Below the pieces are notes generated by a model. That model had not been told where the DNA came from and did not search any database. It saw nothing but the letters and a program-made list of their open reading frames with translations. The position numbers were made by a program, and so were the translations under genes. Of a DNA stretch of 64,000 nucleotides, positions 1-64,000 are shown one piece after another (positions within the stretch are counted from its first letter, which is position 1; every line of letters begins with the position of its first letter). Source of the stretch: Parafrankia irregularis (GTDB lineage Bacteria > Actinomycetota > Actinomycetes > Frankiales > Frankiaceae); contig NZ_FAOZ01000018.1 in the NCBI RefSeq assembly GCF_001536285.1, positions 62,001-126,000 of the forward strand, read 5' to 3'.

Positions 1-244
1 CGTACTTCTGGTTCGACAGCGCCTTGATCGGCGTGGTGTAGAAGCAGCGGGTGCCGGTGGCGAGCGCGAGGTGCGCCGCGAACTCGCCGACGACCGTCTT
101 GCCGGCGCCCGTCGGCGCGGCCACGAGCACACCTTCGCCCTGGGCGAGGGCGTTGACGGCCTCGGACTGGAACGGATCGAGCCCGAAGGGATACCGGGCC
201 GCGAATTCCTCGACGGCGCCAGGCGCGGAGGACACGTTGCTCAC
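1..244 (-). CDS. helY: DEAD/DEAH-box RNA helicase, HelY/Mtr4-like (N-terminal part, cut by window edge)
   Basis: The N-terminal 81 codons of a superfamily 2 helicase are present; the gene runs off the left edge. Reading from a GTG at 244, the protein has a Q-motif-like stretch (FGLDPFQSEAV) and a complete Walker A motif (APTGAGKT) near residues 40-47. Then comes a motif Ia-type segment (FYTTPIKALSNQKY). This arrangement is typical of the Ski2/Mtr4 family, whose actinobacterial member is HelY. The gene lies directly downstream of tatC on the same strand, the order I recall in mycobacteria and streptomycetes, which supports the name. Only the first ATPase motifs are visible, so the accessory domains cannot be judged. 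Confidence 0.85.
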   Translation of the reverse strand, partial: MSNVSSAPGAVEEFAARYPFGLDPFQSEAVNALAQGEGVLVAAPTGAGKTVVGEFAAHLALATGTRCFYTTPIKALSNQKY

Positions 245-289
245 CCTACGCCGCCTGGGCGTGGCGCAAAAAGTGGGTGTTCGGCGGAA

Positions 290-1237
290 TCAGGTGACGT
301 CGCCGTGAAGGTTGTCGGCAGGGGACGCACCCGCGGCACCGGCCACCACCGTGTCGACGTTCAACCCGCTGCCCGAGCCGGCCGCGGCCCCGCCACCCCG
401 GCTGCCCGTGCTGGTCGCACGGTCCGCCCTGGTGTCGTCGAAGTCGAGCGGCGAGACCTCGTCGTCAGCCAGGTCCGCGTACGGCGAGGTGTCACCCCGG
501 CGGATCTTGCGCCGGTCGTTGACCCACCCGATGATCAGCGCGACCTCATAGAGGAAGATCATCGGCAGGCCCAGTGCCAGCATGGTGAAGGGGTCCTGGC
601 TCGGCGTCACGACCGCGGCGAAGACGAACACCAGGAAGATCTCGGCCCGCCGCCAGGAGCGCAGCTTCGCGGTCGTGACCAGACCCGCGAGGTTCAGCAT
701 CGTGATGAGCAGCGGCACCTCGAACGACAGCCCGAAGACCAGCAGCATCGCGAAGACGTAGCTCAGGTACTTGCTTCCGTCCAGGACGCTGACAAGACCG
801 TCGCCACCGAAGCCGAGCAGCAGTTTCAGGCCGGTCTGGAGCGTGATGTAGGCGAAGAAGCCGCCGGCGGCGAACAGGACGAGCGAGGCGAGGACGAAGG
901 TCAGCGACCAGCGCCGCTCGTTGCGGTGCAGACCGGGGGTGATGAACGACCAGAGCTGGTAAAGCCAGATCGGGGCCGAGAACACCGCACCCGAGAGCAT
1001 CGAGATCTTCAGCCGGATGGTGAAGGCATCCAGGATGCCGAAGAAGTACAGGTTGCAGGACCCGTCGGCGCCACCGAAGTCACCGCGCTTGTCTGCTGGC
1101 AGGGAGCAGTACGGGTCGATCAGCCACTGGAAGATGTTCGGCTCCCAGATGAAGCAGATGATCGACGCTACGCCGAAGGCGAGAAGCGCCTTGGCCAGGC
1201 GGTTCCGCAGCTCTCGCAGGTGCTCGGTGAGAGGCAT
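290..1237 (-). CDS. tatC: Sec-independent (twin-arginine) protein translocase subunit TatC
   Basis: TatC is the multispanning receptor of the Tat pathway, which binds twin-arginine signal peptides and exports folded proteins across the membrane. I start it at the ATG at 1237 (MPLTEHLRELRNRL), where the family normally begins; an in-frame GTG at 1369 would add 44 Arg/Pro/Thr-rich residues with no clear ribosome binding site. The 315-aa product shows the cytoplasmic N-terminal LRELRNR motif, about six hydrophobic helices, the FEVPLL segment with the conserved membrane Glu, and the TPSQDP loop. After the last helix there is a hydrophilic Asp-, Gly- and Ala-rich tail of about 70 residues. tatA lies just upstream on the same strand and helY follows. 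tatB is not visible in the window. Confidence 0.95.
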   Translation of the reverse strand: MPLTEHLRELRNRLAKALLAFGVASIICFIWEPNIFQWLIDPYCSLPADKRGDFGGADGSCNLYFFGILDAFTIRLKISMLSGAVFSAPIWLYQLWSFITPGLHRNERRWSLTFVLASLVLFAAGGFFAYITLQTGLKLLLGFGGDGLVSVLDGSKYLSYVFAMLLVFGLSFEVPLLITMLNLAGLVTTAKLRSWRRAEIFLVFVFAAVVTPSQDPFTMLALGLPMIFLYEVALIIGWVNDRRKIRRGDTSPYADLADDEVSPLDFDDTRADRATSTGSRGGGAAAGSGSGLNVDTVVAGAAGASPADNLHGDVT

Positions 1238-1525
1238 CCTGCTGTCCTCGACCGTGCGGGTGCGCCGCTGGTTCACCGACGAGGCGAGGGTGCGCGGCGT
1301 TGGCAACCGTGGCACGGGCTGAGGCTCCTGCTCGATGAGGGCGATGGTTCGGACGGACGGGCTCACCACGGATGATCGGGGCGACGCTGTCGTTCAGCTC
1401 GCCGCCACCGCTCCGTGAGGGTTCAGACGGAGAATCCGCCGACATGCGCACGCCGGGTCAGCCAGCGCGCGGACCGATCGGCAAGCTGGTCCGGGCCTGA
1501 CGGCCCGGACCGCACCGGCGTTCGT

Positions 1526-1804
1526 TCAGCGGCGCTCGGCGTCGACCGGCGATGCGCCGTTGACCGAGGTCGCCGGAGTGACCACGGGACGGCTCTCGAT
1601 CGGGAGCGGAGCGACGGGCTGCGCCGCGGGGGCCGCGGTGGCCGGAGCCGGGGCGTCGTCCTCACGGAGGCCCTTCGTCTCGGCCTTGAAGATGCGCAGC
1701 GACCGGCCGAAGGAACGGGCAGCGTCGGGAAGCTTCTTGGAGCCGAACAGCACCATGACTACCAGCGCGATGATGATGATCTCGGTCGTGCCAAGGTTGG
1801 GCAT
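1526..1804 (-). CDS. tatA: Twin-arginine translocase subunit TatA
   Basis: This 92-aa protein has the standard TatA layout. A short N-terminus (MPNLGTTE) leads into one transmembrane helix ([13 protein letters not shown]), then the conserved hinge and amphipathic helix ([19 protein letters not shown]), and an Ala/Pro-rich disordered tail. TatA oligomers form the pore or membrane-weakening patch recruited by TatC. The ATG at 1804 is preceded by GGAGGA at suitable distance. It lies upstream of tatC on the same strand and probably shares its transcript. The Phe-Gly before the hinge and the Lys-Lys after it are as expected. Confidence 0.95.
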
Positions 1805-2226
1805 GGCAGGCGTCCTCCAAAATGCAAATGCCGGTGCGGTCGGGAGACCGGTGCGGTCGATGCTACGTCGGTCAGCCTAGGAAGCGATAGACAGTAACCG
1901 GGTATCCCGCAGGTGACGTCTTCGCAACGCGAAGATGATGAGCTGCCTCACCGGCACTTTCCGCTACAAACCGGACCGCCGACGCAGGGCATCCAGGACA
2001 CTCCGACCACAGTTTGTCGCGCGCTGCCAACCTCGGCCACCCGACCTCCGGTCGATCATCGACGGATACCGGCCGACATTCGGTGCCGGAACGCCGCGAC
2101 ATAACGACCCTGCGCGATCACACCGCGATGCCCATCAGCGCGCCATCACCCGGCGTCTCCAAACACGAACCTGGTGCGGCCACCACCGAAGTCGGCTTCC
2201 TCACCTCGCGTTGGCCGCCGGCTTCC
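1805..2226. other. Intergenic region between the small membrane gene and tatA
   Basis: About 420 bases separate the 73-aa membrane protein gene from tatA on the same strand. It is long enough for a separate tatA promoter, but I see no convincing -35/-10 pair. The short open frames here lack ribosome binding sites and family resemblance. The upstream edge contains one unit of a 26-bp direct duplication. Nothing else stands out. Confidence 0.4.
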
Positions 2227-2245
2227 TCACCTCGCGTTGGCCGCC
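2194..2245. repeat. 26-bp perfect tandem duplication over a stop codon
   Basis: The 26 bases at 2194-2219 are repeated exactly at 2220-2245. The second copy holds the last codons and stop of the 73-aa membrane protein gene, so the first copy is a duplicate of that 3' end lying just downstream. It looks like a recent local slippage or duplication with no effect on the protein. Confidence 0.85.
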
Positions 2246-2448
2246 AGCCGGGCGGCGACATCCACGGATTCCAGGCGCTCGGTCAGTTCCGACACCTTGT
2301 TTCCCAGGTCGGCGGCGCGGTCCTTCAACTCGAAGGCCGCGGATTTCGTCGCCTTGATCTGCCTCCACAGCCGCAGGGCGCAAAGCGCCAGCACGCCGAG
2401 CGAGCCGAAGATCATCACCAGATGTACGAGGAGCAGAGGCACGCCCAT
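2227..2448 (-). CDS. Small single-span membrane protein with cytoplasmic coiled-coil, in the paf-tat operon
   Basis: The 73-aa product starts at an ATG at 2448 that overlaps the pafC stop codon (TGATG), implying translational coupling. Residues 3-27 form one hydrophobic span (VPLLLVHLVMIFGSLGVLAL). The rest is charged and heptad-like (KDRAADLGNKVSELTERLESVDVAARL), probably a short coiled coil facing the cytoplasm. I do not recognise a named family. Position between pafC and tatA suggests a companion of one of those systems, but this is inference. Length and layout resemble small bitopic proteins, not TatB, which has an amphipathic helix straight after the span and a Gly-Pro hinge not seen here. 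Confidence 0.65.
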   Translation of the reverse strand: MGVPLLLVHLVMIFGSLGVLALCALRLWRQIKATKSAAFELKDRAADLGNKVSELTERLESVDVAARLAANAR

Positions 2449-3413
2449 CACCCTATGATCTCGTCGCCGTACCCGGCGAGCGCGCGGCCCGCCAGCTCGT
2501 TCACGCTCGCGGCGACCGACGCCGGCGCCACCTCGCGCACCAGCTCGCCGAGGCCGAGGACCAGCCGGCTCAGCCACGCCAGGTCGGCCACCCGCAGAAC
2601 CACGCTGACCCCCCCGTCGGGCAGGTCGCACACCTGGGACACCGGGTAGTAGTCGACCACCCAGCGCGCCCGCGGATCGAGGTCGAGCCGGACCGGGATG
2701 TCGTCCGGCCCCGGCTGGTACACCCCCTCGGCGGTGTCCCGGGGGGTCGCGTCCGGCGGCGGCTGCGCCGCGACGTCCAGGACGTCGACGCCCGCGCGGC
2801 CATCGATCCGGTCGAGCCGGAACAGACGCACCGCCGACGCCCGGCGGCACCAGCCCTCCAGGTACCAGTAGCCACCGCGCACGAGGACCCGCATCGGGTC
2901 GACCTCCCGCTCGGTCATCTCGTCCCGGGCCCAGACCAGGTAGCGCAGGCGCACCCGACGGCGCAGGCGGATCGCCTCCTGCAGCACCGCGAGCACCTCG
3001 TCGTGCGGGTCGAGCGCCACCCGCACATGGCGGGCCGACTCGTGACCGACGGCCTCCTCCACCTTGCGCACCGCCCGGTCGAGGGCCTCGCGGCCGGTCA
3101 GCCCCGGCACGTCGGTCAGCGCCCGGGCAGCGACGAGAAGCGCCATGGCCTCGTCGGCCGACAGCCGCAGCGGCCGGTCAAGGGTCTGCGGGTCGACCAC
3201 GGTCACCCGGTCCCCGGAGTAGCTCACATCGATGAGGTCGCCCGGAGCGCCACCGGGAAGCCCGCAGACGAACAGCAGGTCAAGGTCGGCCCGGAGCTGG
3301 CGCTCCGTGATCCCGAACTCGCTCGCCGCGTCCTCCAGCGACACCCCCGGGTGGGCCCGCAGCCACGGAACCAGCGCGAGCAGGCGGCTGAACCGATCCA
3401 CTGATCCACTCAC
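2448..3413 (-). CDS. pafC: WYL-domain transcriptional regulator PafC
   Basis: The 321-aa protein has an N-terminal winged helix-turn-helix (RFSRLLALVPWLRAHPGVSLEDAASEFGITERQL, about residues 7-40), a central WYL domain with the RYLVW and WYLEGWCRRASAVRLFRLDRI segments, and a C-terminal WCX-type extension. PafB and PafC form a heterodimeric activator of DNA-damage genes in mycobacteria, with the WYL domain as sensor. The GTG start at 3413 overlaps the pafB stop by four bases (GTGA), so the two are probably translationally coupled in equal amounts. The downstream 73-aa membrane protein overlaps the pafC stop. Despite the name, paf stands for proteasome accessory factor because of operon position; no direct role in pupylation is expected. 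Confidence 0.93.
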   Translation of the reverse strand: MSGSVDRFSRLLALVPWLRAHPGVSLEDAASEFGITERQLRADLDLLFVCGLPGGAPGDLIDVSYSGDRVTVVDPQTLDRPLRLSADEAMALLVAARALTDVPGLTGREALDRAVRKVEEAVGHESARHVRVALDPHDEVLAVLQEAIRLRRRVRLRYLVWARDEMTEREVDPMRVLVRGGYWYLEGWCRRASAVRLFRLDRIDGRAGVDVLDVAAQPPPDATPRDTAEGVYQPGPDDIPVRLDLDPRARWVVDYYPVSQVCDLPDGGVSVVLRVADLAWLSRLVLGLGELVREVAPASVAASVNELAGRALAGYGDEIIG

Positions 3414-4564
3414 CTGGGACCGGTTCCCACCGCCGCCGCACGGGCCACCGGCGATGCTGCCGGCGTTGGCGGTGCTGTCGCCGCGACAGTGGCCCGCAGC
3501 CTGCGGACGACCTCACCGCGCAGATCCGCCGGCTCGAGGACGACCACATCGGGACCGTAGCCGACCGCCCAGCGGGCGAAGCGTTCCAGATCGGAGAACT
3601 CGACCTCCAGAAGATCACCGCCCGGGAGGCGGCCCACCCGCTCCGCTGCCGCCGCCCGAGCAGGCCCCGCGGGACGCCCATGGCGGCGCAGCGCATGGCC
3701 ACAGCCACGCCGGACCCACAGCAGGGCTGTGCGGGTGGGTTCGGTGGGCTCCGTCGCGGACACCATCGCCCGCAGATCCACCTCTGGTGGCACGGTGAAC
3801 GCCTCGGCCGGGCCGACCGCCCGCACCGGGCCGGTCACCCGCGACAGCCGGAACACCCGCGACGCCTGCCGGTTCAGGTCGTGCCCGACCAGATACCAGC
3901 GGCCACGCCAGGACAACACGCCCCAAGGCTGCAGGTGCCTCTCCGTGTCCTCGGTCTGGCCAGGGCGGCGGTAGGGGAAGCGCACCTCGCGCCTGGCCTG
4001 GACGGCGGCGAGCACGGCCTCGAACGCCGGCTCCGTCGCGTCGACCCTCGGTTCGAACCCCGCGAACCCGTCAGCGGACCCCAGGCCGCCCATGCCGTCC
4101 GCGGCGTCGAACCCTGCCGCGGGCCCGGAGGAGACAGCCAGCGGATCCGGCCCGCGCAGCGCCGCGGGCCGGACCGGCGCCCCGGCGGCGGCGAGCTTGC
4201 GCAGCGCGCTCGCCGCCGGCGCGGCCAGTGCCTCGCTGGACCACAGGGAGGCCGCAAGTGCCAGCGCGGCGAACTCGTCGGGATCCAGTGGGATCTCGCC
4301 GAGCGCGTAGTCGCCGCGCGGGATGCGGTAGCCGAGCTCGTCGCTGAAGGCCGAGTCGGAACCGGTCTCGACCGGGATGCCGATCTCACGCAGCGACTGC
4401 TTGTCCCGCTCGAACATCCGGCGGAACGCCTCCCGGGCCTCCTCCGACTCCCCCGGCTCGTAGCCGTCCACCATCTCCCCGATCTGGGACACGGTGAGGA
4501 AACGCGATGTCGCCATGAGGCACATCGTCAGATTGAGCAGGCGCTCCAGCCGTCGGCGGGACAC
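3410..4564 (-). CDS. pafB: WYL-domain transcriptional regulator PafB
   Basis: The 384-aa protein starts with a winged helix-turn-helix (RLERLLNLTMCLMATSRFLT...IGEMVDGY) and the Phe/Arg-rich FRRMFERDKQSLREIGIPVE segment typical of PafB. The WYL core (REVRFPYRR...GRWYLVGHDLNRQASRVFRLSRV) sits around residues 195-255 and a WCX-like C-terminal domain follows. It should pair with PafC as an activator of the LexA-independent DNA damage response. About 55 residues of low-complexity Ala/Gly sequence lie between the helical linker and the WYL domain. The start is GTG at 4564. Its C-terminus is Ala/Pro/Thr-rich, ending over the pafC start. Confidence 0.93.
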   Translation of the reverse strand: MSRRRLERLLNLTMCLMATSRFLTVSQIGEMVDGYEPGESEEAREAFRRMFERDKQSLREIGIPVETGSDSAFSDELGYRIPRGDYALGEIPLDPDEFAALALAASLWSSEALAAPAASALRKLAAAGAPVRPAALRGPDPLAVSSGPAAGFDAADGMGGLGSADGFAGFEPRVDATEPAFEAVLAAVQARREVRFPYRRPGQTEDTERHLQPWGVLSWRGRWYLVGHDLNRQASRVFRLSRVTGPVRAVGPAEAFTVPPEVDLRAMVSATEPTEPTRTALLWVRRGCGHALRRHGRPAGPARAAAAERVGRLPGGDLLEVEFSDLERFARWAVGYGPDVVVLEPADLRGEVVRRLRATVAATAPPTPAASPVARAAAVGTGPR

Positions 4565-4649
4565 ATCTGATCAGGCTAGCGGTACTCGGCGTGATCTCGG
4601 CAACCGGCCTGCCGCGACGACCACGCCGATCGTCAGCTACGCCTGCTAC

Positions 4650-5285
4650 TCACAGTTGCCCGGAGGTCGAGCCCGCCGCACCCCCGGAGCCGCTGCCGGT
4701 GGCGTCGCCGCTGCCCACGGCGAGCAGGTCGACGATGAACACCAGCGTGTCATCGGCCTCGATCCCCGCCTCCGGCTGGCCACCCATCGGACCGTAGCCC
4801 AGGTCGGGCGGGATCACGATCAGGCGGCGACCGCCTTCCTTCATCCCGGCGATGCCCTGGCCGAAACCGGGCACCGTGTTCTGCAGCGGGAACGTTTCGG
4901 GGGTGCTCCGGTCCCAGCTCGCGTCGAACTGCTTGCCGGTCTTCCAGATCGTGCCGGCGTAGTGGATCGTGACGGTGCTCGACGCGCTCGCCACCTTGCC
5001 GTCGCCGCCCACCAGGTCCTTGGTGACCAGCTCGGACGGCGCCTCGCCCTCGCCGGCCGCCGCGACGGGCTTGCGCTTGAGGTCGGTGGCGTTCTCCACC
5101 GCGGGCGTGCCTCCGTCGACCGCGGTCGCCGCCGCTGACGGCGCCGCGATCGGAGCGGCCTTGGTTCCGTCGGGGGCGTCCGACGAGCTGCACGCGGCCA
5201 TCGGCACCAGCAGCACGGCGGGGAGAACGAAGCCGACCAGCCGGCGACGATGACGGGCTGCGACGTCACGGGAGAAAACGGTCAC
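4650..5285 (-). CDS. FKBP-type peptidyl-prolyl cis-trans isomerase, exported lipoprotein
   Basis: The product (about 211 aa from the GTG at 5285) starts with a basic stretch, a hydrophobic core and a lipobox (VPMAAC, Cys32). It should therefore be lipid-anchored outside the cytoplasmic membrane. After a low-complexity Ala/Thr linker the FKBP domain shows VTIHYAGTIWKTGKQFDASW, the VPGFGQGIAGMKEGGRRLIVIPPDLGYG core and the closing DTLVFIVDLL strand. The family speeds proline isomerisation in folding of exported proteins. Sitting between pafA and pafB matches the order I recall in Streptomyces. A longer frame to 5408 exists but lacks a ribosome binding site. The Gly/Ser-rich C-terminal tail is probably disordered. 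Confidence 0.92.
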   Translation of the reverse strand: MTVFSRDVAARHRRRLVGFVLPAVLLVPMAACSSSDAPDGTKAAPIAAPSAAATAVDGGTPAVENATDLKRKPVAAAGEGEAPSELVTKDLVGGDGKVASASSTVTIHYAGTIWKTGKQFDASWDRSTPETFPLQNTVPGFGQGIAGMKEGGRRLIVIPPDLGYGPMGGQPEAGIEADDTLVFIVDLLAVGSGDATGSGSGGAAGSTSGQL

Positions 5286-5474
5286 GGAAACTGAGATCCT
5301 CTGCTTGCGCGGGACGCCGGCACGGCAGGCAACACCGCCGCCGCGTTCGGCGCCACGCTCCGGACGAGCTGGCTGCACATGTGCAGACGACTGTAGAGGA
5401 CCACACACCGACCACCCGCGACCCGGCTGCGGCAGAACACCCCGGCCGCACCGAACGCCCTGGGCTGCTCGCTC

Positions 5475-6833
5475 CTACATGCTCGCGATCAGCTTGTCCA
5501 CCCGGTCGTCGACCGAGCGGAAGGGGTCCTTGCACAGCACCGTGCGCTGCGCCTGGTCGTTGAGCTTCAGATGGACCCAGTCCACCGTGAAGTCGCGCCG
5601 CTTCTCCTGCGCCCGCTTGATGAACTCCCCACGCAACCGGGCCCGGGTGGTCTGCGGCGGAACCGACTTGGCCTCGAAGATGTCGAGGTCGCGGCACACC
5701 CGCTCGACCAGACCGGCCCGCTCCATCCGGTAGTAGAGCCCTCGCTCGCGGTGGATGTCGTGGTACTTCAGGTCCAGTTCGGCGACCCGCGGCGACGACA
5801 ACGGCAGGCCGTGCCGATGCCGGAACCGGTCTATCAGCACGTATTTCGTCACCCAGTCGATCTCCCGGGCGACAAGCTCCAGATCCTCGGTCTCGATGGC
5901 CAGCAGGGTACGGCCCCACAGGTCGAGAACCCGCTTCGCGACGGCGTCCCCGCCGCGCCGCTCGACGAACTCCACCGCCTTCGCGTAGTACTCACGCTGG
6001 ATGTCCAGCGCGCTCACCTCGCGGCCGTTGGCGAGCTTGATCCGACGCTGGCAGGTCATGTCGTGCGAGACCTCGCGGATGGCCCGGATCGGGTTCTCCA
6101 GCGACATGTCCCGCAGCACCACACCAGCCTCGATCATGCGCAGCACGAGGTCCGTCGAGCCGAGCTTGAGCAGCATCGTCGTCTCGCTCATGTTCGAGTC
6201 ACCGACGATGACGTGCAGGCGACGGAAGCGCTCCGCATCGGCGTGCGGCTCGTCGCGGGTGTTGATGATCGGCCGCGAACGGGTTGTCGCCGAGGACACC
6301 GACTCCCAGATGTGCTCGGCGCGCTGCGAGATGCAGTAGACCGCGCCACGCGGAGTCTGCAGCACCTTGCCCGCACCGCACAGGATCTGGCGGCTGACCA
6401 GGAACGGCACCAGCACGTCGGCCAGCCGGCTGAACTCCCCGTGCCGGCCGACGAGGTAGTTCTCGTGGCAGCCGTAGCTGTTCCCGGCCGAGTCCGTGTT
6501 GTTCTTGAACAGATGGATGTCGCCCGCGATGCCCTCCTCCCGCAGCCTGCGCTCGGCTTCGACGAGGAGGCCCTCCAGGATGCGTTCACCGGCCTTGTCG
6601 TGTGTGACGAGGTCCGGCACGGAATCGCACTCGGGAGTGGCGTACTCCGGGTGGCTACCGACGTCCAGATAGAGCCGGGCGCCGTTCTTCAGGAACACGT
6701 TGCTGCTGCGCCCCCAGGACACGACACGCCGAAACAGGTACCGCGCCACCTCGTCCGGAGACAGCCGCCGCTGCCCTCGGAACACACAGGTGACGCCGTA
6801 CTCGTTTTCCAGGCCGAAGATGCGGCGATCCAC
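5475..6833 (-). CDS. pafA: Pup--protein ligase PafA
   Basis: PafA joins the C-terminal Glu of Pup to substrate lysines through an ATP-dependent phosphorylated intermediate. From the GTG at 6833 ([16 protein letters not shown], after an AGGG at 9 bases) the protein is 452 aa, the length of mycobacterial PafA. Visible family motifs are GLENEYGV near the N-terminus, [20 protein letters not shown] with the catalytic-base Asp, [21 protein letters not shown], the [12 protein letters not shown] segment and [11 protein letters not shown]. Pup here ends in Gln, so it must first be deamidated by Dop. The upstream ABC-2-like membrane gene ends only 10 bases away, so the two are probably co-transcribed. 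prcA lies about 13 kb to the right. Confidence 0.97.
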
Positions 6834-6843
6834 GAGACCGACC

Positions 6844-7956
6844 CTATGCTCGGAAGCCCTCCTCGCGCGGCGAGACGCCATGGCTGATCTCGAGTCCACC
6901 CTCTCGGGGTCGTACGATCTGCCCCGTCGCCGGCGTCGTGCCCACCTCCGCGGGGGCGGGCTCACCCGGCAACGGGGCTTCCGGCCCACGGGCGAGCCCG
7001 GCGCCGGCCCGCTCCCGGCCGACGAGCATGAGCGCGATCCCGACCACGGCCCAGATCGTCAGCACCGCCGCGGCCCGGCCCCCACCGGCCCCGTCGAAGT
7101 AGAGCGTCGACCGCGCCAGGGTCACCCCCGCTCCGGGCGGCAGCAGCTGGCCGAACCCGCCCCACGGGGTCGGCAGCATCTCCGGCGCCGACGACGCCCC
7201 GGACAACGCCACCCCGACCACCGTCAGGGCGACGGCGGCGACGAGTCCGCGCACAGCGGCCACCGCGCCCAGCCCCATCACGGGCGCGGTGACCGCCGCG
7301 GTGATCACGGCCAGCACGACCACGCTGCGCAGGAAGTTGTCGGGCAGCACATCAAGACCACCGCTCAACGCCAGCGTGCCAGCCACCCCACCGGCGACCA
7401 CGAAGCACGACAGGCCCACGAGACGCTGCTGCCGGGACCGGCCCGAACGTGCCAGCAACACGCCCACCGCCGCGGCGATCAGCACCAGCGGCAGGTACCC
7501 GGCCGACACCCCGCCGCCCTGATGATCGGCGGCGGCGTTCGGGACGACGTCCACGACCGGGATCCGCAGATCGGGAAACGTCATCGCCATTCCGCGCACC
7601 AGCGCCTCGGCGACCGCCGGGCTGGCGGCGGAGGCAAGCCGCAGCGACAGGCCGTCCGCGGTGAAGACGAACGCCGCGTACGCCTTGCGGTCGCGCAGTG
7701 CGCGGTCGGCGGCATCGGCGTCGGCGACGACTGTCACCCGCATGGCACCGGGTGACATGTGCTCCACCTCGTCCATGAACGCCTGTGTCGACTGCGCCGG
7801 TCCCGCCACGAGCACGGGCAGGCCACGAGGACGCACGGAGGTGACGGTCGATCCGTAGAGGCAGACGATCAGGCCGAGCAGGACAGCCATCCCCACGGGC
7901 AGCGCTGCCGCGCGACGCACCCCGGTCAGGCTGCGGCGTTCCACTGTCAGCACCAT
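6844..7956 (-). CDS. Polytopic membrane protein resembling an ABC-2-type/YhgE-like permease, no ATPase partner
   Basis: This 370-aa protein has one N-terminal membrane helix ([19 protein letters not shown]), a soluble extracellular domain of roughly 110 residues, then five to six helices and a hydrophilic cytoplasmic tail. This layout, with the [16 protein letters not shown] loop, resembles the permease part of ABC-2 exporters and YhgE/Pip-type proteins. No ATP-binding gene is adjacent. It starts at ATG 7956 behind GGAGG (a GTG one codon earlier is also possible) and ends 10 bases before pafA. That spacing suggests one transcript with pafA, but any functional link to pupylation is inference. 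Substrate unknown. Confidence 0.7.
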
Positions 7957-8279
7957 CACGCCTCCACTACCTGTCCACTACCTGGCTGCCTGCCCACTAC
8001 CTGGCCACCGTCGGCGGCTACTGCCCTACACAGGGCGACCAGGGGGCAGCGTCCCCCAGGTCAGGGCGTCCGGGTGGGGTGGCATCAGGGGTGGCGTGTC
8101 CGGGTGGGATCACACCGGAGGCCACATCGCCCACGTCACCGACACCGCGGCGGAAAAGTGCGCGCCGCGGGCGTCGACCACGACCCGGCCGCAACCGGGT
8201 GGGAGCGGAAGCGGGATCCGAAGCGGGAACATCGGCCCGGATGGTGCTGCCCTGCCCCGCGCGGGGGAAGGATGGCCGC
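7957..8279. promoter_or_regulatory. Divergent intergenic region with short direct repeats
   Basis: This roughly 320-bp gap separates the leftward membrane protein-pafA transcript from the rightward hydrolase gene, so promoters for both should lie here. Three imperfect copies of a CACTACCTGnC-type motif occur between about 7970 and 8003, and a CGTCCGGGTGGG/TGTCCGGGTGGG pair occurs near 8068-8108. I cannot place a convincing -35/-10 pair. Confidence 0.4.
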
Positions 8280-9038
8280 ATGACAGCCGAGGCCAACGAG
8301 AAGCACACGCACGACCATCTGCGAACCGAGGTGGCGGCCCGGGACCGCACGCCCGCGACCGTGACCGCCCCTGCCGCCGACGACCCGCCGCGCGCCGGGA
8401 TCGTGGTGATCCAGGACGCCCGCGGGATCACCCCCTACCTGCTGTCCGTCTGCGACGAGCTGGCCGATGCGGGCTATCTCGCGATCGCGCCCCACCTGTA
8501 CCACCGGGACGGCATCGCCGAGGTCGACCCCACCGACGGCTGGGCCGGCGCGATACCGCAGATGGGCACGCTCACCGGTGACGGGATCCACGCGGATGTG
8601 GATGACTGCCTCGCGCACCTGAGCGACGTCGGCCTCGACCCGTCCCAGACAGCCGTCATCGGCTTCTGCATGGGCGGAACCGTGGCGCTGGCCACGGCGA
8701 GCCGCCGGCCACTCGCCGCCGCGGTGTCGTTCTACGGCGGATCGGTCAGCACCTCCGCCTGGCCCGGAGTGCCCCCGCTGCTCGACATCGCGCCGGCGCT
8801 GATGGGCCCCTGGCTCGGCCTGTACGGCGAGGAGGACGCCCTGATCCCGCTCACCGACATCAACGAGCTTCGGGTCGCCGCGGCCCGATCGGGCCAGCCG
8901 ACGGAGCTCGTCAGCTACCCGGGCGCCGGCCACGCCTTCCACAGCCACGACCGGCCGGCCGTCCACCGCCCCGAGGCAGCCGTCGACGCATGGCGGCGGA
9001 CGATCGACTTCCTGGACCAGCGGGTGCGCCCGGCCTGA
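8280..9038 (+). CDS. Dienelactone hydrolase family protein
   Basis: The 252-aa alpha/beta hydrolase starts at ATG 8280 behind GGGGGAAGG; upstream in-frame codons look non-coding. The catalytic triad is visible: Cys130 in the nucleophile elbow GFCMGG, Asp186 in YGEEDALIP and His218 in GAGHAF. The Glu that usually follows the first strand is Asp here (VIQDARGI), as in some actinobacterial members. Dienelactone hydrolases open lactone rings during chlorocatechol breakdown, but many relatives act on other esters and no aromatic pathway genes are nearby, so the substrate is open. It runs toward the M20 dipeptidase gene and ends 66 bases from it. Confidence 0.9.
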   Translation: MTAEANEKHTHDHLRTEVAARDRTPATVTAPAADDPPRAGIVVIQDARGITPYLLSVCDELADAGYLAIAPHLYHRDGIAEVDPTDGWAGAIPQMGTLTGDGIHADVDDCLAHLSDVGLDPSQTAVIGFCMGGTVALATASRRPLAAAVSFYGGSVSTSAWPGVPPLLDIAPALMGPWLGLYGEEDALIPLTDINELRVAAARSGQPTELVSYPGAGHAFHSHDRPAVHRPEAAVDAWRRTIDFLDQRVRPA

Positions 9039-9104
9039 GCAGGCCACGCGTCGGCACGCCCGGCGGTCCGTGAAGGGATGCCGCGAGGCGGACCGAAGAT
9101 CTTT

Positions 9105-10460
9105 TCATGCCCTCGACGGGCGCGCGAGGCCGTGCAGGAACCAGATGCAGGTGTCCACGGACCGCCAGAAGACCTCCAGGTTCAGTTGCTCGTTCGGCCC
9201 GTGGATGCCCGCGTCGGGCAGGGTGAAGCCGAGCAGCACGACCGGGATGCCCAAGATGTCGCGCATGAGGGACACGGCCGGGATGGTGCCCCCGGAGCGG
9301 AGCAGAACCGGCGATCGCCCAAAGCCATGCCGATAGGCCTGCGCGGCCACCCGCATCGCGGGATGGCCGGGCATGGTCTCCGCGGGGCCGGTCGAGGAAA
9401 CCACCCGCAGTGTGGCCCGGACCGTGGTCGGCAGCGTGGCGGCGATGTGGCCGCGCAGCGCCTCGACCACTGCCGCAGGGTCCTGGCCAGCCGCCACCCG
9501 GACGTTGACAATCGCCGACGCACGACCCGGAATCGCCGTCACCCGATGGTCCCCGGACCGCAACGAGATCACGTTGAGCGCTGGAAGCAGCGTGGTCCGT
9601 TCGTAGGCTGTCGGACCGGCCATCCCCCACAACGGCCTGCCACCCGCACTGCTGCGGAGCTGCGCGTCGGTCGGCCCGTGCGTCCGCATCCGGCGCCGCT
9701 CGGCGGGCACCGGCACGCGCACCCCGTCGTAGAAACCGGCGACGGCAACCCGGTTGTCCGGGCCGTGGAACGACGACAGCAGATCGGCCAGGGCGTGCGC
9801 CGGATTGTGAACGGCCCCACCGAACGCCCCGGAGTGCACATCACGTGGCTGACCGCGGACCTCGATCTCGAAGGTGATGGAGCCCCGCAGCGCGTAGACA
9901 AGCGCCGGCCGGTCCGGCCCGAGGATGCGGGTGTCGGACACCACGGCCACGTCCGCCGCCAGCTCGTGGCGGTGACGGAACAGCGCGGCCCGCAGATGCG
10001 GGCTGCCGATCTCCTCTTCGCCGTCGAAGACACAGCTCACGTTCAGCGGTAGCTGGCCCGCACTGCGGATGACCGCCGTCAGCGCCGCCACGTGGGCCAT
10101 GATCGGCCCTTTGTTGTCGGCCGCCCCGCGCCCGACGAGGTTGCCATTGCTGACCACCGCCGTGAACGGGTCGGTGCGCCACCCGTCGCGAGGTGCCGGC
10201 TGTACGTCATAGTGCCCGTAGACGAGCAGATGCGGCCGGCCGGGACGATCCGCCGAATGGCCGATCACCATCGGGGGCCCACCGCCGGTCGGCACGAGGC
10301 GGGTGTCGGCGAGCCCGGACCGCCGCAGTCGCCCGGCCAGCCATTGCGCGCAACGCCCCAGGTCGCCGGCCTGGCCCGGTCCGGCGCTGACGGACCGGAA
10401 CCGCAGGAAGCGGGAGAGATCTGCCACGACCTCCCTGCGCGCCGCACGCGCCGCGGACAT
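9105..10460 (-). CDS. M20-family metallopeptidase (dipeptidase)
   Basis: The 451-aa enzyme carries the M20 di-zinc site. HYDVQP (His83, Asp85) gives the first ligand and the auxiliary Asp; GRGAADNKG (Asp115) is the bridging ligand; GEEEIGS (about 148-150) holds the catalytic and ligand Glu; a C-terminal GIHGPNE gives the last His. An insert dimerisation domain lies between about residues 190 and 330. I start it at ATG 10460, since a longer frame would overlap the previous gene by over 130 bases. It begins only 20 bases after that gene on the same strand, so it is probably the last member of the accessory operon, where a peptide-trimming role is conceivable. It could equally be a general carnosinase/CNDP-like dipeptidase. 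Confidence 0.9.
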   Translation of the reverse strand: MSAARAARREVVADLSRFLRFRSVSAGPGQAGDLGRCAQWLAGRLRRSGLADTRLVPTGGGPPMVIGHSADRPGRPHLLVYGHYDVQPAPRDGWRTDPFTAVVSNGNLVGRGAADNKGPIMAHVAALTAVIRSAGQLPLNVSCVFDGEEEIGSPHLRAALFRHRHELAADVAVVSDTRILGPDRPALVYALRGSITFEIEVRGQPRDVHSGAFGGAVHNPAHALADLLSSFHGPDNRVAVAGFYDGVRVPVPAERRRMRTHGPTDAQLRSSAGGRPLWGMAGPTAYERTTLLPALNVISLRSGDHRVTAIPGRASAIVNVRVAAGQDPAAVVEALRGHIAATLPTTVRATLRVVSSTGPAETMPGHPAMRVAAQAYRHGFGRSPVLLRSGGTIPAVSLMRDILGIPVVLLGFTLPDAGIHGPNEQLNLEVFWRSVDTCIWFLHGLARPSRA

Positions 10461-10480
10461 CGCGGCGCGTGGACCTGCCG

Positions 10481-11620
10481 TCAGATCACACCCCGGGTGG
10501 CTCCCCGCCCACTCTCCGCCATCGGTCGCAGCGGTGCCCGGCCCTGAAACGGCAGGACCCGCGCCCCTGATCGCCGTTCCGCCGCGCCGAGCGCCTCCGC
10601 GCTGGTCAGCCACTCCTCGGCGTACTCGGCGATCTCAAGCAGCAGCATCTCGAACTGCACCCGGCTGGTCTGCAACAGGTGCGGTTGCGCGAGCCATCGC
10701 AGCACCTCACGGCCGGCAACCGCCATCCGCTGCCGCGGAGAGGTGACCAGACGCTCGTGGAAGTAGCGGATCAGCACCTCCTCGACCACGTCCCACGCGT
10801 TGTCCGCACCGAACAGCCGCCTGATGTCGTCGGACTCCAGCACGCGGAATGCCTCGTCGAGTACCTGCATCACCTCCACCCGCAACACGTTGAGGTGGCC
10901 GAACGAGGCGAACTTCAGGTTGTTGCGCAGGTCGAGGCCAGCCCGGCGCACCACCGCGATGCTGCCGAAGCTCGGGTCGTAGGAGCGCTCCCGAATAACG
11001 TCGGAGATCCGCTTGTCCCGCCAGAAGAGCGCGACCTGGTTGACGAAGTGGCTGTACTGCCGATGGAACTCCACGTTGCGCCGGGATCCTCGGGGTACCG
11101 CGGCGGCCCCATAGCCCAGTACCCGCGCGTAAGCGGCGGCTCTGTCCCGACGGGTGTAGCGCAGCACGTCACGCCGGTCGAACTGGTAGAGGCCGTAGGC
11201 GCCGGGGCCGCCCGACAACCGGACGGTTCCGGCCCGGAACAGCTCCTGGAGCTTGCGGACGACCCGGAAAACCCCCAGCCGCTCGTGCTGGTAGATGTAG
11301 TACAGATCGCCGACGGCGATCATCCTCTCCGAGGTGACCGACTCGTCGTAGGGCACCACCCCGGTCGGGATGCGCGTCTGCCCCAGTTCCTGTGCCGCTT
11401 CCGGCCCGACGCCGATGAGCGCCGCCAGCCCCCTGTCCGGCGGCACCGGCTTGGCCGCGTCCGCGGCGACGACACCCGCCAGCAGGTCGTCCACCTGACG
11501 CACCAGCGCATCGGCGAGCTGCGGATTGGCGATGAGGTCGGTGCCGAGTTGTTTGGCCAGCTGCTCCCGCAGGCCAGCGACGCGGTCGTACAGGGCCTGG
11601 TACTCCTGCTCCGTTGCCAT
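10481..11620 (-). CDS. Unrecognised 379-aa protein of the accessory operon
   Basis: I do not recognise this family. It starts at ATG 11620 directly behind GGAGGAGGAG, a very strong ribosome binding site. The N-terminal 50 residues look helical and possibly coiled (YQALYDRVAGLREQLAKQLG). The middle part is rich in aromatic and basic residues (GDLYYIYQHERLGVFRVVRKLQELF, YTRRDRAAAYARVLGYG), followed by FVNQVALFWRDKRISDVIRERSYDPSFGSIAVVRRAGLDLR and a helical C-terminus. No signal peptide, membrane span or catalytic motif is evident, so it is probably a soluble cytoplasmic structural or adaptor protein. It follows the 527-aa unknown by 59 bases and precedes the M20 peptidase by 20 bases. Confidence 0.8.
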   Translation of the reverse strand: MATEQEYQALYDRVAGLREQLAKQLGTDLIANPQLADALVRQVDDLLAGVVAADAAKPVPPDRGLAALIGVGPEAAQELGQTRIPTGVVPYDESVTSERMIAVGDLYYIYQHERLGVFRVVRKLQELFRAGTVRLSGGPGAYGLYQFDRRDVLRYTRRDRAAAYARVLGYGAAAVPRGSRRNVEFHRQYSHFVNQVALFWRDKRISDVIRERSYDPSFGSIAVVRRAGLDLRNNLKFASFGHLNVLRVEVMQVLDEAFRVLESDDIRRLFGADNAWDVVEEVLIRYFHERLVTSPRQRMAVAGREVLRWLAQPHLLQTSRVQFEMLLLEIAEYAEEWLTSAEALGAAERRSGARVLPFQGRAPLRPMAESGRGATRGVI

Positions 11621-11679
11621 CTGCTCCTCCTCCAGCCGACGCCTGGGCCGGGTCCAGGGCCTCGCCGACCACCGACCGG

Positions 11680-13263
11680 CTATGCGACTCGCACGTCCTG
11701 AGCCAACTGATCCACCCGACGCAGGTAGGCGCGCAGCTCGTTGAGTGGGTGACGGACCCGGGGATGACGCATTCCGGCCGGCAGCCCGGGGTCGAACCCG
11801 ATCGCCCCCAGCAGGTCCTCCACCAGCCCCCCGAGCCGGCCGGCGGTGGTGATGACAGCCCCCATGGCCCGCCGCCCGCCTTGTTGCACGAGCTCGCGGG
11901 CCTCCTGGCCGGCAAACGAGGCGATCCAGCTCAGCAGCTCGGAGACGAGCATCGCCCGGCCGTCACTGGTCCGGAACTGGGCCACGTTACGCTCCGCGCT
12001 GCCCACGAAGACCGAATCCAGGGCGGCGACGACCTCGTCGGTGGACTCCGCCACCACCTGCAGCGCGGTCGAGAGCAACACCAGCCGGGTTCCCAGATCC
12101 CGCCCGAAGGATCCGTCACGGAACGTCTTCCAGCTGGCCTCGACCGTCACGATGTGATCCTGCAGCAGCAGGAAGGAGGAGAGGTTCTGCTCTTCGGCCA
12201 CGGTGTTGACCCGGCCCGACTCGAGCCCGAAGACCCAGCTCAGATAGCCCACCATCCCGCCGCGGACCGGTTTGTTGCCGATACCGATGACATCCTGCTT
12301 GAGCAGGATCTCGAACAGGTCGTCAACTCGGGGTACCCGAGGGCCACCCTCCGCCCCGAGCTCGTTGACCACGGCGCTGAACTCCGCCTGAATGATGCTG
12401 CGGGCCGCGTCCATCTCCTCGACATCGACGTCCGCACGCAGCGGTGTGAGGCCGTCCAGCAGCGGCAGGACGGCGGCGAGCGAATCCCGGGCACGCGCGT
12501 ACAGGCTCGCCTGCGCCCCGGTCACCGCCCCACCCAGCTCCGTCTGGCCGACGTAGCTGCGCGGCCGCCAGGTGACCACCGATCTTCCCGCGACCTCCGT
12601 TCGGTCGAAGGACGCGTTCAGCGCCGCGACGAACGCCGTGCTGTCGGTGTGACGGGGCAGCCTTCCGAGGGTCTGCTGGATGGCGCCGTCCACGATGCGC
12701 TGCAAGCTGTCACGGCCGGCGCCGGGTGCGGCCGAGCCGCCGCGCAGCCCGCCCGAACCCCCGAGCCCGCCGAGATCGGCGGTGAGGATCGGGTAGGACG
12801 CGATGTCGTCGACGGCGCCGCGGATCCTCCCGATGTTGTAGGACGGCCCACTCGGCCAGCTCCCCGCAGCCTCCAGTTCCTCGACGGCCTCCGTCGCCAC
12901 GTCGTCGACCGCGTCGATCAGGGACCTGTAACGCGCCACGTCGCTGCTGGGCGCGAGCCTGTCGCTCGCGGCCTTCACCTCGTCCGTGACGCCTCTCCGG
13001 ACCAGCTCCCGGGTTGCGCGGAGCTCATTGAGCGCGAACTCGAGAACCCCCGCCATGCTCGGCTTGTCGCGCACCTGGGCCGCACTGTCGCGCAGCCGTG
13101 CCCCCTGCCTCCGGGCCGCCTGCAGGAAGGTGCTCAGATTTCCGGCGGATTCGTGCTGGCTGTTCTGCTGGAGCAGGGCCTGGACTGCGATGATCGCGTC
13201 AGCCAGCTCGTCGCACTGGTGAGCCAGCGAGAGCAGCGTCGATTCGACCGCCCGGTAGATCAC
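11680..13263 (-). CDS. Unrecognised 527-aa helical protein of the accessory operon
   Basis: I do not recognise this family. Its GTG start at 13263 overlaps the stop of the PUD-domain gene by four bases, so the two are translationally coupled. The sequence is mostly alpha-helical, with coiled-coil-like N-terminal helices, a short Gly-rich insertion (LGGLGGSGGLRGGSAAPGAG) around residues 166-185, and a C-terminal half with long amphipathic helices. A mildly hydrophobic stretch (VSELLSWIASFAGQEA) is not a clear membrane span. There is no signal peptide or nucleotide-binding motif. The coupling suggests a stable complex with the PUD-domain protein; that is inference. Confidence 0.8.
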   Translation of the reverse strand: MIYRAVESTLLSLAHQCDELADAIIAVQALLQQNSQHESAGNLSTFLQAARRQGARLRDSAAQVRDKPSMAGVLEFALNELRATRELVRRGVTDEVKAASDRLAPSSDVARYRSLIDAVDDVATEAVEELEAAGSWPSGPSYNIGRIRGAVDDIASYPILTADLGGLGGSGGLRGGSAAPGAGRDSLQRIVDGAIQQTLGRLPRHTDSTAFVAALNASFDRTEVAGRSVVTWRPRSYVGQTELGGAVTGAQASLYARARDSLAAVLPLLDGLTPLRADVDVEEMDAARSIIQAEFSAVVNELGAEGGPRVPRVDDLFEILLKQDVIGIGNKPVRGGMVGYLSWVFGLESGRVNTVAEEQNLSSFLLLQDHIVTVEASWKTFRDGSFGRDLGTRLVLLSTALQVVAESTDEVVAALDSVFVGSAERNVAQFRTSDGRAMLVSELLSWIASFAGQEARELVQQGGRRAMGAVITTAGRLGGLVEDLLGAIGFDPGLPAGMRHPRVRHPLNELRAYLRRVDQLAQDVRVA

Positions 13264-14441
13264 GACTTTCCGCCTCTGCTCTCGATCTCCCGCTCCAGCT
13301 CATCCACCCGTACCGCGACATCGCCGCCCGGCCGCAGGCCGACGAGCAGGGTCTCCACCGGCCCCGGCACCTCTTCGTTCGATTTCTCATACGCGTCGAC
13401 CACCTCGTCGACGACCTGACTCATGCTGTTCCTGAGGTGCTGGACGTCGCCGAGGATGTCCGCCTCCAAGCGGCCCGGATCGTGCGGCCCGGGTCGCTCC
13501 CGTACCGCGGTGACCCTGGCCTTCATGCCGGCCGCGACACCGCGGACGAAATCGAGGCGCCCCAGCAGCGCATCGCGGCGCGACAGCGGCCGCGGCTCGA
13601 CGCCAACGACAGGCACCGACACCCGGCCACCTGCCGGCCACGACGCGAGACCAGGCAGTGGCTCCTCCTCCCGCGGCAGGCTGTGCGCGGCACCGAGAAG
13701 CTTCTGGCGCTCGTGGTCCAACGCCTGCGTGACCACGTCCAACCCGGCATCGGCCGCGGCGGCCAGCGCCAGCGCGTCGGCATTCCCGCCTTCCTCGGGC
13801 GGGATGAGACGTCCGAGGAAGGCTCCGATCCCCGAAGACAGACTGTCCAGGCTTTCACCGATGCTGGTGATCGTTTTCTGCTGGTTCTCCACGGTCGTCG
13901 CGATCCGCGCCACCGCTGCCTGCCCGCTGCGGGCCTGGGACTCGATCTCGTCCAGCGCGGAGACGACAGCCGTGATCTGGCTCTCGACAGCGTCACGTGA
14001 GGACGTGGATGTCGGCGGGATGCGCGGCAGGTAGCGCACGGCCTCACCGCCGGCCGTGTCGCCGGAGAAATACCAGACCTCGTACCCGTGCTGGGCGAAG
14101 ATCAGCTTTTGCCGGTGAACTTCCGCGGGGTCGGACCTGGCGGGCGCCCTGCCCCGCTTGGAGTCCGTCCCCGAGCTCGACGAGGACCTGAGGGTATAGA
14201 CGAGTTCGGGCGCGTCGTACGGCACGGAAATTTTCCAGAACAGGCCGAATTCATCCGTATCGTCAGGCCCCGTGACTCGCCTGTCGCCGTCGACGTCGAC
14301 TTCCAACGACCAGCCGTCGTATCTCCCGTTTGGCCGGCGGTAGTGAAAGGTCACCGTCCTGGTCCTCGCTGACTGCTCCTCCCGCTCCTCCCGCGCAGGG
14401 ATGCCGGAAGGATCGCCCGCATCCGCAGAGGTCTCGATCAC
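13260..14441 (-). CDS. Protein with N-terminal pullulanase-associated (PUD/CBM41-like) domain and helical C-terminus
   Basis: Residues about 28-135 resemble the pullulanase-associated domain. The features are a YRRPNGRYDGWSLEV opening like the YHRPDGxYxxW signature, a GLFWKISVPYDAPELVYTL middle and a closing YEVWYFSGD like the EIWxxxGD signature. In pullulanases this beta-sandwich binds alpha-glucans. Here it is fused to about 250 mostly helical residues with a coiled-coil tendency (DEIESQARSGQAAVARIATTVENQQ) and no glycosidase. There is no signal peptide. The GTG start at 14441 follows GGAGG and lies 6 bases after the HEVSH gene; the stop overlaps the next gene. The domain call rests on pattern memory and could be a chance resemblance. 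Confidence 0.7.
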   Translation of the reverse strand: MIETSADAGDPSGIPAREEREEQSARTRTVTFHYRRPNGRYDGWSLEVDVDGDRRVTGPDDTDEFGLFWKISVPYDAPELVYTLRSSSSSGTDSKRGRAPARSDPAEVHRQKLIFAQHGYEVWYFSGDTAGGEAVRYLPRIPPTSTSSRDAVESQITAVVSALDEIESQARSGQAAVARIATTVENQQKTITSIGESLDSLSSGIGAFLGRLIPPEEGGNADALALAAAADAGLDVVTQALDHERQKLLGAAHSLPREEEPLPGLASWPAGGRVSVPVVGVEPRPLSRRDALLGRLDFVRGVAAGMKARVTAVRERPGPHDPGRLEADILGDVQHLRNSMSQVVDEVVDAYEKSNEEVPGPVETLLVGLRPGGDVAVRVDELEREIESRGGKS

Positions 14442-14447
14442 GAGCGT

Positions 14448-15806
14448 CTACCTCCTGGCCAGCTCTCGGTAGAAGTTGGTGGTGATCAGTTGAGGTGAGG
14501 CAAGTCGGCGGTCGACAGCGAAACGGGCGGCGCCGATCAGGAAGCGTTCCGGCACAACACCTGGATCGTCTCCGGTCGCGAGACGCCTGGCCGCCTCCTC
14601 GATCATCTGCTGTTCCTTGGCCTCGAACCGCAGGACCTGGGCAAGTGACCGGTTGCCGAGCGAAGGAAACGCCGTGTAGCACATCGCGTCCACAACCACC
14701 CGGTGCGCGTCGGGAAAGGTCGCCCGAAGCGGGCCGGGAAGCGACCTCGCGGCCGCGGCCGGATAGACCCGGCTCCAGATTCTCCGGAACAGGTCGGCGT
14801 CCGCGGTCAGCCCCATCCGGCGCAGCAGCTCAATACTCAGGTAGACCCGCAGATACGGCACCGGATGCGGGCCCCGCGGGTTGTAATGGGTCACGAACTG
14901 CGGGCTTCTGCCGATCACGTCGAACAGGGACGAGACCACCGCCGGCCCGCCAAGCAGCAGGCCGGCAAGGTCGGCGAAGGTCTCCCGGTTCCATCGGACC
15001 CACACCGCCGCGACCGGAGCCGGTATGCCCTCAGCGCGCAGCCGATGGCCCACCAGCGCCGGAACGGCCCGCGCGAGTCCCAGGTCGTTCTGCAGATTGT
15101 GGGACACCTCGTGCAGGATCGCGCCGAGCGTCCACGGGTTCACCAGTCGGTGATAAGGAAGCTGGATGAGCGGGAAGGGGTTGAGATGACGTCCGAGTCG
15201 GCGCAGCGGGACCCCTCTCCGGAAGGTCGCCGGAGAGAATCCCGTCCGCATATAGGAGAAGGCCGCGGGAGCGGGAATCGATCGGGCCCGACCGAGACCG
15301 AGGTAGGCGTACTGGTAGCAGTCGAGAGCGATCCGGTCACAGCCCAGCAGCCACGTCCCGAACCGTGACTGACGCTGGCCGAAGAGCTCGAAGTAGAAAT
15401 CCCAGATCTGCTCCGCCCGCCGCGCGGCGTCATGCGCCGCCTCCTTCTGCCGCACGACTCGCCGCAGGTGGTCCCGCGACGGCACGTTCGTCGCCGCCAG
15501 GACCATCCGGTCCAGTTCTCGTGCCCGCAGCCGCAACTGCCCGCGCAGCAGATCGACCAGTTCGTTGGCGGCAGCGACCTGCCCTTCGGTCGGCGCCTCC
15601 GGCCCGGTGCCGAACTCGGCGCGAGTGAACGGGCGCAGCGCCGCCACATGCCGGCCCGCGTTGTCGGACTGAACCCGGACCCACGTGAGCAACTCTCTGG
15701 GCACCGGGCCGATGCCGGGGCGGGGCGCCGGGGAGCGGCGTGCGCCGGCGCGTCGTGCCGCTGGAGTTCCTCGTGTCCCCGGCAAGGTCGGGGCACGGGT
15801 TGTCAT
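14448..15806 (-). CDS. Putative zinc metallopeptidase with HEVSH motif
   Basis: The 452-aa protein has an HExxH motif in a hydrophobic helix (LGAILHEVSHNLQND, His232-Glu233-His236). About 39 residues later comes NRETFADLAG, whose Glu275 could be the third zinc ligand, as in gluzincins. No signal peptide is evident; the first 35 residues are Arg/Pro/Ala-rich. I place the start at ATG 15806 because upstream in-frame sequence overlaps the previous gene. The flanking sequence does not match a peptidase family I can name, so activity and fold are inferred from the motif alone. It follows the Glu-repeat gene by 106 bases and precedes the PUD-domain gene by 6, so it is clearly in the operon. Its substrate could be an operon partner. 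Confidence 0.7.
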   Translation of the reverse strand: MTTRAPTLPGTRGTPAARRAGARRSPAPRPGIGPVPRELLTWVRVQSDNAGRHVAALRPFTRAEFGTGPEAPTEGQVAAANELVDLLRGQLRLRARELDRMVLAATNVPSRDHLRRVVRQKEAAHDAARRAEQIWDFYFELFGQRQSRFGTWLLGCDRIALDCYQYAYLGLGRARSIPAPAAFSYMRTGFSPATFRRGVPLRRLGRHLNPFPLIQLPYHRLVNPWTLGAILHEVSHNLQNDLGLARAVPALVGHRLRAEGIPAPVAAVWVRWNRETFADLAGLLLGGPAVVSSLFDVIGRSPQFVTHYNPRGPHPVPYLRVYLSIELLRRMGLTADADLFRRIWSRVYPAAAARSLPGPLRATFPDAHRVVVDAMCYTAFPSLGNRSLAQVLRFEAKEQQMIEEAARRLATGDDPGVVPERFLIGAARFAVDRRLASPQLITTNFYRELARR

Positions 15807-15912
15807 GTACCCACCGCCTTCTGGAATCGTCGCCTCGCCCGCCAGTGCTGCCGCACCCGGGTATGGCTGCCAGTCGCGCAGGCAGTCCAACCACGGGTGG
15901 CCAAGTCCCGGT

Positions 15913-17100
15913 TCAGATGCGCCGGGGCACCCCGCGGGCACCCGCGGTCGCCCGAGGGATGACCCGGCCACCGCTGAGCGGGACGACCCGGGCAGGAACC
16001 AGCCGGCCGCTGGGCGTGCGGGCAACCACTACTCCTGGCGGTGGCCGCCGCACACCGCTCGGCGGGCGACGGAGACCGGCGCCCGCCGCCCTGGTCGCCG
16101 CAACCGGACGCGCCACCGTGCGGGTGGCCCGCACGTTGCGAGCGGCGACGTTGGAGATGACCCGCGGATTGGCGAGAACACGACGTGTCTGCTGCGCCAT
16201 CACCTGACCGGCGATCCGGCGGTTCACCGGGAGGCCAGCGCTGGCCCGCCGGCTCAGTGTTCTGGCGGTGCCGCCCACGATGTGGGGGACAGTGCGGATT
16301 ACCTGCCGGGTGTCACGCCGCCGGTGGAGGATGCGGGTCAGCGCTGCCATGCCGTGCACAAGATGGGGCAGGAGTTCGAGAAGCGCACGGCGGTCACGAG
16401 CTGTCAGCACCTGTATAGTCGCCGCGCCCACGTACGCCTCGGCCTCGGCCTGCGTGTGCGCACGGGTCGCGGCCGCCGCCATCATCTCCGCGACTGCCCG
16501 GCTCCTCGCCGGTGTGGCCTCCAGCTCTCCTTCCAGCTCGCCCTCGCTCTCCGCCTCGCTGAGTGCCTGCGCGAGCCGACGGGCCACCAGACCACCGGCG
16601 GGTCCGGCGACCGCGGTGCCGACGATCTGAGCCGCATGGGGGGCGAGCCTGCGGGCTATGGGAGCGACTCTGCGCAACGCCCGCCGGATGAACTCCTCGC
16701 TCTCGAACTCGCCTTCCCACTCACCCTCGTACTCGTACTCGCCCTCGAGTTCCCACTCGCTCTCGAACTCGCCTTCCCACTCACCCTCGAGCTCGTACTC
16801 GCCCTCGAGTTCCCACTCGCTCTCGAACTCGCCTTCCCACTCACCCTCGAGCTCGTACTCGCCCTCGAGTTCCCACTCGCTCTCGAACTCGCCTTCCCAC
16901 TCACCCTCGAGCTCGTACTCGCCCTCGAGTTCCCACTCGCTCTCGAACTCGCCGGACGCGCCGCCGAGCGTTCCTCTCGCCCCGCGGAAGCGAGACGAAA
17001 GGATCGCCTCCTCCTCCGCCTCCAGCTCGCTCTCCCCCTCACCCTCGCCTTCCAGTTCGAGCTCCGCCTCGTACTCGAGCTGCCGCTCACGCGTGCTCAT
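15913..17100 (-). CDS. Glu-rich 20-residue repeat protein with basic C-terminal domain
   Basis: The 395-aa product starts at ATG 17100 behind GGGAGG. Residues 1-50 are acidic. Residues 51-130 are four nearly identical 20-residue repeats (EFESEWELEG then EYELEGEWEG), so Glu and aromatic/Leu residues alternate, which would favour beta-strand or extended structure. Residues 136-200 hold a Gly/Ala-rich stretch (IVGTAVAGPAGGLVARRL). The rest is strongly basic, with TRQVIRTVPHIVGGTARTL and QTRRVLANPRVIS segments and a Pro/Arg tail. The protein is thus sharply bipolar. I recall uncharacterised proteins of this Glu-repeat plus Arg-tail architecture in other bacterial phyla, but cannot cite them. No signal peptide. 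It is the first gene of the accessory operon, opposite the LuxR gene. Confidence 0.8.
   Translation of the reverse strand: MSTRERQLEYEAELELEGEGEGESELEAEEEAILSSRFRGARGTLGGASGEFESEWELEGEYELEGEWEGEFESEWELEGEYELEGEWEGEFESEWELEGEYELEGEWEGEFESEWELEGEYEYEGEWEGEFESEEFIRRALRRVAPIARRLAPHAAQIVGTAVAGPAGGLVARRLAQALSEAESEGELEGELEATPARSRAVAEMMAAAATRAHTQAEAEAYVGAATIQVLTARDRRALLELLPHLVHGMAALTRILHRRRDTRQVIRTVPHIVGGTARTLSRRASAGLPVNRRIAGQVMAQQTRRVLANPRVISNVAARNVRATRTVARPVAATRAAGAGLRRPPSGVRRPPPGVVVARTPSGRLVPARVVPLSGGRVIPRATAGARGVPRRI
16697..16953. repeat. 60-bp coding tandem repeat, about 4.3 copies
   Basis: The period is exactly 60 bases. The three 60-base blocks beginning at 16741, 16801 and 16861 are identical at every base; a fourth flanking copy near 16697-16740 differs by two bases and the array ends partway through a fifth. 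It encodes the 20-residue Glu repeats of the minus-strand gene. Identity at silent positions points to recent expansion or gene conversion, so copy number may vary between strains. Confidence 0.95.
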
Positions 17101-17161
17101 GCAACCTCCCTCGGCTGGTGAAGCAGTCCTGTTGTAGCCCCAGCCGACGGTCGGCGCGTAG

Positions 17162-17249
17162 TCACTCGAAAGCAGGAAACTCGCTTGTGGTCCCTTTTCG
17201 ATGGTCGCACGTTCGAGTGATTGCGCGAACGTCGATATCAATTTATTAT
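17162..17249 (+). promoter_or_regulatory. Candidate promoter and operator for the LuxR gene and the divergent operon
   Basis: A hexamer pair TTGCGC (17221-17226) and TATTAT (17244-17249) is separated by exactly 17 bases, giving a sigma-70-like promoter reading right, about 58 bases before the LuxR start. Immediately upstream is a perfect 9-bp inverted repeat, TCACTCGAA at 17162-17170 and TTCGAGTGA at 17212-17220, with 41 bases between the arms; the right arm abuts the -35 box. The AT-rich stretch at 17230-17256 stands out from the GC-rich surroundings. The arms could be operator half-sites for the LuxR protein and could also act on the leftward operon. Confidence 0.55.
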
Positions 17250-17307
17250 TGGGCATTTGCACCGACACGCCGCCAGAGGGCGGGGTGACGAAGGGGGCGG
17301 TGATCAA

Positions 17308-17793
17308 ATGCCCGGATCGCCTTTCGGCGACCGCACCACGAACCAGGTTCCTCACCAACGAAGTCGCACACCTGTCGAGACGGCACTCCGGCGGCTCCTC
17401 GCCGCAGTCGACGAGTCCGGGTGCACGGACCAGAGCACCCTGTTGCTCGACATCACCATCGAAGGCCGCCGCTACCTGCTTACCCGCACACCCAGGAGTC
17501 CATTTCCAGAAAACGCGGAGATACTCAGCCCCCGCGAGCAGGAAATCGCGCAGATGGTAGCCAGGGGTTACACAAACAAAGAGATAGCACGCACGTTACA
17601 AATCAGCACCTGGACAGTCTCCACTCACCTGCGCAGAACATTCGCCAAGCTGTCCGTCTCGACCCGCGCCGCTATGGTGGCCCAGCTTTTCGACACGTCC
17701 CCCGCGCCGGCGCCGACCACCAGGCCCATGGGGACGGTGGTCCTCGGGTCGTCAGCCCCGGGCTTCACACCCGACAGTTTCCGGCAGCCCTGA
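17308..17793 (+). CDS. LuxR-type helix-turn-helix transcriptional regulator with a TTA codon
   Basis: The 161-aa protein starts at ATG 17308 behind GGGGGCGG. Its C-terminal part has the LuxR/NarL DNA-binding domain at about residues 73-117 (LSPREQEIAQMVARGYTNKE then IARTLQISTWTVSTHLRR). The N-terminal 70 residues match neither a receiver nor an autoinducer-binding domain I know, so the signal is unknown. It is divergent from the Glu-repeat operon and probably controls it. The gene is less GC-rich than its neighbours and has an in-frame TTA leucine codon at 17596-17598 (residue 97) inside the helix-turn-helix. TTA is rare in such genomes, suggesting acquisition or tRNA-limited control. Confidence 0.88.
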   Translation: MPGSPFGDRTTNQVPHQRSRTPVETALRRLLAAVDESGCTDQSTLLLDITIEGRRYLLTRTPRSPFPENAEILSPREQEIAQMVARGYTNKEIARTLQISTWTVSTHLRRTFAKLSVSTRAAMVAQLFDTSPAPAPTTRPMGTVVLGSSAPGFTPDSFRQP

Positions 17794-18228
17794 CGCGAGA
17801 ACACGGCCGCGCCGGCCGACACCGCTGGACGGCGTGGCAGGTACGCCCGGTCTGAGCGGACCACGTGCCGGCGAGCCCGCGGGGTGTTCTCCCCGCGGGC
17901 GGGGCACACGGGACCGCAGGCGGCGCGAAAACCGGTGGGCGCCGCGGCGCCGGCAAGGTAATGTCCCGACCCGCGAGCGAGCACGACCAGAATCACGGCG
18001 CCTGACCGGCCCGGGCTGGTCAGGTCGCTGGCGGCACGTGATCGAGCAGGTGAGAACACGGGAGAGGGTGGCCATGGCCGCGCGGATTTTGACCACTTCA
18101 GATGAGTCGTTCCGTCCTGTCCGCAAGGCCTCTGTCTGAGCCCCGCCACGACCAGCCAGCCAGCCCGGCCGGGTGGTCTCGAGTTCGCCTGGCGGGCTCA
18201 GGGAGGCCTCATCCCGAAGGTCTCCACC
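17794..18228. other. Intergenic region between luxR-type gene and rsgA
   Basis: About 435 bases on the rightward strand. The only open frame with a good ribosome binding site is the 21-codon frame at 18074, listed separately. A GC-rich partly self-complementary stretch near 17875-17945 may form a weak terminator for the regulator gene. I see no convincing promoter hexamers. Confidence 0.4.
18074..18139 (+). CDS. Possible 21-aa leader peptide upstream of rsgA
   Basis: An ATG at 18074 follows GGAGAGGGTGG at good spacing and opens a 21-codon frame (product begins MAARILTTSDESF, ends VRKASV) closed by TGA, about 90 bases before the rsgA start. The ribosome binding site is better than that of rsgA itself. 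I do not recognise the peptide. It may be a regulatory leader, a tiny protein, or chance. Confidence 0.3.
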   Translation: MAARILTTSDESFRPVRKASV

Positions 18229-19509
18229 TTGTCTTCTCGTATTCCGTCATCCTCGCAGAATCCGCCGTTTCCCCGGGATCCCTCCCTACCGCCAACCCTC
18301 GCCCCCCGGTCACCCTCCTCCGTCGGCCTCCCGGCGGGCTCGCCAACCGCGGGCCCACCACCCGCAGCCCCGGGCACGCCGCGACCTCTCCTGAGCCGCT
18401 ACGGCTGGACCGAGGAGGACGAAACCGCGTTCGCGGCCCGTCGCCAGGCGGGTCAGTCACCGGCCCGGGTCGTCCGGCGCGACCGGAGCAGATGCAGCCT
18501 GATCAGTGAGCACGGGCCGTGCGAGGCCGAGATCGGCCGGGACGTCGCGGTCGATCCGCTCCTGTCCGCGTGCACCGGCGACTGGGTTGCCCTGGGCGCA
18601 CCCGACCCGCGGCGACCGGCGACGAATGACCCGGCCAGCACCACAGTGATCCTCGAGGTACTTCCCCGACACAGCGTGCTGGTCCGCGCCACCGTCAGCG
18701 GGCGCTCCACCGGCCAGGCTCTCGCCGCGAACATCGATCTGGTGCTGGTCGTCGCGGCGCTCACCGAGCCACCACGAATGGCCCGGCTGGAACGGCTGCT
18801 CGCACTGGCCTGGGAGAGTGGTGCCAGACCACTGATCGTCCTGACGAAGGCCGACCTGGCTGCCGCCGGAACGGCCGCCCACGCGGCATGGCTGCCTGCT
18901 GCGGCGGCAGCAGCACCCGGCGTCGACGTCCTCACCGTGAGCGCCACGGCCGGACTCGGCATGGACGAACTGCGCGGCGAGCTGGCCGGGCCCGGCCCAG
19001 CCGGTCGCTCCGCCGTGCTCGTCGGACCTTCCGGCGTGGGGAAGTCCACCCTCGTCAACGCCCTCGTCGGCACGGACCTGCTCGCCGTCGGGCCCGTACG
19101 GGCCAGTGACCGGAAGGGCCGGCACACCACCGTCCGCCGGGAGCTGATCGCCCTGCCCGCCGGCGGAGTGCTGATCGATACTCCCGGCATCCGCGGTGTC
19201 GGGCTCTGGGGGGCCGGTGATGGCATCGACTCGACCTTCGCCGAGATCACCGAGCTTGCGTCCGGCTGCCGGTTCACCGACTGCGAGCACAGCTCCGAAC
19301 CCGGATGCGCGGTGCTCGCCGCGGTCGAAGACGGCTCCCTGCCCAGTCGAAGGCTGGCGAGCTACCGAAAGCTCCAGCGGGAAAGCACCTGGATCCAGGC
19401 CCGTCACGACGCCCGGCTCGCCGCCGAGGAACGGGCGCGGTGGAAGAGCACCCACAAGGAGATGCGTCGGCTGTACGCCGACCGTGAACGTCAGGGCCGG
19501 TATCGATGA
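18229..19509 (+). CDS. rsgA: Ribosome small-subunit-dependent GTPase RsgA
   Basis: RsgA is a circularly permuted GTPase that acts in late 30S maturation. The permuted motif order is visible: G4 (VLTKAD) near residue 205, the SA loop (TVSATAGLG), then G1 (GPSGVGKSTL) near 265, the G2 region (RKGRHTTVRREL) and G3 (DTPG). The C-terminal zinc site CRFTDCEHSSEPGC follows. An N-terminal OB-like part precedes the GTPase. The TTG at 18229, with GAAGG 8 bases before it, gives 426 aa including about 55 Pro/Ser-rich residues not expected in the family. The true start may be further downstream, near LSRYGWTEEDE. It converges on prcA. Confidence 0.93.
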   Translation: MSSRIPSSSQNPPFPRDPSLPPTLAPRSPSSVGLPAGSPTAGPPPAAPGTPRPLLSRYGWTEEDETAFAARRQAGQSPARVVRRDRSRCSLISEHGPCEAEIGRDVAVDPLLSACTGDWVALGAPDPRRPATNDPASTTVILEVLPRHSVLVRATVSGRSTGQALAANIDLVLVVAALTEPPRMARLERLLALAWESGARPLIVLTKADLAAAGTAAHAAWLPAAAAAAPGVDVLTVSATAGLGMDELRGELAGPGPAGRSAVLVGPSGVGKSTLVNALVGTDLLAVGPVRASDRKGRHTTVRRELIALPAGGVLIDTPGIRGVGLWGAGDGIDSTFAEITELASGCRFTDCEHSSEPGCAVLAAVEDGSLPSRRLASYRKLQRESTWIQARHDARLAAEERARWKSTHKEMRRLYADRERQGRYR

Positions 19510-19563
19510 GCCGGACCTGACGGTGCAGCAGCCGAGCCCCCGGGGCGGCAGGGCTGGCTGAGC

Positions 19564-19603
19564 CACCGCGCCGTCCCGGGGCTGGCCCCGGGACGGCGCG
19601 GTG
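19564..19603. terminator. Bidirectional hairpin terminator between rsgA and prcA
   Basis: Perfect 18-bp arms (CACCGCGCCGTCCCGGGG and its complement) with a CTGG loop lie between two convergent genes, 55 bases after the rsgA stop and 16 bases before the prcA stop. No T-run follows, as is usual in GC-rich actinobacteria. Confidence 0.85.
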
Positions 19604-19618
19604 AGACAACCGCCCGTG

Positions 19619-20347
19619 TCAGGACGAGGAGGGTGCGGACTCCGCCAGGAGGCTTTCGAGCTGGCTGCCGGCGATCCGCTTGAACAGTCGCCGGCTGCGG
19701 GTGCGGTCGAGCATCGCGACCTCGAGGTTGGCGGCCGTCAGGGTGCGCTCGCCGTTCTGTGCCGTTCCCGGAGGGGCACCGGCAGTCAGCGCGGACACGG
19801 CGACCCTCAGCGCAGTGGCGAGCGGCTGGCCCTCGGTGTGGTGCTCGCGCAGCGAGGTCATCACCTGCTCGGACTGCCCACCGATCGCGATGAAGCCACG
19901 CTCGTCCGCGATCGAGCCGTCGTAGGTCAGCCGGTAGATCTGGTCCGCCGCGGCGGTCTCCCCCACCTCGGCGACGACGATCTCGACCTCGTAGGGCTTG
20001 ATGCTCTCGGTGAAGATCGCGCCCAGCGTCTGCGCGTAGGCGTTCGCGAGTGCCCGGCTGGTGACGTCGCGGCGGTCGTACATGTAGCCCCGCGTGTCCA
20101 TGATCCGGATACCCGCGGTGCGGAGGTTCTCGAACTCGTTGTACTTGCCGACCGCGGCGAAACCGATGCGGTCGTAGATCTCGCTGATCTTGTGCAGGGT
20201 CGAGGACGGGTTCTCCGCGACGAAGAGGATCCCGTCCACATAGGTCAGGACGACCACGCTCCGGCCGCGGGCGATGCCCTTGCGCGCGTACTCGGACTTG
20301 TCCCGGACCTGCTGTTCGGGACTCGCGTAACCGAACGGCATGGTCAC
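19619..20347 (-). CDS. prcA: 20S proteasome alpha subunit PrcA
   Basis: PrcA forms the outer gating rings of the bacterial 20S proteasome. The GTG start at 20347 ([13 protein letters not shown]) follows AGGAGG by five bases and lies one base after the prcB stop, so translation is coupled. The 242-aa product has the alpha-subunit N-terminal H0 segment ([26 protein letters not shown]), which binds the ATPase ring, and the usual core ([40 protein letters not shown]). It lacks the catalytic Thr, as expected. The C-terminal Ser-rich tail is short. It pairs with PrcB and with the ARC/Mpa ATPase encoded to the right. Confidence 0.97.
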
Positions 20348-20348
20348 G

Positions 20349-21170
20349 TCAGCCTCCTGGGTTCTGCGCGCGGGCGTCGATGAGCGACTCGACCACCGGG
20401 CCGACCTCGTCATCGGTGAGGCGGCGGTAGCCGTCGGCGGTCACCGAGGCGACGATCGGGTACAGCTTGCGGATCAGGTCGGGCCCACCGGTCGCCGAGT
20501 CGTCGTCGGCGGCGTCGTAGAGAGCCTCGATGCTGATGCGGACCGCGTCGTCGGCGCTGAGGTCCGGGCGGAAGCGCTTCTTGAGCGAGCCGCGGGCGAA
20601 GACCGAACCCGACCCGATCGACTCGTAGGTGCGCTCCTCGGACTTCGCCGCGGCGACGTCGTAGGAGAAGATCCGCCCCTGGCCGGTCTCGGTGTCGAAG
20701 CCGGCGAACAGCGGGATGACCGCGAGGCCCTGCATCGCCATGGGAAGGTTGCCCTTGACCATGAACGCGAGCCGGTTCGCCTTCGCGTCCAGGCTCAGCG
20801 TGGAGCCCTCGATCTTCTCGTAGTGCTCCAGCTCCACCTGGAACAGGCGGATCAGCTCGGCGCCCACGCCGGCGGTGCCGGCATACCCCACGCAGGAGAA
20901 CTCGTCCGCGTGGTGAACCTTCTCGACATCCCGCTGGGCGATCATGTGCCCCTGTGTGGCACGGCGGTCGCCGGCCATGATCACACCACCGGGAAAGGTC
21001 ACGGCCACGATGGTGGTGCCGTGAGCCGCGTCGGTCACCGGAGCGGGCAACGGGCCGCGGGCGCCCGGAAGCAGTTCCGGCGCCGCAACGGACAGGAAAT
21101 CGGTGAACGACGACGTTCCCGGCGTCATGAACACAGCCGGTAGACGCCCGACTCCCGATGGATCAGGCAC
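20349..21170 (-). CDS. prcB: 20S proteasome beta subunit PrcB with propeptide
   Basis: PrcB holds the proteolytic site. The mature N-terminal Thr is in [24 protein letters not shown], cleaved autocatalytically. Starting at the GTG at 21170, behind AAGGGGG five bases away, gives a 273-aa precursor with a 51-residue propeptide; starting at the ATG at 21128 would leave 37. The longer form has the better ribosome binding site and a length like other actinobacterial propeptides. The beta-subunit core includes the Lys33 region (GDRRAT...[16 protein letters not shown]) and the [15 protein letters not shown] loop. The stop is one base before the prcA start. pup lies 368 bases upstream. Confidence 0.97.
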
Positions 21171-21538
21171 GCATCCCCCTTCAGATAGTCGATCATTCCC
21201 CCCGGCAGCGTCGGATGGCCCCCTGGCCCAGCCCGCCGCCGGTGACGCACAACATGCCACGTGAGGTCGCGTGACGGGCGGCCGCAGTGGCAGTGGCCCC
21301 GCTCCGTCCCACCAGGGCCACACCGCGACCGGGCACTCGACCCGGCCCGATCCGACCCTCCATCGGGACCAACCGGACAGTGGGCCAACGCAGGGCGGGA
21401 GCAGCACCAGGGCAGGAGCAGCACCGGCCAGAGCAACTCAGGTCAGAGCAGCTCAGGTCAGAGCGCCGCAGCCCTCCGCGGGCCGGTCAGCCGGGCACGG
21501 CGAGTGCCCGACCTGACCGCCCGCGGGGACGACAGACC
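21171..21538. other. pup-prcB intergenic region with short repeats
   Basis: About 370 bases between pup and prcB on the same strand, longer than in compact pup-prcBA operons. On the plus strand it contains a short tandem repeat, GAGCARCTCAGGTCA twice and a partial third, near 21430-21465. I see no gene and no convincing promoter, but an internal promoter for prcBA could be here. Confidence 0.4.
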
Positions 21539-21757
21539 CTACTGGCCGCCCTTCTGGACGTATCCCTTCACGAACTCCTCGGCGTTCTCCTCAAGAACGT
21601 CGTCGATTTCGTCGAGCAGGGAGTCGACGTCCTCGGAGAGCTTCTCGTGCCTTTCCTTGAGGTCCGAGGCAGCGGATTCCTCGACCTGGGCCTCGCCACT
21701 CTCGTCGGTGCGGCGGCTGGTGTGCTGCTGCCCGCCACCGCTGTCCCTCTGGGCCAT
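21539..21757 (-). CDS. pup: Prokaryotic ubiquitin-like protein Pup (GGQ form)
   Basis: Pup is the small disordered protein tag attached to proteasome substrates. This 72-aa product has the typical Gln/Arg-rich N-terminus, an acidic helix-forming segment (SDLKERHEKLSEDVDSLLDE, about residues 31-50) that binds the ATPase coiled coil, and ends in KGYVQKGGQ. The terminal Gln means Dop must deamidate it to Glu before PafA can use it. Start is ATG 21757 behind AAGGAGG; stop is TAG. dop lies 221 bases upstream and prcB downstream, all on the same strand. Confidence 0.98.
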   Translation of the reverse strand: MAQRDSGGGQQHTSRRTDESGEAQVEESAASDLKERHEKLSEDVDSLLDEIDDVLEENAEEFVKGYVQKGGQ

Positions 21758-21978
21758 GGGAGCCTCCTTCGATCGCCTGGGGCGACACTATCCCGCTCCA
21801 CCGACAACTTCCGATGGACCGGTGCGTGCTCCACTCCATCACGAACCTGCGACGACGTCGCCTCGTCCGCCGAGGGCGCAAAAACTCCGACCACCCATGG
21901 CACCGTCCGCCATCCCCGGATGAACCGCCGCCTCGCGGTGCGGGCCTGCGGAGACACGCCCACCAGAACGATTGGGTG

Positions 21979-23499
21979 TCAGTTCCCCGACAGAGCGTCC
22001 ACCAGGTCGGAAGCGGTACGGCAACGGTCGAGCAACGCGCCCACATGGGCCTTGGTGCCGCGCAGCGGTTCCAGGGTCGGCACACGCTGCAGCGATTCCC
22101 GGCCGATGTCGAAGATGACCGAATCCCAGGACGCGGCAGCCACCTGCTGCGGGTACTGCGCCAGGCAGCGGCCGCGGAAGAACGCCCTGGTGTCCTCGGG
22201 AGGCTCCGTCATCGCGCTGGTGACCTCATCCTCGCCGAGCAGCAGGTTGAAGCGCCCACGCTCCACCAGGCGGTTGTAGAGGCCCTTCTCCGGCCGGACG
22301 TCGTGGTACTGCAGGTCGACGAGCTGCAGCCGGGGCGAGTCCCAGCCGAGCGTGTCGCGCGAGCGGTAGCCCTCCAGGATCGACAGCTTCGCCACCCAGT
22401 CCAGCTCCCGTGAGCAGGACATCGGGTCGACCTCCAGGCGAGCGAGCACCGACTCCCAGCGCGAGAGCACATCGGCCGTCTGGGCGTCGACGTCCGCCCC
22501 CTGCCGGTCCTCGACGAACTTGCGGGCCTGCTCGAAGTACTCCATCTGCAGCTGGACCGCGGTCATCCGCCGCCCGTCGCGCAGCGTCAGCAGGTGCCGC
22601 AGCGACGGGTCGTGGGAGATGGCCCGCAGGGTCGCGACCGGCGCGTCCACCGACAGGTCGACCTCCAGCCAGCCCTCCTCGATCATGGCGAGCACCAGCG
22701 AGGTCGTACCCACCTTGAGGTAGGTGGAGATCTCGCTCATGTTGGCGTCACCGATGATCACATGCAGGCGCCGGTACTTCTCGGGGTCGGCGTGCGGCTC
22801 GTCGCGCGTGTTGATGATGGGGCGCTTGAGCGTGGTCTCCAGGCCGACCTCGACCTCGAAGAAGTCCGCGCGCTGGCTGATCTGGAAGCCCGCCTCGCGC
22901 CCGTCCGCGCCGATCCCCACCCGGCCCGCGCCACAGACGACCTGCCGGGAGACGAAGAACGGGGTCAGATGCCGCACGATCTCACCGAAGGGGGTGGACC
23001 GGGCCATCAGGTAGTTCTCGTGGCAGCCGTACGAGACACCCTTGTTGTCGGTGTTGTTCTTGTACAGGTGGACCGGCATCGTGCCGGGAACCGCGAGGGC
23101 ACGGCGGGCCGCCTCGGCCATCACCCGCTCGCCGGCCTTGTCCCACAGGACGATGTCGCGTGGGTTCGTCACCTCGGGCGTCGAGAACTCCGGGTGGGCG
23201 TGGTCGACGTACAGCCGGGCGCCGTTCGTCAGGATGACGTTCGCCAACCCGAGGTCATCCTCGTTCGCGGGTGCGCTCGGATCGACCGCGGGCTCCCTGG
23301 GCAGCTCGAAGCCGCGGGCGTCGCGCAGCGGGGACTCCTCCTCGAAGTCCCACCTGGCACGACTGCCCCCGGTCGCGGCTCTGTTGGCGTACGAGTTCAC
23401 CACCAACGACGAGGCCAGCATCTGGTTTGTGTTGGGTTGACCGGGCACGGACACGCCGTATTCGGTCTCGATCCCCATGATCCGGCGCACGCTCACCAT
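21979..23499 (-). CDS. dop: Pup deamidase/depupylase Dop
   Basis: Dop converts the C-terminal Gln of Pup to Glu and also removes Pup from substrates. From ATG 23499 ([17 protein letters not shown]) the protein is 506 aa, close to the mycobacterial length. It shares the carboxylate-amine ligase fold of Paf[29 protein letters not shown] with the catalytic Asp, [41 protein letters not shown] and GDANMSE. The Dop-specific loop after the first strand, rich in Asn/Ser/Asp ([19 protein letters not shown]), is visible and separates it from PafA. The upstream frame to 23874 is not coding. It precedes pup by 221 bases. Confidence 0.97.
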
Positions 23500-24369
23500 G
23501 CAAGCGTAGGTGCTGAGGAGCCACCTGGGCGGCCGGACGGCGCCCTTGGTCGTTCCGAACCGTCCGCCCGGAAGGTCCCCGGCCACGGAAATGTGGTCTT
23601 TGCGGGTTCCGGAACGAAGAACAGCAGCATGAATTTTCATGATCGTTTCCGGTTGCGGTCGCACGTCAACACCGTTGACTATCTTGAATTCGCGAGGGCG
23701 CCGGACCCGACAGACCGTCACAGCGGGACAACAAGCGCTCGTCACGGCACAGACGCCGGCCGCACGAATCGTCAGCCGGCTCCGGGAGCATGTAGGCAGA
23801 GCCCCGAGCTTCGGGCCGCCATTGCCGCCACCACCCCCGAGCAAGGGTCGCCAGGCCGCTGCGCTGGCCTCCACGGATGCAGGGAGAACCGGCCCGGGTC
23901 GCCTGCCGAGAGCAAGACCTGAGGATTCTGGTCACTGGGATGACCGCGATCCTCAGATCTTCCGAACCGCGACGTCGGACTACCGTTGCCGCCGAGCAAG
24001 ACCTGAGGATCGGGGTCGTCAGAACGACCAGGATCCTCAGATCTTCCGGAGCGCGGCTACGAGCGGGGGCGTCCGCTCTTCCGAGCCGACCGACCCGCGA
24101 CTCACGCCAGATCTTCGGGTCAGAAGTGAGGATCTTGGCTGCTGCAGCAACCGAAATCCGCGCTTCTTGCGGACCATCAAGCGACTCGATGCCCCGCTTG
24201 CCCCATTGGCGCGAACTGCTGGTGTGGCGGCACGGGATGTCCAGTGCGCCGCCACGCAGGCGGGTTGCACCAAAGCGGCGGCGGCCGCCTCGCCTTGCGA
24301 GACGGCCGCCGCGCGTGCCCTACCGGTGCGGACCCGCCACCGGCCCCCGCACCCACCTGCTCATCCGAC
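23500..24369. other. 870-bp dop-arc intergenic region with inverted repeats
   Basis: No credible gene is seen here. Next to dop is an inverted repeat GTCAAC/GTTGAC (23665-23679) overlapping TTGACG on the minus strand, plus CATGAA/TTCATG at 23629-23642; these could belong to a dop promoter or operator, but the -10 match is weak. The middle (23911-24050) holds the two tandem hairpins listed separately, and a degraded third unit may lie near 24105-24135. Confidence 0.5.
23911..24050. repeat. Two tandem hairpin elements with covarying inner stems
   Basis: Two copies, 84 bases apart, start AGCAAGACCTGAGGAT (23911 and 23995) and end AGATCTTCCG. In copy 1, CTGAGGAT (23919-23926) pairs with ATCCTCAG (23949-23956) around an inner stem GGTCA/TGACC with a 6-base loop. 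In copy 2, CTGAGGAT (24003-24010) pairs with ATCCTCAG (24033-24040) around GGTCGT/ACGACC with a 4-base loop. The fifth inner pair changes from A-T to G-C, a compensatory change, and both keep 3x3 internal loops. Either strand can fold. They may be a mobile intergenic repeat, RNA-processing sites or a structured RNA. Confidence 0.7.
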
Positions 24370-26175
24370 CTACAGGTACTGGCCGGTGTTCGCCACGGTG
24401 TCGATGGAGCGCCCGGCCTCGGTGCCCTTCGTCCCGGTGACGAGCGTGCGGATGTAGACGATCCGCTCGCCCTTCTTGCCGGAGATCCGGGCCCAGTCGT
24501 CCGGGTTCGTGGTGTTGGGCAGGTCCTCGTTCTCCTTGAACTCGTCCAGGCACGCCGACAGCAGGTGCTGCATGCGCAGGCCCCGGACGTTGCTCTCGAT
24601 GAGGTCCTTCACCGCCATCTTCTTCGCCCGAGCGACGATGTTCTCGATCATGGCACCCGAGTTGAAGTCCTTGAAGTACAGGACCTCCTTGTCACCGTTG
24701 GCGTAGGTGACCTCGAGGAACCGGTTCTCCTCGCTCTCGGCGTACATCCGCTCGACGACCCGCTGGATCATGCCCTGGCAGGTCGCCTCGCGATTGCCTC
24801 CGTGCTCGGCGAGATCGTCGGCGTGCAGCGGGAGCTCGGGCAGGACGTACTTGGCGAAGATGTCCTTGGCCGCCTCGGCGTCGGGGCGCTCCACCTTGAT
24901 CTTCACGTCCAGCCGGCCCGGCCGCAGGATCGCCGGGTCGATCATGTCCTCCCGGTTGGACGCGCCGATCACGATCACGTTCTCCAGCTGCTCGACGCCG
25001 TCGATCTCGCTGAGCAGCTGCGGAACGATCGTGTTCTCCACGTCCGAGGAGACACCCGAGCCACGGGTCCGGAAGATCGAGTCCATCTCGTCGAAGAACA
25101 CGATCACCGGCATGCCCTCGGACGCCTTCTCACGCGCCCGCTGGAACACCAGCCGGATCTGCCGCTCGGTCTCACCGACGTACTTGTTGAGCAGCTCCGG
25201 ACCCTTGATGTTGAGGAAGAAGGCCCGGCCGGAACCCTGGCCTGTCTGTGCCTCGACCTTCTTGGCCAGGGAGTTCGCCACCGCCTTGGCGATCAGCGTC
25301 TTGCCGCAGCCGGGCGGGCCGTAGAGCAGCACACCCTTCGGCGGCTTGAGCTGATGCTCCAGGAACAGGTCCTTGTAGAGGAACGGCAGCTCGACGGCGT
25401 CGCGGATCGACTCGATCTGACCCTTGAGCCCACCGATCTGCTCGTACCCGATGTCGGGCACCTCTTCCAGGACGAGCTCCTCGACCTCGGACTTCGGGAT
25501 CCGCTCGAAGGCGAATCCCGACCGGGGCTCGATGAGGAGCGAGTCGCCCGCTCGGATCGGCCCGTCCAGGAGGGGCTGGGCCAGCATGACGACCCGTTCC
25601 TCGTCGGTATGGCCGATCACCAGAGCCCGGTCACCGCTCTCGAGGACCTCCTTGAGCAGGACGATCTCGCCCTGCCGCTCGAACGCGCGGATCTCCACGA
25701 CGTTGAGCGCCTCGTTGAGCATGACCTCCTGACCGGGCTGCAGGAGTTTCACGTCGACGTTCGGCGACACCGTCACGCGGAGCTTTCGGCCCTGCGTGAA
25801 CACGTCGACCGTGCCGTCGTCGTATCCATGGACGAAGACGCCGTACCCGCTCGGCGGTTGCGCGAGCCGGTCGACCTCCTCCTTCAGCGAGATGATCTGG
25901 TCACGTGCCTCCCGAAGGGTCGCGACAAGCCTGTCGTTCTGCCCGGTGGCGGTCTGTAGCTCCGCCTGTATCTGGGCAAGCCGCTCCTCCAGGACACGTA
26001 CCTGTCGAGGCGATTCAGACAGCCTTCGCCGCAGCATGGCCACTTCTTCCTCCAGGAAGGTGACCTGAGTCGTGAGTTCGTGTACTTCCTTCTCGGACAC
26101 CGACCGTTGCGAATCGGCGTCACCAGGACGACCCGTGCTCCCACCGGAGCCAGAGCCCGAACGGGGACCGGACAC
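24370..26175 (-). CDS. arc: Proteasome-associated AAA ATPase ARC/Mpa
   Basis: This hexameric unfoldase recognises pupylated proteins and feeds them to the 20S core. The 601-aa product starts at GTG 26175 behind GGAGG. It has a disordered Gly/Ser N-terminus, a coiled coil (about residues 30-95, [20 protein letters not shown] onward) that binds Pup, tandem OB domains (about 95-240), then one AAA module. Walker A is GPPGCGKT, Walker [10 protein letters not shown], and the second-region Arg residues lie in [11 protein letters not shown]. It ends in GQYL, the penultimate-Tyr motif that docks into PrcA pockets. A divergent ferredoxin gene lies 120 bases away. A long 870-base gap separates it from dop. 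Confidence 0.97.
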
Positions 26176-26295
26176 CGCGCCTCCACCTCCCCCGTGCCGA
26201 CCGGGACGCAACCAACACTACCGTTGTCACAGCCGCTGGCAGGCCTGTCGCACGAGTACGACGCGGCTTTGCCGTAAACAGCGGGTTACGGTGCC

Positions 26296-26664
26296 ATGGT
26301 GACAGAAGATCGGAGCTCTGTGGCAACACCAGTGAACCCGGGCGATTCGCCCGACCTCTCGCCCGACCTCCGGGTCCGCATCGACCAGGACTCCTGCACC
26401 GGCGACGGTCTGTGCGTCCAGTATGCACCCTCCGTGTTCGAGTTCGACATCGACGGCCTCGCCTACGTGAAGAACGCCGACGGCGAGCTGCAGAGCGAGC
26501 CCGGCACCCACGTGGTCGTGCCGCTGCCGCTGCTCACCGAGGTCCGTGACGCCGCCGAGCAGTGCCCTGGCTTCTGCATCTACCTCGAACACGCGGACGG
26601 CACCCTGGAGGCCGGCGGCCCACAGGAGGAGCCGGCGGAGCAGGCCCGTGCGGACGCCGGATGA
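26296..26664 (+). CDS. Ferredoxin with a probable [3Fe-4S] cluster
   Basis: The 122-aa protein has Cys34 and Cys40 in CTGDGLC, with Asp37 where a [4Fe-4S] protein would have Cys, and Cys90-Pro in EQCPGFC. This three-Cys pattern is typical of small [3Fe-4S] ferredoxins that give electrons to cytochromes P450 or other oxygenases. The Fer4-type fold covers residues 25-100; both ends are disordered and acidic. ATG 26296 has only a weak ribosome binding site. A ferredoxin divergent from the proteasomal ATPase gene is, as I recall, common in actinobacteria, though the reason is unknown. No partner oxidase is in the window. Confidence 0.9.
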   Translation: MVTEDRSSVATPVNPGDSPDLSPDLRVRIDQDSCTGDGLCVQYAPSVFEFDIDGLAYVKNADGELQSEPGTHVVVPLPLLTEVRDAAEQCPGFCIYLEHADGTLEAGGPQEEPAEQARADAG

Positions 26665-26800
26665 CAGCGCTTACCCCCGCAGACCTCTCCGCCCACCCCG
26701 CCGCCTAAACCGGCGGCCACGGCACCCGAGCAGCACCGGCCGCATCCCCCGCCCACCTGGCCTCTCCGGCGGGTCTGAACGAATCGGGTCATCCGGCTGC

Positions 26801-26836
26801 ACGCCCATGGCACGGATCACGCCCATGGCTCGGATC
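26801..26836. repeat. 18-bp direct repeat pair downstream of trmI
   Basis: ACGCCCATGGCACGGATC at 26801-26818 is followed at once by a copy with one change at 26819-26836, which reaches the trmI stop codon. A weak GCCGCC/GGCGGC hairpin near 26699-26716 may end the convergent ferredoxin transcript. Confidence 0.75.
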
Positions 26837-27957
26837 TACGCCTGCGACTGCGTCCCGTCCGGCTGGCCCGCCTCGTCCGAATGGTCCGCCTGGCCCACCT
26901 CGTCCGGCTGATCCAGCCCGACCGCCCGATCCGGCTCGCCCGAGGGCACCGCCAGCCCGGGAGGCACCGCGGCGCCCGTGGGGCCCGGGAGGCTCGAAGG
27001 ATCCACCAGGCTCGAGGGGTCCGCCAGACCTGACGGGTTGCCCTGGTCCAGCTGCCCGGCCGGGTAGGAGCCCTTGGCGGGCCGGCGACGCCGTGGCGGG
27101 GCGGTGACGCCGTCCGCCAGCTTCCGGGCCGTCACCAGGAAACCGGTGTGGCCGACCATGCGGTGGCCCGGCCGCACCGCCAGCCCCTCGACGTGCCAGT
27201 CGCGCATCATCGTCTCCCAGGCCGCCGGCTCGGCGAAGCCACCGTGCTCCCGCAGCGTCTCGACCGTGCGGGAGAGCTGGGTGGTCGTCGCGACGTAGGC
27301 GCACAGCACCCCGCCGGGGATGAGCGCGGCGGCCGCGACACCCACGACCTCCCAGGGGGCGAGCATGTCCAGAATCACCCTGTCCATACCCTTTTCGGAC
27401 GTCTCGCCCAGATCGCCGACGTGCAGCGTGTGCGCTGGATGTGGTCCGCCGAAGAACGCCTCCACGTTCTTGCGTGCCACCTCCGCGAAGTCGGCCCGGC
27501 GCTCGTAGGAGACCAGACGACCCGCGTCGCCCACCGCGCGCAACAGGGCGCACGACAGCGCCCCCGACCCGGCACCCGCCTCGAGGACCCGCGCCCCCGG
27601 GAACACGTCCGCGTACATGACGATCGCCGCCGCGTCCTTCGGGTACACGACGGTCGCGCCGCGCGGCATCGACAGGACGAAGTCGGCCAGCAGCGGCCGC
27701 AGCGCGAGGTAGTCGGTTCCACCGGTGCTGTGCACCACGATGCCCTCCGGCTGCCCGAGGAGGTCGTCGTGCGGGATCGCGCCGCGATGGGTGTGGAACT
27801 GCTTGCCGGGCTCCAGCACGACCGTGTGCCGCCGGCCCTTCGGGTCGGTGAGCTGGACACGGTCGCCCTTGGTGAAGACCCCGCGGCGATGCGCGGCACC
27901 GGTCGGGGCTCGACCGGCCGCGATCTCTCCCAGGTCGGGCGGGATCTCCCCGCTCAC
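26836..27957 (-). CDS. trmI: tRNA (adenine-58-N1)-methyltransferase TrmI
   Basis: TrmI methylates N1 of A58 in the tRNA T-loop using SAM. The N-terminal beta domain (FTKGDRVQLTDPKGRRHTVV...GKQFHTHRG) and the Rossmann core are clear: the SAM loop VLEAGAGSGALSCALLRAVG, the acidic end of the next strand (VSYERR), and LDMLAPWEVV with the catalytic Asp. The start is uncertain. The only in-frame start codon after the upstream M50 gene ends is GTG 27957, giving 373 aa; the frame stays open to 28230 but overlaps that gene by 74 bases. The C-terminal 80 residues are a Pro/Asp/Ser-rich tail not found in the mycobacterial enzyme. Confidence 0.88.
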   Translation of the reverse strand: MSGEIPPDLGEIAAGRAPTGAAHRRGVFTKGDRVQLTDPKGRRHTVVLEPGKQFHTHRGAIPHDDLLGQPEGIVVHSTGGTDYLALRPLLADFVLSMPRGATVVYPKDAAAIVMYADVFPGARVLEAGAGSGALSCALLRAVGDAGRLVSYERRADFAEVARKNVEAFFGGPHPAHTLHVGDLGETSEKGMDRVILDMLAPWEVVGVAAAALIPGGVLCAYVATTTQLSRTVETLREHGGFAEPAAWETMMRDWHVEGLAVRPGHRMVGHTGFLVTARKLADGVTAPPRRRRPAKGSYPAGQLDQGNPSGLADPSSLVDPSSLPGPTGAAVPPGLAVPSGEPDRAVGLDQPDEVGQADHSDEAGQPDGTQSQA

Positions 27958-28156
27958 GGGCAGGAGCTCGACCGGCTCCTGTGCCGTGCCTGGGCGATGC
28001 GTCGGCTCGTTCTCACGGTGCTCGCTCGCCGCCGGCTCCGGATGGGCGCCGGACGCGACCGCGTGCGGCGGGGTCGGGTCAGTACTGATCTCGATGTCCT
28101 CTCGGCGCGTGCCCGCGGTCAGCCCACGGCCACCACACGCCCTGCTTTTCGAAACG

Positions 28157-29347
28157 TCACCGAGAAGAGACCATACGGGCCGCGGCCGCGGGGTCGATCC
28201 TGGCCACGAGGTCGACCATCGCCAGCACACCGACCGGCCGGCCGTGCTGGACGACGAGGTACTCCGGAGCGGGAACGCGCTGCACCGCGGACAGCAGCGC
28301 CTCGCCCTCGAGCTCGGCCTGCAGGGTCATCCCCGGGCCGATGGTCCGGCTCACCTCGTCGACGGTCGTCCACGGCCGGCGGTGCTGCGGCATCGCATCC
28401 ACCGACAGACCATTCATGATCTTGACCGGCATGCCGCCCCGGTCGATGACGGCGACGGCCGTCGCGCCGACCTCCTGCGCCCGCCGAAGCGCCTCGCCGA
28501 GCGGTACCGCGCCCTCTACGGGCAGCGTGCGCCGGGCCAGCCGCCCCGCGGACAGGCCCGGAAGCCGCTCCCGCACCTTCGTGAGCCGCAGCGACTGGTA
28601 GGCCCCGAAGCCCAGGAAACCGGCCAGGAGGTACGCGTAGAAGGCGCCGAACCCGTCCGAGCTGGTCAGCGTGCCCCACACCACCAGCGCCCCGGCGACG
28701 ACGAAGCCACCGTAGGCCCCGGCCCGCTGGCCGCGCAGCCTGTCGTGCCCGATCGCCCACACCGCGGCGACCACCACGCGACCGCCGTCGAGCGGGAGGC
28801 CGGGTGCCAGGTTGAACACGAACAGCGTCAGGTTCGTGAAGCCCAGGTAGAACAGCACCGTTCCGATGCTTCCGTCGTCCGGGACGGCCAGCAGCCCCAG
28901 CCAGCAGAGGCCGGCGAGGACGCCGTTGACGGCCGGGCCGACGAAGGCGATCAGGAACTCGCGACCAGCCGACGGTGGCTCGGGCTCGAACTCGGTGAAG
29001 CCCGCGAACCCGTGAATCGTCACCGACCGGACCCTCAGCCCGAAGCCCTGCGCGGTCAGCGCATGCCCGATCTCGTGCGCGAGCAGCGACAGGACGAAAC
29101 CCACGGACACGATGACGGACAGCGCGAGCACGTGCTCGTCGGTCGCGGACGGCAGCCGGTTCCCGATCGTGCCGACCAGCAGCGAGGCGACCAGTGCCGC
29201 GAAGACCAGTGCCATCGGCGACACGAAGATCGGGACGCCGTGCACCGCGCCGACCCGCAGCCCCTGCGGACGCTCGGCCGGGCGCCGCTCGGGCGGCTCG
29301 GTCGCCCCCGATGCTCTGCGCTGCCCCGGACCGGGCTGACCCTCCAT
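28157..29347 (-). CDS. Site-2 protease-type M50 zinc metalloprotease with CBS domains
   Basis: The 396-aa membrane protein has the intramembrane zinc motif HEIGH (in LSLLAHEIGHALTAQGFG) in an N-terminal helix and NLAPGLPLDGGR, matching the NxxPxxxxDGG second motif that supplies the Asp ligand. Five or six membrane helices are followed by a cytoplasmic pair of CBS-like domains (about residues 240-390; ...PEYLVVQHGRPVGVLAMVDLV), which often bind adenine nucleotides. This is the SpoIVFB/Rip3-like class, which cuts membrane-bound regulators. ATG 29347 is the likely start; the longer frame overlaps the divergent recB-type region. trmI follows on the same strand. Confidence 0.92.
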   Translation of the reverse strand: MEGQPGPGQRRASGATEPPERRPAERPQGLRVGAVHGVPIFVSPMALVFAALVASLLVGTIGNRLPSATDEHVLALSVIVSVGFVLSLLAHEIGHALTAQGFGLRVRSVTIHGFAGFTEFEPEPPSAGREFLIAFVGPAVNGVLAGLCWLGLLAVPDDGSIGTVLFYLGFTNLTLFVFNLAPGLPLDGGRVVVAAVWAIGHDRLRGQRAGAYGGFVVAGALVVWGTLTSSDGFGAFYAYLLAGFLGFGAYQSLRLTKVRERLPGLSAGRLARRTLPVEGAVPLGEALRRAQEVGATAVAVIDRGGMPVKIMNGLSVDAMPQHRRPWTTVDEVSRTIGPGMTLQAELEGEALLSAVQRVPAPEYLVVQHGRPVGVLAMVDLVARIDPAAAARMVSSR

Positions 29348-29549
29348 AGGTGTAGATGCTACGGACCAACCGGCGCTCTGTCCGGTCCGGATGACGCCCC
29401 TCCTCCCACAGATGCCCGGTTGCTCCCGGTGGGCTGCGTCACGCCCGGTTCGCGGGCAGGGCTGGCGCCACGGTCGTTCGGGACACCGCGACCGGCACCG
29501 GCACGAGCCGGGACCGATCGTGTCGGTGGGGCGTTCTAGGGTCGGACCC

Positions 29550-30644
29550 ATGAGCACAGGACCGGCCTCCGCCCCACCTGTTCCGACTGCCGACGCACCG
29601 GCTACCGATGCCCAGGCGGCGGAGGTCACGGCGGCCGAGGACACGGCGGCGGCGAGGCCGGTGTCCGGCACGCCGGGTGCCGCCGGCCGGGGCGCCGAGG
29701 GTCGTTCTCCCGGGCAGCTCGGAGGGCAGCTCGGAGGGCAGCCCGGCCGGGCCGGGGATCCGCCGGTTCCGTCGGTTCCCTCGCAGGGCCCTCGTCCGGT
29801 GGCCTCGCTGTCGCCTTCTCGGGCCGCCGACTTCGTCAACTGCCCGCTGCGCTACCGCTTCCGGGTGATCGACCGGATCCCCGAACCGCCGAGTGAGGCG
29901 GCGACCCGTGGCACGGTGGTGCACGGGGTGCTCGAGCGGCTGTTCGATCTCCCCGCCCGCGAGCGCACCCAGCCGGCGGCGGCGGGCCTGGTCGAGCCGG
30001 TCTGGGCGGACCTGCTGGCGAGGGACGCGTCGCTGGGCGGTCTGTTCACCGATCCCACCGCGCTGGCGGCCTGGCTGGACAGCGCCCGCGACCTTCTCAC
30101 CGGCTACTTCACCCTGGAGGACCCTCGCCGGCTCGCGCCGGCGGCGCGCGAGCTGTACGTCGAGCACGTTCTCGGGTCCGGCCTGCGGCTGCGCGGCTAC
30201 GTCGACCGCCTGGACGAGGCGCAGACACCGCAGGGCACCGCGCTGCGCGTCATCGACTACAAGACGGGACGGTCTCCCGGCCCGGCGTTCGAGGGCGCGG
30301 CGATGTTCCAGATGCGCTTCTACGCCCTGGTCCTGTGGCGTTCCCGTGGTGTTCTGCCGCGGGAGCTGCGGCTGTACTACCTGGGCGACCGCACCTGGCT
30401 GCGGGCCGCTCCGGACGAGGACGAACTGCGGGCGACCGAACGCCGCATCGAGGCGCTGTGGGCGGCCATCGCGCGCGCCCACCGCACGGGCGACTGGCGG
30501 GCGACCCCGGGCCGGCTGTGCGACTGGTGCGACCACAAGGTGCGCTGCCCGGCCTTCGGCGGGACGCCTCCGCCGCTGCCGGAAAGCGTGGCCGAGGTGC
30601 CGGTCGACGACGGCGCGCCCGCGGTGTGTGAGGCCGATGGCTGA
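29550..30644 (+). CDS. RecB-family PD-(D/E)XK nuclease with iron-sulfur staple motif
   Basis: The 364-aa protein starts with about 90 Ala/Pro-rich residues, then the RecB-type nuclease domain. SRAADFVNCPLRYRFRVID opens it, RGTVVHGVLERLF follows, and the catalytic core is LRVIDYKTG. Four Cys residues match the Cas4/AddB iron-staple pattern: one in FVNCPLRY and three at the C-terminus (LCDWCDHKVRCPAF). A 4Fe-4S cluster is therefore likely. It is probably a DNA exonuclease acting in repair, but no helicase domain is fused. Divergent from the M50 gene; mycobacteria have, as I recall, a similar gene beside trmI. ATG 29550. Confidence 0.9.
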   Translation: MSTGPASAPPVPTADAPATDAQAAEVTAAEDTAAARPVSGTPGAAGRGAEGRSPGQLGGQLGGQPGRAGDPPVPSVPSQGPRPVASLSPSRAADFVNCPLRYRFRVIDRIPEPPSEAATRGTVVHGVLERLFDLPARERTQPAAAGLVEPVWADLLARDASLGGLFTDPTALAAWLDSARDLLTGYFTLEDPRRLAPAARELYVEHVLGSGLRLRGYVDRLDEAQTPQGTALRVIDYKTGRSPGPAFEGAAMFQMRFYALVLWRSRGVLPRELRLYYLGDRTWLRAAPDEDELRATERRIEALWAAIARAHRTGDWRATPGRLCDWCDHKVRCPAFGGTPPPLPESVAEVPVDDGAPAVCEADG

Positions 30645-30649
30645 CCGGT

Positions 30650-30663
30650 CGGCGGCGCCGCCG
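30650..30663. terminator. Short GC palindrome after the RecB-type gene
   Basis: CGGCGGCGCCGCCG is a perfect 14-bp palindrome 6 bases after the stop codon at 30644. Without a loop it is a weak terminator candidate. The remaining roughly 230 bases before the ABC transporter gene probably carry that operon's promoter, which I cannot define. Confidence 0.4.
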
Positions 30664-30893
30664 GGAGCGGTCCACACCCGCAGTGTGGTCACCGGGCGTG
30701 ACCGGTGGGAGCATGTCCGGAATATCCGGCAGTACGGCCCAAGGCCGGGCCGGTTACCGTCAGCTGCGAACATGTCAGGCGGAAAGATGTTGATCTTACC
30801 TTCCGCGTTGTTCGTTCGGAGCCCCCGGACCGGAGGCGCCGCACGGGCAGCACCCGCCGGCCGGTGACGTAGTACGCGACTTGGAGGAACGCA

Positions 30894-32051
30894 ATGGCCC
30901 GACGCCCCGCATCGGACCACCCGCCTGCCCGCCGTGGCTCCGGCCGCCGGCAGGGCTCAGCCGCGCGCGCCTCCAGGCTCACCAAGGTCTACGGCTCGGG
31001 CCCCACCGCGGTGACCGCTCTGCGCGGTATCGACCTGACCTTCCCCTACGGCAGATTCACCGCGATCATGGGCCCGTCCGGCTCGGGCAAGTCGACCCTG
31101 ATGCACTGCCTCGCCGGCCTGGACCCGGTCACCTCCGGGCGGGTCTTCATCGGGGACATCGATCTCTCCCGCCTGGGCGACCGGCAGCTCACCCAGCTTC
31201 GCCGGGACCGGATCGGCTTCATCTTCCAGCAGTTCAACCTGCTGCCCACGCTCACCGCGGCCGAGAACATCACCCTGCCGCTGGACATCGCGGGCCGCCG
31301 GCCCGACAAGAAGTGGATGCGGATGGTCGTCGAGGCCGTCGGTCTGGAGAAGCGGCTCGGCCACCGCCCACCGGAGCTTTCCGGAGGGCAGCAGCAGCGG
31401 GTCGCCTGCGCCCGCGCGCTCGTCACCCGGCCGGAGATCATCTTCGCCGACGAGCCGACCGGCAACCTCGACTCGCAGTCCGGTGCGGAGGTCCTGTCGT
31501 TCCTGCGCGACTCGGTGCGTGAGCTGGGCCAGACCGTGGTCATGGTCACCCACGACCCGACGGCCGCCTCGTACTCCGACGAGGTGATCTTCCTCGCGGA
31601 CGGTCGTCTGGTCGACGCGATGGCCGAACCGACCCCGGACGCCGTCCTCGACCGGATGAAGAACCTGGACGCGCTCGCCCGCGGAGGTGCCGGCACCCAC
31701 CCGGACACCGAGTTCGACGACGGGCCGTTCGACGGCGGGCCGCCTCGGCCGCGGTCCGCGCGCACCCAGCGGACCCCCGTCGACGCCGACCACGGTGACT
31801 ACGACGCCCCGGATGACGAGTACCCCGGCGATCTGACGCCCGGCTACGGCGCGGCCGGTCACAGCAGGTCCGACTACAGCGCGTCCGACTACAGCGGGTC
31901 CGACCGTGGCCCCGCCGATCGCGGCCTGTCCGGCTACGCGGCGCCGGGCCCCACGGACACGGCTCCCGTCGACTTCGGCCGCCCGGACCCGCGCGGGGGT
32001 CGCCCCGATGGGCCGGCGATCGGCCGGCCCCAGCCGGGTGGGTGGTCCTGA
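30894..32051 (+). CDS. MacB/LolD-type ABC transporter ATP-binding protein with long disordered tail
   Basis: The ATPase core is complete: Walker A GPSGSGKST, Q-loop FQQFNLLP, signature LSGGQQQR, Walker B IIFADEP and the switch His in MVTHD. It belongs to the MacB/LolD/FtsE-like group that powers FtsX-fold permeases. The core ends near residue 245. A further 140 residues form an Asp/Gly/Ser/Tyr-rich low-complexity tail (e.g. SDYSASDYSGSDRGPADRG), much longer than usual for this group. ATG 30894 follows TTGGAGGAA. The permease starts 4 bases after its stop, so the pair is an operon. Probable role: mechanotransmission, lipid or peptide export; substrate unknown. Confidence 0.93.
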   Translation: MARRPASDHPPARRGSGRRQGSAARASRLTKVYGSGPTAVTALRGIDLTFPYGRFTAIMGPSGSGKSTLMHCLAGLDPVTSGRVFIGDIDLSRLGDRQLTQLRRDRIGFIFQQFNLLPTLTAAENITLPLDIAGRRPDKKWMRMVVEAVGLEKRLGHRPPELSGGQQQRVACARALVTRPEIIFADEPTGNLDSQSGAEVLSFLRDSVRELGQTVVMVTHDPTAASYSDEVIFLADGRLVDAMAEPTPDAVLDRMKNLDALARGGAGTHPDTEFDDGPFDGGPPRPRSARTQRTPVDADHGDYDAPDDEYPGDLTPGYGAAGHSRSDYSASDYSGSDRGPADRGLSGYAAPGPTDTAPVDFGRPDPRGGRPDGPAIGRPQPGGWS

Positions 32052-32054
32052 GGG

Positions 32055-34583
32055 ATGCTGCGCGCGACGCTGCGGAGCCTGCTGGCCCGCAAGGTCCGGT
32101 TGATGCTGTCCGTGCTCGCGGTGGTCGTGGGCGTCAGCTTCGTCACCGGCACGCTGGTCCTGACCGACACCCTGAACCGCACCTTCGACACCCTCTTCAC
32201 CGACATCAACAAGAACGTCAGCGTCTCGGTCCGCGCTGTCAACGCGGTGGGCAACCAGGACATGAACAGCCGGCGCCCGGTGGACGCCTCGCTGGTGCCG
32301 ACCCTGGCCAAGGTCGACGGGGTCGCGGCCGCGAACGGCGTGGTCCGCGGGACGGCGACGCTGATCAACCCCGCGACGGGCGATCCGTTCTCGAGCGGCG
32401 GAGCGCCGGGCATCGGGGTGAACTGGAGCGGCGACTCCCCGACCAGCGCCGAGACGATCGCCGACGGTCACGCCCCGACCGGCCAGGAGATCGCCGTCGA
32501 CAAGGCGACCGCCGACAAGTACCACCTCACCCTCGGGCAGAAGCTCTCCGTACAGACCGCCGCGAACCCGGAGGAGTTCACCCTCGCCGGCACGTTCCGC
32601 ATCGGTGGCGAGGACAGCATGGGCGGCGCCATCGTCACCGTGTTCGACACGGCCACAGCGCAGCGCCTGATGCTCGCCCCTGACAGGTTCACCTCGATCA
32701 ACCTCGCGGCGGCCGACGGGTTGACCCAGGAGCAGCTGCGGCAGCGGGTCGCCGCGGTGCTCCCCGCCGGCATCGAGGCGATCACCGGTACGGCCCTCGC
32801 CGAGGAGAGCGCGAGCGCCGTGCAGGACGCCATCGGAGGCTTCTCCACATTCCTGCTCGTCTTCGCCGGCATCGCGATGTTCGTCGGCGCGTTCATCATC
32901 TTCAACACCTTCACGATGCTGGTCGCGCAACGCGTCCGTGAGCTGGCGCTGCTGCGCGCGATCGGTGCCAGCCGCGGCCAGGTCCAGCTCTCCGTCCAGC
33001 TCGAGGCGCTGATCGTCGGCTTCATCGGCGCGACCGTGGGGCTTGCGCTCGGAGCGCTGCTCGCGGTGGGGCTGCGGGCGGCCGTCGGGGCGTTCGGGGT
33101 GTCGCTGCCATCGAGCAGCCTGGTGTTCCAGGCCCGGACGATCCTCGTCGCCTACCTCATCGGGCTGCTGGTCACCAGCGCCGCCGCGTTCGTGCCCGCC
33201 CGCAAGGCGGCCACGGTGCCTCCGGTGGCCGCGATGCGCGAGACCTACGTGCTGCCCACCAGGTCGCTGCGCACCCGGGCGATCGCCGGCGGTGTCCTGA
33301 CCGGGCTCGGCGCCATCATGGTCGTGGCCGGGCTGACCACGGGCGAGTCCGCGAACGCGACCGTCGTCGGGGCCGGCGCCGCCTTCGTCTTCCTCGGCAT
33401 CACCACGCTCTCCCCTCTGCTCGCCCCGCCGGTGACGCGGATCGTGGGCATGCCGCTGCGTGCGCTGTTCGGGACCAGCGGCCGGATCGGGCAGGAGAAC
33501 GCGATCCGCAACCCGCGGCGCACCGCGTCCACCGCGTCGGCGCTGATGATCGGCCTCGCGCTGGTGAGCGCGTTCGCCGTCCTCGGGCAGTCCATCAAGG
33601 AGTCGGTGCGGGAGACGGTGTCGAGCAGCCTCGGCGCCGACTTCTACGTGTTCGGGGAGAACTACGCCAGTTTCAGTCCGGAGGTCGCCAAGGGCCTGAA
33701 GGACCTGCCCGGCGTGGCCACCTCCAGCGGCGTGCGCAGCACCGCGATCAAGCTGGGGTCGAAGACGTCGTCCGTCACCGCCGGCGATCCCGCGGGCCTG
33801 CGCCAGCTACTGGCGATCAAGCAGGTCGACGGCGACCTCAGCGCACTCGGGGACGGTTCGGTTCTCATGGACGAGAAGATCGCCCAGGAGCAGGGCCTGC
33901 GGGTCGGCGCGCCGGTACCGGTCACGTTCCCCGACGGCACCACGAACCTGACCCTGGTCGGAACCTACGAGGAGAGCACGATCGCCGGTCCGGTCCTCAT
34001 CACCACCGGCGACTACGAGAAGCACTCCGGCAACAACCTGGATCTGTTCGTGATGGTCCAGAGGGCCGACGACGCCGACCCGGCCGCGGTGCGGGCCGAG
34101 ATCGACAAGGTAGTCAAGCCGTACGCCAACCTGAAGGTCAACGACCAGAGCGAGTTCGTGGCCGAGCAGGAGAAACAGGTCGACCAGCTGCTCGGGTTCG
34201 TGTACGTCCTGCTGGCCCTGGCCGTGGTCATCGCACTGTTCGGCATCGTGAACACCCTCGCGTTGTCGGTGATCGAACGCACTCGCGAGATCGGCATGCT
34301 GCGCGCGATCGGGATGACCCGGCCGCAGATGCGGCTGATGGTGATCGTCGAGTCCGTGATCATCGCGATCTTCGGCGCGGTGCTCGGCGTGGTCGTCGGC
34401 AGCTTCTTCGGCTGGGCGCTCACCGGAGCCCTGGAGAGCCAGGGCGTGAGCACCTTCGCCTATCCCGTCGGCACCATCATCGCCGTGATGATCGTCGGGG
34501 CGCTGCTGGGCGTGCTCGCCGCGGTCTTCCCCGCCCGCCGCGCTGCCCGGATGGACATCCTGCGCGCGATCGCCTCGACCTGA
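32055..34583 (+). CDS. FtsX/MacB-like ABC transporter permease
   Basis: The 842-aa permease has an N-terminal helix (LMLSVLAVVVGVSFVTGTLV), an extracellular MacB periplasmic-core-like domain, three FtsX helices with the VRELALLRAIGASRGQ coupling segment, two central helices and a duplicated second half. The second half repeats the pattern with its own ectodomain and the closing IVNTLALSVIERTREIGMLRAIGMTRPQMR. Such ten-helix permeases are typical of actinobacteria and pair with the ATPase encoded just upstream. Many members move no substrate through the membrane but transmit force to envelope partners. ATG 32055 has GAGGG just before it. Confidence 0.93.
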   Translation: MLRATLRSLLARKVRLMLSVLAVVVGVSFVTGTLVLTDTLNRTFDTLFTDINKNVSVSVRAVNAVGNQDMNSRRPVDASLVPTLAKVDGVAAANGVVRGTATLINPATGDPFSSGGAPGIGVNWSGDSPTSAETIADGHAPTGQEIAVDKATADKYHLTLGQKLSVQTAANPEEFTLAGTFRIGGEDSMGGAIVTVFDTATAQRLMLAPDRFTSINLAAADGLTQEQLRQRVAAVLPAGIEAITGTALAEESASAVQDAIGGFSTFLLVFAGIAMFVGAFIIFNTFTMLVAQRVRELALLRAIGASRGQVQLSVQLEALIVGFIGATVGLALGALLAVGLRAAVGAFGVSLPSSSLVFQARTILVAYLIGLLVTSAAAFVPARKAATVPPVAAMRETYVLPTRSLRTRAIAGGVLTGLGAIMVVAGLTTGESANATVVGAGAAFVFLGITTLSPLLAPPVTRIVGMPLRALFGTSGRIGQENAIRNPRRTASTASALMIGLALVSAFAVLGQSIKESVRETVSSSLGADFYVFGENYASFSPEVAKGLKDLPGVATSSGVRSTAIKLGSKTSSVTAGDPAGLRQLLAIKQVDGDLSALGDGSVLMDEKIAQEQGLRVGAPVPVTFPDGTTNLTLVGTYEESTIAGPVLITTGDYEKHSGNNLDLFVMVQRADDADPAAVRAEIDKVVKPYANLKVNDQSEFVAEQEKQVDQLLGFVYVLLALAVVIALFGIVNTLALSVIERTREIGMLRAIGMTRPQMRLMVIVESVIIAIFGAVLGVVVGSFFGWALTGALESQGVSTFAYPVGTIIAVMIVGALLGVLAAVFPARRAARMDILRAIAST

Positions 34584-34645
34584 ACGGGTGATCGCCATGA
34601 CCGTGGTGAGGCCGTCAGGCGTAGTTCAGGCCGGTACGCCGGTAC

Positions 34646-34721
34646 GACGTCACCTGACGTCGGTACGACGTCACCTGACGTCGGTGCGCGGTCAGGTGAC
34701 GTCGGTGCGCGGTCAGGTCGC
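34646..34721. terminator. 21-bp repeat array forming a convergent hairpin terminator
   Basis: Two 21-bp direct repeats starting GACGTCACCTGAC (34646 and 34667) are followed by two 21-bp units GTCGGTGCGCGGTCAGGT(GAC/CGC) at 34680 and 34701. The second unit's GACGTCACCTGAC (34667-34679) pairs perfectly with GTCAGGTGACGTC (34691-34703) over an 11-base loop. It lies between the permease and the convergent HAD gene and overlaps the latter's last codons. Confidence 0.8.
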
Positions 34722-35399
34722 GTCGGAGCGCCGGACGAGGCCGGCGAGCAGCGCCAGGTCGACCTCGTGCAGGTTGGCGACCCGGGCCTGGACGGGCGGG
34801 AGGTCCTGGCCGGCCGGGATCGGCATCGACGGCACGAGGACCGTCACGCAGCCGGCGGCGACACCGGCGGCCGCGCCGGTGAGGCTGTCCTCCAGCACGA
34901 CGCAGGCGGCGGGGTCGACGCCGAGCAGCCGGGTGGCGGCCAGGTACGGGTCGGGGTGCGGCTTGCGCCGCTCGACCTCGTCGCCGGCGACGGTCACGGT
35001 GAAGTGCCGCGCGCCGAGCAGGGCGACCACCGGGTCCACCAGGGACCGGAACGAGGAGGAGACCAGCGCGGTCGGCACGCCCGCGGCGGTGAGGACACCC
35101 AGCAGCTCCGGCGCGCCCGGCTGGGGGATGATCGCCCCCGGCTCCCGGAAGAGCTCGGCCGACCGGCGCAGCAGGAACTCGGCGGTCGCGGGTTCCTCCG
35201 CAGCCGGGGCTCCCAGCATCTCCAGCATGATCGGGACGGCGGTGTCGATACCGTGCCCGATCATGGCCTGCTTCATCTCGGGGGTGAACTCCCGGCCCAG
35301 GCGCGCGGCCGCCTCATGCTCCGCGATCGTCCACAACGGCTCGGTGTCGACCAGCAGACCGTCCATGTCGAGCAGAACCGCCGCCGGCAAATCACTCAC
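34713..35399 (-). CDS. HAD-superfamily hydrolase (phosphatase/phosphoglucomutase-like)
   Basis: The 228-aa protein begins at GTG 35399 behind GGAGG. Motif I is LLDMDGLLVDTEP with the nucleophile Asp11 and acid/base Asp13, motif II VSSSFRS, motif III Lys in RRKPHPDPYL and motif IV VVLEDSLTG. An alpha-helical cap lies between motifs I and II, placing it in subfamily I with beta-phosphoglucomutase and 2-deoxyglucose-6-phosphatase relatives. The substrate cannot be read from sequence. The last codons lie inside the 21-bp terminator repeat. Confidence 0.92.
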   Translation of the reverse strand: MSDLPAAVLLDMDGLLVDTEPLWTIAEHEAAARLGREFTPEMKQAMIGHGIDTAVPIMLEMLGAPAAEEPATAEFLLRRSAELFREPGAIIPQPGAPELLGVLTAAGVPTALVSSSFRSLVDPVVALLGARHFTVTVAGDEVERRKPHPDPYLAATRLLGVDPAACVVLEDSLTGAAAGVAAGCVTVLVPSMPIPAGQDLPPVQARVANLHEVDLALLAGLVRRSDAT

Positions 35400-35736
35400 A
35401 GGATGTCGTCCTCCGAAAGGTCCGCGGCCGCTTGGGACGCTTCCGGAAGGGTACCGGGACCGGGTCGAAAGGCCGCCCGCGGGCCACCGGGGAGCCCCGC
35501 GGTGACCCGTCGTCACCCAGGTGGCGCCTGTGCGGCATACCCTCTCCGACGGGACATGACGTTGTGGAACACCCGGGGCCGGTGACGGCCCCCGGGCCGG
35601 GGTTGTTCGGCGCCCTTGAGGCGGAGGTTGCGATCACGCGGCAGACTGGACGACAGACGTTCTCGCGCTCGGCGAGGACGTACCGTTGCCCTGTTACGGG
35701 GACTGGGGGCCGCCAGGTGGCGGCAGGAGGTGGTAG
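35400..35736. promoter_or_regulatory. Divergent promoter region between HAD and PAC2 genes
   Basis: About 340 bases separate two divergently transcribed genes, so promoters for both are expected. The interval is GC-rich and I could not place reliable -35/-10 hexamers or repeats. No open frame in it has a convincing ribosome binding site. Confidence 0.35.
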
Positions 35737-36579
35737 GTGATCGAGTTCTCCGGCGTCGGCCAGCTACGGTCGCCGGTGGTCGTGGCCGCCTTCGAGGGCT
35801 GGAACGACGCCGCCGACGCATCGTCGGCTGCCGTTGAGCACCTGGAGAACGTCTTCGGCGCTCGGGTCATCGGTGCGATCGACCCCGACGACTACTACGA
35901 CTTCCAGGTGAACCGGCCGACGGTGAGCGGCACCGACGGCGCCTCACGCAAGATCGCCTGGCCGACGACCCGGCTGTCGGTCGCCCGGCCGGCGAAGTCG
36001 GACTCCGACCTCGTGCTGGTGCGTGGGCTCGAGCCGAACATGCGCTGGCGGGGGTTCACCGACGAGCTGATCGAGGCGGTCCACGCGCTGGGCAGCGACA
36101 TGGTCATCACGTTGGGTGCCCTGCTCGCCGACTCTCCGCACACCCGCCCCGTTCCGATCAGCGGCACCGCCGGCGATCCGGCGACCGCTGCCCGGCTGGG
36201 GCTGGAGGCGTCCCGCTACGAGGGGCCGACCGGGATCGTCGGGGTGTTCTCCGACGCCTGCTCCCGGGCGGAGCTGGCATCGGTGTCGTTCTGGGCGGCC
36301 GTACCGCACTATGTGGCGAACCCGCCATGCCCGAAGGCGACGCTGGCTCTGCTGCGCCGGGTCGAGGACCTTCTCGACATGGAGATCCCCCTCGGCGAGC
36401 TGCCCGACAAGGCGAAGGCCTGGGAACGGCAGGTGGACGAGCTCGCCGCCGGCGACTCCGAGGTGGCCGAGTACGTCCGCTCGCTGGAGTCACGCGAGCC
36501 GGAGACCGCCCTGCCGGAGGCGAGTGGCGACGCCATCGCCCGGGAGTTCGAGCGTTACCTGCGCAGGCGGGGCGAATAA
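35737..36579 (+). CDS. PAC2-family protein (proteasome-assembly-chaperone-like fold)
   Basis: The 280-aa protein starts at GTG 35737 behind AGGAGG. It has the PAC2 hallmarks: PVVVAAFEGWNDAADASSAAVEHL at the N-terminus, DYYDFQVNRP, the LVRGLEPNMRWRGF segment, the MVITLGALLADSPHTRPVP strand-loop and a C-terminal helical region (AWERQVDELAAGDSEVAEYVRSLE). Eukaryotic and archaeal PAC2 proteins chaperone proteasome assembly; actinobacterial homologues exist, but I know of no firm role for them. It is 14 kb from prcBA. It is not directly linked to the proteasome genes but stays in the same conserved chromosomal region. Confidence 0.92.
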   Translation: MIEFSGVGQLRSPVVVAAFEGWNDAADASSAAVEHLENVFGARVIGAIDPDDYYDFQVNRPTVSGTDGASRKIAWPTTRLSVARPAKSDSDLVLVRGLEPNMRWRGFTDELIEAVHALGSDMVITLGALLADSPHTRPVPISGTAGDPATAARLGLEASRYEGPTGIVGVFSDACSRAELASVSFWAAVPHYVANPPCPKATLALLRRVEDLLDMEIPLGELPDKAKAWERQVDELAAGDSEVAEYVRSLESREPETALPEASGDAIAREFERYLRRRGE

Positions 36580-36586
36580 CCGCACA

Positions 36587-36614
36587 CCTCGCGCCCGCCG
36601 CGGCGGGCGCGAGG
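36587..36614. terminator. Perfect 28-bp palindrome between convergent genes
   Basis: CCTCGCGCCCGCCG and its exact complement meet without a loop at 36600/36601. It fills the gap between the PAC2 stop (36579) and the stop of the leftward DivIVA-like gene (36615), a bidirectional terminator. Confidence 0.8.
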
Positions 36615-37880
36615 TCACTCCTCGACGATCTCGGCGTCGATGATGTCCTCCTCGCGCGCCGGCCGGTGACCTGCCGGGGGCATGTGCACCGCGCCGGTCG
36701 CCGGGCCACGGCCCTGCGCGCCCGCCGGCACGAATCCGCCGGCGGTGCCCGCCGCCGAACTCGGGTTGCCGGCGGAGCGCGGGCCGGGAGTCGAGTACGG
36801 GTCCGCCGTGGCGTATGGGTCCGCCGTGGCGTACGGGTCAGTGGCCGCGTACGGGTCGGTGGCCGCGTAGGAGTCCGCCGCCGGGTAGGGCTCGGCGTCG
36901 GCGACATCGCGCTGCTGGCGGTGCCGCCCGCGGCGGGCGGCCGCGGCCGGGCCCGCGCGCCCGCCTGCCGTCGCGTGCCGGACTCCCCCCACCGCGAACC
37001 CGGACGGGGCGGTCGCCTGCGCGCCCATGTAGCCGTCGGTGGCGAAACCCGCGCCGGGACCACCCGTTCCCGGCTGCGGGGCTGCTGGGGCGGCGGTGGC
37101 CGTCCCAGTGGCGGCTCCCCCCGTGGCGGCCGTCCCGGCGGCTCCACCGGAACCAGCGGCTCCACCGGTGGAGCCGGTGCCACCGGTGCCGGCGGGCCCT
37201 GCCGCCGCGGCGCCGGTGGCGGCACCGCCGGTTGCCGCGGCGCCGGTGCCGTGGCCGACGTGGCCCGCCAGGCCCTCGGGTGCGAGCCCGGAACGGACGA
37301 GATCGGTGACGGCACGGTCGATCTCGTCCTCGCCGAGCAGTCGGCGCAGCCGCAGGACGGCGCCGACGATCTCACCCTGCTGGCGGCGCAGCGCGTCCAG
37401 CGAGTGCGTGCCGCGGGCGATCTCGGCCTCGAGGTCCTCGTGTCGGGTGAGCGCGAGCCGGCGGCTCTCCTCGACCGCGTCGAGCAGGAGCTTCTCCGCC
37501 TGCTCGCGGGCCTCGCGCACGATCGGATGGTTGGCGCCGGCCTCGGCGACGGCCTCCGCCAGCGCCGACTGGGCGATCTGGCGGGCCGCGCCGAGGATCT
37601 CGTCCGCCTCCCGCTGCGCGATCTCGAGCATGAGCCCGATCCGCCCGCCTGCCTGCGCGGGGACGCCCTCGGCGAGGCGGGCCTGGGCCTCCTGGCGGTC
37701 ACGCTCGTGGCGCAGTGCCGATTCCGCCGCCGCCAGCCGGGACGTCACCTCGCTCGCGTACCGCCACAGGACACCGACGTAGTCGTCGACCTGGCGGCGG
37801 TCGTATCCCTGGGCGACCTCGTCGAACGTCGGCCGCTCCATGCCGGCGCCGGACTCTTCCCGGCGGTGGTGCGCCCCCAT
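36615..37880 (-). CDS. DivIVA-like coiled-coil protein with low-complexity C-terminus
   Basis: The 421-aa product opens with ERPTFDEVAQGYDRRQVDDYVG, close to the N-terminal lipid-binding motif of DivIVA/Wag31-type proteins. A coiled coil follows at about residues 40-185 (SRLAAAESALRHERDRQEAQ through DALRRQQGEIVGAVLRLRRLL). Then come about 90 Gly/Ala/Thr-rich residues and hexapeptide repeats of the DPYAAT/DPYATA type. The end is acidic (EEDIIDAEIVEE). Such proteins scaffold polar growth or septation, but this one is longer and more repetitive than Wag31. ATG 37880 lies 3 bases after the mshC stop, so it is the last gene of the mshC transcript. Confidence 0.8.
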   Translation of the reverse strand: MGAHHRREESGAGMERPTFDEVAQGYDRRQVDDYVGVLWRYASEVTSRLAAAESALRHERDRQEAQARLAEGVPAQAGGRIGLMLEIAQREADEILGAARQIAQSALAEAVAEAGANHPIVREAREQAEKLLLDAVEESRRLALTRHEDLEAEIARGTHSLDALRRQQGEIVGAVLRLRRLLGEDEIDRAVTDLVRSGLAPEGLAGHVGHGTGAAATGGAATGAAAAGPAGTGGTGSTGGAAGSGGAAGTAATGGAATGTATAAPAAPQPGTGGPGAGFATDGYMGAQATAPSGFAVGGVRHATAGGRAGPAAAARRGRHRQQRDVADAEPYPAADSYAATDPYAATDPYATADPYATADPYSTPGPRSAGNPSSAAGTAGGFVPAGAQGRGPATGAVHMPPAGHRPAREEDIIDAEIVEE

Positions 37881-37883
37881 GGG

Positions 37884-39173
37884 CTACGTTCCTCTCGGTA
37901 GGCCCGAACCAAGATCAATACCGAGCAACGCATCGACGATATCGCGGACGGTCACCGACTCCAGCACGTCTGTTCCCCCCGATGCCCCCGAAGCGCCCAC
38001 ACCGGCACCGCCAGCACCGAGCGCGGCCGTCACCCACTCGTCGACGGCGGTGACGGCTCCCGGTGCGTCGAGGCCGTCCGCCAGCCGATCCCGGACCACG
38101 GCGAGCAACCGGCCGGCGTCCGGCGCGGCGGGTGCGGGCAGTGCCGCCGCGGCCCGCCACCGCCGCACCATCAGGTCGGCGGCCGGCAGGTCCGCGGGCG
38201 TCCACTCCCACTCCACGGTGTGATGATGATGCAGCAGTGCCAGCCTGATCGCCGCGGGGTCCGCGCCGCCCGCCAGCAACCGCGAGACGAACTCCAGGTT
38301 CCCCCGGGACTTCGACATCTTGTGGCCGTCGAGGCCGACCATGGCCGTGTGTACGTAGGCGCGGGCGAACGGCGCCGCGCCCCCCGCGACCTCGGCGTGC
38401 GCGGCGCTGCACTCATGGTGAGGGAAGACGAGGTCGCTGCCCCCGCCCTGGATGTCGATCGGGGCGCCGAGATGGTGGCGGGCGATGGCGGAGCACTCGA
38501 CGTGCCAGCCCGGCCGGCCCGGGCCGAACGGAGACGGCCAGGACGGCTCCCCCGGCCGCTCGGCGCGCCACAGCAGCGGGTCCAGCGGGTCCTTCTTGCC
38601 CGGCCGGCCGGGGTCGCCGCCGCGCTCGGCGGACAGCGCCAGCATCTGCGCCGGGCTCAGCCTGGCGACCTCGCCGAACTCCTTCGCCGAGGACACCGAG
38701 AAGTACAGGTCGCCCTCGACCGAGTAGGCCGCCCCCCGCTCGACCAGCTGGCCGATCATCTCGACGATGAGCGGCACGGCCTCGACGACGCCGACGTAGT
38801 GGTCGGGCGGCAGGACGCGCAGCGCGGTCATGTCCGCGCGGAACAGGTCGATCTCGCGGCGGGCGAGGTCACGCCAGTCGATGCCGTCGCGGTCGGCGCG
38901 CTCCAGCAGCGGGTCGTCGACATCCGTCACGTTCTGGACGTAACGCACCTCGTGGCCGGCGTCGCGCAGCACCCGCTGCACCAGGTCGTAGGTGAGGTAG
39001 GTGAACGCATGGCCCAGGTGCGTGGCGTCGTAGGGGGTGATCCCACAGACGTAGAGGCTGGCTGTCGGACCCGGCCGCAGCGCCCGCACCCGTCCGCTCG
39101 CCGTGTCGAGGACACGCAGGTCGCGACCCTGTCCGGGAAGCCTGGGAAGCTGGGGAGAGGGCCACGCGTACAT
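37884..39173 (-). CDS. mshC: Mycothiol biosynthesis cysteine ligase MshC
   Basis: MshC joins L-cysteine to glucosaminyl-inositol, using ATP, in the third step of mycothiol synthesis. It is a diverged cysteinyl-tRNA synthetase: the HIGH motif appears as THLGHAFTY, the zinc site has YVCGITPYD plus later Cys/His residues ([18 protein letters not shown]) and the KMSKS motif is intact ([10 protein letters not shown]). It lacks the long tRNA-binding C-terminus. From ATG 39173 the product is 429 aa, close to other MshC proteins. The gene sits between an SCO1664-family gene and the DivIVA-like gene, as I recall for mycobacteria. No other mycothiol gene is in the window. Confidence 0.96.
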
Positions 39174-39275
39174 GCGTGTCAGGGTAACCGCGCCGAAGCG
39201 GGCTGCGGGACAAGCTGGGCTGGCTCGCCCGAGACCGGGACGCACCGCCCGGCCGGTCGGAAAGCGCGCCGCTGA

Positions 39276-40130
39276 TCAGAAGGGCGGCCAGGGTATGGCC
39301 GGCCAGTCCGCGGACGGCATCGGGAAGCGGCGCCGGGCCAGCAGCCGCTCGACCCTCGCCTGGAGCGCAGCCAGTTCCGCGGTGGTGAGCAGAGGCGTCA
39401 GACGCTCACCCAGATCGCCCCCGAGGGACTCGCTCAGGCCACGGAGCACGGTGCACTCCCGCGCGGTCAGCCGCTCCCCCCGCCAGGTCCACAGCAGGGT
39501 GCGCAGCTTGTCGTCGGTGTGAAACGTCACACCGTGATCGATGCCGTAGACCCGGCCGGACGGCGCGGGCAGCAGGTGCCCGCCCTTGCGGTCCGAGTTG
39601 TTGATGACCGCGTCGAACAGTGCGATGCGCCGCAGCCGCGGATCGTCCGAACGGGTCAGCTCCACCAGGTCCACAGTCGTGTCGACGTCGATCCAGAGCT
39701 GCACCATCCCCTCACCGAAGGGGCCCGGACGCATCACCGTGGGCGGGACGATGCCCGGGTCCATCGCCTCGGAGACCTCGTAGGCCGCCAGCTCCCGGGC
39801 GGCCAGAGTGCCGTCGGGGAAGTCCCAGAGCGCACGCTCGCCGCGCACCGGCTTGTAGACACACCGCGCGCTGGTGACCCGGCCGGCACCGTCACCACCG
39901 GGATCCGCACCGGCACCGTCACCGGCCCCAGCCGCGACATCCGCGACGGCGCAGTCCAGGCGGATCTCGCACAGCAGGGTCGCGTTGCTCGCGTCGACGA
40001 GCCGGCCGGTGATCTCCAGCTCGCCGGACCGCAGCAGCTCCAGCGCCTGCGACGCGTCCAGCCCGCCGCTGTCGAGCGGATCCAGCGCAGGGCCCTCTCC
40101 CGGATCGGGACCGGCCGCGGAAATGCTCAC
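39276..40130 (-). CDS. SCO1664-family conserved protein (PI3/4-kinase-like fold)
   Basis: The 284-aa protein matches the actinobacterial SCO1664 family: ALELLRSGELEITGRLVDASNATLLCEI at the N-terminus, CVYKPVRGERALWDFPDGTLAARELAAYEVSEAM, ALFDAVINNSDRKGGHLL and YGIDHGVTFH. The Asn-Asp-Lys-Gly-His segment and the later Asp-His resemble the catalytic and metal-binding loops of PI3/4-kinase or HipA-like folds, so a kinase-like activity is possible but unproven. It overlaps the upstream phosphatase gene by four bases (ATGA) and is translated with it. An Asp/Gly/Ala insertion at about residues 65-85 is low complexity. Confidence 0.9.
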   Translation of the reverse strand: MSISAAGPDPGEGPALDPLDSGGLDASQALELLRSGELEITGRLVDASNATLLCEIRLDCAVADVAAGAGDGAGADPGGDGAGRVTSARCVYKPVRGERALWDFPDGTLAARELAAYEVSEAMDPGIVPPTVMRPGPFGEGMVQLWIDVDTTVDLVELTRSDDPRLRRIALFDAVINNSDRKGGHLLPAPSGRVYGIDHGVTFHTDDKLRTLLWTWRGERLTARECTVLRGLSESLGGDLGERLTPLLTTAELAALQARVERLLARRRFPMPSADWPAIPWPPF

Positions 40131-40957
40131 GGCTCCAGTCTCGCCGCCGGCGGCTGCTGGGGGGACGGGTGCCCGCCCGATGCGGCCCTCACCACCGGGG
40201 CCACCCCGGCGCCACCCCCGATGATCTCGTCCTCGCCCGGTGCGGCCGACGCGCCGTCGGCCCCCGACCCGCCCTCCGTGACCGCGCCGGCGGACGGCGC
40301 CGGGGCGGCGGGCGGCGGCAGGAGATCAGCCACGGAGCCGCCGATGTCGTTGATCCGCCGGACGAAGGGCCGGTGCTCGCCGTAGCGCACCACGGTCAGC
40401 GAGCACGGATCGACGGTGATCCGGTGGTACATGTCCAGATGCATGCCGAGCGCGTCGGCGACCACGGTCCGGATCACGTCACCGTGTGAGCACAGCAGCC
40501 AGGTCGCGTCCGGCCCGAGCCGCGCGTTCCACTCACGCACCGCGTTGACCCCGCGGGCCTGGGTGTCGCGCAGCGCCTCGCCGCCCGGGAAGGTGATGGC
40601 GCTCGGCTGACTCTGCACGATCTTCCAGAGCGGGTCGCGGGCCAGGACGGCGAGCTCCTGCCCCGTCCAGTCGCCGTAGTGGCACTCCCCGACCCGGTCG
40701 TCGGTCTGGACGGGCTGGCGCCCGCCCGTGACGGCGGGCCCCGCCGGACGGCGCTCGGCGATCGCCTGGGCGGTCTGCTGGCAGCGGTCGAGCGGGCTGG
40801 ACACGATCGCGGCCAGCGGGATCTCGGCGAGGCGATCGGCCAGCGCGGCGGCCTGCGCCCGGCCGCGGTCGTCGAGGCCGACGCCGGGAGTCCAGCCGAG
40901 CAGGATCTTGCCGGTGACCTCGGTGAGACCGTGCCGGACCAGCAGGACGGTGGTCAA
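40127..40957 (-). CDS. Histidine phosphatase superfamily protein (MSMEG_4193-type)
   Basis: The 276-aa protein has the phosphoglycerate-mutase/acid phosphatase signature: LLVRHGLTE with the catalytic His near residue 8, SSPLDRCQQTA with the conserved Arg, a GECHYGDWTGQEL stretch and CSHGDVIR with the second His. It starts at TTG 40957, seven bases after AGGAGAAG; upstream in-frame sequence shows no better site. The C-terminal 65 residues are a disordered Ala/Gly/Pro tail. It overlaps the SCO1664-family gene (ATGA). The two families are commonly neighbours in actinobacteria and may act on the same unknown phosphorylated substrate. Confidence 0.92.
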   Translation of the reverse strand: MTTVLLVRHGLTEVTGKILLGWTPGVGLDDRGRAQAAALADRLAEIPLAAIVSSPLDRCQQTAQAIAERRPAGPAVTGGRQPVQTDDRVGECHYGDWTGQELAVLARDPLWKIVQSQPSAITFPGGEALRDTQARGVNAVREWNARLGPDATWLLCSHGDVIRTVVADALGMHLDMYHRITVDPCSLTVVRYGEHRPFVRRINDIGGSVADLLPPPAAPAPSAGAVTEGGSGADGASAAPGEDEIIGGGAGVAPVVRAASGGHPSPQQPPAARLEP

Positions 40958-41220
40958 CCCTGACTTCTCCTTCACCAGTGCGGGGCGCGTACCCGCAGCG
41001 GACACCAGCGGACACCGGCAGGCACACGGGTGGGGCTGCCGGTGCCGAGCACCGGCAGGCGGCTGCCAGGCCGGACACACGTACCAGGTCAGACGCGACG
41101 TGCCCGCCAGCCAGAGGCCGACGTCACGACGCGTGATCGGACCACCCGCGGACCACCTACCGCACCACGCTACCGAGCGGGCGTACCCGGAGCTCCCGAC
41201 GCCGTCGTTACGCTTCGGCA

Positions 41221-43614
41221 ATGCCCGAAGACGCCGTCGACATCCCGCTTGCGCCCACCGCCGACCCTGGCGGGCCGGCCTCGCCCGCGGCGGGCGCGGG
41301 TCCCGACGACGGGGTCGTCTTCGCGGCCTTCTGCGCCGCCGGTCTCTGGCCGGGCCTGGGCCGGACGACCGCCGGCCGCCTCGGCGAGGCCGGCATCGAA
41401 GGCCGGGCGGACGTCGACCTGGCCCGGCTGTCGGCGGTGCCCGGTGTCTCCGGGCCGCGGGCCAGGCGCCTGCTCGACACGTTCCGCGCGGCCGAGGCCA
41501 CCTACGCCGCGGTGGAGCTGCTCATCGCGGCTCGGCTGCCGGCCCGGCTCGCGCGCGGCCTGAGCGAGGCGCTGGGCCCCGCGGCGGTCGACGCGCTGCG
41601 CGCCGACCCCTGGTCGCTGCTGGACGGCGGTGAGGCCGAGCTCGGGGACGCCGACCGCTTCGCCCGTTACTTCGGGCTGGGCCGCACCGACCCACGGCGC
41701 GGCCCGGCGGTCGTCACCCACCTGCTGGGCCGGGCCGCCAGCCGGGCCGGTGACACCGCCGCCGAGGTGGCGGCCGTGTCCCGAGCCGCGGCGGGTGAGG
41801 GGGTCACCGACCCGCTGGCGGCGTTGACCAGCGCACTCGAGGTCGGCCGGGTGGTCCAGGTGGACGACCGGGTGGCCCTGGAGCGGTTCGCGATGGCCGA
41901 GCAGGCGATCGCCGAGGGGGTGGAACGCCTGCTCGCGACGGCGGAGCCCCTGCGCGCCGACGGCGAGGACGGCCAGGCCCGGCGGCGCCGGCGGGCGGCC
42001 TCCGGGTCACCCGGGGACCCGGCGCTCACGCCCTCCGGCGGCGCCGCCTCCGAACTCCCGGCGCCGGAGCCCCGGTCGATGTTCGACGATGACGAGGCCG
42101 ACGACGACGAATCCGATGGCGACGGTCCCCATGACGACGAGGCCGGCACCGGGAGCGGGAGCGAGGTCGGCGACGGCGACGGTGCGGCCGGTCCGGCGGC
42201 ACCCGGTGCGGCCGGTGGCCCACGGGGCGGGTCGGCGGACCCGGGTGCGGCCGCTGACCACGCCGTCGCCGGTCTGGACGAGATCCAGCTGCGGGCCGCG
42301 CGCACGGCGCTCGAGGCCGGCGTCAGCGTGCTGACCGGCGGACCAGGTACGGGCAAGAGCCGCACCGTGGCCGCGGTCGTCCGGCTGGCCGAGGCCGCCG
42401 GAGTGGAGGTGGCGCTCGCCGCGCCGACGGGGCGGGCCGCCAAGCGGCTGGAGGAGCTGTGCGGCGCCCCGGCCAGCACCCTGCACCGCCTGCTCGGTGC
42501 CCAGGGCCGCGGCGGTGGCTTCACCCGCGACGAGCACAACCCGCTCGAGGCGGACCTGGTGGTCGTCGACGAGACCTCGATGGTCGACGCCGAGCTCGGC
42601 GCGGCGCTGCTGGACGCGTGCGCGGACGGCACCCATCTCCTTCTCGTGGGTGATCCCGCCCAGCTGCCGAGCATCGGGCCGGGCCAGCTGCTCGCCGACC
42701 TGCTGGAGTCCGAGATCGTTCCCGTCACCGAGCTGACCCGGCTCTACCGGCAGGCGGACGGTGGCGCGATCGCGACGATGGCCGCGGCGGTCCGCCAGGG
42801 CGAGCTGCCTCCGCCGCCCAGCGGCCCCGGCCGCGAGGTCGTCGTCGTGCCTGCGCGTACCTCCGGCGAGGCCGCCCACCGGGTCGTCCAGCTCGTCACC
42901 GACTCGATCCCACGGGCGCTGGGCATCCCGTCCACCGAGGTGCAGGTCGTGACCCCGGTGCACGGCGGGCCGGCCGGAACCACCGCGCTGAACACCGCGC
43001 TCAAGAAGGCGCTCAACCCCGGCCCCGGTGAGGTCTCCGGGTTCGATGTGGGCGACCGGGTCGTGGCGACGGCGAACCATCTGGACCTGGGGTTCGCCAA
43101 CGGCGAGATCGGCGTCGTCGTGGCGCTCGGTGAGCGGGGCGCGCTGCGGGTGGCCTTCCCCGGCGGGGAGCTCGACATCCCGTCGCACGGTGTGGTGGAC
43201 CTGCGGCACGGCTGGGCCGTCACGGTGCATCGTGCCCAGGGCAGTGAGTGGGCCGCCGTGGTGGGGGTGTTCCCCCCGGAGGCCGGTCGCATGTTGAACC
43301 GCCCGCTGGTCTACACGGCGATGACCCGGGCCCGCAGTCATCTCTCGATCGTCTCGGTGAACGGCCCGGCGCTGCGCGCGGCGGTGCGTGACGCCGGCGG
43401 GCGGCGGCGGGCGACGCTGCTGCCCGCGCTGCTGGCCGGTGGCTCGGTCGACCCCTTCGGCCCGGGTGTGGACGATGACGAGGACGCCTACGACGACACC
43501 GACGAGCTGCCGGCCGACGACACGCCGAACGAGAGCGGCCGGCGCAGCCCGAGTAGCCGGGCCGACGCGCTGGCCGTGCCGGCGCAGGCCGGTCCGCGGG
43601 CGGGATCGGCGTGA
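41221..43614 (+). CDS. recD2: RecD2-like DNA helicase (superfamily 1B)
   Basis: The 797-aa protein resembles RecD2/TraA helicases. An N-terminal helix-hairpin-helix region (LGRTTAGRLGEAGIEG..., LSAVPGVSGPRARRLLDTF) is followed by the helicase core: Walker A TGGPGTGKS, motif Ia APTGRAAKRL, Walker B VVVDETSMVD, motif III LLVGDPAQLPSIGPG, motif V/VI AVTVHRAQGSEW and YTAMTRARSHL. No RecBC is encoded nearby, consistent with the stand-alone RecD2 class, a 5'-3' helicase. Between about residues 245 and 345 there is a long Asp/Glu/Gly-rich insertion not typical of the family, and the C-terminus is acidic. ATG 41221 has no strong ribosome binding site. Confidence 0.9.
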   Translation: MPEDAVDIPLAPTADPGGPASPAAGAGPDDGVVFAAFCAAGLWPGLGRTTAGRLGEAGIEGRADVDLARLSAVPGVSGPRARRLLDTFRAAEATYAAVELLIAARLPARLARGLSEALGPAAVDALRADPWSLLDGGEAELGDADRFARYFGLGRTDPRRGPAVVTHLLGRAASRAGDTAAEVAAVSRAAAGEGVTDPLAALTSALEVGRVVQVDDRVALERFAMAEQAIAEGVERLLATAEPLRADGEDGQARRRRRAASGSPGDPALTPSGGAASELPAPEPRSMFDDDEADDDESDGDGPHDDEAGTGSGSEVGDGDGAAGPAAPGAAGGPRGGSADPGAAADHAVAGLDEIQLRAARTALEAGVSVLTGGPGTGKSRTVAAVVRLAEAAGVEVALAAPTGRAAKRLEELCGAPASTLHRLLGAQGRGGGFTRDEHNPLEADLVVVDETSMVDAELGAALLDACADGTHLLLVGDPAQLPSIGPGQLLADLLESEIVPVTELTRLYRQADGGAIATMAAAVRQGELPPPPSGPGREVVVVPARTSGEAAHRVVQLVTDSIPRALGIPSTEVQVVTPVHGGPAGTTALNTALKKALNPGPGEVSGFDVGDRVVATANHLDLGFANGEIGVVVALGERGALRVAFPGGELDIPSHGVVDLRHGWAVTVHRAQGSEWAAVVGVFPPEAGRMLNRPLVYTAMTRARSHLSIVSVNGPALRAAVRDAGGRRRATLLPALLAGGSVDPFGPGVDDDEDAYDDTDELPADDTPNESGRRSPSSRADALAVPAQAGPRAGSA

Positions 43615-43709
43615 GGCGAACGTCATGAGGCACAGGACTGCCAGGAAACCTGTCATGAAGCTGTCGCGGGGCGCTGAACCCGACCTGACGAAGATCGCGT
43701 GGCACACGA

Positions 43710-45602
43710 ATGGGTAGCGTTCGGGTGGTGAGCCCTGACGACCTGCCGACCGGGCAGGTCGGGAAATCGTCCTCGGCGCCGGGCACCAGCTCGGAACCGG
43801 GGCAGGCACCGGTTCTGGAGGCCCACGAGACGGGCGAGGCGCCGGCCGCGGCCGAGACACCCGCCCACGGTTCCGTGCTCGCCCAGCGGGTGCCGATCGA
43901 GCTGGCGGGGCCGGGTGAGCAGGCCGTGCCGGTCAGGCAGGCCGCCACGCCGGCCGACCCGCGGGAGTCCGCGCGGCGACCCGCTCCCGAGGGCGTCCGA
44001 CCGGGGTGGTCGCAGCGCTGGGCGGCCGGGCTGGGACTGGCCCGGCAGTGGACGGTGGCCGCGGCACCCCAGCTCGTCCTCGTCGGGACGCTGCTGGCGG
44101 TCGTGACCGGTGCCGTGCTCCGCTTCGCCACGCCGAGTCACCTGTGGCTGGACGAGTCGCTGACCGTCGGGATCGCGTCCCGGTCGGTGCCCGACCTGCT
44201 CGAGGCGCTCCGCCACGACGGCTCGCCGCCGTTGTACTACCTTCTGCTGCACGGGTGGATCACGCTGTTCGGTGACGGCGACGTCGCCGTCCGGGCCCTG
44301 TCCGGTGTGCTCTCGCTCGCCACGCTGCCGCTGGCCTGGCTGGCCGGGCGGCGTGTGGGCCGCTATGCGACCGCGCTCGGCAACGGTGGGCCGACAGCCG
44401 AACAGCGCGTCGGGCGCGCCGCCCTGCTGCTCTTCGCGTGTTCGCCGTACGCGATCCGCTACGGCAGCGAGGCGCGGATGTACTCGCTGGTCGTCCTGCT
44501 GGTGCTGGTCTTCGGGTTCGCGGCGATCGGGGCGCTGAACCGCAGCAGCCCGTTTCGGCTGGCCCTGCTGACGATCGCGACGGCCGCCCTGGTCTACACG
44601 CACTACTGGACGTTCCTGCTGGTGTTCACGGTGGCGGCGTTCCTGCTCGTGCAGGCGCGTCGCCGGCCCGGCTACCTCCGCCCGGCGCTGCGCGCGTTCG
44701 CCGCGATGGCGGCCTCGGCGTTGCTCTTCGCGCCATGGATGCCGGTGTTCCTCTTCCAGATGCTGCACACCGGGACGCCCTGGGCACCGCGGGTGCAGGC
44801 TCAGGTACTGCTTGACACCGTCTTCGACTGGGCCGGGCCGCAGTCGACCGGGGCCCTGCTGGGCGTCATCCTGCTCGGCGGCGCGCTGATCGGGCTCACC
44901 GCCAGGCCCCTGGGCCGCGAGCTCCACGTCAAGATCTCCGGGCGCACGCCGGGCCGGTACCTCGCGGCGATCTGGCTCGTTCCGCTCGTACTGGCCTACT
45001 TCGTCAACATGTTCGGCGGCAGCGCCTACGCGGAGCGGTACACCGGCATCGCCCTGCCGGCCTGCCTCCTGCTGGCCGCGCTGGGCATCGCCCACCTGCC
45101 TGTTCACCGCGCGTTCGTGGCCGTGCTCGTCATCGCCTCGGTCAGCGGGCTGATCGGCGGGTACCAGCTCGCCCGCACCGAACGGACCCAGGCCGGTGAG
45201 ATCGCCGACCGGATCGCCCGGATCGCCCGGCCGGGCGACGTCGTCGCCTACTGCCCGGACCAGTTGGGCCCGGCGGTGCACCGGGCGATCGTGCGCCGCG
45301 GCGACATCGACGTCCGGGAGATCGTCTACGCCGACGAGACCGGCCCCGCCCTCGTCGACTGGGTCGACTACGCGGACCGGATGAAGCGCGCGAACGGCGC
45401 GGCCTTCGCCGCCGAGGTGAACGGGCTCGCCGGGCCCGACCACGCCGTCCTGCTCGTGCGGGCCGATGGGTACCGATTCCTGGAAGGTGCCTGCGCGGTG
45501 GTCTCCGACCAGCTCGCGGCGCTGCGCGACCGTGCCTTGCAGGTCGAGAAGCGCAATCTTTACGAGGGCGCGGCGTTGGAGCGGTTCTCCACTCTGCGCT
45601 GA
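43710..45602 (+). CDS. GT-C-type integral membrane glycosyltransferase (family 39-like)
   Basis: The 630-aa protein has about 110 Pro/Ala-rich cytoplasmic residues and then about ten membrane helices. The first extracellular loop has LWLDESLTVGIASR, the Asp-Glu motif of GT-C enzymes that use polyprenyl-phosphate sugars, followed by DGSPPLYYLLLHGW. The C-terminal soluble segment (ERTQAGEIADRIARIARPGD, CPDQLGP) is shared with the protein encoded at 49175-51097, so they are paralogues. Donor sugar and acceptor unknown. Start is ATG 43710 or GTG 43728. Its stop lies within an 18-bp repeat and overlaps the convergent GT gene by 43 bases. Confidence 0.85.
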   Translation: MGSVRVVSPDDLPTGQVGKSSSAPGTSSEPGQAPVLEAHETGEAPAAAETPAHGSVLAQRVPIELAGPGEQAVPVRQAATPADPRESARRPAPEGVRPGWSQRWAAGLGLARQWTVAAAPQLVLVGTLLAVVTGAVLRFATPSHLWLDESLTVGIASRSVPDLLEALRHDGSPPLYYLLLHGWITLFGDGDVAVRALSGVLSLATLPLAWLAGRRVGRYATALGNGGPTAEQRVGRAALLLFACSPYAIRYGSEARMYSLVVLLVLVFGFAAIGALNRSSPFRLALLTIATAALVYTHYWTFLLVFTVAAFLLVQARRRPGYLRPALRAFAAMAASALLFAPWMPVFLFQMLHTGTPWAPRVQAQVLLDTVFDWAGPQSTGALLGVILLGGALIGLTARPLGRELHVKISGRTPGRYLAAIWLVPLVLAYFVNMFGGSAYAERYTGIALPACLLLAALGIAHLPVHRAFVAVLVIASVSGLIGGYQLARTERTQAGEIADRIARIARPGDVVAYCPDQLGPAVHRAIVRRGDIDVREIVYADETGPALVDWVDYADRMKRANGAAFAAEVNGLAGPDHAVLLVRADGYRFLEGACAVVSDQLAALRDRALQVEKRNLYEGAALERFSTLR

Positions 45603-47194
45603 CCGGCCGCGGCACGCTGACCGGCTGCGGCACGCTGACCAGCCGCGGCACGCCGAGGCCGCGCCCTGAGCTGCGGCGGGGCCACGAGATGGCCCCGCGC
45701 GGCCGCCGTGCTGGTCGCCGCCAGGACGAGCAGAGCCATCGGCAGCGTGTAGTGGTTGAAGAAGGTCTGCTTGTTCATCAGATCCAGCCCGAGCAGGACC
45801 ACCGCCGAGCCCGCGCAGAAGCCTGCCGCGCCCCCGCGGGCCCGCCAGGCCAGCAGGTAGCTGCCAGCCAGCACGGCGGCGGTCGCGCCGAAACCGAGCG
45901 TGATCCCGAAATGGTGGGCCCAGCCCGGCAGCGAAAGCGAGTGGTCGAGCACCGGGTAGTCGAGGTTGGTGCGGACGGCGTCGGCGAAGAAGTCCCGCGG
46001 TGCCGCCACGATCCAGGGCGCCACCACCGCGAGCCCGAGGCCGGCCGACGCCAGCGCCCGGCGCGGGCCGAAGGCCGGCCAGCAGGCCGCGACCGGCAGG
46101 AGCAGCGCCACATGCTGCTTGCTGGCCAACGCCAGCGCGAGGGCGACCACGGCCAGCCGGGTGCGGCCGGTGGTGACCGCCCGGACCATCACGGCGAGGG
46201 CCACCACGAGCAGCGGCTCCGTCCACGACTGCTGGAGCGCGTACATCGACTCCGGGAACACGACGAGCAGGAGCGGAAGGAGCCGGGTGACGCGCGGGCC
46301 GGTGCCGGTGCCGGTGGACACGTCCGTGCCCGGGCCCACGGTGCCGCGCCCGGCGCCGCGCGGGCGGGCGATGACCGCCGCGCAGGCAACCGCCAGAAGC
46401 AGGCCGTACCGGACGTCACCGAGTACCCACCGAAACGGCGCCAGCAGCAGCGAGGTGCCCGGCAGGTAGGGGTAGACGTCGAAGAGCCCGCCCGCGGTGT
46501 GGGCGTAGGTCACCGGGTCGGTCCCCCACTGCTGGCGATACATGTTCTCGCCGTCGGCCAGCCCCGACGTCGAGCCCTGCAGCAGGTGGAACACGTCGAT
46601 CCGGGGCCGCGGCGAGGCGACGATCGTGGCGACGCCGGCGGCGACGGCGAGGCCGAGCACCGCCCAGAACACCCAGGACCGCGCCCACCACGGCCCCCGG
46701 CTCCCGGCCAGGCCCAGGCCCACCCTGGCCCCCACGCCGGGCCCGGATCGCGCAGCGTCGGCGCCGGCCGGACCTGCGGGCCTGGCCGTGCGGGCGGCGC
46801 TGAGCAGTGCTGCCCCGGCGAGCAGCCCCGCGGCGGCCGCCAGGACGTCCGCCACGGCCGCGGCCGGGCCCGTGGCGTAGTAGCGAGGGTGACGCACGAG
46901 CGGGCCGGCTGCGACCACCACGCCACACAGGACGATCACCGCCCGGGGGGCGAACAGTGCCGCGGTGCCACCCCACCCGCGCCGCGACGTCGGGGACCCG
47001 CCGCCCGGTGTGAGACCCACCACCCTGGAAGCGGCGAGGGCGGCCACGGTCGCGGCGGCGCCCAGCAGCACCATGACGAGCGCGAGGGGGCTGTACCTGC
47101 CGTCCGACAGGCTGATGCCAACCGCGCAGCCGCACCAGCCGGCCAGGAGCAGCGCCGGCTCCGGAGCACGCGGGGTGGGCAGTGCGCGAGGCAT
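45560..47194 (-). CDS. GT-C-type integral membrane glycosyltransferase (family 87-like)
   Basis: The 544-aa polytopic protein has roughly 12 hydrophobic helices. The loop RIDVFHLLQGSTSGLADGENMYRQQWG resembles the Asp-containing first loop of family 87 mannosyltransferases (DVFxxLQxxxxALxxGxNPY). Later segments include YPYLPGTSLLLAPFR and LALASKQHVALLLPVAA, also typical of that group. The C-terminus has a short repeat (RAAAGQ three times) coded by the 18-bp DNA repeat. It converges on, and overlaps by 43 bases, the GT gene at 43710. Probably adds mannose or arabinose-like sugars from a polyprenyl donor in envelope glycan assembly. Confidence 0.82.
   Translation of the reverse strand: MPRALPTPRAPEPALLLAGWCGCAVGISLSDGRYSPLALVMVLLGAAATVAALAASRVVGLTPGGGSPTSRRGWGGTAALFAPRAVIVLCGVVVAAGPLVRHPRYYATGPAAAVADVLAAAAGLLAGAALLSAARTARPAGPAGADAARSGPGVGARVGLGLAGSRGPWWARSWVFWAVLGLAVAAGVATIVASPRPRIDVFHLLQGSTSGLADGENMYRQQWGTDPVTYAHTAGGLFDVYPYLPGTSLLLAPFRWVLGDVRYGLLLAVACAAVIARPRGAGRGTVGPGTDVSTGTGTGPRVTRLLPLLLVVFPESMYALQQSWTEPLLVVALAVMVRAVTTGRTRLAVVALALALASKQHVALLLPVAACWPAFGPRRALASAGLGLAVVAPWIVAAPRDFFADAVRTNLDYPVLDHSLSLPGWAHHFGITLGFGATAAVLAGSYLLAWRARGGAAGFCAGSAVVLLGLDLMNKQTFFNHYTLPMALLVLAATSTAAARGHLVAPPQLRARPRRAAAGQRAAAGQRAAAGQRRVENRSNAAPS
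45599..45652. repeat. Three 18-bp tandem repeats at the ends of two convergent genes
   Basis: Units of CTGACCGGCCGCGGCACG type begin at 45599, 45617 and 45635 with one or two changes each. The first unit contains the TGA stop of the plus-strand GT gene; on the minus strand the array encodes the RAAAGQ repeats of the other GT. The repeat has evidently extended the minus-strand protein. Confidence 0.85.
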
Positions 47195-47478
47195 GTCCGC
47201 ACCATGCCAGAGCGCCCGGCGGGTCGGCCGCCGAGGTCAGGCACACTGGAGCGGCGCCGCCCGGGCAGGGCCCACCGCATCAGGTGTGCCGGGCCGATAT
47301 CGGTGCCCCACCGGGGGGTCCGGTGAAGCGGCGGTAACTCCCATGCGAGACTGCCCCGGAGGCCGGATGCGAAGGTTCCGGCACCGGGAGGGGTCCAGCC
47401 AGCCGCGGGCGCGAAACGCGCCGCCTGTGCGTCCCCCGACTGACCACGGACGATGTTGTTGAGGAGAGGTCCGGCACA

Positions 47479-48957
47479 GTGACCGAAAAGCCAGAGGTAG
47501 TCGTCATCGGAGCCGGGCCGGCCGGTCTCTCCGCCGGCTGGGAGCTGATGAAGCGGGAGATCCCCGTGACGATTATCGAGGGTGACTCGGTGGTCGGCGG
47601 AATCAGCCGCACGGCCGAGCGGGACGGCTGGCGTTTCGACATCGGTGGCCACCGTTTCTTCACCAAGGTGCCCGAGGTCGAGAAGCTGTGGCACGAGATC
47701 CTGCCAGATGAGGACTTCCTGCTCCGGCCGCGTTCCAGCCGCATTTACTACAACAACAAGTTCTTCGACTACCCGCTGAAGCCAGGAAACGCGCTGGGTG
47801 GCCTGGGCGTGCTGGAGGCGGCGCGTTGCATCGGCTCCTACGCGGCGGCCCGGGTACGCCCGCCGAAGGACCAGTCGAACTACGAGAACTGGCTGGTCGC
47901 GCGATTCGGCTGGCGGCTCTACCGCACCTTCTTCAAGACCTACACCGAGAAGGTCTGGGGCGTTCCCGTCAGCGAGATGCCCTCCGACTGGGCCGCTCAG
48001 CGGATCAAGAGCCTGTCCCTGAGCAACGCCGTCATCAACGCGGTGCTGCCGAAGCGCAACCAGACGGACATCACCTCCCTCATCGAGGAGTTCCAGTACC
48101 CGAAGTACGGGCCGGGAATGATGTGGGAGACCGCCGCCGACAAGATCACCAAGCAGGGTGGCCGGATCGTCTTCGAGGAGAAGGTCAAGAAGATCCACCA
48201 CGAGAACGGCAAGGCCACCGGTGTCACGACGGTGGTCACGGGCGGCTATGGGCCCGGCGCGGGCGCGCCGGAGTCGTCGCGGACGGACATCGGCACCGAG
48301 TACCAGTACACGGGTGACCAGTTCATCTCCTCGATGTCCTTCTCCTCGCTGGTGCGCGTTATGGACCCGCCGGTTCCGCCGCGCGTCCTCGCCGCCGCGA
48401 ACGCTCTGAAGTACCGCGACTTCCTCACCGTGGCGCTGGTCGTTCCCGAGTCGGCCGGGTTCCCGGACAACTGGATCTACATCCACTCCCCGGACGTCAA
48501 GGTCGGCCGCATCCAGAACTTCTCGTCCTGGTCGCCGTTCCTGGTGAAGGACGGCAAGACCTGCCTGGGCCTGGAGTACTTCGTCTTCGAGGGCGACGAG
48601 ATGTGGAACTCGTCCGACGAGGACCTGATCGCGCTGGGCACCCGGGAGCTGGCCCGGCTCGGCCTCGTCCGCGCCGGCCAGGTCGAGACCGGCTACGTCG
48701 TGCGGATGCCCAAGGCGTACCCGTACTACGACACGGAGTACAAGAAGAACGTCGACATCATCCGCGGCTGGCTTGAGGACAACGCTCCCAACGTCCACCC
48801 GGTCGGCCGTAACGGTATGCACCGGTACAACAACCAGGACCACTCGATGCTCACCGCGATGCTGACGGTTGAGAACATCATCGACGGAAAGTCCCACGAC
48901 GTCTGGGAGGTCAACGTCGAGGAGGACTATCACGAGGAGTCCTCGAAGCGCGCCTAG
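47479..48957 (+). CDS. FAD-dependent oxidoreductase, UDP-galactopyranose-mutase-like
   Basis: The 492-aa flavoprotein starts at GTG 47479 behind GAGGAGAGG. The dinucleotide fold VVVIGAGPAGLSAGWEL and the following EGDSVVGGISRT, then FDIGGHRFFTKVPEVEKLW, match the group of amine oxidase/UDP-galactopyranose mutase-like proteins. The C-terminal YPYYDTEYKKNVDIIRGWLE and GRNGMHRYNNQDHSMLTA give the second FAD-binding part. This group is often annotated as NAD(P)/FAD-dependent oxidoreductase in glycan clusters; mutase activity is not proven. It lies between GT-C genes, which suggests a role in sugar nucleotide or lipid-linked sugar metabolism. Confidence 0.88.
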   Translation: MTEKPEVVVIGAGPAGLSAGWELMKREIPVTIIEGDSVVGGISRTAERDGWRFDIGGHRFFTKVPEVEKLWHEILPDEDFLLRPRSSRIYYNNKFFDYPLKPGNALGGLGVLEAARCIGSYAAARVRPPKDQSNYENWLVARFGWRLYRTFFKTYTEKVWGVPVSEMPSDWAAQRIKSLSLSNAVINAVLPKRNQTDITSLIEEFQYPKYGPGMMWETAADKITKQGGRIVFEEKVKKIHHENGKATGVTTVVTGGYGPGAGAPESSRTDIGTEYQYTGDQFISSMSFSSLVRVMDPPVPPRVLAAANALKYRDFLTVALVVPESAGFPDNWIYIHSPDVKVGRIQNFSSWSPFLVKDGKTCLGLEYFVFEGDEMWNSSDEDLIALGTRELARLGLVRAGQVETGYVVRMPKAYPYYDTEYKKNVDIIRGWLEDNAPNVHPVGRNGMHRYNNQDHSMLTAMLTVENIIDGKSHDVWEVNVEEDYHEESSKRA

Positions 48958-49174
48958 GCGACGCGCGGCGGCGTCTGGGGCTCCCTCCGTGACACGGCCG
49001 GGGGCTCCCGACGAGCGCGCCGCCCGCCTTCGCGTGGCCGACCCGCGGCGTCACGCGTCATTGTGAACGCGTCCACGTTCACCAGTAGCAACGGGCGCGA
49101 GCGAGCGCCGGGTGCCTGCCTGGGCAGCCCCGGCCCTCGCGCACCGCACCCCTGGCACATCGAAGGGACTGACC

Positions 49175-51097
49175 GTGACCGACGTCGCGGTGCGGCCGGC
49201 GGAAAACCCCTCCGAGCCGGCTGAACGGGTCGGGGCGCGACCCGGCCGCGAGGACCGGGTCTTCCGGGCCGCGCTCGTTCTGATCATCGCCGGGGCCGTG
49301 GCGGTGCGCTTCAGCGCACGCCAGCCGCTCTGGCTCGACGAGGCGCAGAGCGTGGCCATCGCCCGCCTCCCCCTGTCCGGCGCCGGCCCGACGATGTGGG
49401 ACGGGCTGCTGGAGGACGGTTCGCCGCCGCTGTACTACATCCTCCTGCACGGGTGGGTGGGCCTGTTCGGCGACGGCGCGGGCGCGGTGCGGGCGATGTC
49501 CGCGGTCATCAACCTGCTCTCGGCGGTGCCGATCTTCCTCCTCGGGCGCCAGCTGGTCGGCGAGCGGGCCGCGAAGGTCGCCGTCGTGCTCTACCTGACC
49601 TCCCCGTTCGCGCTGTACTTCGGCACCGAGACGCGGATGTACAGCCTGATCGTGCTGCTCACGGCGCTGGGCGGTCTCGCGCTGGAACGGGTGCTGCGCG
49701 ATCCCGCCGTGAAGAACATCGCGTTGCTCGCGCTGTGCGCGGGCTGTCTCGCGCTGACGCACTACTGGTGCCTCTACGTTCTGCTGACGGTCGGCGCGTG
49801 GCTCATCGGGCTGATGATCATCCGGCCCCGGATCGCCGCGGCGCAGGCCGCCCGGCGCGCCCGTGCCGGGCGTGGCCGGGGTGGGCACCGTCCTGGCGCC
49901 GTGCGCGCGCCGCGCCCCCCCGCGGCGGCCGCGCCGGCTGCCGCGCCCGGATGGCCGGCTGTGGGGAACCCGGCGCATGCGGCGGGGAACCCCGCACACA
50001 CGGCGGCCGGGAGCATGCCGCACGCGGCCGGCGGCCTGGCACCGGCGACCGCCGGGGCGCAGCCGGTGGATCCGGCGGGTGGTGGTGCCCGCGCCGGAGC
50101 CGGTGCAAGCCCGGCCGAGCTGCTGGCCGACGCGGCCGGGGGTGCCACCCGCACCGTCCCGCAGTGGCACCGGCGTGGCCCGCTGGCCGGTGTGGTCGGG
50201 CTGATCGCCGGGGGCCTGGTGTTCGCGCCCTGGCTGTCGAACTTCTTCTCCCAGCTGGCGCACACCGGCACCCCCTGGGGGGAGCCCGCGAGCTTCGCCG
50301 CGGTCACCCACGCCTACGGGCAGTGGGCCGGCGGACCGACCACCCTCGGACGGCTGCTGCTGTTCATCGTGACCGGCCTGGTCGCCGCCGGTATCGCGGG
50401 ACGTCCCCTCGGGGGCCGGTTCATGCTGCTCGACCTGAAGGGCCTTGAACCGGGCCGCACGCTGTTCTTCCTCGCCACCGGGACCCTGATCGTCGCGGTG
50501 GCGGCCGGCAAGGCGGTCGGCAACGCCTGGGCCGACCGCTACACGGCGACCGCGTTCGTCCCGTTCCTCCTCGTGGTCGGCCTCGGCGCCACCATGCTGG
50601 CGGACCGGCGGGTCTTCCGCGGCGTGGTCGTGCTCGCCGCGCTGGTCGGCGTCGTCGCCGGGACGAGCGACGTCCGGCGGGAGCGCAGCCAGGCCGGCGA
50701 GGCCGCCGCGGTCCTCACCCGGCTGTCCAAGCCCGGTGACGTCCTGCTGGTGTGCCCGGACCAGCTCGGGCCGGGTCTGGCCCGCACCGTGCCGTCCTGG
50801 CTCAAGGTCTACGTGGTCCCGACCTACGCACCGCCCGACCGGGTGAACTGGGTCGACTACGAGGAGCGGAACGAGAAGGCCAACGGCGTCGCGGTCGCCG
50901 AGCGCGCCTTGGCCGAGGCCGGATCGCACACCGTCTTCATGGCCGGCTCCGGGGCGTACCGGACCTACGAGGAGCTCTGCACCCAGGTGCGCACCACGTT
51001 GCAGGAGCAGCGCCCACTGGCCGACGAGGTGATGACGCAGGGCATTCCGGCCCGCGTGTACGAGAACTACGCCCTGCTGCGGTTCCGAGTGTCATGA
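49175..51097 (+). CDS. GT-C-type integral membrane glycosyltransferase (family 39-like), paralogue of 43710-45602
   Basis: The 640-aa protein starts at GTG 49175 behind GAAGGG. Like its paralogue it has a first-loop Asp-Glu motif (PLWLDEAQSVAIARLP), the DGSPPLYYILLHGWVGLFGDG segment and a C-terminal soluble part with RSQAGEAAAVLTRLSKPGDV and CPDQLGPG. A low-complexity Ala/Pro/Gly/His-rich loop of about 120 residues (roughly 235-350), including NPAHAAGNPAH repeats, interrupts the helices and is absent from the paralogue. Its stop overlaps the next gene by four bases (ATGA), so the two are translationally coupled. Confidence 0.85.
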   Translation: MTDVAVRPAENPSEPAERVGARPGREDRVFRAALVLIIAGAVAVRFSARQPLWLDEAQSVAIARLPLSGAGPTMWDGLLEDGSPPLYYILLHGWVGLFGDGAGAVRAMSAVINLLSAVPIFLLGRQLVGERAAKVAVVLYLTSPFALYFGTETRMYSLIVLLTALGGLALERVLRDPAVKNIALLALCAGCLALTHYWCLYVLLTVGAWLIGLMIIRPRIAAAQAARRARAGRGRGGHRPGAVRAPRPPAAAAPAAAPGWPAVGNPAHAAGNPAHTAAGSMPHAAGGLAPATAGAQPVDPAGGGARAGAGASPAELLADAAGGATRTVPQWHRRGPLAGVVGLIAGGLVFAPWLSNFFSQLAHTGTPWGEPASFAAVTHAYGQWAGGPTTLGRLLLFIVTGLVAAGIAGRPLGGRFMLLDLKGLEPGRTLFFLATGTLIVAVAAGKAVGNAWADRYTATAFVPFLLVVGLGATMLADRRVFRGVVVLAALVGVVAGTSDVRRERSQAGEAAAVLTRLSKPGDVLLVCPDQLGPGLARTVPSWLKVYVVPTYAPPDRVNWVDYEERNEKANGVAVAERALAEAGSHTVFMAGSGAYRTYEELCTQVRTTLQEQRPLADEVMTQGIPARVYENYALLRFRVS

Positions 51098-52506
51098 CCG
51101 CAGCGCGCCAGCCCGCGTATCCCGAGGCGCCGCGGCAGCCTCCGGGTACGCGGGAGACGCCGCAGCCGCGACGGGGGAGGCCGGCCCGGGGCAGGCACGG
51201 GGTCAGCCGTGGCGACCACACGGCGGCCGCACGGGCCCGGGCCTGGGCCCGCCGCTGGTATCTGCGGGACGTCCTCGTCGCCTGGGTCGCCGCACGGGTG
51301 GTCGTCGGCGCGGCGCTGGCGCTGACCCGGTTCATCGCGGACAGCGTCAGCGAGGACGGCGGCGTCACGCTTGAGACGACCGACCTGCTCGGCTGGGACG
51401 CCGGCTGGTACCTCACCATCGCCGAGCACGGCTACGACGGGGCCGGGGACGAGAGCCGGCGTTTCTTCCCCCTGCTCCCCCTGCTCGTCCGCCTGTTCAC
51501 GGCCCTGCCCGGCGCGGGCGGCCACGCCGGGGCCGTGCTGCTCGTCCTGGTGAACCTCATCGCCGTCGCGTTCGCCCTGGTGCTGGTCGGCGTCGCGCGG
51601 GCCGAGGGCTTCGACGACGACACGACCCGCCGGGTCATCTGGATCGGGGCGCTGGCGCCGCCCGCCTTCGTGCTGGTGATGGGCTACGCCGAGGCGCTGG
51701 CGGGGCTGCTGGCCGCCGCGGTCCTGTTCGGGGCGCGGACCCGCCGCTGGGAGATCGCGATCGTCGCCGGGCTGCTCGGCGGCCTGTGCCGGCCGTTGGG
51801 CCTGCTGCTCGCCGTGCCGGTCGCGATCGAGGCGGCCCGCGGACTGCGCCTCCCGCTGCTGGGCCGGCTGGGGCCTGCCGGAGCACCGGGCCCGCCCACC
51901 CCGCTGCTCCCGCTCGGAGCACCCGGAGCGCTCGGAGCGCCCGGAGCGCCCGACGCCTCCGCGCTGCCGACGACCGGCGGCGGGCAGACTGGTGGCCGGC
52001 CTGCCGGTGGCGGCGGGCGGGAGCTGGCCGGCCGGCTCAGCGCGGTCGTCGCCCCGCTGGCCGGAGCCGGGATCTACCTGCTGTGGTCCGCGTCCGCCCA
52101 CGGTGACGGGCTCGCCCCGCTGACGATGCAACGTGACGCGGCCCGGCACGGCAGCAGCGCGAACCCGCTTTCCACGATCATCGACGCGGCCCGCGGCGCG
52201 ACCAGCGGCGAGCTGGGCACGGCCCTGCATGTGCCCTGGCTGCTGCTGGCCGTGCTCGCCCTGGTGGTCATGTTCCGCTGGCTGCCCGTGTCGTACCCGG
52301 TCTGGTCGACGCTCGTGATGCTGGCGATCGTGACCGGCAGCAACCTCGACTCCGCCGAGCGCTACCTCTACGGCTCGTTCCCGTTCCTCCTCGTTGCCGC
52401 CCTGGCCACAGCCCGCCGCGAGGTGTGGACGTTCGTGATCACCGTCTCCGCCGCGGCGATGACCGTCTACGCGACCCTCGCGTTCACCCTCTCGTACGTG
52501 CCCTGA
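51094..52506 (+). CDS. PIG-V-family mannosyltransferase-like membrane protein
   Basis: The 470-aa polytopic protein has the PIG-V-type first loop LLGWDAGWYLTIAEHGYD, followed by RRFFPLLPLLVRLFTALPG, where the Trp-Asp and the later Phe-Phe-Pro-Leu-Leu-Pro are family marks. In eukaryotes PIG-V adds the second mannose to GPI anchors; bacterial relatives are probably polyprenyl-phosphomannose-dependent mannosyltransferases. About nine helices, a Gly/Ala/Pro-rich loop at about residues 260-310 and a YLYGSFPFLLVAALATARR C-terminal region are seen. ATG 51094 overlaps the stop of the preceding GT gene, so the two are co-translated. Confidence 0.88.
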   Translation: MTAARQPAYPEAPRQPPGTRETPQPRRGRPARGRHGVSRGDHTAAARARAWARRWYLRDVLVAWVAARVVVGAALALTRFIADSVSEDGGVTLETTDLLGWDAGWYLTIAEHGYDGAGDESRRFFPLLPLLVRLFTALPGAGGHAGAVLLVLVNLIAVAFALVLVGVARAEGFDDDTTRRVIWIGALAPPAFVLVMGYAEALAGLLAAAVLFGARTRRWEIAIVAGLLGGLCRPLGLLLAVPVAIEAARGLRLPLLGRLGPAGAPGPPTPLLPLGAPGALGAPGAPDASALPTTGGGQTGGRPAGGGGRELAGRLSAVVAPLAGAGIYLLWSASAHGDGLAPLTMQRDAARHGSSANPLSTIIDAARGATSGELGTALHVPWLLLAVLALVVMFRWLPVSYPVWSTLVMLAIVTGSNLDSAERYLYGSFPFLLVAALATARREVWTFVITVSAAAMTVYATLAFTLSYVP

Positions 52507-52996
52507 CGTCCCCTGGCGGGCGTCGCCGCGCTCGGGCAGTCGTCTGACGGACCGGGCCGGCGTCGTTTTTTCGCGCCGTCGCCGCGCCACCGTCCGCCTC
52601 ACCGGACTTCCGCGGCCCGGTCGTTCCGTGGTGGTCCGAAATTCCGCCGGGCAGGCCGGTCAATGTCGACCGCGGCGTCCCATTGCCGCGCGCTTCACCC
52701 CGGCAACGCGGGATGTCGTTGTCCGGCGCCCTTGTCCGGCGCCCTGCCGGGGCGCCCCGCCGTCCCCGTCGACCGGGATCGGTGTGACTTTTCCCTACGG
52801 CACACCCGACAACGGCTTGTGCGCGATCGACCGCTACGACAAGGTTTCTTTCCAGGACACCGTGCGTTCATCAAGGTCCCCGGTGTCACGGTGACCGAAG
52901 AGGTGCGCGCGAGACGCGCGCAGGCGGGTTGGGAGCCGGTGATCGCGTGGGCGTCCGTGCGCTCATCGGGCCGGCGAAACGGGAGGTGCAGGCACC
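52507..52996. other. Intergenic region before the DUF5703 gene
   Basis: About 490 bases between two rightward genes. A 13-bp direct repeat (TTGTCCGGCGCCC, twice in tandem near 52720-52745) is visible. Open frames crossing the region have no good ribosome binding site. The stretch 52770-52870 is somewhat less GC-rich and probably holds the promoter for the DUF5703 gene, but I cannot set the hexamers. Confidence 0.4.
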
Positions 52997-53200
52997 TTGG
53001 TCGACAGGGAGCTCGAGTACCAGAAGCTGACGATGCCCCCGGGCACCGACCGGCGGACCGCGGTGGCGATCCTCACCCTGCACGCCGAGTTCGGGGACTG
53101 GGAGCTTGATCGCTCCCGCATCTACCCCGATGGGACCCGCCGAGTAGTGCTACGCCGACGGCGCCGGCCGGGCGGCTTGCCCGGTTATCTCCCCACCTGA
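52997..53200 (+). CDS. DUF5703-family small protein
   Basis: The 67-aa product matches the actinobacterial DUF5703 pattern: an LEYQKLTMPPGTDR N-terminus, a helix TAVAILTLHAEFGDWELDRSR, and YPDGTRRVVLRRRRR. The arrangement YxxLxxP...LLTxHAExGxWELxRxRxYPDGxRRVxLRR is what I recall for the family. Its function is unknown; the Arg-rich tail suggests nucleic acid contact or interaction with a charged partner. The likely start is TTG 52997, ten bases after GGGAGG. Confidence 0.75.
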   Translation: MVDRELEYQKLTMPPGTDRRTAVAILTLHAEFGDWELDRSRIYPDGTRRVVLRRRRRPGGLPGYLPT

Positions 53201-53425
53201 CCCGGCGGTCCGGTCACCGAACGCAGCGGGCCCACGCCACCGACAACCTGCCAAAGGTGAATTGGCGCAGCACGGCAGATGTGACGTCCGACCCGCCGGG
53301 ACGGACATCGCCGGGTGAGACGTGAGTATCGCCACGATCCCCGCTCCGATTCACGGCGGAAGATGGTGAGGCGGACGGACCGTGAACCACTCCGTCAGAG
53401 ACCCATCGGCATGTGGGGAGCGATT

Positions 53426-54922
53426 GTGACCGCTACGAGCGACGGACACCAAAAGCACCGGGTCGTAGTCATCGGCTCGGGTTTCGGCGGGCTGTTCGCC
53501 ACCCAGGCGCTGCGCCGCGAGCCCGTCGAGGTGACTGTCGTCGCAAAGACCACACATCACCTGTTCCAGCCACTGCTTTACCAGGTGGCGACGGGCATCC
53601 TGTCCGAGGGCGAGATCGCCCCGGCCACCCGCGAGGTGCTGCGCCGCCAGACGAACGCGCGGGTGATCATGGGCGAGGTCACCGAGATCGATCTCGCCGC
53701 GAAGACGGTGACGTCGAACCTGCTGGGGCGGTCGGACGTGCAGCCCTACGACAGCCTGATCGTCGCCGCCGGCGCGGGCCAGTCGTACTTCGGCAACGAC
53801 CATTTCGCCGAGCACGCGCCCGGCATGAAGAGCATCGACGACGCGCTGGAGCTGCGCGGGCGGATCTTCGGCGCCTTCGAGGTCGCCGAGACAGCCCCCA
53901 ACCCGGAGGACGTCGCGCGCTACATGACCTTCGTGGTCGTTGGTGCCGGCCCGACCGGCGTCGAGATGGCCGGCCAGATCGCCGAGATGGCGCACCGCAC
54001 GCTGCGCCACGACTTCCGGCGCATCGACACGACCAAGGCCCGGATCATCCTGCTCGACGCCGCCCCGACCGTGCTGGGGACGTTCGGCGAGAAGCTCGCC
54101 GCCAAGGCCACCGCCAAGCTGGAGAAGATCGGGGTCGAGATCCAGCTCGGTGCCCGGGTCATCAACGTCGATTCCCGTGGCATCGACGTCGAGGACTCCG
54201 ACGGCAACCGGCGCCGGATCGAGTCGGTCTGCAAGATCTGGGCCGCCGGTGTCGCCGCCAGCCCGCTGGGCAAGCAGCTCGCCGAGCAGTCCGGCGCCGT
54301 GCTGGACCGGGCCGGCCGGATCCAGGTGCAGCCCGACCTGACCCTGCCCGGTCACCCCGAGGTCTTCGTCGTCGGCGACATGGCCACCCTCGACCGGCTG
54401 CCCGGTGTCGCCCAGGTCGCGATCCAGGGCGGCCAGTACGCCGCCAAGACGATCGCCACCCGGCTGCGCAGCGGCCCGCCGATGCGCAACTTCGAGTACA
54501 AGGACAAGGGCAGCATGGCCACGATCTCGCGCTTCAGCGCGGTGGCCAGCATCAAGGGCGTGCAGCTCAGCGGGTTCCTGGCCTGGCTGATGTGGCTCGC
54601 GGTGCACCTCGTCTACATCATCGGGTTCAAGCACCGGGTGACCACCCTGCTGCACTGGACGGTGAGCTTCATCGGCCGCGGCCGCTCGGAGCGCACGGTC
54701 ACCCAGCAGCAGATCTTCGCCCGGTCGGCGCTGCAACGCCTCGGCGACGGGTTCTTCCCGACGCTGCCGGACGACTGGGCCTCCCGTGGCTCGTCGGCGG
54801 TGACGCGGCCGGCGGCGCAGCCGGGCGCGGTACCCAAGGCCCGCAAGGCGACGGCCGAGCCGTCCCGGCTGACCCCGGACAGCCCGGCGACCGGTGGCAC
54901 CGCCTCCGCCGGCACCGCCTGA
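53426..54922 (+). CDS. ndh: Type II NADH dehydrogenase (Ndh)
   Basis: Ndh-2 passes electrons from NADH to menaquinone without pumping protons. The 498-aa protein has the FAD-binding VVVIGSGFGGLFATQALR at the N-terminus, the LFQPLLYQVATG quinone-site motif, a second dinucleotide fold for NADH (FVVVGAGPTGVEMAGQIAEM), a VFVVGDMA segment and AIQGGQYAA. A C-terminal amphipathic/hydrophobic stretch (LSGFLAWLMWLAVHLVYIIGF) anchors it to the membrane. It starts at GTG 53426 behind TGGGGAG. The last 50 residues are a disordered Ala/Thr/Pro tail. Monocistronic, with a strong hairpin after it. Confidence 0.95.
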   Translation: MTATSDGHQKHRVVVIGSGFGGLFATQALRREPVEVTVVAKTTHHLFQPLLYQVATGILSEGEIAPATREVLRRQTNARVIMGEVTEIDLAAKTVTSNLLGRSDVQPYDSLIVAAGAGQSYFGNDHFAEHAPGMKSIDDALELRGRIFGAFEVAETAPNPEDVARYMTFVVVGAGPTGVEMAGQIAEMAHRTLRHDFRRIDTTKARIILLDAAPTVLGTFGEKLAAKATAKLEKIGVEIQLGARVINVDSRGIDVEDSDGNRRRIESVCKIWAAGVAASPLGKQLAEQSGAVLDRAGRIQVQPDLTLPGHPEVFVVGDMATLDRLPGVAQVAIQGGQYAAKTIATRLRSGPPMRNFEYKDKGSMATISRFSAVASIKGVQLSGFLAWLMWLAVHLVYIIGFKHRVTTLLHWTVSFIGRGRSERTVTQQQIFARSALQRLGDGFFPTLPDDWASRGSSAVTRPAAQPGAVPKARKATAEPSRLTPDSPATGGTASAGTA

Positions 54923-55018
54923 CCGACCGGCACCGAACCGGCGCACCGGTGAACCACCAGGCCGGCGAACACCGAGCCGGCGGCCCGCCAGGCCGGCGAG
55001 GCAGCGGAACAGAACAAC

Positions 55019-55058
55019 GACGAGCCCGTCCCGGGGATGCGCCCGGGACGGGCTTGTC
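55019..55058 (+). terminator. Hairpin terminator of ndh
   Basis: GACGAGCCCGTCCCGGG (55019-55035) pairs with CCCGGGACGGGCTTGTC (55042-55058), 17 pairs including one G-T, over a 6-base loop, followed by TCTCGTT. It lies about 100 bases after the ndh stop. Confidence 0.85.
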
Positions 55059-55080
55059 TCGTTCCGTCCCGGCGTCACGT

Positions 55081-55118
55081 CACGCGGTGTGATCACACAG
55101 AGTTGATCACACCGCGTG
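55081..55118. terminator. Second hairpin, convergent terminator for ndh and the M20 gene
   Basis: CACGCGGTGTGATCA (55081-55095) and its perfect complement (55104-55118) flank an 8-base loop. The arms contain TGATCA and are less GC-rich than the other terminators. The stem ends 11 bases before the M20 gene's stop codon. The symmetric sequence could also be an operator. Confidence 0.75.
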
Positions 55119-55129
55119 GCGTCACCCGG

Positions 55130-56512
55130 TCAGGAAGCCGCGAGGAAACGGTCCAGCACCCGCACACCGAAGCGCAGCGACTCGACCGGAACCCGCTCGT
55201 CCACGCCGTGGAACATGCCGGCGAAGTCGAGGTCCGGCGGCAGCAGCAGCGGGGAGAAGCCGAAACAGCGGATGCCGAGCCGGGAGAACGACTTCGCGTC
55301 GGTCCCGCCGGAGAGCATGTAGGGCACCGCCCGGGCCGCCGGGTCCTCCGCACGCAGCGCGCTGGCCATCGCGTCCACCAGCGGCCCGTCGAACCCGGTT
55401 TCCACCGCCTGGTCGTTCACCACCCATTCACGGCGCACCTCGGGCCCGATCAGCTCGTCGACCTGGCGCAGGAACTCCTCCTCCTGCCCGGGCAGGTACC
55501 GGCCGTCGACGTAGGCCGTGGCCTCGCCGGGAATCACGTTCACCTTGTGCCCGGCCACCAGCTGGGTCGGGTTCACGGTGTTGCGGATCGTCGCCCCGAC
55601 CATCCGGGCGATCGGCCCCAGCTTCGCGATCGTGCTCTCGATGTCGCCCGCGTCGAGCTCGATGCCCAGCGCCTCCCCGAGCGAGTCGAGGAACACCCGC
55701 ACGGTCGGCGTGACGACGATCGGGAACTGGTGCCGGCCGAGCCGGGCCACCGCCTCGCACAGCTTCGTCACCGCGTTGTCCTCGCTGAGCATGGACCCAT
55801 GCCCGGCCCGGCCCGCAACGGTGAGCTTCATCCAGGCGATGCCCTTTTCCGCGGTCTCGATGAGATACAGCCGCAGGTCGTCCGAAACCGTGTAGGAGAA
55901 GCCGCCGACCTCGCTGATCGCCTCGGTGCAGTCGGCGAAATGGTCGGGATGGTTGTCCACCAGCCAGCGCGCCCCCAGCGTGCCACCGGCCTCCTCGTCG
56001 GCCACGAAGGCCACGACAAGGTCACGCGGCGGCCGGCGGCCCGATCGGGCCAGGTCACGGACGACCGCCAGGGTCATCGCGTCCATGTCCTTCATGTCGA
56101 TGGCGCCGCGGCCCCAGAGACATCCGTCCACCTCCTCACCGGCGAACGGGTGCACGCGCCAGTCGGACGGATCCGCCGGCACCACGTCCAGATGGCCGTG
56201 GATCAGCAGCGGGGACCGGGTCGGGTCCGCGCCGGCCACCCGGGTCACCACGCTCGTCCGCCCCGGGGCGGACTCGAGCAGGACGGGCTCCAGCCCCACC
56301 TCGGCCAGCTTCTCGGCCACGTACTCGGCGATCGGCCGCTCGTGGCCCTCACCGTTCCCGCGGTTGACCGACTCGAAGCGCAGCATGTCCCGACACAGGT
56401 CCACGACCTCGGACTCGGCCGTGGGCGCCGGTCGGGCACCGGCGGGCGCGGCGGCAGGCCTCTGCCTGACCGCCGCAGGGTCCTCAGAGAGGTCGTGGGA
56501 CACGTTTGCCAT
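55130..56512 (-). CDS. M20-family peptidase (ArgE/DapE/ACY1-like)
   Basis: The 460-aa enzyme has the M20 metal site: LIHGHLDVVPAD (His and auxiliary Asp), WGRGAIDMKDMDA (bridging Asp), VADEEAGG (catalytic and ligand Glu), a YLIETAEKGIAWMKL insert domain and a C-terminal GVDERVP region with the final His in FHGVDE. The pattern is closest to the ArgE/DapE/CPG2 and carboxypeptidase-like members that cleave N-acylated or small peptides. ATG 56512 is the likely start, just behind a G-run. It is not closely related to the M20 dipeptidase at 9105. Substrate cannot be read from the sequence. Confidence 0.92.
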   Translation of the reverse strand: MANVSHDLSEDPAAVRQRPAAAPAGARPAPTAESEVVDLCRDMLRFESVNRGNGEGHERPIAEYVAEKLAEVGLEPVLLESAPGRTSVVTRVAGADPTRSPLLIHGHLDVVPADPSDWRVHPFAGEEVDGCLWGRGAIDMKDMDAMTLAVVRDLARSGRRPPRDLVVAFVADEEAGGTLGARWLVDNHPDHFADCTEAISEVGGFSYTVSDDLRLYLIETAEKGIAWMKLTVAGRAGHGSMLSEDNAVTKLCEAVARLGRHQFPIVVTPTVRVFLDSLGEALGIELDAGDIESTIAKLGPIARMVGATIRNTVNPTQLVAGHKVNVIPGEATAYVDGRYLPGQEEEFLRQVDELIGPEVRREWVVNDQAVETGFDGPLVDAMASALRAEDPAARAVPYMLSGGTDAKSFSRLGIRCFGFSPLLLPPDLDFAGMFHGVDERVPVESLRFGVRVLDRFLAAS

Positions 56513-56607
56513 GCCCCCAGTCTGCTCTCCCGGCCGTGCGTTCACCGGAGCAGGGACGTACCGTCGGGCCAAGCGTTCCACGCCGGTTTCCGGTAGGAGG
56601 ACCCGCC

Positions 56608-57141
56608 ATGACGTTGTATCGCTGCCCGCGCGAGGATCTCGGCTGCTCCGCCACCTTCCCCACCACCGGTGACCTCGACTATCACCTGCACCTCACGCAC
56701 TACTACGGACGTCTCGCGCGGTTCGGCGCGGCGCTGCCCCCCACGAGGGCGCTGCCCGGCGGGCCCAGGCCGGCGCGTCGGGTACCGGACGGGCTCGAAG
56801 GTGGCGCCGGCACGCCGACGACCGCGCAGTCCCGTCATGCCCGCGACGCCCGCCCCGTTGCAGGGGCAGGAGCAGGGGACCAGGCGGCGATCGACAGCGG
56901 CACCATCGGCGAGCGCCCGGCGATCGAGGCCGCGAACACGGGCGGCACGGACCGCCCACCGCGCCCGGCATCCGGCGTGGGCGTGGGCGACCGGAGCGTC
57001 AGCCACCGCGGCGGGGGCAACCGGGGCGGGGGCCGGACCGCCCGGTTCCCCCGCCGCCGACGCCCCGCGGAGCGCCGTGTGCGGGAGCTGACCGCGGCCA
57101 CGGCGCCGGACAGCGAATCGGACGGCCGCAGGCGTCACTAG
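56608..57141 (+). CDS. Small protein with N-terminal C2H2 zinc-finger-like motif and basic disordered tail
   Basis: The 177-aa product starts at ATG 56608 behind GTAGGAGGA. Residues 5-31 read YRCPREDLGCSATFPTTGDL then DYHLHLTHYYG, giving Cys-x6-Cys-x12-His-x4-His spacing (Cys6, Cys13, His26, His31), close to a C2H2 finger. The first residues of the knuckle are hydrophilic and the Phe (F16) sits where a core aromatic is expected. The remaining about 140 residues are low complexity, Ala/Gly/Arg-rich and end basic. C2H2 fingers are rare in bacteria (Ros/MucR being the known class); this one is short and does not match Ros. DNA or RNA binding is inference. Confidence 0.75.
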   Translation: MTLYRCPREDLGCSATFPTTGDLDYHLHLTHYYGRLARFGAALPPTRALPGGPRPARRVPDGLEGGAGTPTTAQSRHARDARPVAGAGAGDQAAIDSGTIGERPAIEAANTGGTDRPPRPASGVGVGDRSVSHRGGGNRGGGRTARFPRRRRPAERRVRELTAATAPDSESDGRRRH

Positions 57142-57503
57142 CCGTGCTGCTCGCGGCCCCGGATGCCACTCGGCGCCGCGGCCACAGCGGGCGCCGGGGT
57201 GCGCGGGTGGTCCGGTGCCAGGTTCGACCGGCCTGTGGCGGGCGGTCGGTTGCGCTGGCGGCGACACGCCGACCGGCCCCGTCGCCGCGGGGTTCCGTCC
57301 GGCATTGTTCACAACAGCGGCGCATCCGGCCCGTTGCGCGGGACCGGGTCGGCCGGGCACGGTCACCGGCGGGCAGAGGTCGCTCCACCAGGGCCCGTCG
57401 TCACCGCAGCGTCCCCCGGGAAGCCGGGAACTTCCCGGGGGAACACGGCGGAGGTCTCCCCCGCGAGGTCGGTGGCGCGACATCTCCGTCGGAGCCCCTG
57501 GCG
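57142..57503. other. Convergent intergenic region with hairpin terminator
   Basis: About 360 bases between convergent genes. TCCCCCGGGAAG (57412-57423) pairs perfectly with CTTCCCGGGGGA (57431-57442) over a 7-base loop, a probable terminator for the leftward permease gene and/or the rightward finger gene. The rest shows no gene or clear repeat. Confidence 0.6.
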
Positions 57504-58445
57504 TCAGGGGCGGCGCGGCACCGCCTCGACGGGTGTGTCCCCAGGCCCGGACACGGCCGGCGTCGCGGAGGTGGCTGGCTGGGCGCGACGACTCCGCGCC
57601 ACGACGCCCGCCGCAGCGACCAGCATGAGCGCCAACACCACGCCCAGGACCCCGGTGGGCACACCCACGAGCTTCAGTCCGCTGAGCGACACCACGACGA
57701 CGATCGCCGGGCGGATCAGCGCGCTGGTGGCGCTGCCCGCCGAGATCCGGGCGCCGAGGTAGACCCCGGGCAGCGAGCCGATGAGCAGCGAGCCGGTCAG
57801 CCCCAGCTGGAAGTCGCCGAAGAGCAGGTGGCCGAGCGACGCGGCGGCGACCAGCGGAACGGCCTGGGCCAGATCGGTTCCCACCAGCTGCGAGGCACGG
57901 ATCGACGGGTACAGGGCCAGCAGCAGGACGATGATCAGCGAGCCCGAGCCCACCGATGTCATCCCGACGACGAGACCTCCGACGACACCGACGGCCAGCG
58001 TCGGCAACCGCCGGACGGTGACCTCGGCGGCGGCGTCGTCGGTCGGTGCGGGTCCGCGGCGGCGGTCGAGCTCCGCCTTCGCGAGCATGGCGAGCGCGGC
58101 GATGATCAGCACCGCCCCCATGAAGATCTTCATCCGGTCCTGGACGGCCTCGCCGTCGCCCATCGCGCGCAGGATCAGGACACCGCAGAAGCCCGCGGGC
58201 ACCGAGCCCAGGACAAGCCAGGTGACGAGCCCGCGGTGGACCGTGCCACGGCGCAGATGCACCGTCGCCCCCACCGGCTTCATCACCGCCGACGCGACCA
58301 GGTCACTCGAGACGGCCGCGAGCGGCTGCACCCCGAAGAGCAGCACCAGAATCGGTGTCATCAGCGCGCCGCCGCCCATGCCGGTCAGCCCGACGACGAA
58401 TCCCACCAGTACCCCGGCCAGGGTCACCAACGGGTCGATCTCCAT
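57504..58445 (-). CDS. TauE/SafE-family sulfite or sulfonate exporter-like permease
   Basis: The 313-aa protein has the TauE/SafE pattern of two homologous halves with eight or so helices. The first half includes AGVLVGFVVGLTGMGGGALMTPILVLLFG and SSDLVASAVMKPVGATVHL; the second repeats it (VGGLVVGMTSVGSGSLIIVLLLALYP, LVGTDLAQAVPLVAAASLGHL). The family exports sulfite, sulfoacetate or other small organic acids. It starts at ATG 58445 behind GGGAAGGTGG. The C-terminus is a 25-residue disordered tail. No sulfur metabolism gene lies nearby, so the substrate is open. Confidence 0.92.
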   Translation of the reverse strand: MEIDPLVTLAGVLVGFVVGLTGMGGGALMTPILVLLFGVQPLAAVSSDLVASAVMKPVGATVHLRRGTVHRGLVTWLVLGSVPAGFCGVLILRAMGDGEAVQDRMKIFMGAVLIIAALAMLAKAELDRRRGPAPTDDAAAEVTVRRLPTLAVGVVGGLVVGMTSVGSGSLIIVLLLALYPSIRASQLVGTDLAQAVPLVAAASLGHLLFGDFQLGLTGSLLIGSLPGVYLGARISAGSATSALIRPAIVVVVSLSGLKLVGVPTGVLGVVLALMLVAAAGVVARSRRAQPATSATPAVSGPGDTPVEAVPRRP

Positions 58446-58669
58446 ATGTGGACCACCTTCCCGACGGGGATGATACGCATTTCCGGCGACAGTCCGCCCA
58501 GTGCGGACCGAGAGCAACCAGAGGTTCTCGATCCGCACCGGGACGGTGGGAGCCGTGGTCATTCCCGCCGCCACCACCCCGCTGGGCGAGCCCCGGTCGG
58601 ACCCGCCGCCAGGTCCCACCACCCGCCAAATCATTCTCCGGCCAGTTCGCGACCCGGCACACCAACATT

Positions 58670-58740
58670 CCGGAAATTACCCCGCACCAATTCGCCGCAA
58701 TTTCGCGGCGGAAAGATTTTTGTTTGTCGATGAATTCCGG
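58670..58740 (+). promoter_or_regulatory. AT-rich structured leader with an intrinsic-terminator-like hairpin
   Basis: CGCCGC (58693-58698) pairs with GCGGCG (58705-58710), extended outward by two weaker pairs, and is followed by a T-rich run (TTTTTGTTT, 58717-58725). The hairpin is enclosed by an outer stem, CCGGAAATT (58670-58678) with AATTCCGG (58733-58740), with one bulged A. The nearest gene on this strand upstream is far away, so a terminator here suggests leader attenuation of the secreted protein gene at 58799. The AT-rich sequence is unusual for this genome. The rest of 58446-58798 shows no gene. Confidence 0.45.
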
Positions 58741-58798
58741 GTGGGAGGCCCTTCATTGCTGCGGGGCCGCCGCACGTGAATTCAGCGATGGGGGAACG

Positions 58799-59248
58799 AT
58801 GGGAAAGTCCGCACCACGTAGGATCCTCGCCCTCGCGGCGACGGGCGTTGCCGCCGCCGCACTGGCCCTGGGTCCGGGTGCCGGGTCCGCGCAGGCGTTC
58901 TGGGACGACAAGGGATACCACCAGAACAAGCACGACAAGGACGACTGGTTCGGCGACGACTGGTTCGGCGACAAGGACAAACGACACAAGGACAAGGACG
59001 ACTGGTTCGGCGACAAGGACAAGGACAGGCGGCACAAGGACAAGGACGACTGGTTCGGCGACAAGGACAGGCGGCACAAGGACAAGGACAAGTGGGACAA
59101 GGACGGCTGGGGCAAGGAAGCCAGCTGGCACAAGGACAAGGACGACTGGCACAAGGACAAGTGGAGCAAGGACGACTGGCGCAAGGACAAGTGGGACAAG
59201 GACCGTAAGCACAAGGACAAGTGGGACAAGGACGACTGGGGCTGGTAG
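58799..59248 (+). CDS. Secreted Asp/Lys/Trp-rich repeat protein
   Basis: The 149-aa precursor starts at ATG 58799 behind GGGGGAACG. A classical signal peptide covers residues 1-35 (basic start, ILALAATGVAAAALALG core, cut after GSAQA). The mature part, about 110 residues, is almost only Asp, Lys, Trp, Gly, His and Arg. Repeats include DDWFGDKDK, KDKDDWFGDKD and later DKWDKDDW types, ending DDWGW. No Cys. The alternating acid-base pattern with regular Trp suggests an extended, possibly metal- or glycan-binding surface protein. I do not recognise a family. Nucleotide repeats of about 30-60 bp underlie it. Confidence 0.85.
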   Translation: MGKSAPRRILALAATGVAAAALALGPGAGSAQAFWDDKGYHQNKHDKDDWFGDDWFGDKDKRHKDKDDWFGDKDKDRRHKDKDDWFGDKDRRHKDKDKWDKDGWGKEASWHKDKDDWHKDKWSKDDWRKDKWDKDRKHKDKWDKDDWGW

Positions 59249-59447
59249 TCCGCTGCCCCCGTCACGTTCCTGACCCACCACATTCCTGATCCACCACGTC
59301 CCTGACCGCTGATCACCGCCGAGCCGGACAGCGGCATGAGGACGGCGCCGGGGAACAGGCCTGTCAGGATGCCGGCGACATCAGCGGGCACCGGCGGGAC
59401 GTTCCCCGGCGCGCGGCCACCAGGCCGTCAACGCGGCGACCGGGCGG

Positions 59448-59933
59448 TCAGGTGACCAGCTCACCGAGGCCCCAGACGGCCGCCATCGCGAGGCCGGCAC
59501 AGATCTCGACCAGCAGGCCGACCCCGAAGGCGACCGTCGCCGCCCAGGTCGACGCGCCCGCCCGCACCGGGTCCCGCAGGCGGGCGAGCTCGGCCAGGTA
59601 GATGCCGGCGAGGCCGCCCACCAGCAGGCCCACGACCGGCACGACGAAGAACCCGACGACAGCGCAGACCGCGCCGACGAGCATCGTCCCGATCGTCGCA
59701 CCGGAGGCGGACGCGGCGCGGCCAGGCAGCACGTACTTGGCCAGGGAGCCGGCGACGAACAGCGCGCTCATCACCGCCAGCACGGCCCAGCGCCCCGAGC
59801 CGCCCCCGTCGGCGATCGTCCACCACACGCCGGCGCCCCAGACCAGCAGCAGGCCCGGCAGGACGGGGACGAGGACACCGACCACCCCGACCGCCATGAC
59901 CAGGGCCACCGCGAGGAGCTCGACACCGCTCAC
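59448..59933 (-). CDS. DUF456-family membrane protein
   Basis: The 161-aa protein has the DUF456 layout of four to five helices with the conserved GVVGVLVPVLPGLLLVWGA opening, a KYVLPGRAASASGATIGTMLVGAVCAVVGFFVVPVVGLLVGGLAGIYLAEL Gly-rich core and a C-terminal helix. Function unknown; predicted small transporter-like or membrane-stabilising protein. Its start overlaps the stop of the ABC-F gene by four bases, so the two are co-translated. Confidence 0.88.
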   Translation of the reverse strand: MSGVELLAVALVMAVGVVGVLVPVLPGLLLVWGAGVWWTIADGGGSGRWAVLAVMSALFVAGSLAKYVLPGRAASASGATIGTMLVGAVCAVVGFFVVPVVGLLVGGLAGIYLAELARLRDPVRAGASTWAATVAFGVGLLVEICAGLAMAAVWGLGELVT

Positions 59934-61585
59934 GGCACCGTCTCCGTCACCTGGCCACCGGCGACACGCAACCGTCGGGTCACCCGCACCGCGTCGAGCA
60001 GGCGGCGGTCGTGGGTGACCAGCAGCAGGGTTCCCGCGAAGCCCTCGACGGCCTTTTCGAGCTGCTCGATCGCGGGAAGGTCCAGATGGTTGGTGGGCTC
60101 GTCCAGCACCAGGCAGTTCACCCCGACTCCCTGCAGCAGCGCCAGTGCCGCCCGGGTGCGCTCACCGGGCGACAGCGACGCCGACGGCCGGGTCATCTGA
60201 TCGGCACCGAGGCCGAACTTTGCGAACAGCGTCCGGACGTCGGCGGCCGAGGCACCGGTGGCCTCCTCGGCGACGGCGGCCGCGGTGGACGCCCCACGGA
60301 ACGCCGACCGCGCCTGGTCGATCTCGCCGAGGCGCACGCCGGAGCCGAGCGAGTGGGTGCCCGCACTCAGCGGCAACCGGCCGAGCAGCGCGGCGAGCAG
60401 GGTGCTCTTCCCACCGCCGTTCGGTCCGGTGATGACGAACCGGTCAGCCCAGGCGACCGTGAGGTCCACCGGCCCGAGCCGGAAACCGGGGCGCTCCACG
60501 ACCGCGCCGGACAGCGTCGCGACCACGTCACCCGAGCGGGGCGCGGCGGCGATCGACATCCGCAGCTGCCATTCCTTGCGCGGCTCGGCGACCGCGTCCT
60601 CGCTGTGGTCCAGGCGGTCGAGCTGCGTCTGCAGGGTGCGGACGCGCCCGGCGCTCTTGGTCGCCGCCTCGATCCGGGCGCCCCGGGCGGAGCGGTCGGA
60701 GTCCGAGGAGCGGCGCTTCGCCCTGACCGCACCGCGCACCGACTGCTCCCGCTGCCGCTGTACCTGCCCGACGAGATCGGCGCGGCGGTCGGCGAAGCGC
60801 TCGTAGCGTTCGCGGGCCTGACGGCGCGCGAGCCCACGTGCTTCCAGGTAGGCGTCCCAGCCGCCCGCGTAGCGGGTGACCGTGTGCTGGTGCGGATCGA
60901 TCTCGGCGACCCCGTCGATCGAACGGTCGAGGAACTCCCGGTCGTGGCTGACCACGACGAGCGCGCCCGCCATCTGCGCCACGTAGCGCTCCAGTCGCTC
61001 CAGGCCGTCGAAGTCCAGGTCGTTGGTCGGCTCGTCGAGCAGGGTGATGTCGAACCGGGAGAGCAGCACGCTCGCCAGCGAGCCGCGCGCGGCCTGGCCG
61101 CCGGACAGCGCGACCGTCGGACGGTCCAGCGCACCGGCGGGCAGACCGAGGTCGGCGACGACCTGCTCGGCCCGGGTGTCCAGGTCCGCCGCGCCGATCG
61201 CCAACCAGCGGTCCAGCGCGTGGCTGTAACGATCATCCGCGCCCGCCACCGAGCCGGACAGGTCGGCGGTGGCCTCGTCCAGGGCCTGCTGTGCCGCCAT
61301 GACACCGGTCCGCCGGGCCAGGAACTCCCGCAGTGTCTCGTCGGCACGCCGGTCGGGTTCCTGGGGCAACAACCCGACCACGGCGGTGGGCGGCGAGAGG
61401 TCGATCCGGCCGCCGTCGAGGGGGACCAGGCCCGCGAGCGCCCGCAGCAGGGTCGACTTGCCGACCCCGTTGGGGCCGACCACGCCGAGACGGTCACCTG
61501 GCGCGACGGTGAGCGAGACGCCCGCCAGGACGACGGCACCGCCACGCAGCACGGTCAGATCGGAGGCGACAAGTGTGGCCGACAT
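59930..61585 (-). CDS. ABC-F family ATPase (ribosome-associated)
   Basis: The 551-aa protein has two ATP-binding domains and no membrane segment. The first has Walker A GPNGVGKS, signature LSGGQ (with AARGSLASVL) and Walker B LLDEPTNDLD; the second has GPNGGGKS, a less usual LSPGE signature and LVLDEPTNHLD. The linker between (about residues 240-330, REQSVRGAVRAKRR etc.) is basic, as expected for the P-site tRNA interaction motif. ABC-F proteins act on ribosomes in translation control or antibiotic resistance; the subtype is not clear from sequence. ATG 61585. It overlaps the DUF456 gene downstream. Confidence 0.93.
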   Translation of the reverse strand: MSATLVASDLTVLRGGAVVLAGVSLTVAPGDRLGVVGPNGVGKSTLLRALAGLVPLDGGRIDLSPPTAVVGLLPQEPDRRADETLREFLARRTGVMAAQQALDEATADLSGSVAGADDRYSHALDRWLAIGAADLDTRAEQVVADLGLPAGALDRPTVALSGGQAARGSLASVLLSRFDITLLDEPTNDLDFDGLERLERYVAQMAGALVVVSHDREFLDRSIDGVAEIDPHQHTVTRYAGGWDAYLEARGLARRQARERYERFADRRADLVGQVQRQREQSVRGAVRAKRRSSDSDRSARGARIEAATKSAGRVRTLQTQLDRLDHSEDAVAEPRKEWQLRMSIAAAPRSGDVVATLSGAVVERPGFRLGPVDLTVAWADRFVITGPNGGGKSTLLAALLGRLPLSAGTHSLGSGVRLGEIDQARSAFRGASTAAAVAEEATGASAADVRTLFAKFGLGADQMTRPSASLSPGERTRAALALLQGVGVNCLVLDEPTNHLDLPAIEQLEKAVEGFAGTLLLVTHDRRLLDAVRVTRRLRVAGGQVTETVP

Positions 61586-61875
61586 GGGTCCAGTGTCGTC
61601 CGCCGCGCGGGCGCTGTGTCAGCCGGTCACACCGACGCCCGGTCGACCTGGTCACGCCGGCGGCTGATCCGGGCCCGGGCCGGGGCACGGACGGGCAGCT
61701 CACCCTGGTCCCGCCGGGAAGCGAATTCGCCGCAGAGGCACCAAAACGTCCACAATGGTGCGATCATGCGGTGTCTATCTTCATACCGGCGCGTGAGCCA
61801 GCGGCGTCCGGGTAACCGGCGCCCGGGCCATCGGCGCCTGGTGGATGTCGACGTGCCCGCGCGCCGGGCGGCGTC

Positions 61876-63084
61876 GTGAACGTCGATCGCGACCACATCG
61901 CCGCGGCGCTGCCGGGCTACACCCTCGGCGCCGAGCTCGGCCGTGGGGGCTCCGGTGTCGTGCTCGCCGCCCGGGACGAGGCGGACCAGCGGGTCGCCGT
62001 CAAGATCATGTCGATCGCCGACGAGGAACGGCCGTTGTTCGGCGTCACCGGCGTACCCCGAGTTCTCGCCGCGACCGATCCCGACGCCGAGGCCGAGGCA
62101 CGCCTGCTGGCCGGCCTCGACCACCCCCACCTGGTGAAGGTCTCCCACCACGTCCGCCACGGCGACGTCGCGCTGATCGTCATGGAGCTGCTCGACGGCG
62201 GCAGCCTGGCGCAGCGGGCCGTCGCCGGGCTCTCCGTCGAGGCCGCCTGCGCGATCGGGCTCGGCACAGCCGCGGCCCTCGGGCACGCGCATTCCCGCGG
62301 GGTCATCCACCGCGACGTGAAGCCCGCGAACATCCTGCACACCTCGGCCGGCGTCCCGAAGCTGACCGATTTCGGCATCGCCCATGCGGACGTCCCGAGA
62401 GCCGGCGGACGAACACCCGTCCGCGCATCTTCGGGCACTCCGCGTTACATGGCGCCGGAGCAGTTCACCCTCGGCGAGCTCGGCCCCGCGACCGACCTGT
62501 ACGGCCTCGGCGTCGTGCTGTACGAGCTGCTCGCCCGCCGGCCCGTCTTCCAGGTGCGGCCGTCGACGAAACAGGGCTGGGCCAACCACCACGTCGCGGT
62601 CACTCCGCGCCCGCTGACCGGCATACCCGGGCCGGTCGCGCAGGTCGTCGAGTGGGCGCTCGCCAAGGATCCGGACCGGCGCCCGGCCGACGCCCGCGAG
62701 TTCGCCCTCGCCCTCGCCCAGGCGATGGCGGGCACACGTGGAACCGACTGGCTCACGCGGGCCCGGACGCCGACGTTCCTGGACGACGACGTCCGGGCGG
62801 CGGCCAGTCGCTTCCCGGCCCGGACCGCCGAGCGGCCGCGGCAGGCGAGCACGCCCCCCGGGGACGACCACGGCCTGGAGCCAGTCCTGGACAGACCGGA
62901 TACGGTCGACGACGACGTCGCTGTCGACAGTGACACCGCTCCCGACGGTGACACCGCTCCCGAAAGGGCCGTCGCCGCTGACAGCGACGGTGACGCACTG
63001 ACGGACAGCGAGCACCGCCCGCCGCCGGGGCACCCGCGGCGGCCGAGGAGATCCTGGAGGTCGGCACCTTGGCGACGATCTTGA
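61876..63084 (+). CDS. Soluble Ser/Thr protein kinase (Hanks type) with acidic tail
   Basis: The 402-aa kinase starts at GTG 61876 with no obvious ribosome binding site. All core motifs are present: glycine loop GRGGSGVV, Lys in VAVKIM, HRDVKPANIL with the catalytic Asp, DFG (LTDFGIAH), activation-loop Thr/Ser and APEQ. The kinase domain ends near residue 290. Unlike most actinobacterial PknB-type kinases it has no transmembrane helix or PASTA domain, but a disordered tail with DTAPDGDTAPE repeats and an Arg-rich end. The DUF309 gene begins 17 bases downstream, so the two probably form an operon. Confidence 0.9.
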   Translation: MNVDRDHIAAALPGYTLGAELGRGGSGVVLAARDEADQRVAVKIMSIADEERPLFGVTGVPRVLAATDPDAEAEARLLAGLDHPHLVKVSHHVRHGDVALIVMELLDGGSLAQRAVAGLSVEAACAIGLGTAAALGHAHSRGVIHRDVKPANILHTSAGVPKLTDFGIAHADVPRAGGRTPVRASSGTPRYMAPEQFTLGELGPATDLYGLGVVLYELLARRPVFQVRPSTKQGWANHHVAVTPRPLTGIPGPVAQVVEWALAKDPDRRPADAREFALALAQAMAGTRGTDWLTRARTPTFLDDDVRAAASRFPARTAERPRQASTPPGDDHGLEPVLDRPDTVDDDVAVDSDTAPDGDTAPERAVAADSDGDALTDSEHRPPPGHPRRPRRSWRSAPWRRS

Positions 63085-63100
63085 CGATCGAGCTGCCTGG

Positions 63101-63763
63101 ATGAACGATCGCCCGATACCACGCCACCGCAGGGAGCCACCACCGCTGGCCGCGGCACAACGACCACGGGACCGGCTCGGCCGGCCACTGCCCTACGGCT
63201 CGCCCGGGGTCCCTCCACTCACCGAGGACCTGCCACGGTCGCCCCGGGAGATCCTGCTCGCCGCGCAGAACCTGCTGGACGAAGGCCTGTACTTCCAGGC
63301 ACACGAGGTACTCGAGGCCGCCTGGAAGGCCGCTCCGGCCCTGGAACGTGATCTGTGGCGTGGGCTCACCCAGATCGTGGTCGGCCTCGTCCATGTCGGC
63401 CGCGGCAACCGGCAGGGCGCGATCACGCTGCTGAGGCGCGGGCTGGCCGGCCTGGCACCGCGACCACGCCCATCCGAGGGGCCGGCGTCCGCACCCGCCG
63501 CCATCGACTCCACTACCGCCGACTCCCCGCTCCCACCTGGCGGGCCGGACCGGCCCCGCGAGCCCGACGCGGCGGCACCCGCCGAACCTGCCGCCGGTCA
63601 GGCCGGTCAGGCCGGTCAGGCCGGTGGAGCCGGCGGCGGATGGGGACGACGTGACGTCGATCTTCCCGGCGTCACCGGCTGGGCCGACGATCTGCTGCGC
63701 CGGTTGGAGGCCGGTGAGGTGCCGGTGACGGACCTGCGACCGCCCCGCCTCCTTCGGTCCTGA
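63101..63763 (+). CDS. DUF309-family protein
   Basis: The 220-aa protein has the DUF309 core at about residues 45-115: LLAAQNLLDEGLYFQAHEVLEAAWK, then RDLWRGLTQIVVGLVHVGRGNRQGAITLLRRGLAGL, with the conserved His-Glu pair and the Trp/Gln/Gly sites that resemble an all-helical hydrolase-like fold. A low-complexity segment follows (Pro/Ala, AAGQAGQAGQAGGAGGG), then a conserved end (GWADDLLRRLEAGE). Function unknown. ATG 63101 lies 17 bases after the kinase stop, suggesting joint expression. It ends at a palindrome. Confidence 0.88.
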   Translation: MNDRPIPRHRREPPPLAAAQRPRDRLGRPLPYGSPGVPPLTEDLPRSPREILLAAQNLLDEGLYFQAHEVLEAAWKAAPALERDLWRGLTQIVVGLVHVGRGNRQGAITLLRRGLAGLAPRPRPSEGPASAPAAIDSTTADSPLPPGGPDRPREPDAAAPAEPAAGQAGQAGQAGGAGGGWGRRDVDLPGVTGWADDLLRRLEAGEVPVTDLRPPRLLRS

Positions 63764-63776
63764 CACCGCCGGCGGT

Positions 63777-63804
63777 CCTGACACCGCCGGCCGGCGGTGT
63801 CAGG
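63777..63804. terminator. Perfect 28-bp palindrome between convergent genes
   Basis: CCTGACACCGCCGG meets its exact complement at 63790/63791. It holds the TGA stop of the leftward gene at 63800-63802. A half-copy of the same motif at 63759-63776 includes the DUF309 stop, so the palindrome appears to have grown from the gene ends. Probably a bidirectional terminator. Confidence 0.75.
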
Positions 63805-64000
63805 GAGCGGACGCGCGCTCGCCGGACCTGCGGCTGTCGCCCTGGCGGCGCAGGTGCACCGCCACGGCGATGCTGGTCACGGCGGCCCACGCGCACCACA
63901 GAGAGGTGACGGCGTCCGTCTCGAACCAGGCCAGCAGGCCGACCGCGGCCAGGTTGGCGGCGCCGAACCAGCGAAGGAAGCGGAGGCTGGAGACGAGCAG
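63800..64000 (-). CDS. Integral membrane protein (C-terminal part, cut by window edge)
   Basis: The last 66 codons of a gene that enters from the right edge. They show two hydrophobic segments (RWFGAANLAAVGLLAWF and VTSLWCAWAAVTSIAVAVHL) separated by a short acidic loop, and a basic tail ending in SGERASAP. No family can be assigned from this fragment. Confidence 0.6.
   Translation of the reverse strand: MLVSSLRFLRWFGAANLAAVGLLAWFETDAVTSLWCAWAAVTSIAVAVHLRRQGDSRRSGERASAP

What the first reader, a model, noticed from the sequence alone, without database searches (positions are those of the whole stretch)
9105..17793. Candidate undescribed system: Glu-repeat protein, HEVSH metallopeptidase, PUD-domain protein, two unknown proteins and an M20 dipeptidase under a divergent LuxR regulator
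Six minus-strand genes (17100 down to 9105) are packed with gaps of 106, 6, -4, 59 and 20 bases and have strong ribosome binding sites, so they look like one expression unit. A LuxR-type gene faces them across a 207-bp promoter region. Two of the products contain peptidase signatures; one starts with a possible glucan-binding domain; one is a bipolar acidic-repeat/basic protein; two match nothing I know. None has a signal peptide, so the system would act inside the cell or leave by another route. A testable idea is that the HEVSH enzyme processes the Glu-repeat protein and the M20 enzyme trims the products.
Basis: partly seen in the sequence, partly recalled or inferred. Interest (0 to 1): 0.7.

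Follow-up and report, generated by a model that had tools for sequence, protein, structure and literature searches.

The report
Mobile peptidase–acidic-repeat gene unit
An 8.8-kb set of seven bacterial genes, mostly of unknown families, jumps as a fixed-order unit between very distant bacteria (actinobacteria, Chloroflexota, cyanobacteria, a Paraburkholderia), so it is a real and apparently undescribed system whose job is still unknown.

Summary
Six minus-strand genes plus a divergent LuxR gene form one 8.8-kb insertion: the closest sequenced congener (about 95% identical) lacks window ~9056-17836, and five of five congeners are empty there. A 24/29 direct repeat flanks the insert. The same unit (LuxR; acidic-repeat protein GLU; HExxH protein HEV; a variable slot; P3; P2; variable hydrolases) occurs in order in Mycobacterium, two other actinomycetes, two Chloroflexota, Paraburkholderia and a cyanobacterium (LuxR differs there), with P2 53-80% identical to the window's. 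Core genes' distances co-vary, so they travel together. M20 is a variable accessory (5 of 8 loci); others carry M15, trypsin, DUF2272 or amidohydrolase genes. GLU is conserved as alternating Glu followed by a cationic, amphipathic half. HEV keeps an invariant HExxH...ExxxD set. Best reading: an intracellular unit in which HEV processes GLU, on a P2/P3 scaffold with swappable hydrolases. All seven genomes searched that hold the intact unit also hold an extracellular contractile injection system (17 of 147 class controls do), but gene distances do not co-vary with it, so partnership is unproven. Mechanism: inferred.

The parts
9027..9055 (+). left copy of a 29-bp imperfect direct repeat flanking the insertion
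   Evidence: 24/29 identical to 17844-17872, no other such match in the window; one copy in the empty site of the sister genome
9105..10460 (-). M20 family metallo-dipeptidase/deacylase, 451 aa (variable accessory gene)
   Evidence: Pfam PF01546 E 3e-25, PF07687; closest NCBIfam PRK08201 dipeptidase 379 bits, under its cut-off of 441; present in 5 of 8 loci (counting those with the window)
10481..11620 (-). P2: 379-aa protein of unknown family, most conserved member of the unit
   Evidence: 71% identical in Paraburkholderia, 53-80% in the six other loci; no Pfam family; remote homologues on Tolypothrix and Burkholderia pyrrocinia plasmids, hhalign E 1e-20
11680..13263 (-). P3: 527-aa protein of unknown family, conserved C-terminal part, variable N-terminal part
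   Evidence: 25-54% identical across 8 loci; no Pfam or PDB-sequence match
13260..14441 (-). variable-slot protein, 393 aa: N-terminal PUD-like domain and a long tail
   Evidence: Pfam PUD E 1.6e-5; orthologue only in L025; other loci have a 190-aa family or another protein here
14448..15806 (-). HEV: 452-aa HExxH protein, probable zinc metallopeptidase with a gluzincin-like signature
   Evidence: H232 E233 H236 E275 D279 invariant in 8 core orthologues and kept in remote relatives; AlphaFold model pLDDT 68.6 puts both motifs in helices; no fold match
15913..17100 (-). GLU: 395-aa bipolar protein, acidic alternating-Glu repeat part then cationic part
   Evidence: N part -53, C part +32; Glu at i,i+2 z 9.8; bipolar in all 12 homologues examined; 60-bp x 4.3 DNA repeat
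17101..17307 (.). divergent intergenic region, presumed promoter region
   Evidence: 207 bp between the two start codons; no sigma-70 consensus match found
17308..17793 (+). LuxR-type (GerE HTH) regulator, 161 aa, with a short conserved N-terminal piece
   Evidence: Pfam GerE; homologues with the same N-terminal piece in 7 of 8 loci counting this one
17844..17872 (+). right copy of the 29-bp direct repeat

Best explanation
A horizontally mobile, LuxR-controlled gene unit that makes an unsecreted multi-protein assembly. Shown: it inserts and is inherited as one block, and its core is LuxR, GLU, HEV, a variable slot, P3 and P2, followed by swappable hydrolase genes. Inferred: GLU is a pro-effector whose acidic alternating-Glu part neutralises a cationic, amphipathic part; HEV, a zinc peptidase encoded next to it, cleaves GLU and releases the membrane- or wall-active part; P2 and P3 are scaffold or docking parts; M20 and its replacements are accessory hydrolases of the same assembly. 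The likely setting is a regulated lysis or antagonism response, possibly together with the contractile injection systems that occur in the same genomes.
For: Exact empty site in a ~95% identical sister and in four more congeners; flanking direct repeat. Same order in 7 other loci of Actinomycetota, Chloroflexota, Cyanobacteria and a Betaproteobacterium. Pairwise distances of P2, HEV, P3 and GLU correlate, r 0.66-0.91. GLU is directly upstream of HEV in all 8 loci, sometimes as two copies, and a larger acidic-N-terminus protein precedes a homologous HExxH gene in three divergent loci (HEV hhalign E 2e-21). Bipolar charge in 12 of 12 and Glu alternation in 11 of 12 GLU homologues; cationic amphipathic segment in all. 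Invariant HExxH and ExxxD. Variable hydrolases: M20, M15, trypsin, DUF2272, amidohydrolase; NlpC/P60 in a related locus. No signal-like hydrophobic N-termini.
Against: No function of any core protein is shown. HEV's fold search found no peptidase and P2's model is unusable (pLDDT 38). The amphipathic-helix test picks the best segment per protein, so its z-scores are biased upward. Homology of GLU to the larger acidic proteins is weak (hhalign E 0.01). The substrate relation of HEV and GLU rests on adjacency only.
Confidence: 0.4

Rival explanations
1. The unit is an accessory or cargo module of extracellular/cytoplasmic contractile injection systems (eCIS): its proteins are loaded into, or dock, the injection particle.
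For: Pvc16_N (eCIS cap) is in 7 of 7 genomes searched that carry the intact unit, against 17 of 147 in the class and 7 of 34 in the family (Fisher 1e-6 and 1.5e-4); absent from the genome with a degraded copy. In Nucisporomicrobium (L023) an eCIS locus (sheath, Pvc16_N, AAA) follows the unit directly on the same strand. GerE regulators accompany 25.8% of eCIS loci (PMC8213781).
Against: Adjacent in 1 of 8 loci only; Pvc16 distances do not follow the unit's (r 0.08-0.32); more than one eCIS type is involved; the related type II module occurs in G032 without Pvc16. Large-genome, multicellular lifestyle could explain co-occurrence. The Paraburkholderia megaplasmid has none; its chromosome was not searchable.
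Confidence: 0.25
2. A self-contained biological-conflict (defence or abortive) system in which HEV is the effector peptidase and P2/P3/GLU sense or restrain it.
For: Patchy, insertion-borne distribution; remote HExxH relatives sit beside STAND/CHAT, patatin and phospholipase genes typical of conflict systems; one remote relative matches PADLOC peptidase_U41.
Against: No convincing PADLOC match for any protein of the unit itself; no NTPase or known sensor domain in the unit; an alternating-Glu repeat protein is not a known part of such systems.
Confidence: 0.15
3. A peptide-producing or peptide-modifying cassette: GLU is a precursor and HEV a processing peptidase or an iron/2-oxoglutarate HExxH hydroxylase; M20 trims the product.
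For: Adjacent precursor-like repeat protein and HExxH enzyme; metallopeptidase plus precursor pairs are described in actinobacterial VMAP-ternary systems (PMC7159879).
Against: GLU's conserved parts span the whole protein, not a short core peptide; M20 is not conserved; no transporter gene in the unit; no NCBIfam match of HEV to any HExxH peptide enzyme.
Confidence: 0.12

Closest known systems
Metallopeptidase + peptide-precursor pairs of actinobacterial VMAP-ternary conflict systems (Kaur et al. 2020, PMC7159879)
   Same: a zincin-like peptidase encoded next to a presumed protein substrate, in multicellular bacteria
   Different: no vWA, MoxR/STAND or VMAP gene here; the partner is a large bipolar repeat protein, not a small FxSxx/RxD/acidic C-terminal peptide; extra core proteins P2 and P3
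eCIS-associated effectors and the eCIS metallopeptidase DUF4157 (Geller et al. 2021, PMC8213781)
   Same: HExxH protein, LuxR/GerE regulator, hydrolase-type neighbours, co-occurrence with eCIS
   Different: HEV does not match DUF4157 or any Pfam peptidase above cut-off; adjacent to eCIS structural genes in only one of eight loci
Thermolysin-like (gluzincin) metallopeptidases
   Same: HExxH with a downstream ExxxD set 39 residues on, both predicted in helices
   Different: no sequence or fold match to a known gluzincin family; the model is incomplete
M20 dipeptidases (PRK08201 type)
   Same: full-length M20 plus dimerisation domain in the window gene
   Different: below the PRK08201 curated cut-off; accessory, not core

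Membership tests
Gluzincin metallopeptidase (clan MA) | HExxH zinc motif conserved | tested here: met
   H232, E233, H236 invariant in 8 core orthologues, kept in at least 90% with remote relatives
Gluzincin metallopeptidase (clan MA) | third ligand Glu in an ExxxD helix downstream | tested here: met
   E275 and D279 invariant; located in predicted helix 273-286. Role as ligand inferred, not shown
Gluzincin metallopeptidase (clan MA) | known peptidase fold or family profile | tested here: inconclusive
   no Pfam/NCBIfam peptidase above cut-off (weak PF04228 E 0.03 for one member of the set); Foldseek and VIA-align gave no peptidase, model partly low confidence
M20 peptidase (the M20 gene only) | Peptidase_M20 and M20_dimer domains | tested here: met
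extracellular contractile injection system | sheath, tube, cap (Pvc16) genes in the unit | tested here: not met
   none in the window unit; a Pvc16_N gene lies on another contig of this genome; adjacent only in L023
eCIS cargo/accessory module | proteins loaded into or bound to the particle | not testable with these tools
   genomic co-occurrence only
VMAP-ternary / STAND conflict system | vWA, MoxR/STAND NTPase or VMAP gene | tested here: not met
   no such domain in any of the seven genes
HExxH peptide-modification enzymes (NCBIfam models) | match to a curated model | tested here: not met
   no such match at E 1 for the window protein or nine relatives; a very remote relation is not excluded
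Known anti-phage systems | PADLOC profile match | tested here: not met
   only chance-level matches for the unit's structural proteins; the LuxR hits are to generic HTH parts

The most novel reading that the evidence does not exclude
A previously unknown cross-phylum, self-contained mobile system with a fixed core and swappable hydrolases, in which a strictly alternating Glu/hydrophobic repeat acts as a built-in inhibitory or assembling segment for a cationic membrane-active domain and is released by a dedicated metallopeptidase, on a P2/P3 scaffold of new folds.
Probability: 0.3. Interest if true: 0.85.

Novelty: categorically new. Interest (0 to 1): 0.62.

Why it matters
Four conserved protein families without any database match (GLU, HEV, P3, P2), kept together and in order in Actinomycetota, Chloroflexota, Cyanobacteria and Pseudomonadota and moved as a clean 8.8-kb unit, mean that selection maintains a joint function nobody seems to have named. 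The exact insertion boundaries and a nearly identical strain without the unit make a simple with/without comparison possible. If GLU is a protease-activated effector, it adds a new activation principle; if the unit works with contractile injection systems, it adds a widely shared accessory to them.

Tried and rejected
AlphaFold of P2 with 7 rows: pLDDT 38, not used. PDB profile searches with P2, HEV, P3: nothing significant. Fold search of HEV: only chance helical matches. Viral contigs: no relatives of HEV or P2. PUD protein on plasmids: no match. Papers: no description found in the open-access library; subscription papers not searchable. Considered and dropped: P2 and P3 as homologues of each other (hhalign E 0.48); the Csx1-like PADLOC hit of P3 (E 0.009) as chance; the segment DENxLTDLVFxxRHPE as a system-wide targeting tag, since it was seen in only two loci and plasmid hits were weak and out of context. 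Two class-wide genome searches failed for machine reasons.
Full report
WHAT IS THERE. The six minus-strand genes and the divergent LuxR gene are as described, with the stated spacings. Working names, in transcription order: GLU 17100-15913, HEV 15806-14448, PUD 14441-13260, P3 13263-11680, P2 11620-10481, M20 10460-9105; LuxR 17308-17793 on the plus strand. Pfam finds M20 plus M20_dimer, a PUD domain (E 1.6e-5, just over its cut-off) and the GerE helix-turn-helix, and nothing for GLU, HEV, P3 or P2. NCBIfam, PHROGs and PADLOC add nothing convincing for those four. No protein starts with a hydrophobic stretch.

IT IS AN INSERTION WITH EXACT ENDS. The closest congener (G020) aligns at about 95% to window 1-9055 and 17837-23845 with only some 35 bp between the two, so an 8.8-kb block is missing there. 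Four further congeners are empty at the same place, between the dienelactone-hydrolase gene and the rsgA/prcA side. The block contains exactly the LuxR gene and the six genes. A 29-bp direct repeat, 24/29 identical, flanks it (9027-9055, 17844-17872); the empty site has one copy. No integrase or transposase was seen inside, so the mechanism of insertion is unknown. This defines the unit independently of any guess about transcription.

IT RECURS ELSEWHERE IN THE SAME ORDER. In 34 other genomes of the family only three remote HExxH relatives were found and no P3. Yet a Paraburkholderia megaplasmid has P2 at 71% and HEV at 58% identity, with GLU (two copies), HEV, a 190-aa protein, P3, P2, M20 and an amidohydrolase in order. 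A scan of 84,980 species genomes with P2 gave Mycobacterium sp. PS03-16, Jidongwangia, Nucisporomicrobium, two Chloroflexota, a cyanobacterium and a degraded copy in Elioraea. All six intact loci keep GLU-HEV-(slot)-P3-P2; the cyanobacterium has no separate slot gene. A LuxR with the same short N-terminal piece is present in seven of the eight loci; the cyanobacterium has a different type. M20 is in five other loci of the seven besides the window's own if Mycobacterium, Nucisporomicrobium, Jidongwangia, one Chloroflexota and Paraburkholderia are counted, that is in six of eight with the window, and in five of the seven loci outside it; where the short text says 5 of 8 it leaves the window out of the numerator. 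In the same region loci also have M15, trypsin-like, DUF2272, amidohydrolase or OmpA-like genes. P2, HEV, P3 and GLU distances correlate with r 0.66-0.91 in an exact permutation test on seven loci.

THE PROTEINS. GLU: all 12 homologues have an acidic first part (-19 to -53) and a basic rest (+22 to +35). In 11 of 12, Glu recurs at every second residue (z 3.5 to 10 over shuffles), with aromatic, aliphatic or Gly residues between; one Paraburkholderia copy uses HEL-type triplets instead. The basic part holds a cationic amphipathic segment and in most a Gly-rich stretch. HEV: H232, E233, H236, E275 and D279 are invariant and kept in remote relatives; this is the gluzincin pattern from general knowledge, and a moderate AlphaFold model places both motifs in helices, but no known peptidase fold was matched. 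P2: the best conserved; clear remote homologues form part of larger proteins on Tolypothrix and Burkholderia pyrrocinia plasmids, beside S8 peptidases. P3: conserved C-terminal region, variable N-terminus. PUD: one of at least three alternatives in its slot.

A RELATED SECOND TYPE. Three other actinomycete loci (L006, L048, L049) show a regulator, a large acidic-N-terminus protein, an HExxH protein homologous to HEV (hhalign E 2e-21) and a P2-like protein, and in two of them a cell-wall-type protein (NlpC/P60 or OmpA). P2-I against P2-II (E 0.003) and GLU-I against GLU-II (E 0.01) are suggestive only; unrelated pairs gave 0.2-0.9.

LINK TO CONTRACTILE INJECTION SYSTEMS. In L023 a sheath gene, a Pvc16_N gene and an AAA gene follow the unit. 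Pvc16_N is present in all seven searched genomes with an intact unit, the window's included, and absent in the one with the degraded copy. Background: 7 of 34 in the family, 17 of 147 in the class, the window's genome left out; Fisher p 1.5e-4 and 1e-6, and 4.5e-4 and 6e-6 without L023. These p-values ignore shared lifestyle and cross-phylum base rates. Against a tight partnership: Pvc16 distances do not track the unit (r 0.08-0.32) and the type II genome G032 has none. In Streptomyces such systems act inside the producer and mediate cell death (PMC10066040), which would suit unsecreted wall and protein hydrolases, but this is an analogy.

HOW IT MOST LIKELY WORKS. Shown: one mobile block; conserved core; swappable hydrolases; bipolar GLU; HExxH/ExxxD in HEV. 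Inferred: LuxR switches the unit on; GLU stays silent because its acidic part masks the cationic part; HEV cuts it; P2 and P3 hold the assembly; accessory hydrolases attack protein or wall. I give this about 0.4, the eCIS-module reading 0.25, a conflict system 0.15 and a peptide cassette 0.12.

NOVELTY. No known kind of system could be matched by a defining feature; the label 'categorically new' refers to gene content and organisation. The function may yet turn out to be a variant of something known, and the paper search covered open-access papers only.

Noticed in passing
L006:4347-16535, L048:8649-15193, L049:6175-14053: A second, divergent module type: BTAD or LuxR regulator, large acidic-N-terminus protein, HExxH protein homologous to HEV, P2-like protein, then (in two) NlpC/P60 or OmpA protein.
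   Followed up: partly
L019:7510-18728 and L020:3269-19426: P2 homologues within ~600-aa proteins on a Tolypothrix and a Burkholderia pyrrocinia plasmid, beside S8 peptidases, an amidase/papain-like fusion and one or more copies of an unknown 370-480-aa family.
   Followed up: partly
L014:4417-14139, L015:2815-12642, L007:5305-17158: Remote HExxH relatives of HEV encoded beside ATPase/STAND-like, CHAT, patatin, phospholipase D-like and S8 or C25 peptidase genes in rhizobia and an actinobacterium.
   Followed up: partly
L027:7746-10555: Degraded copy of the unit in Elioraea thermophila (HEV and P2 in fragments); this genome has no Pvc16_N gene.
   Followed up: partly
L036: A Mycobacterium (sp. 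PS03-16) genome carries a contractile injection system locus with sheath and Pvc16_N genes.
   Followed up: no
L023:11114-12001 and L006:13407-16535: A shared segment DENxLTDLVFxxRHPE in a DUF2272 protein and an NlpC/P60 protein, not in Pfam; possible effector tag.
   Followed up: partly
window 5475-23874: The unit is inserted inside the Pup-proteasome neighbourhood, between pafA on one side and prcA/prcB and dop on the other.
   Followed up: partly
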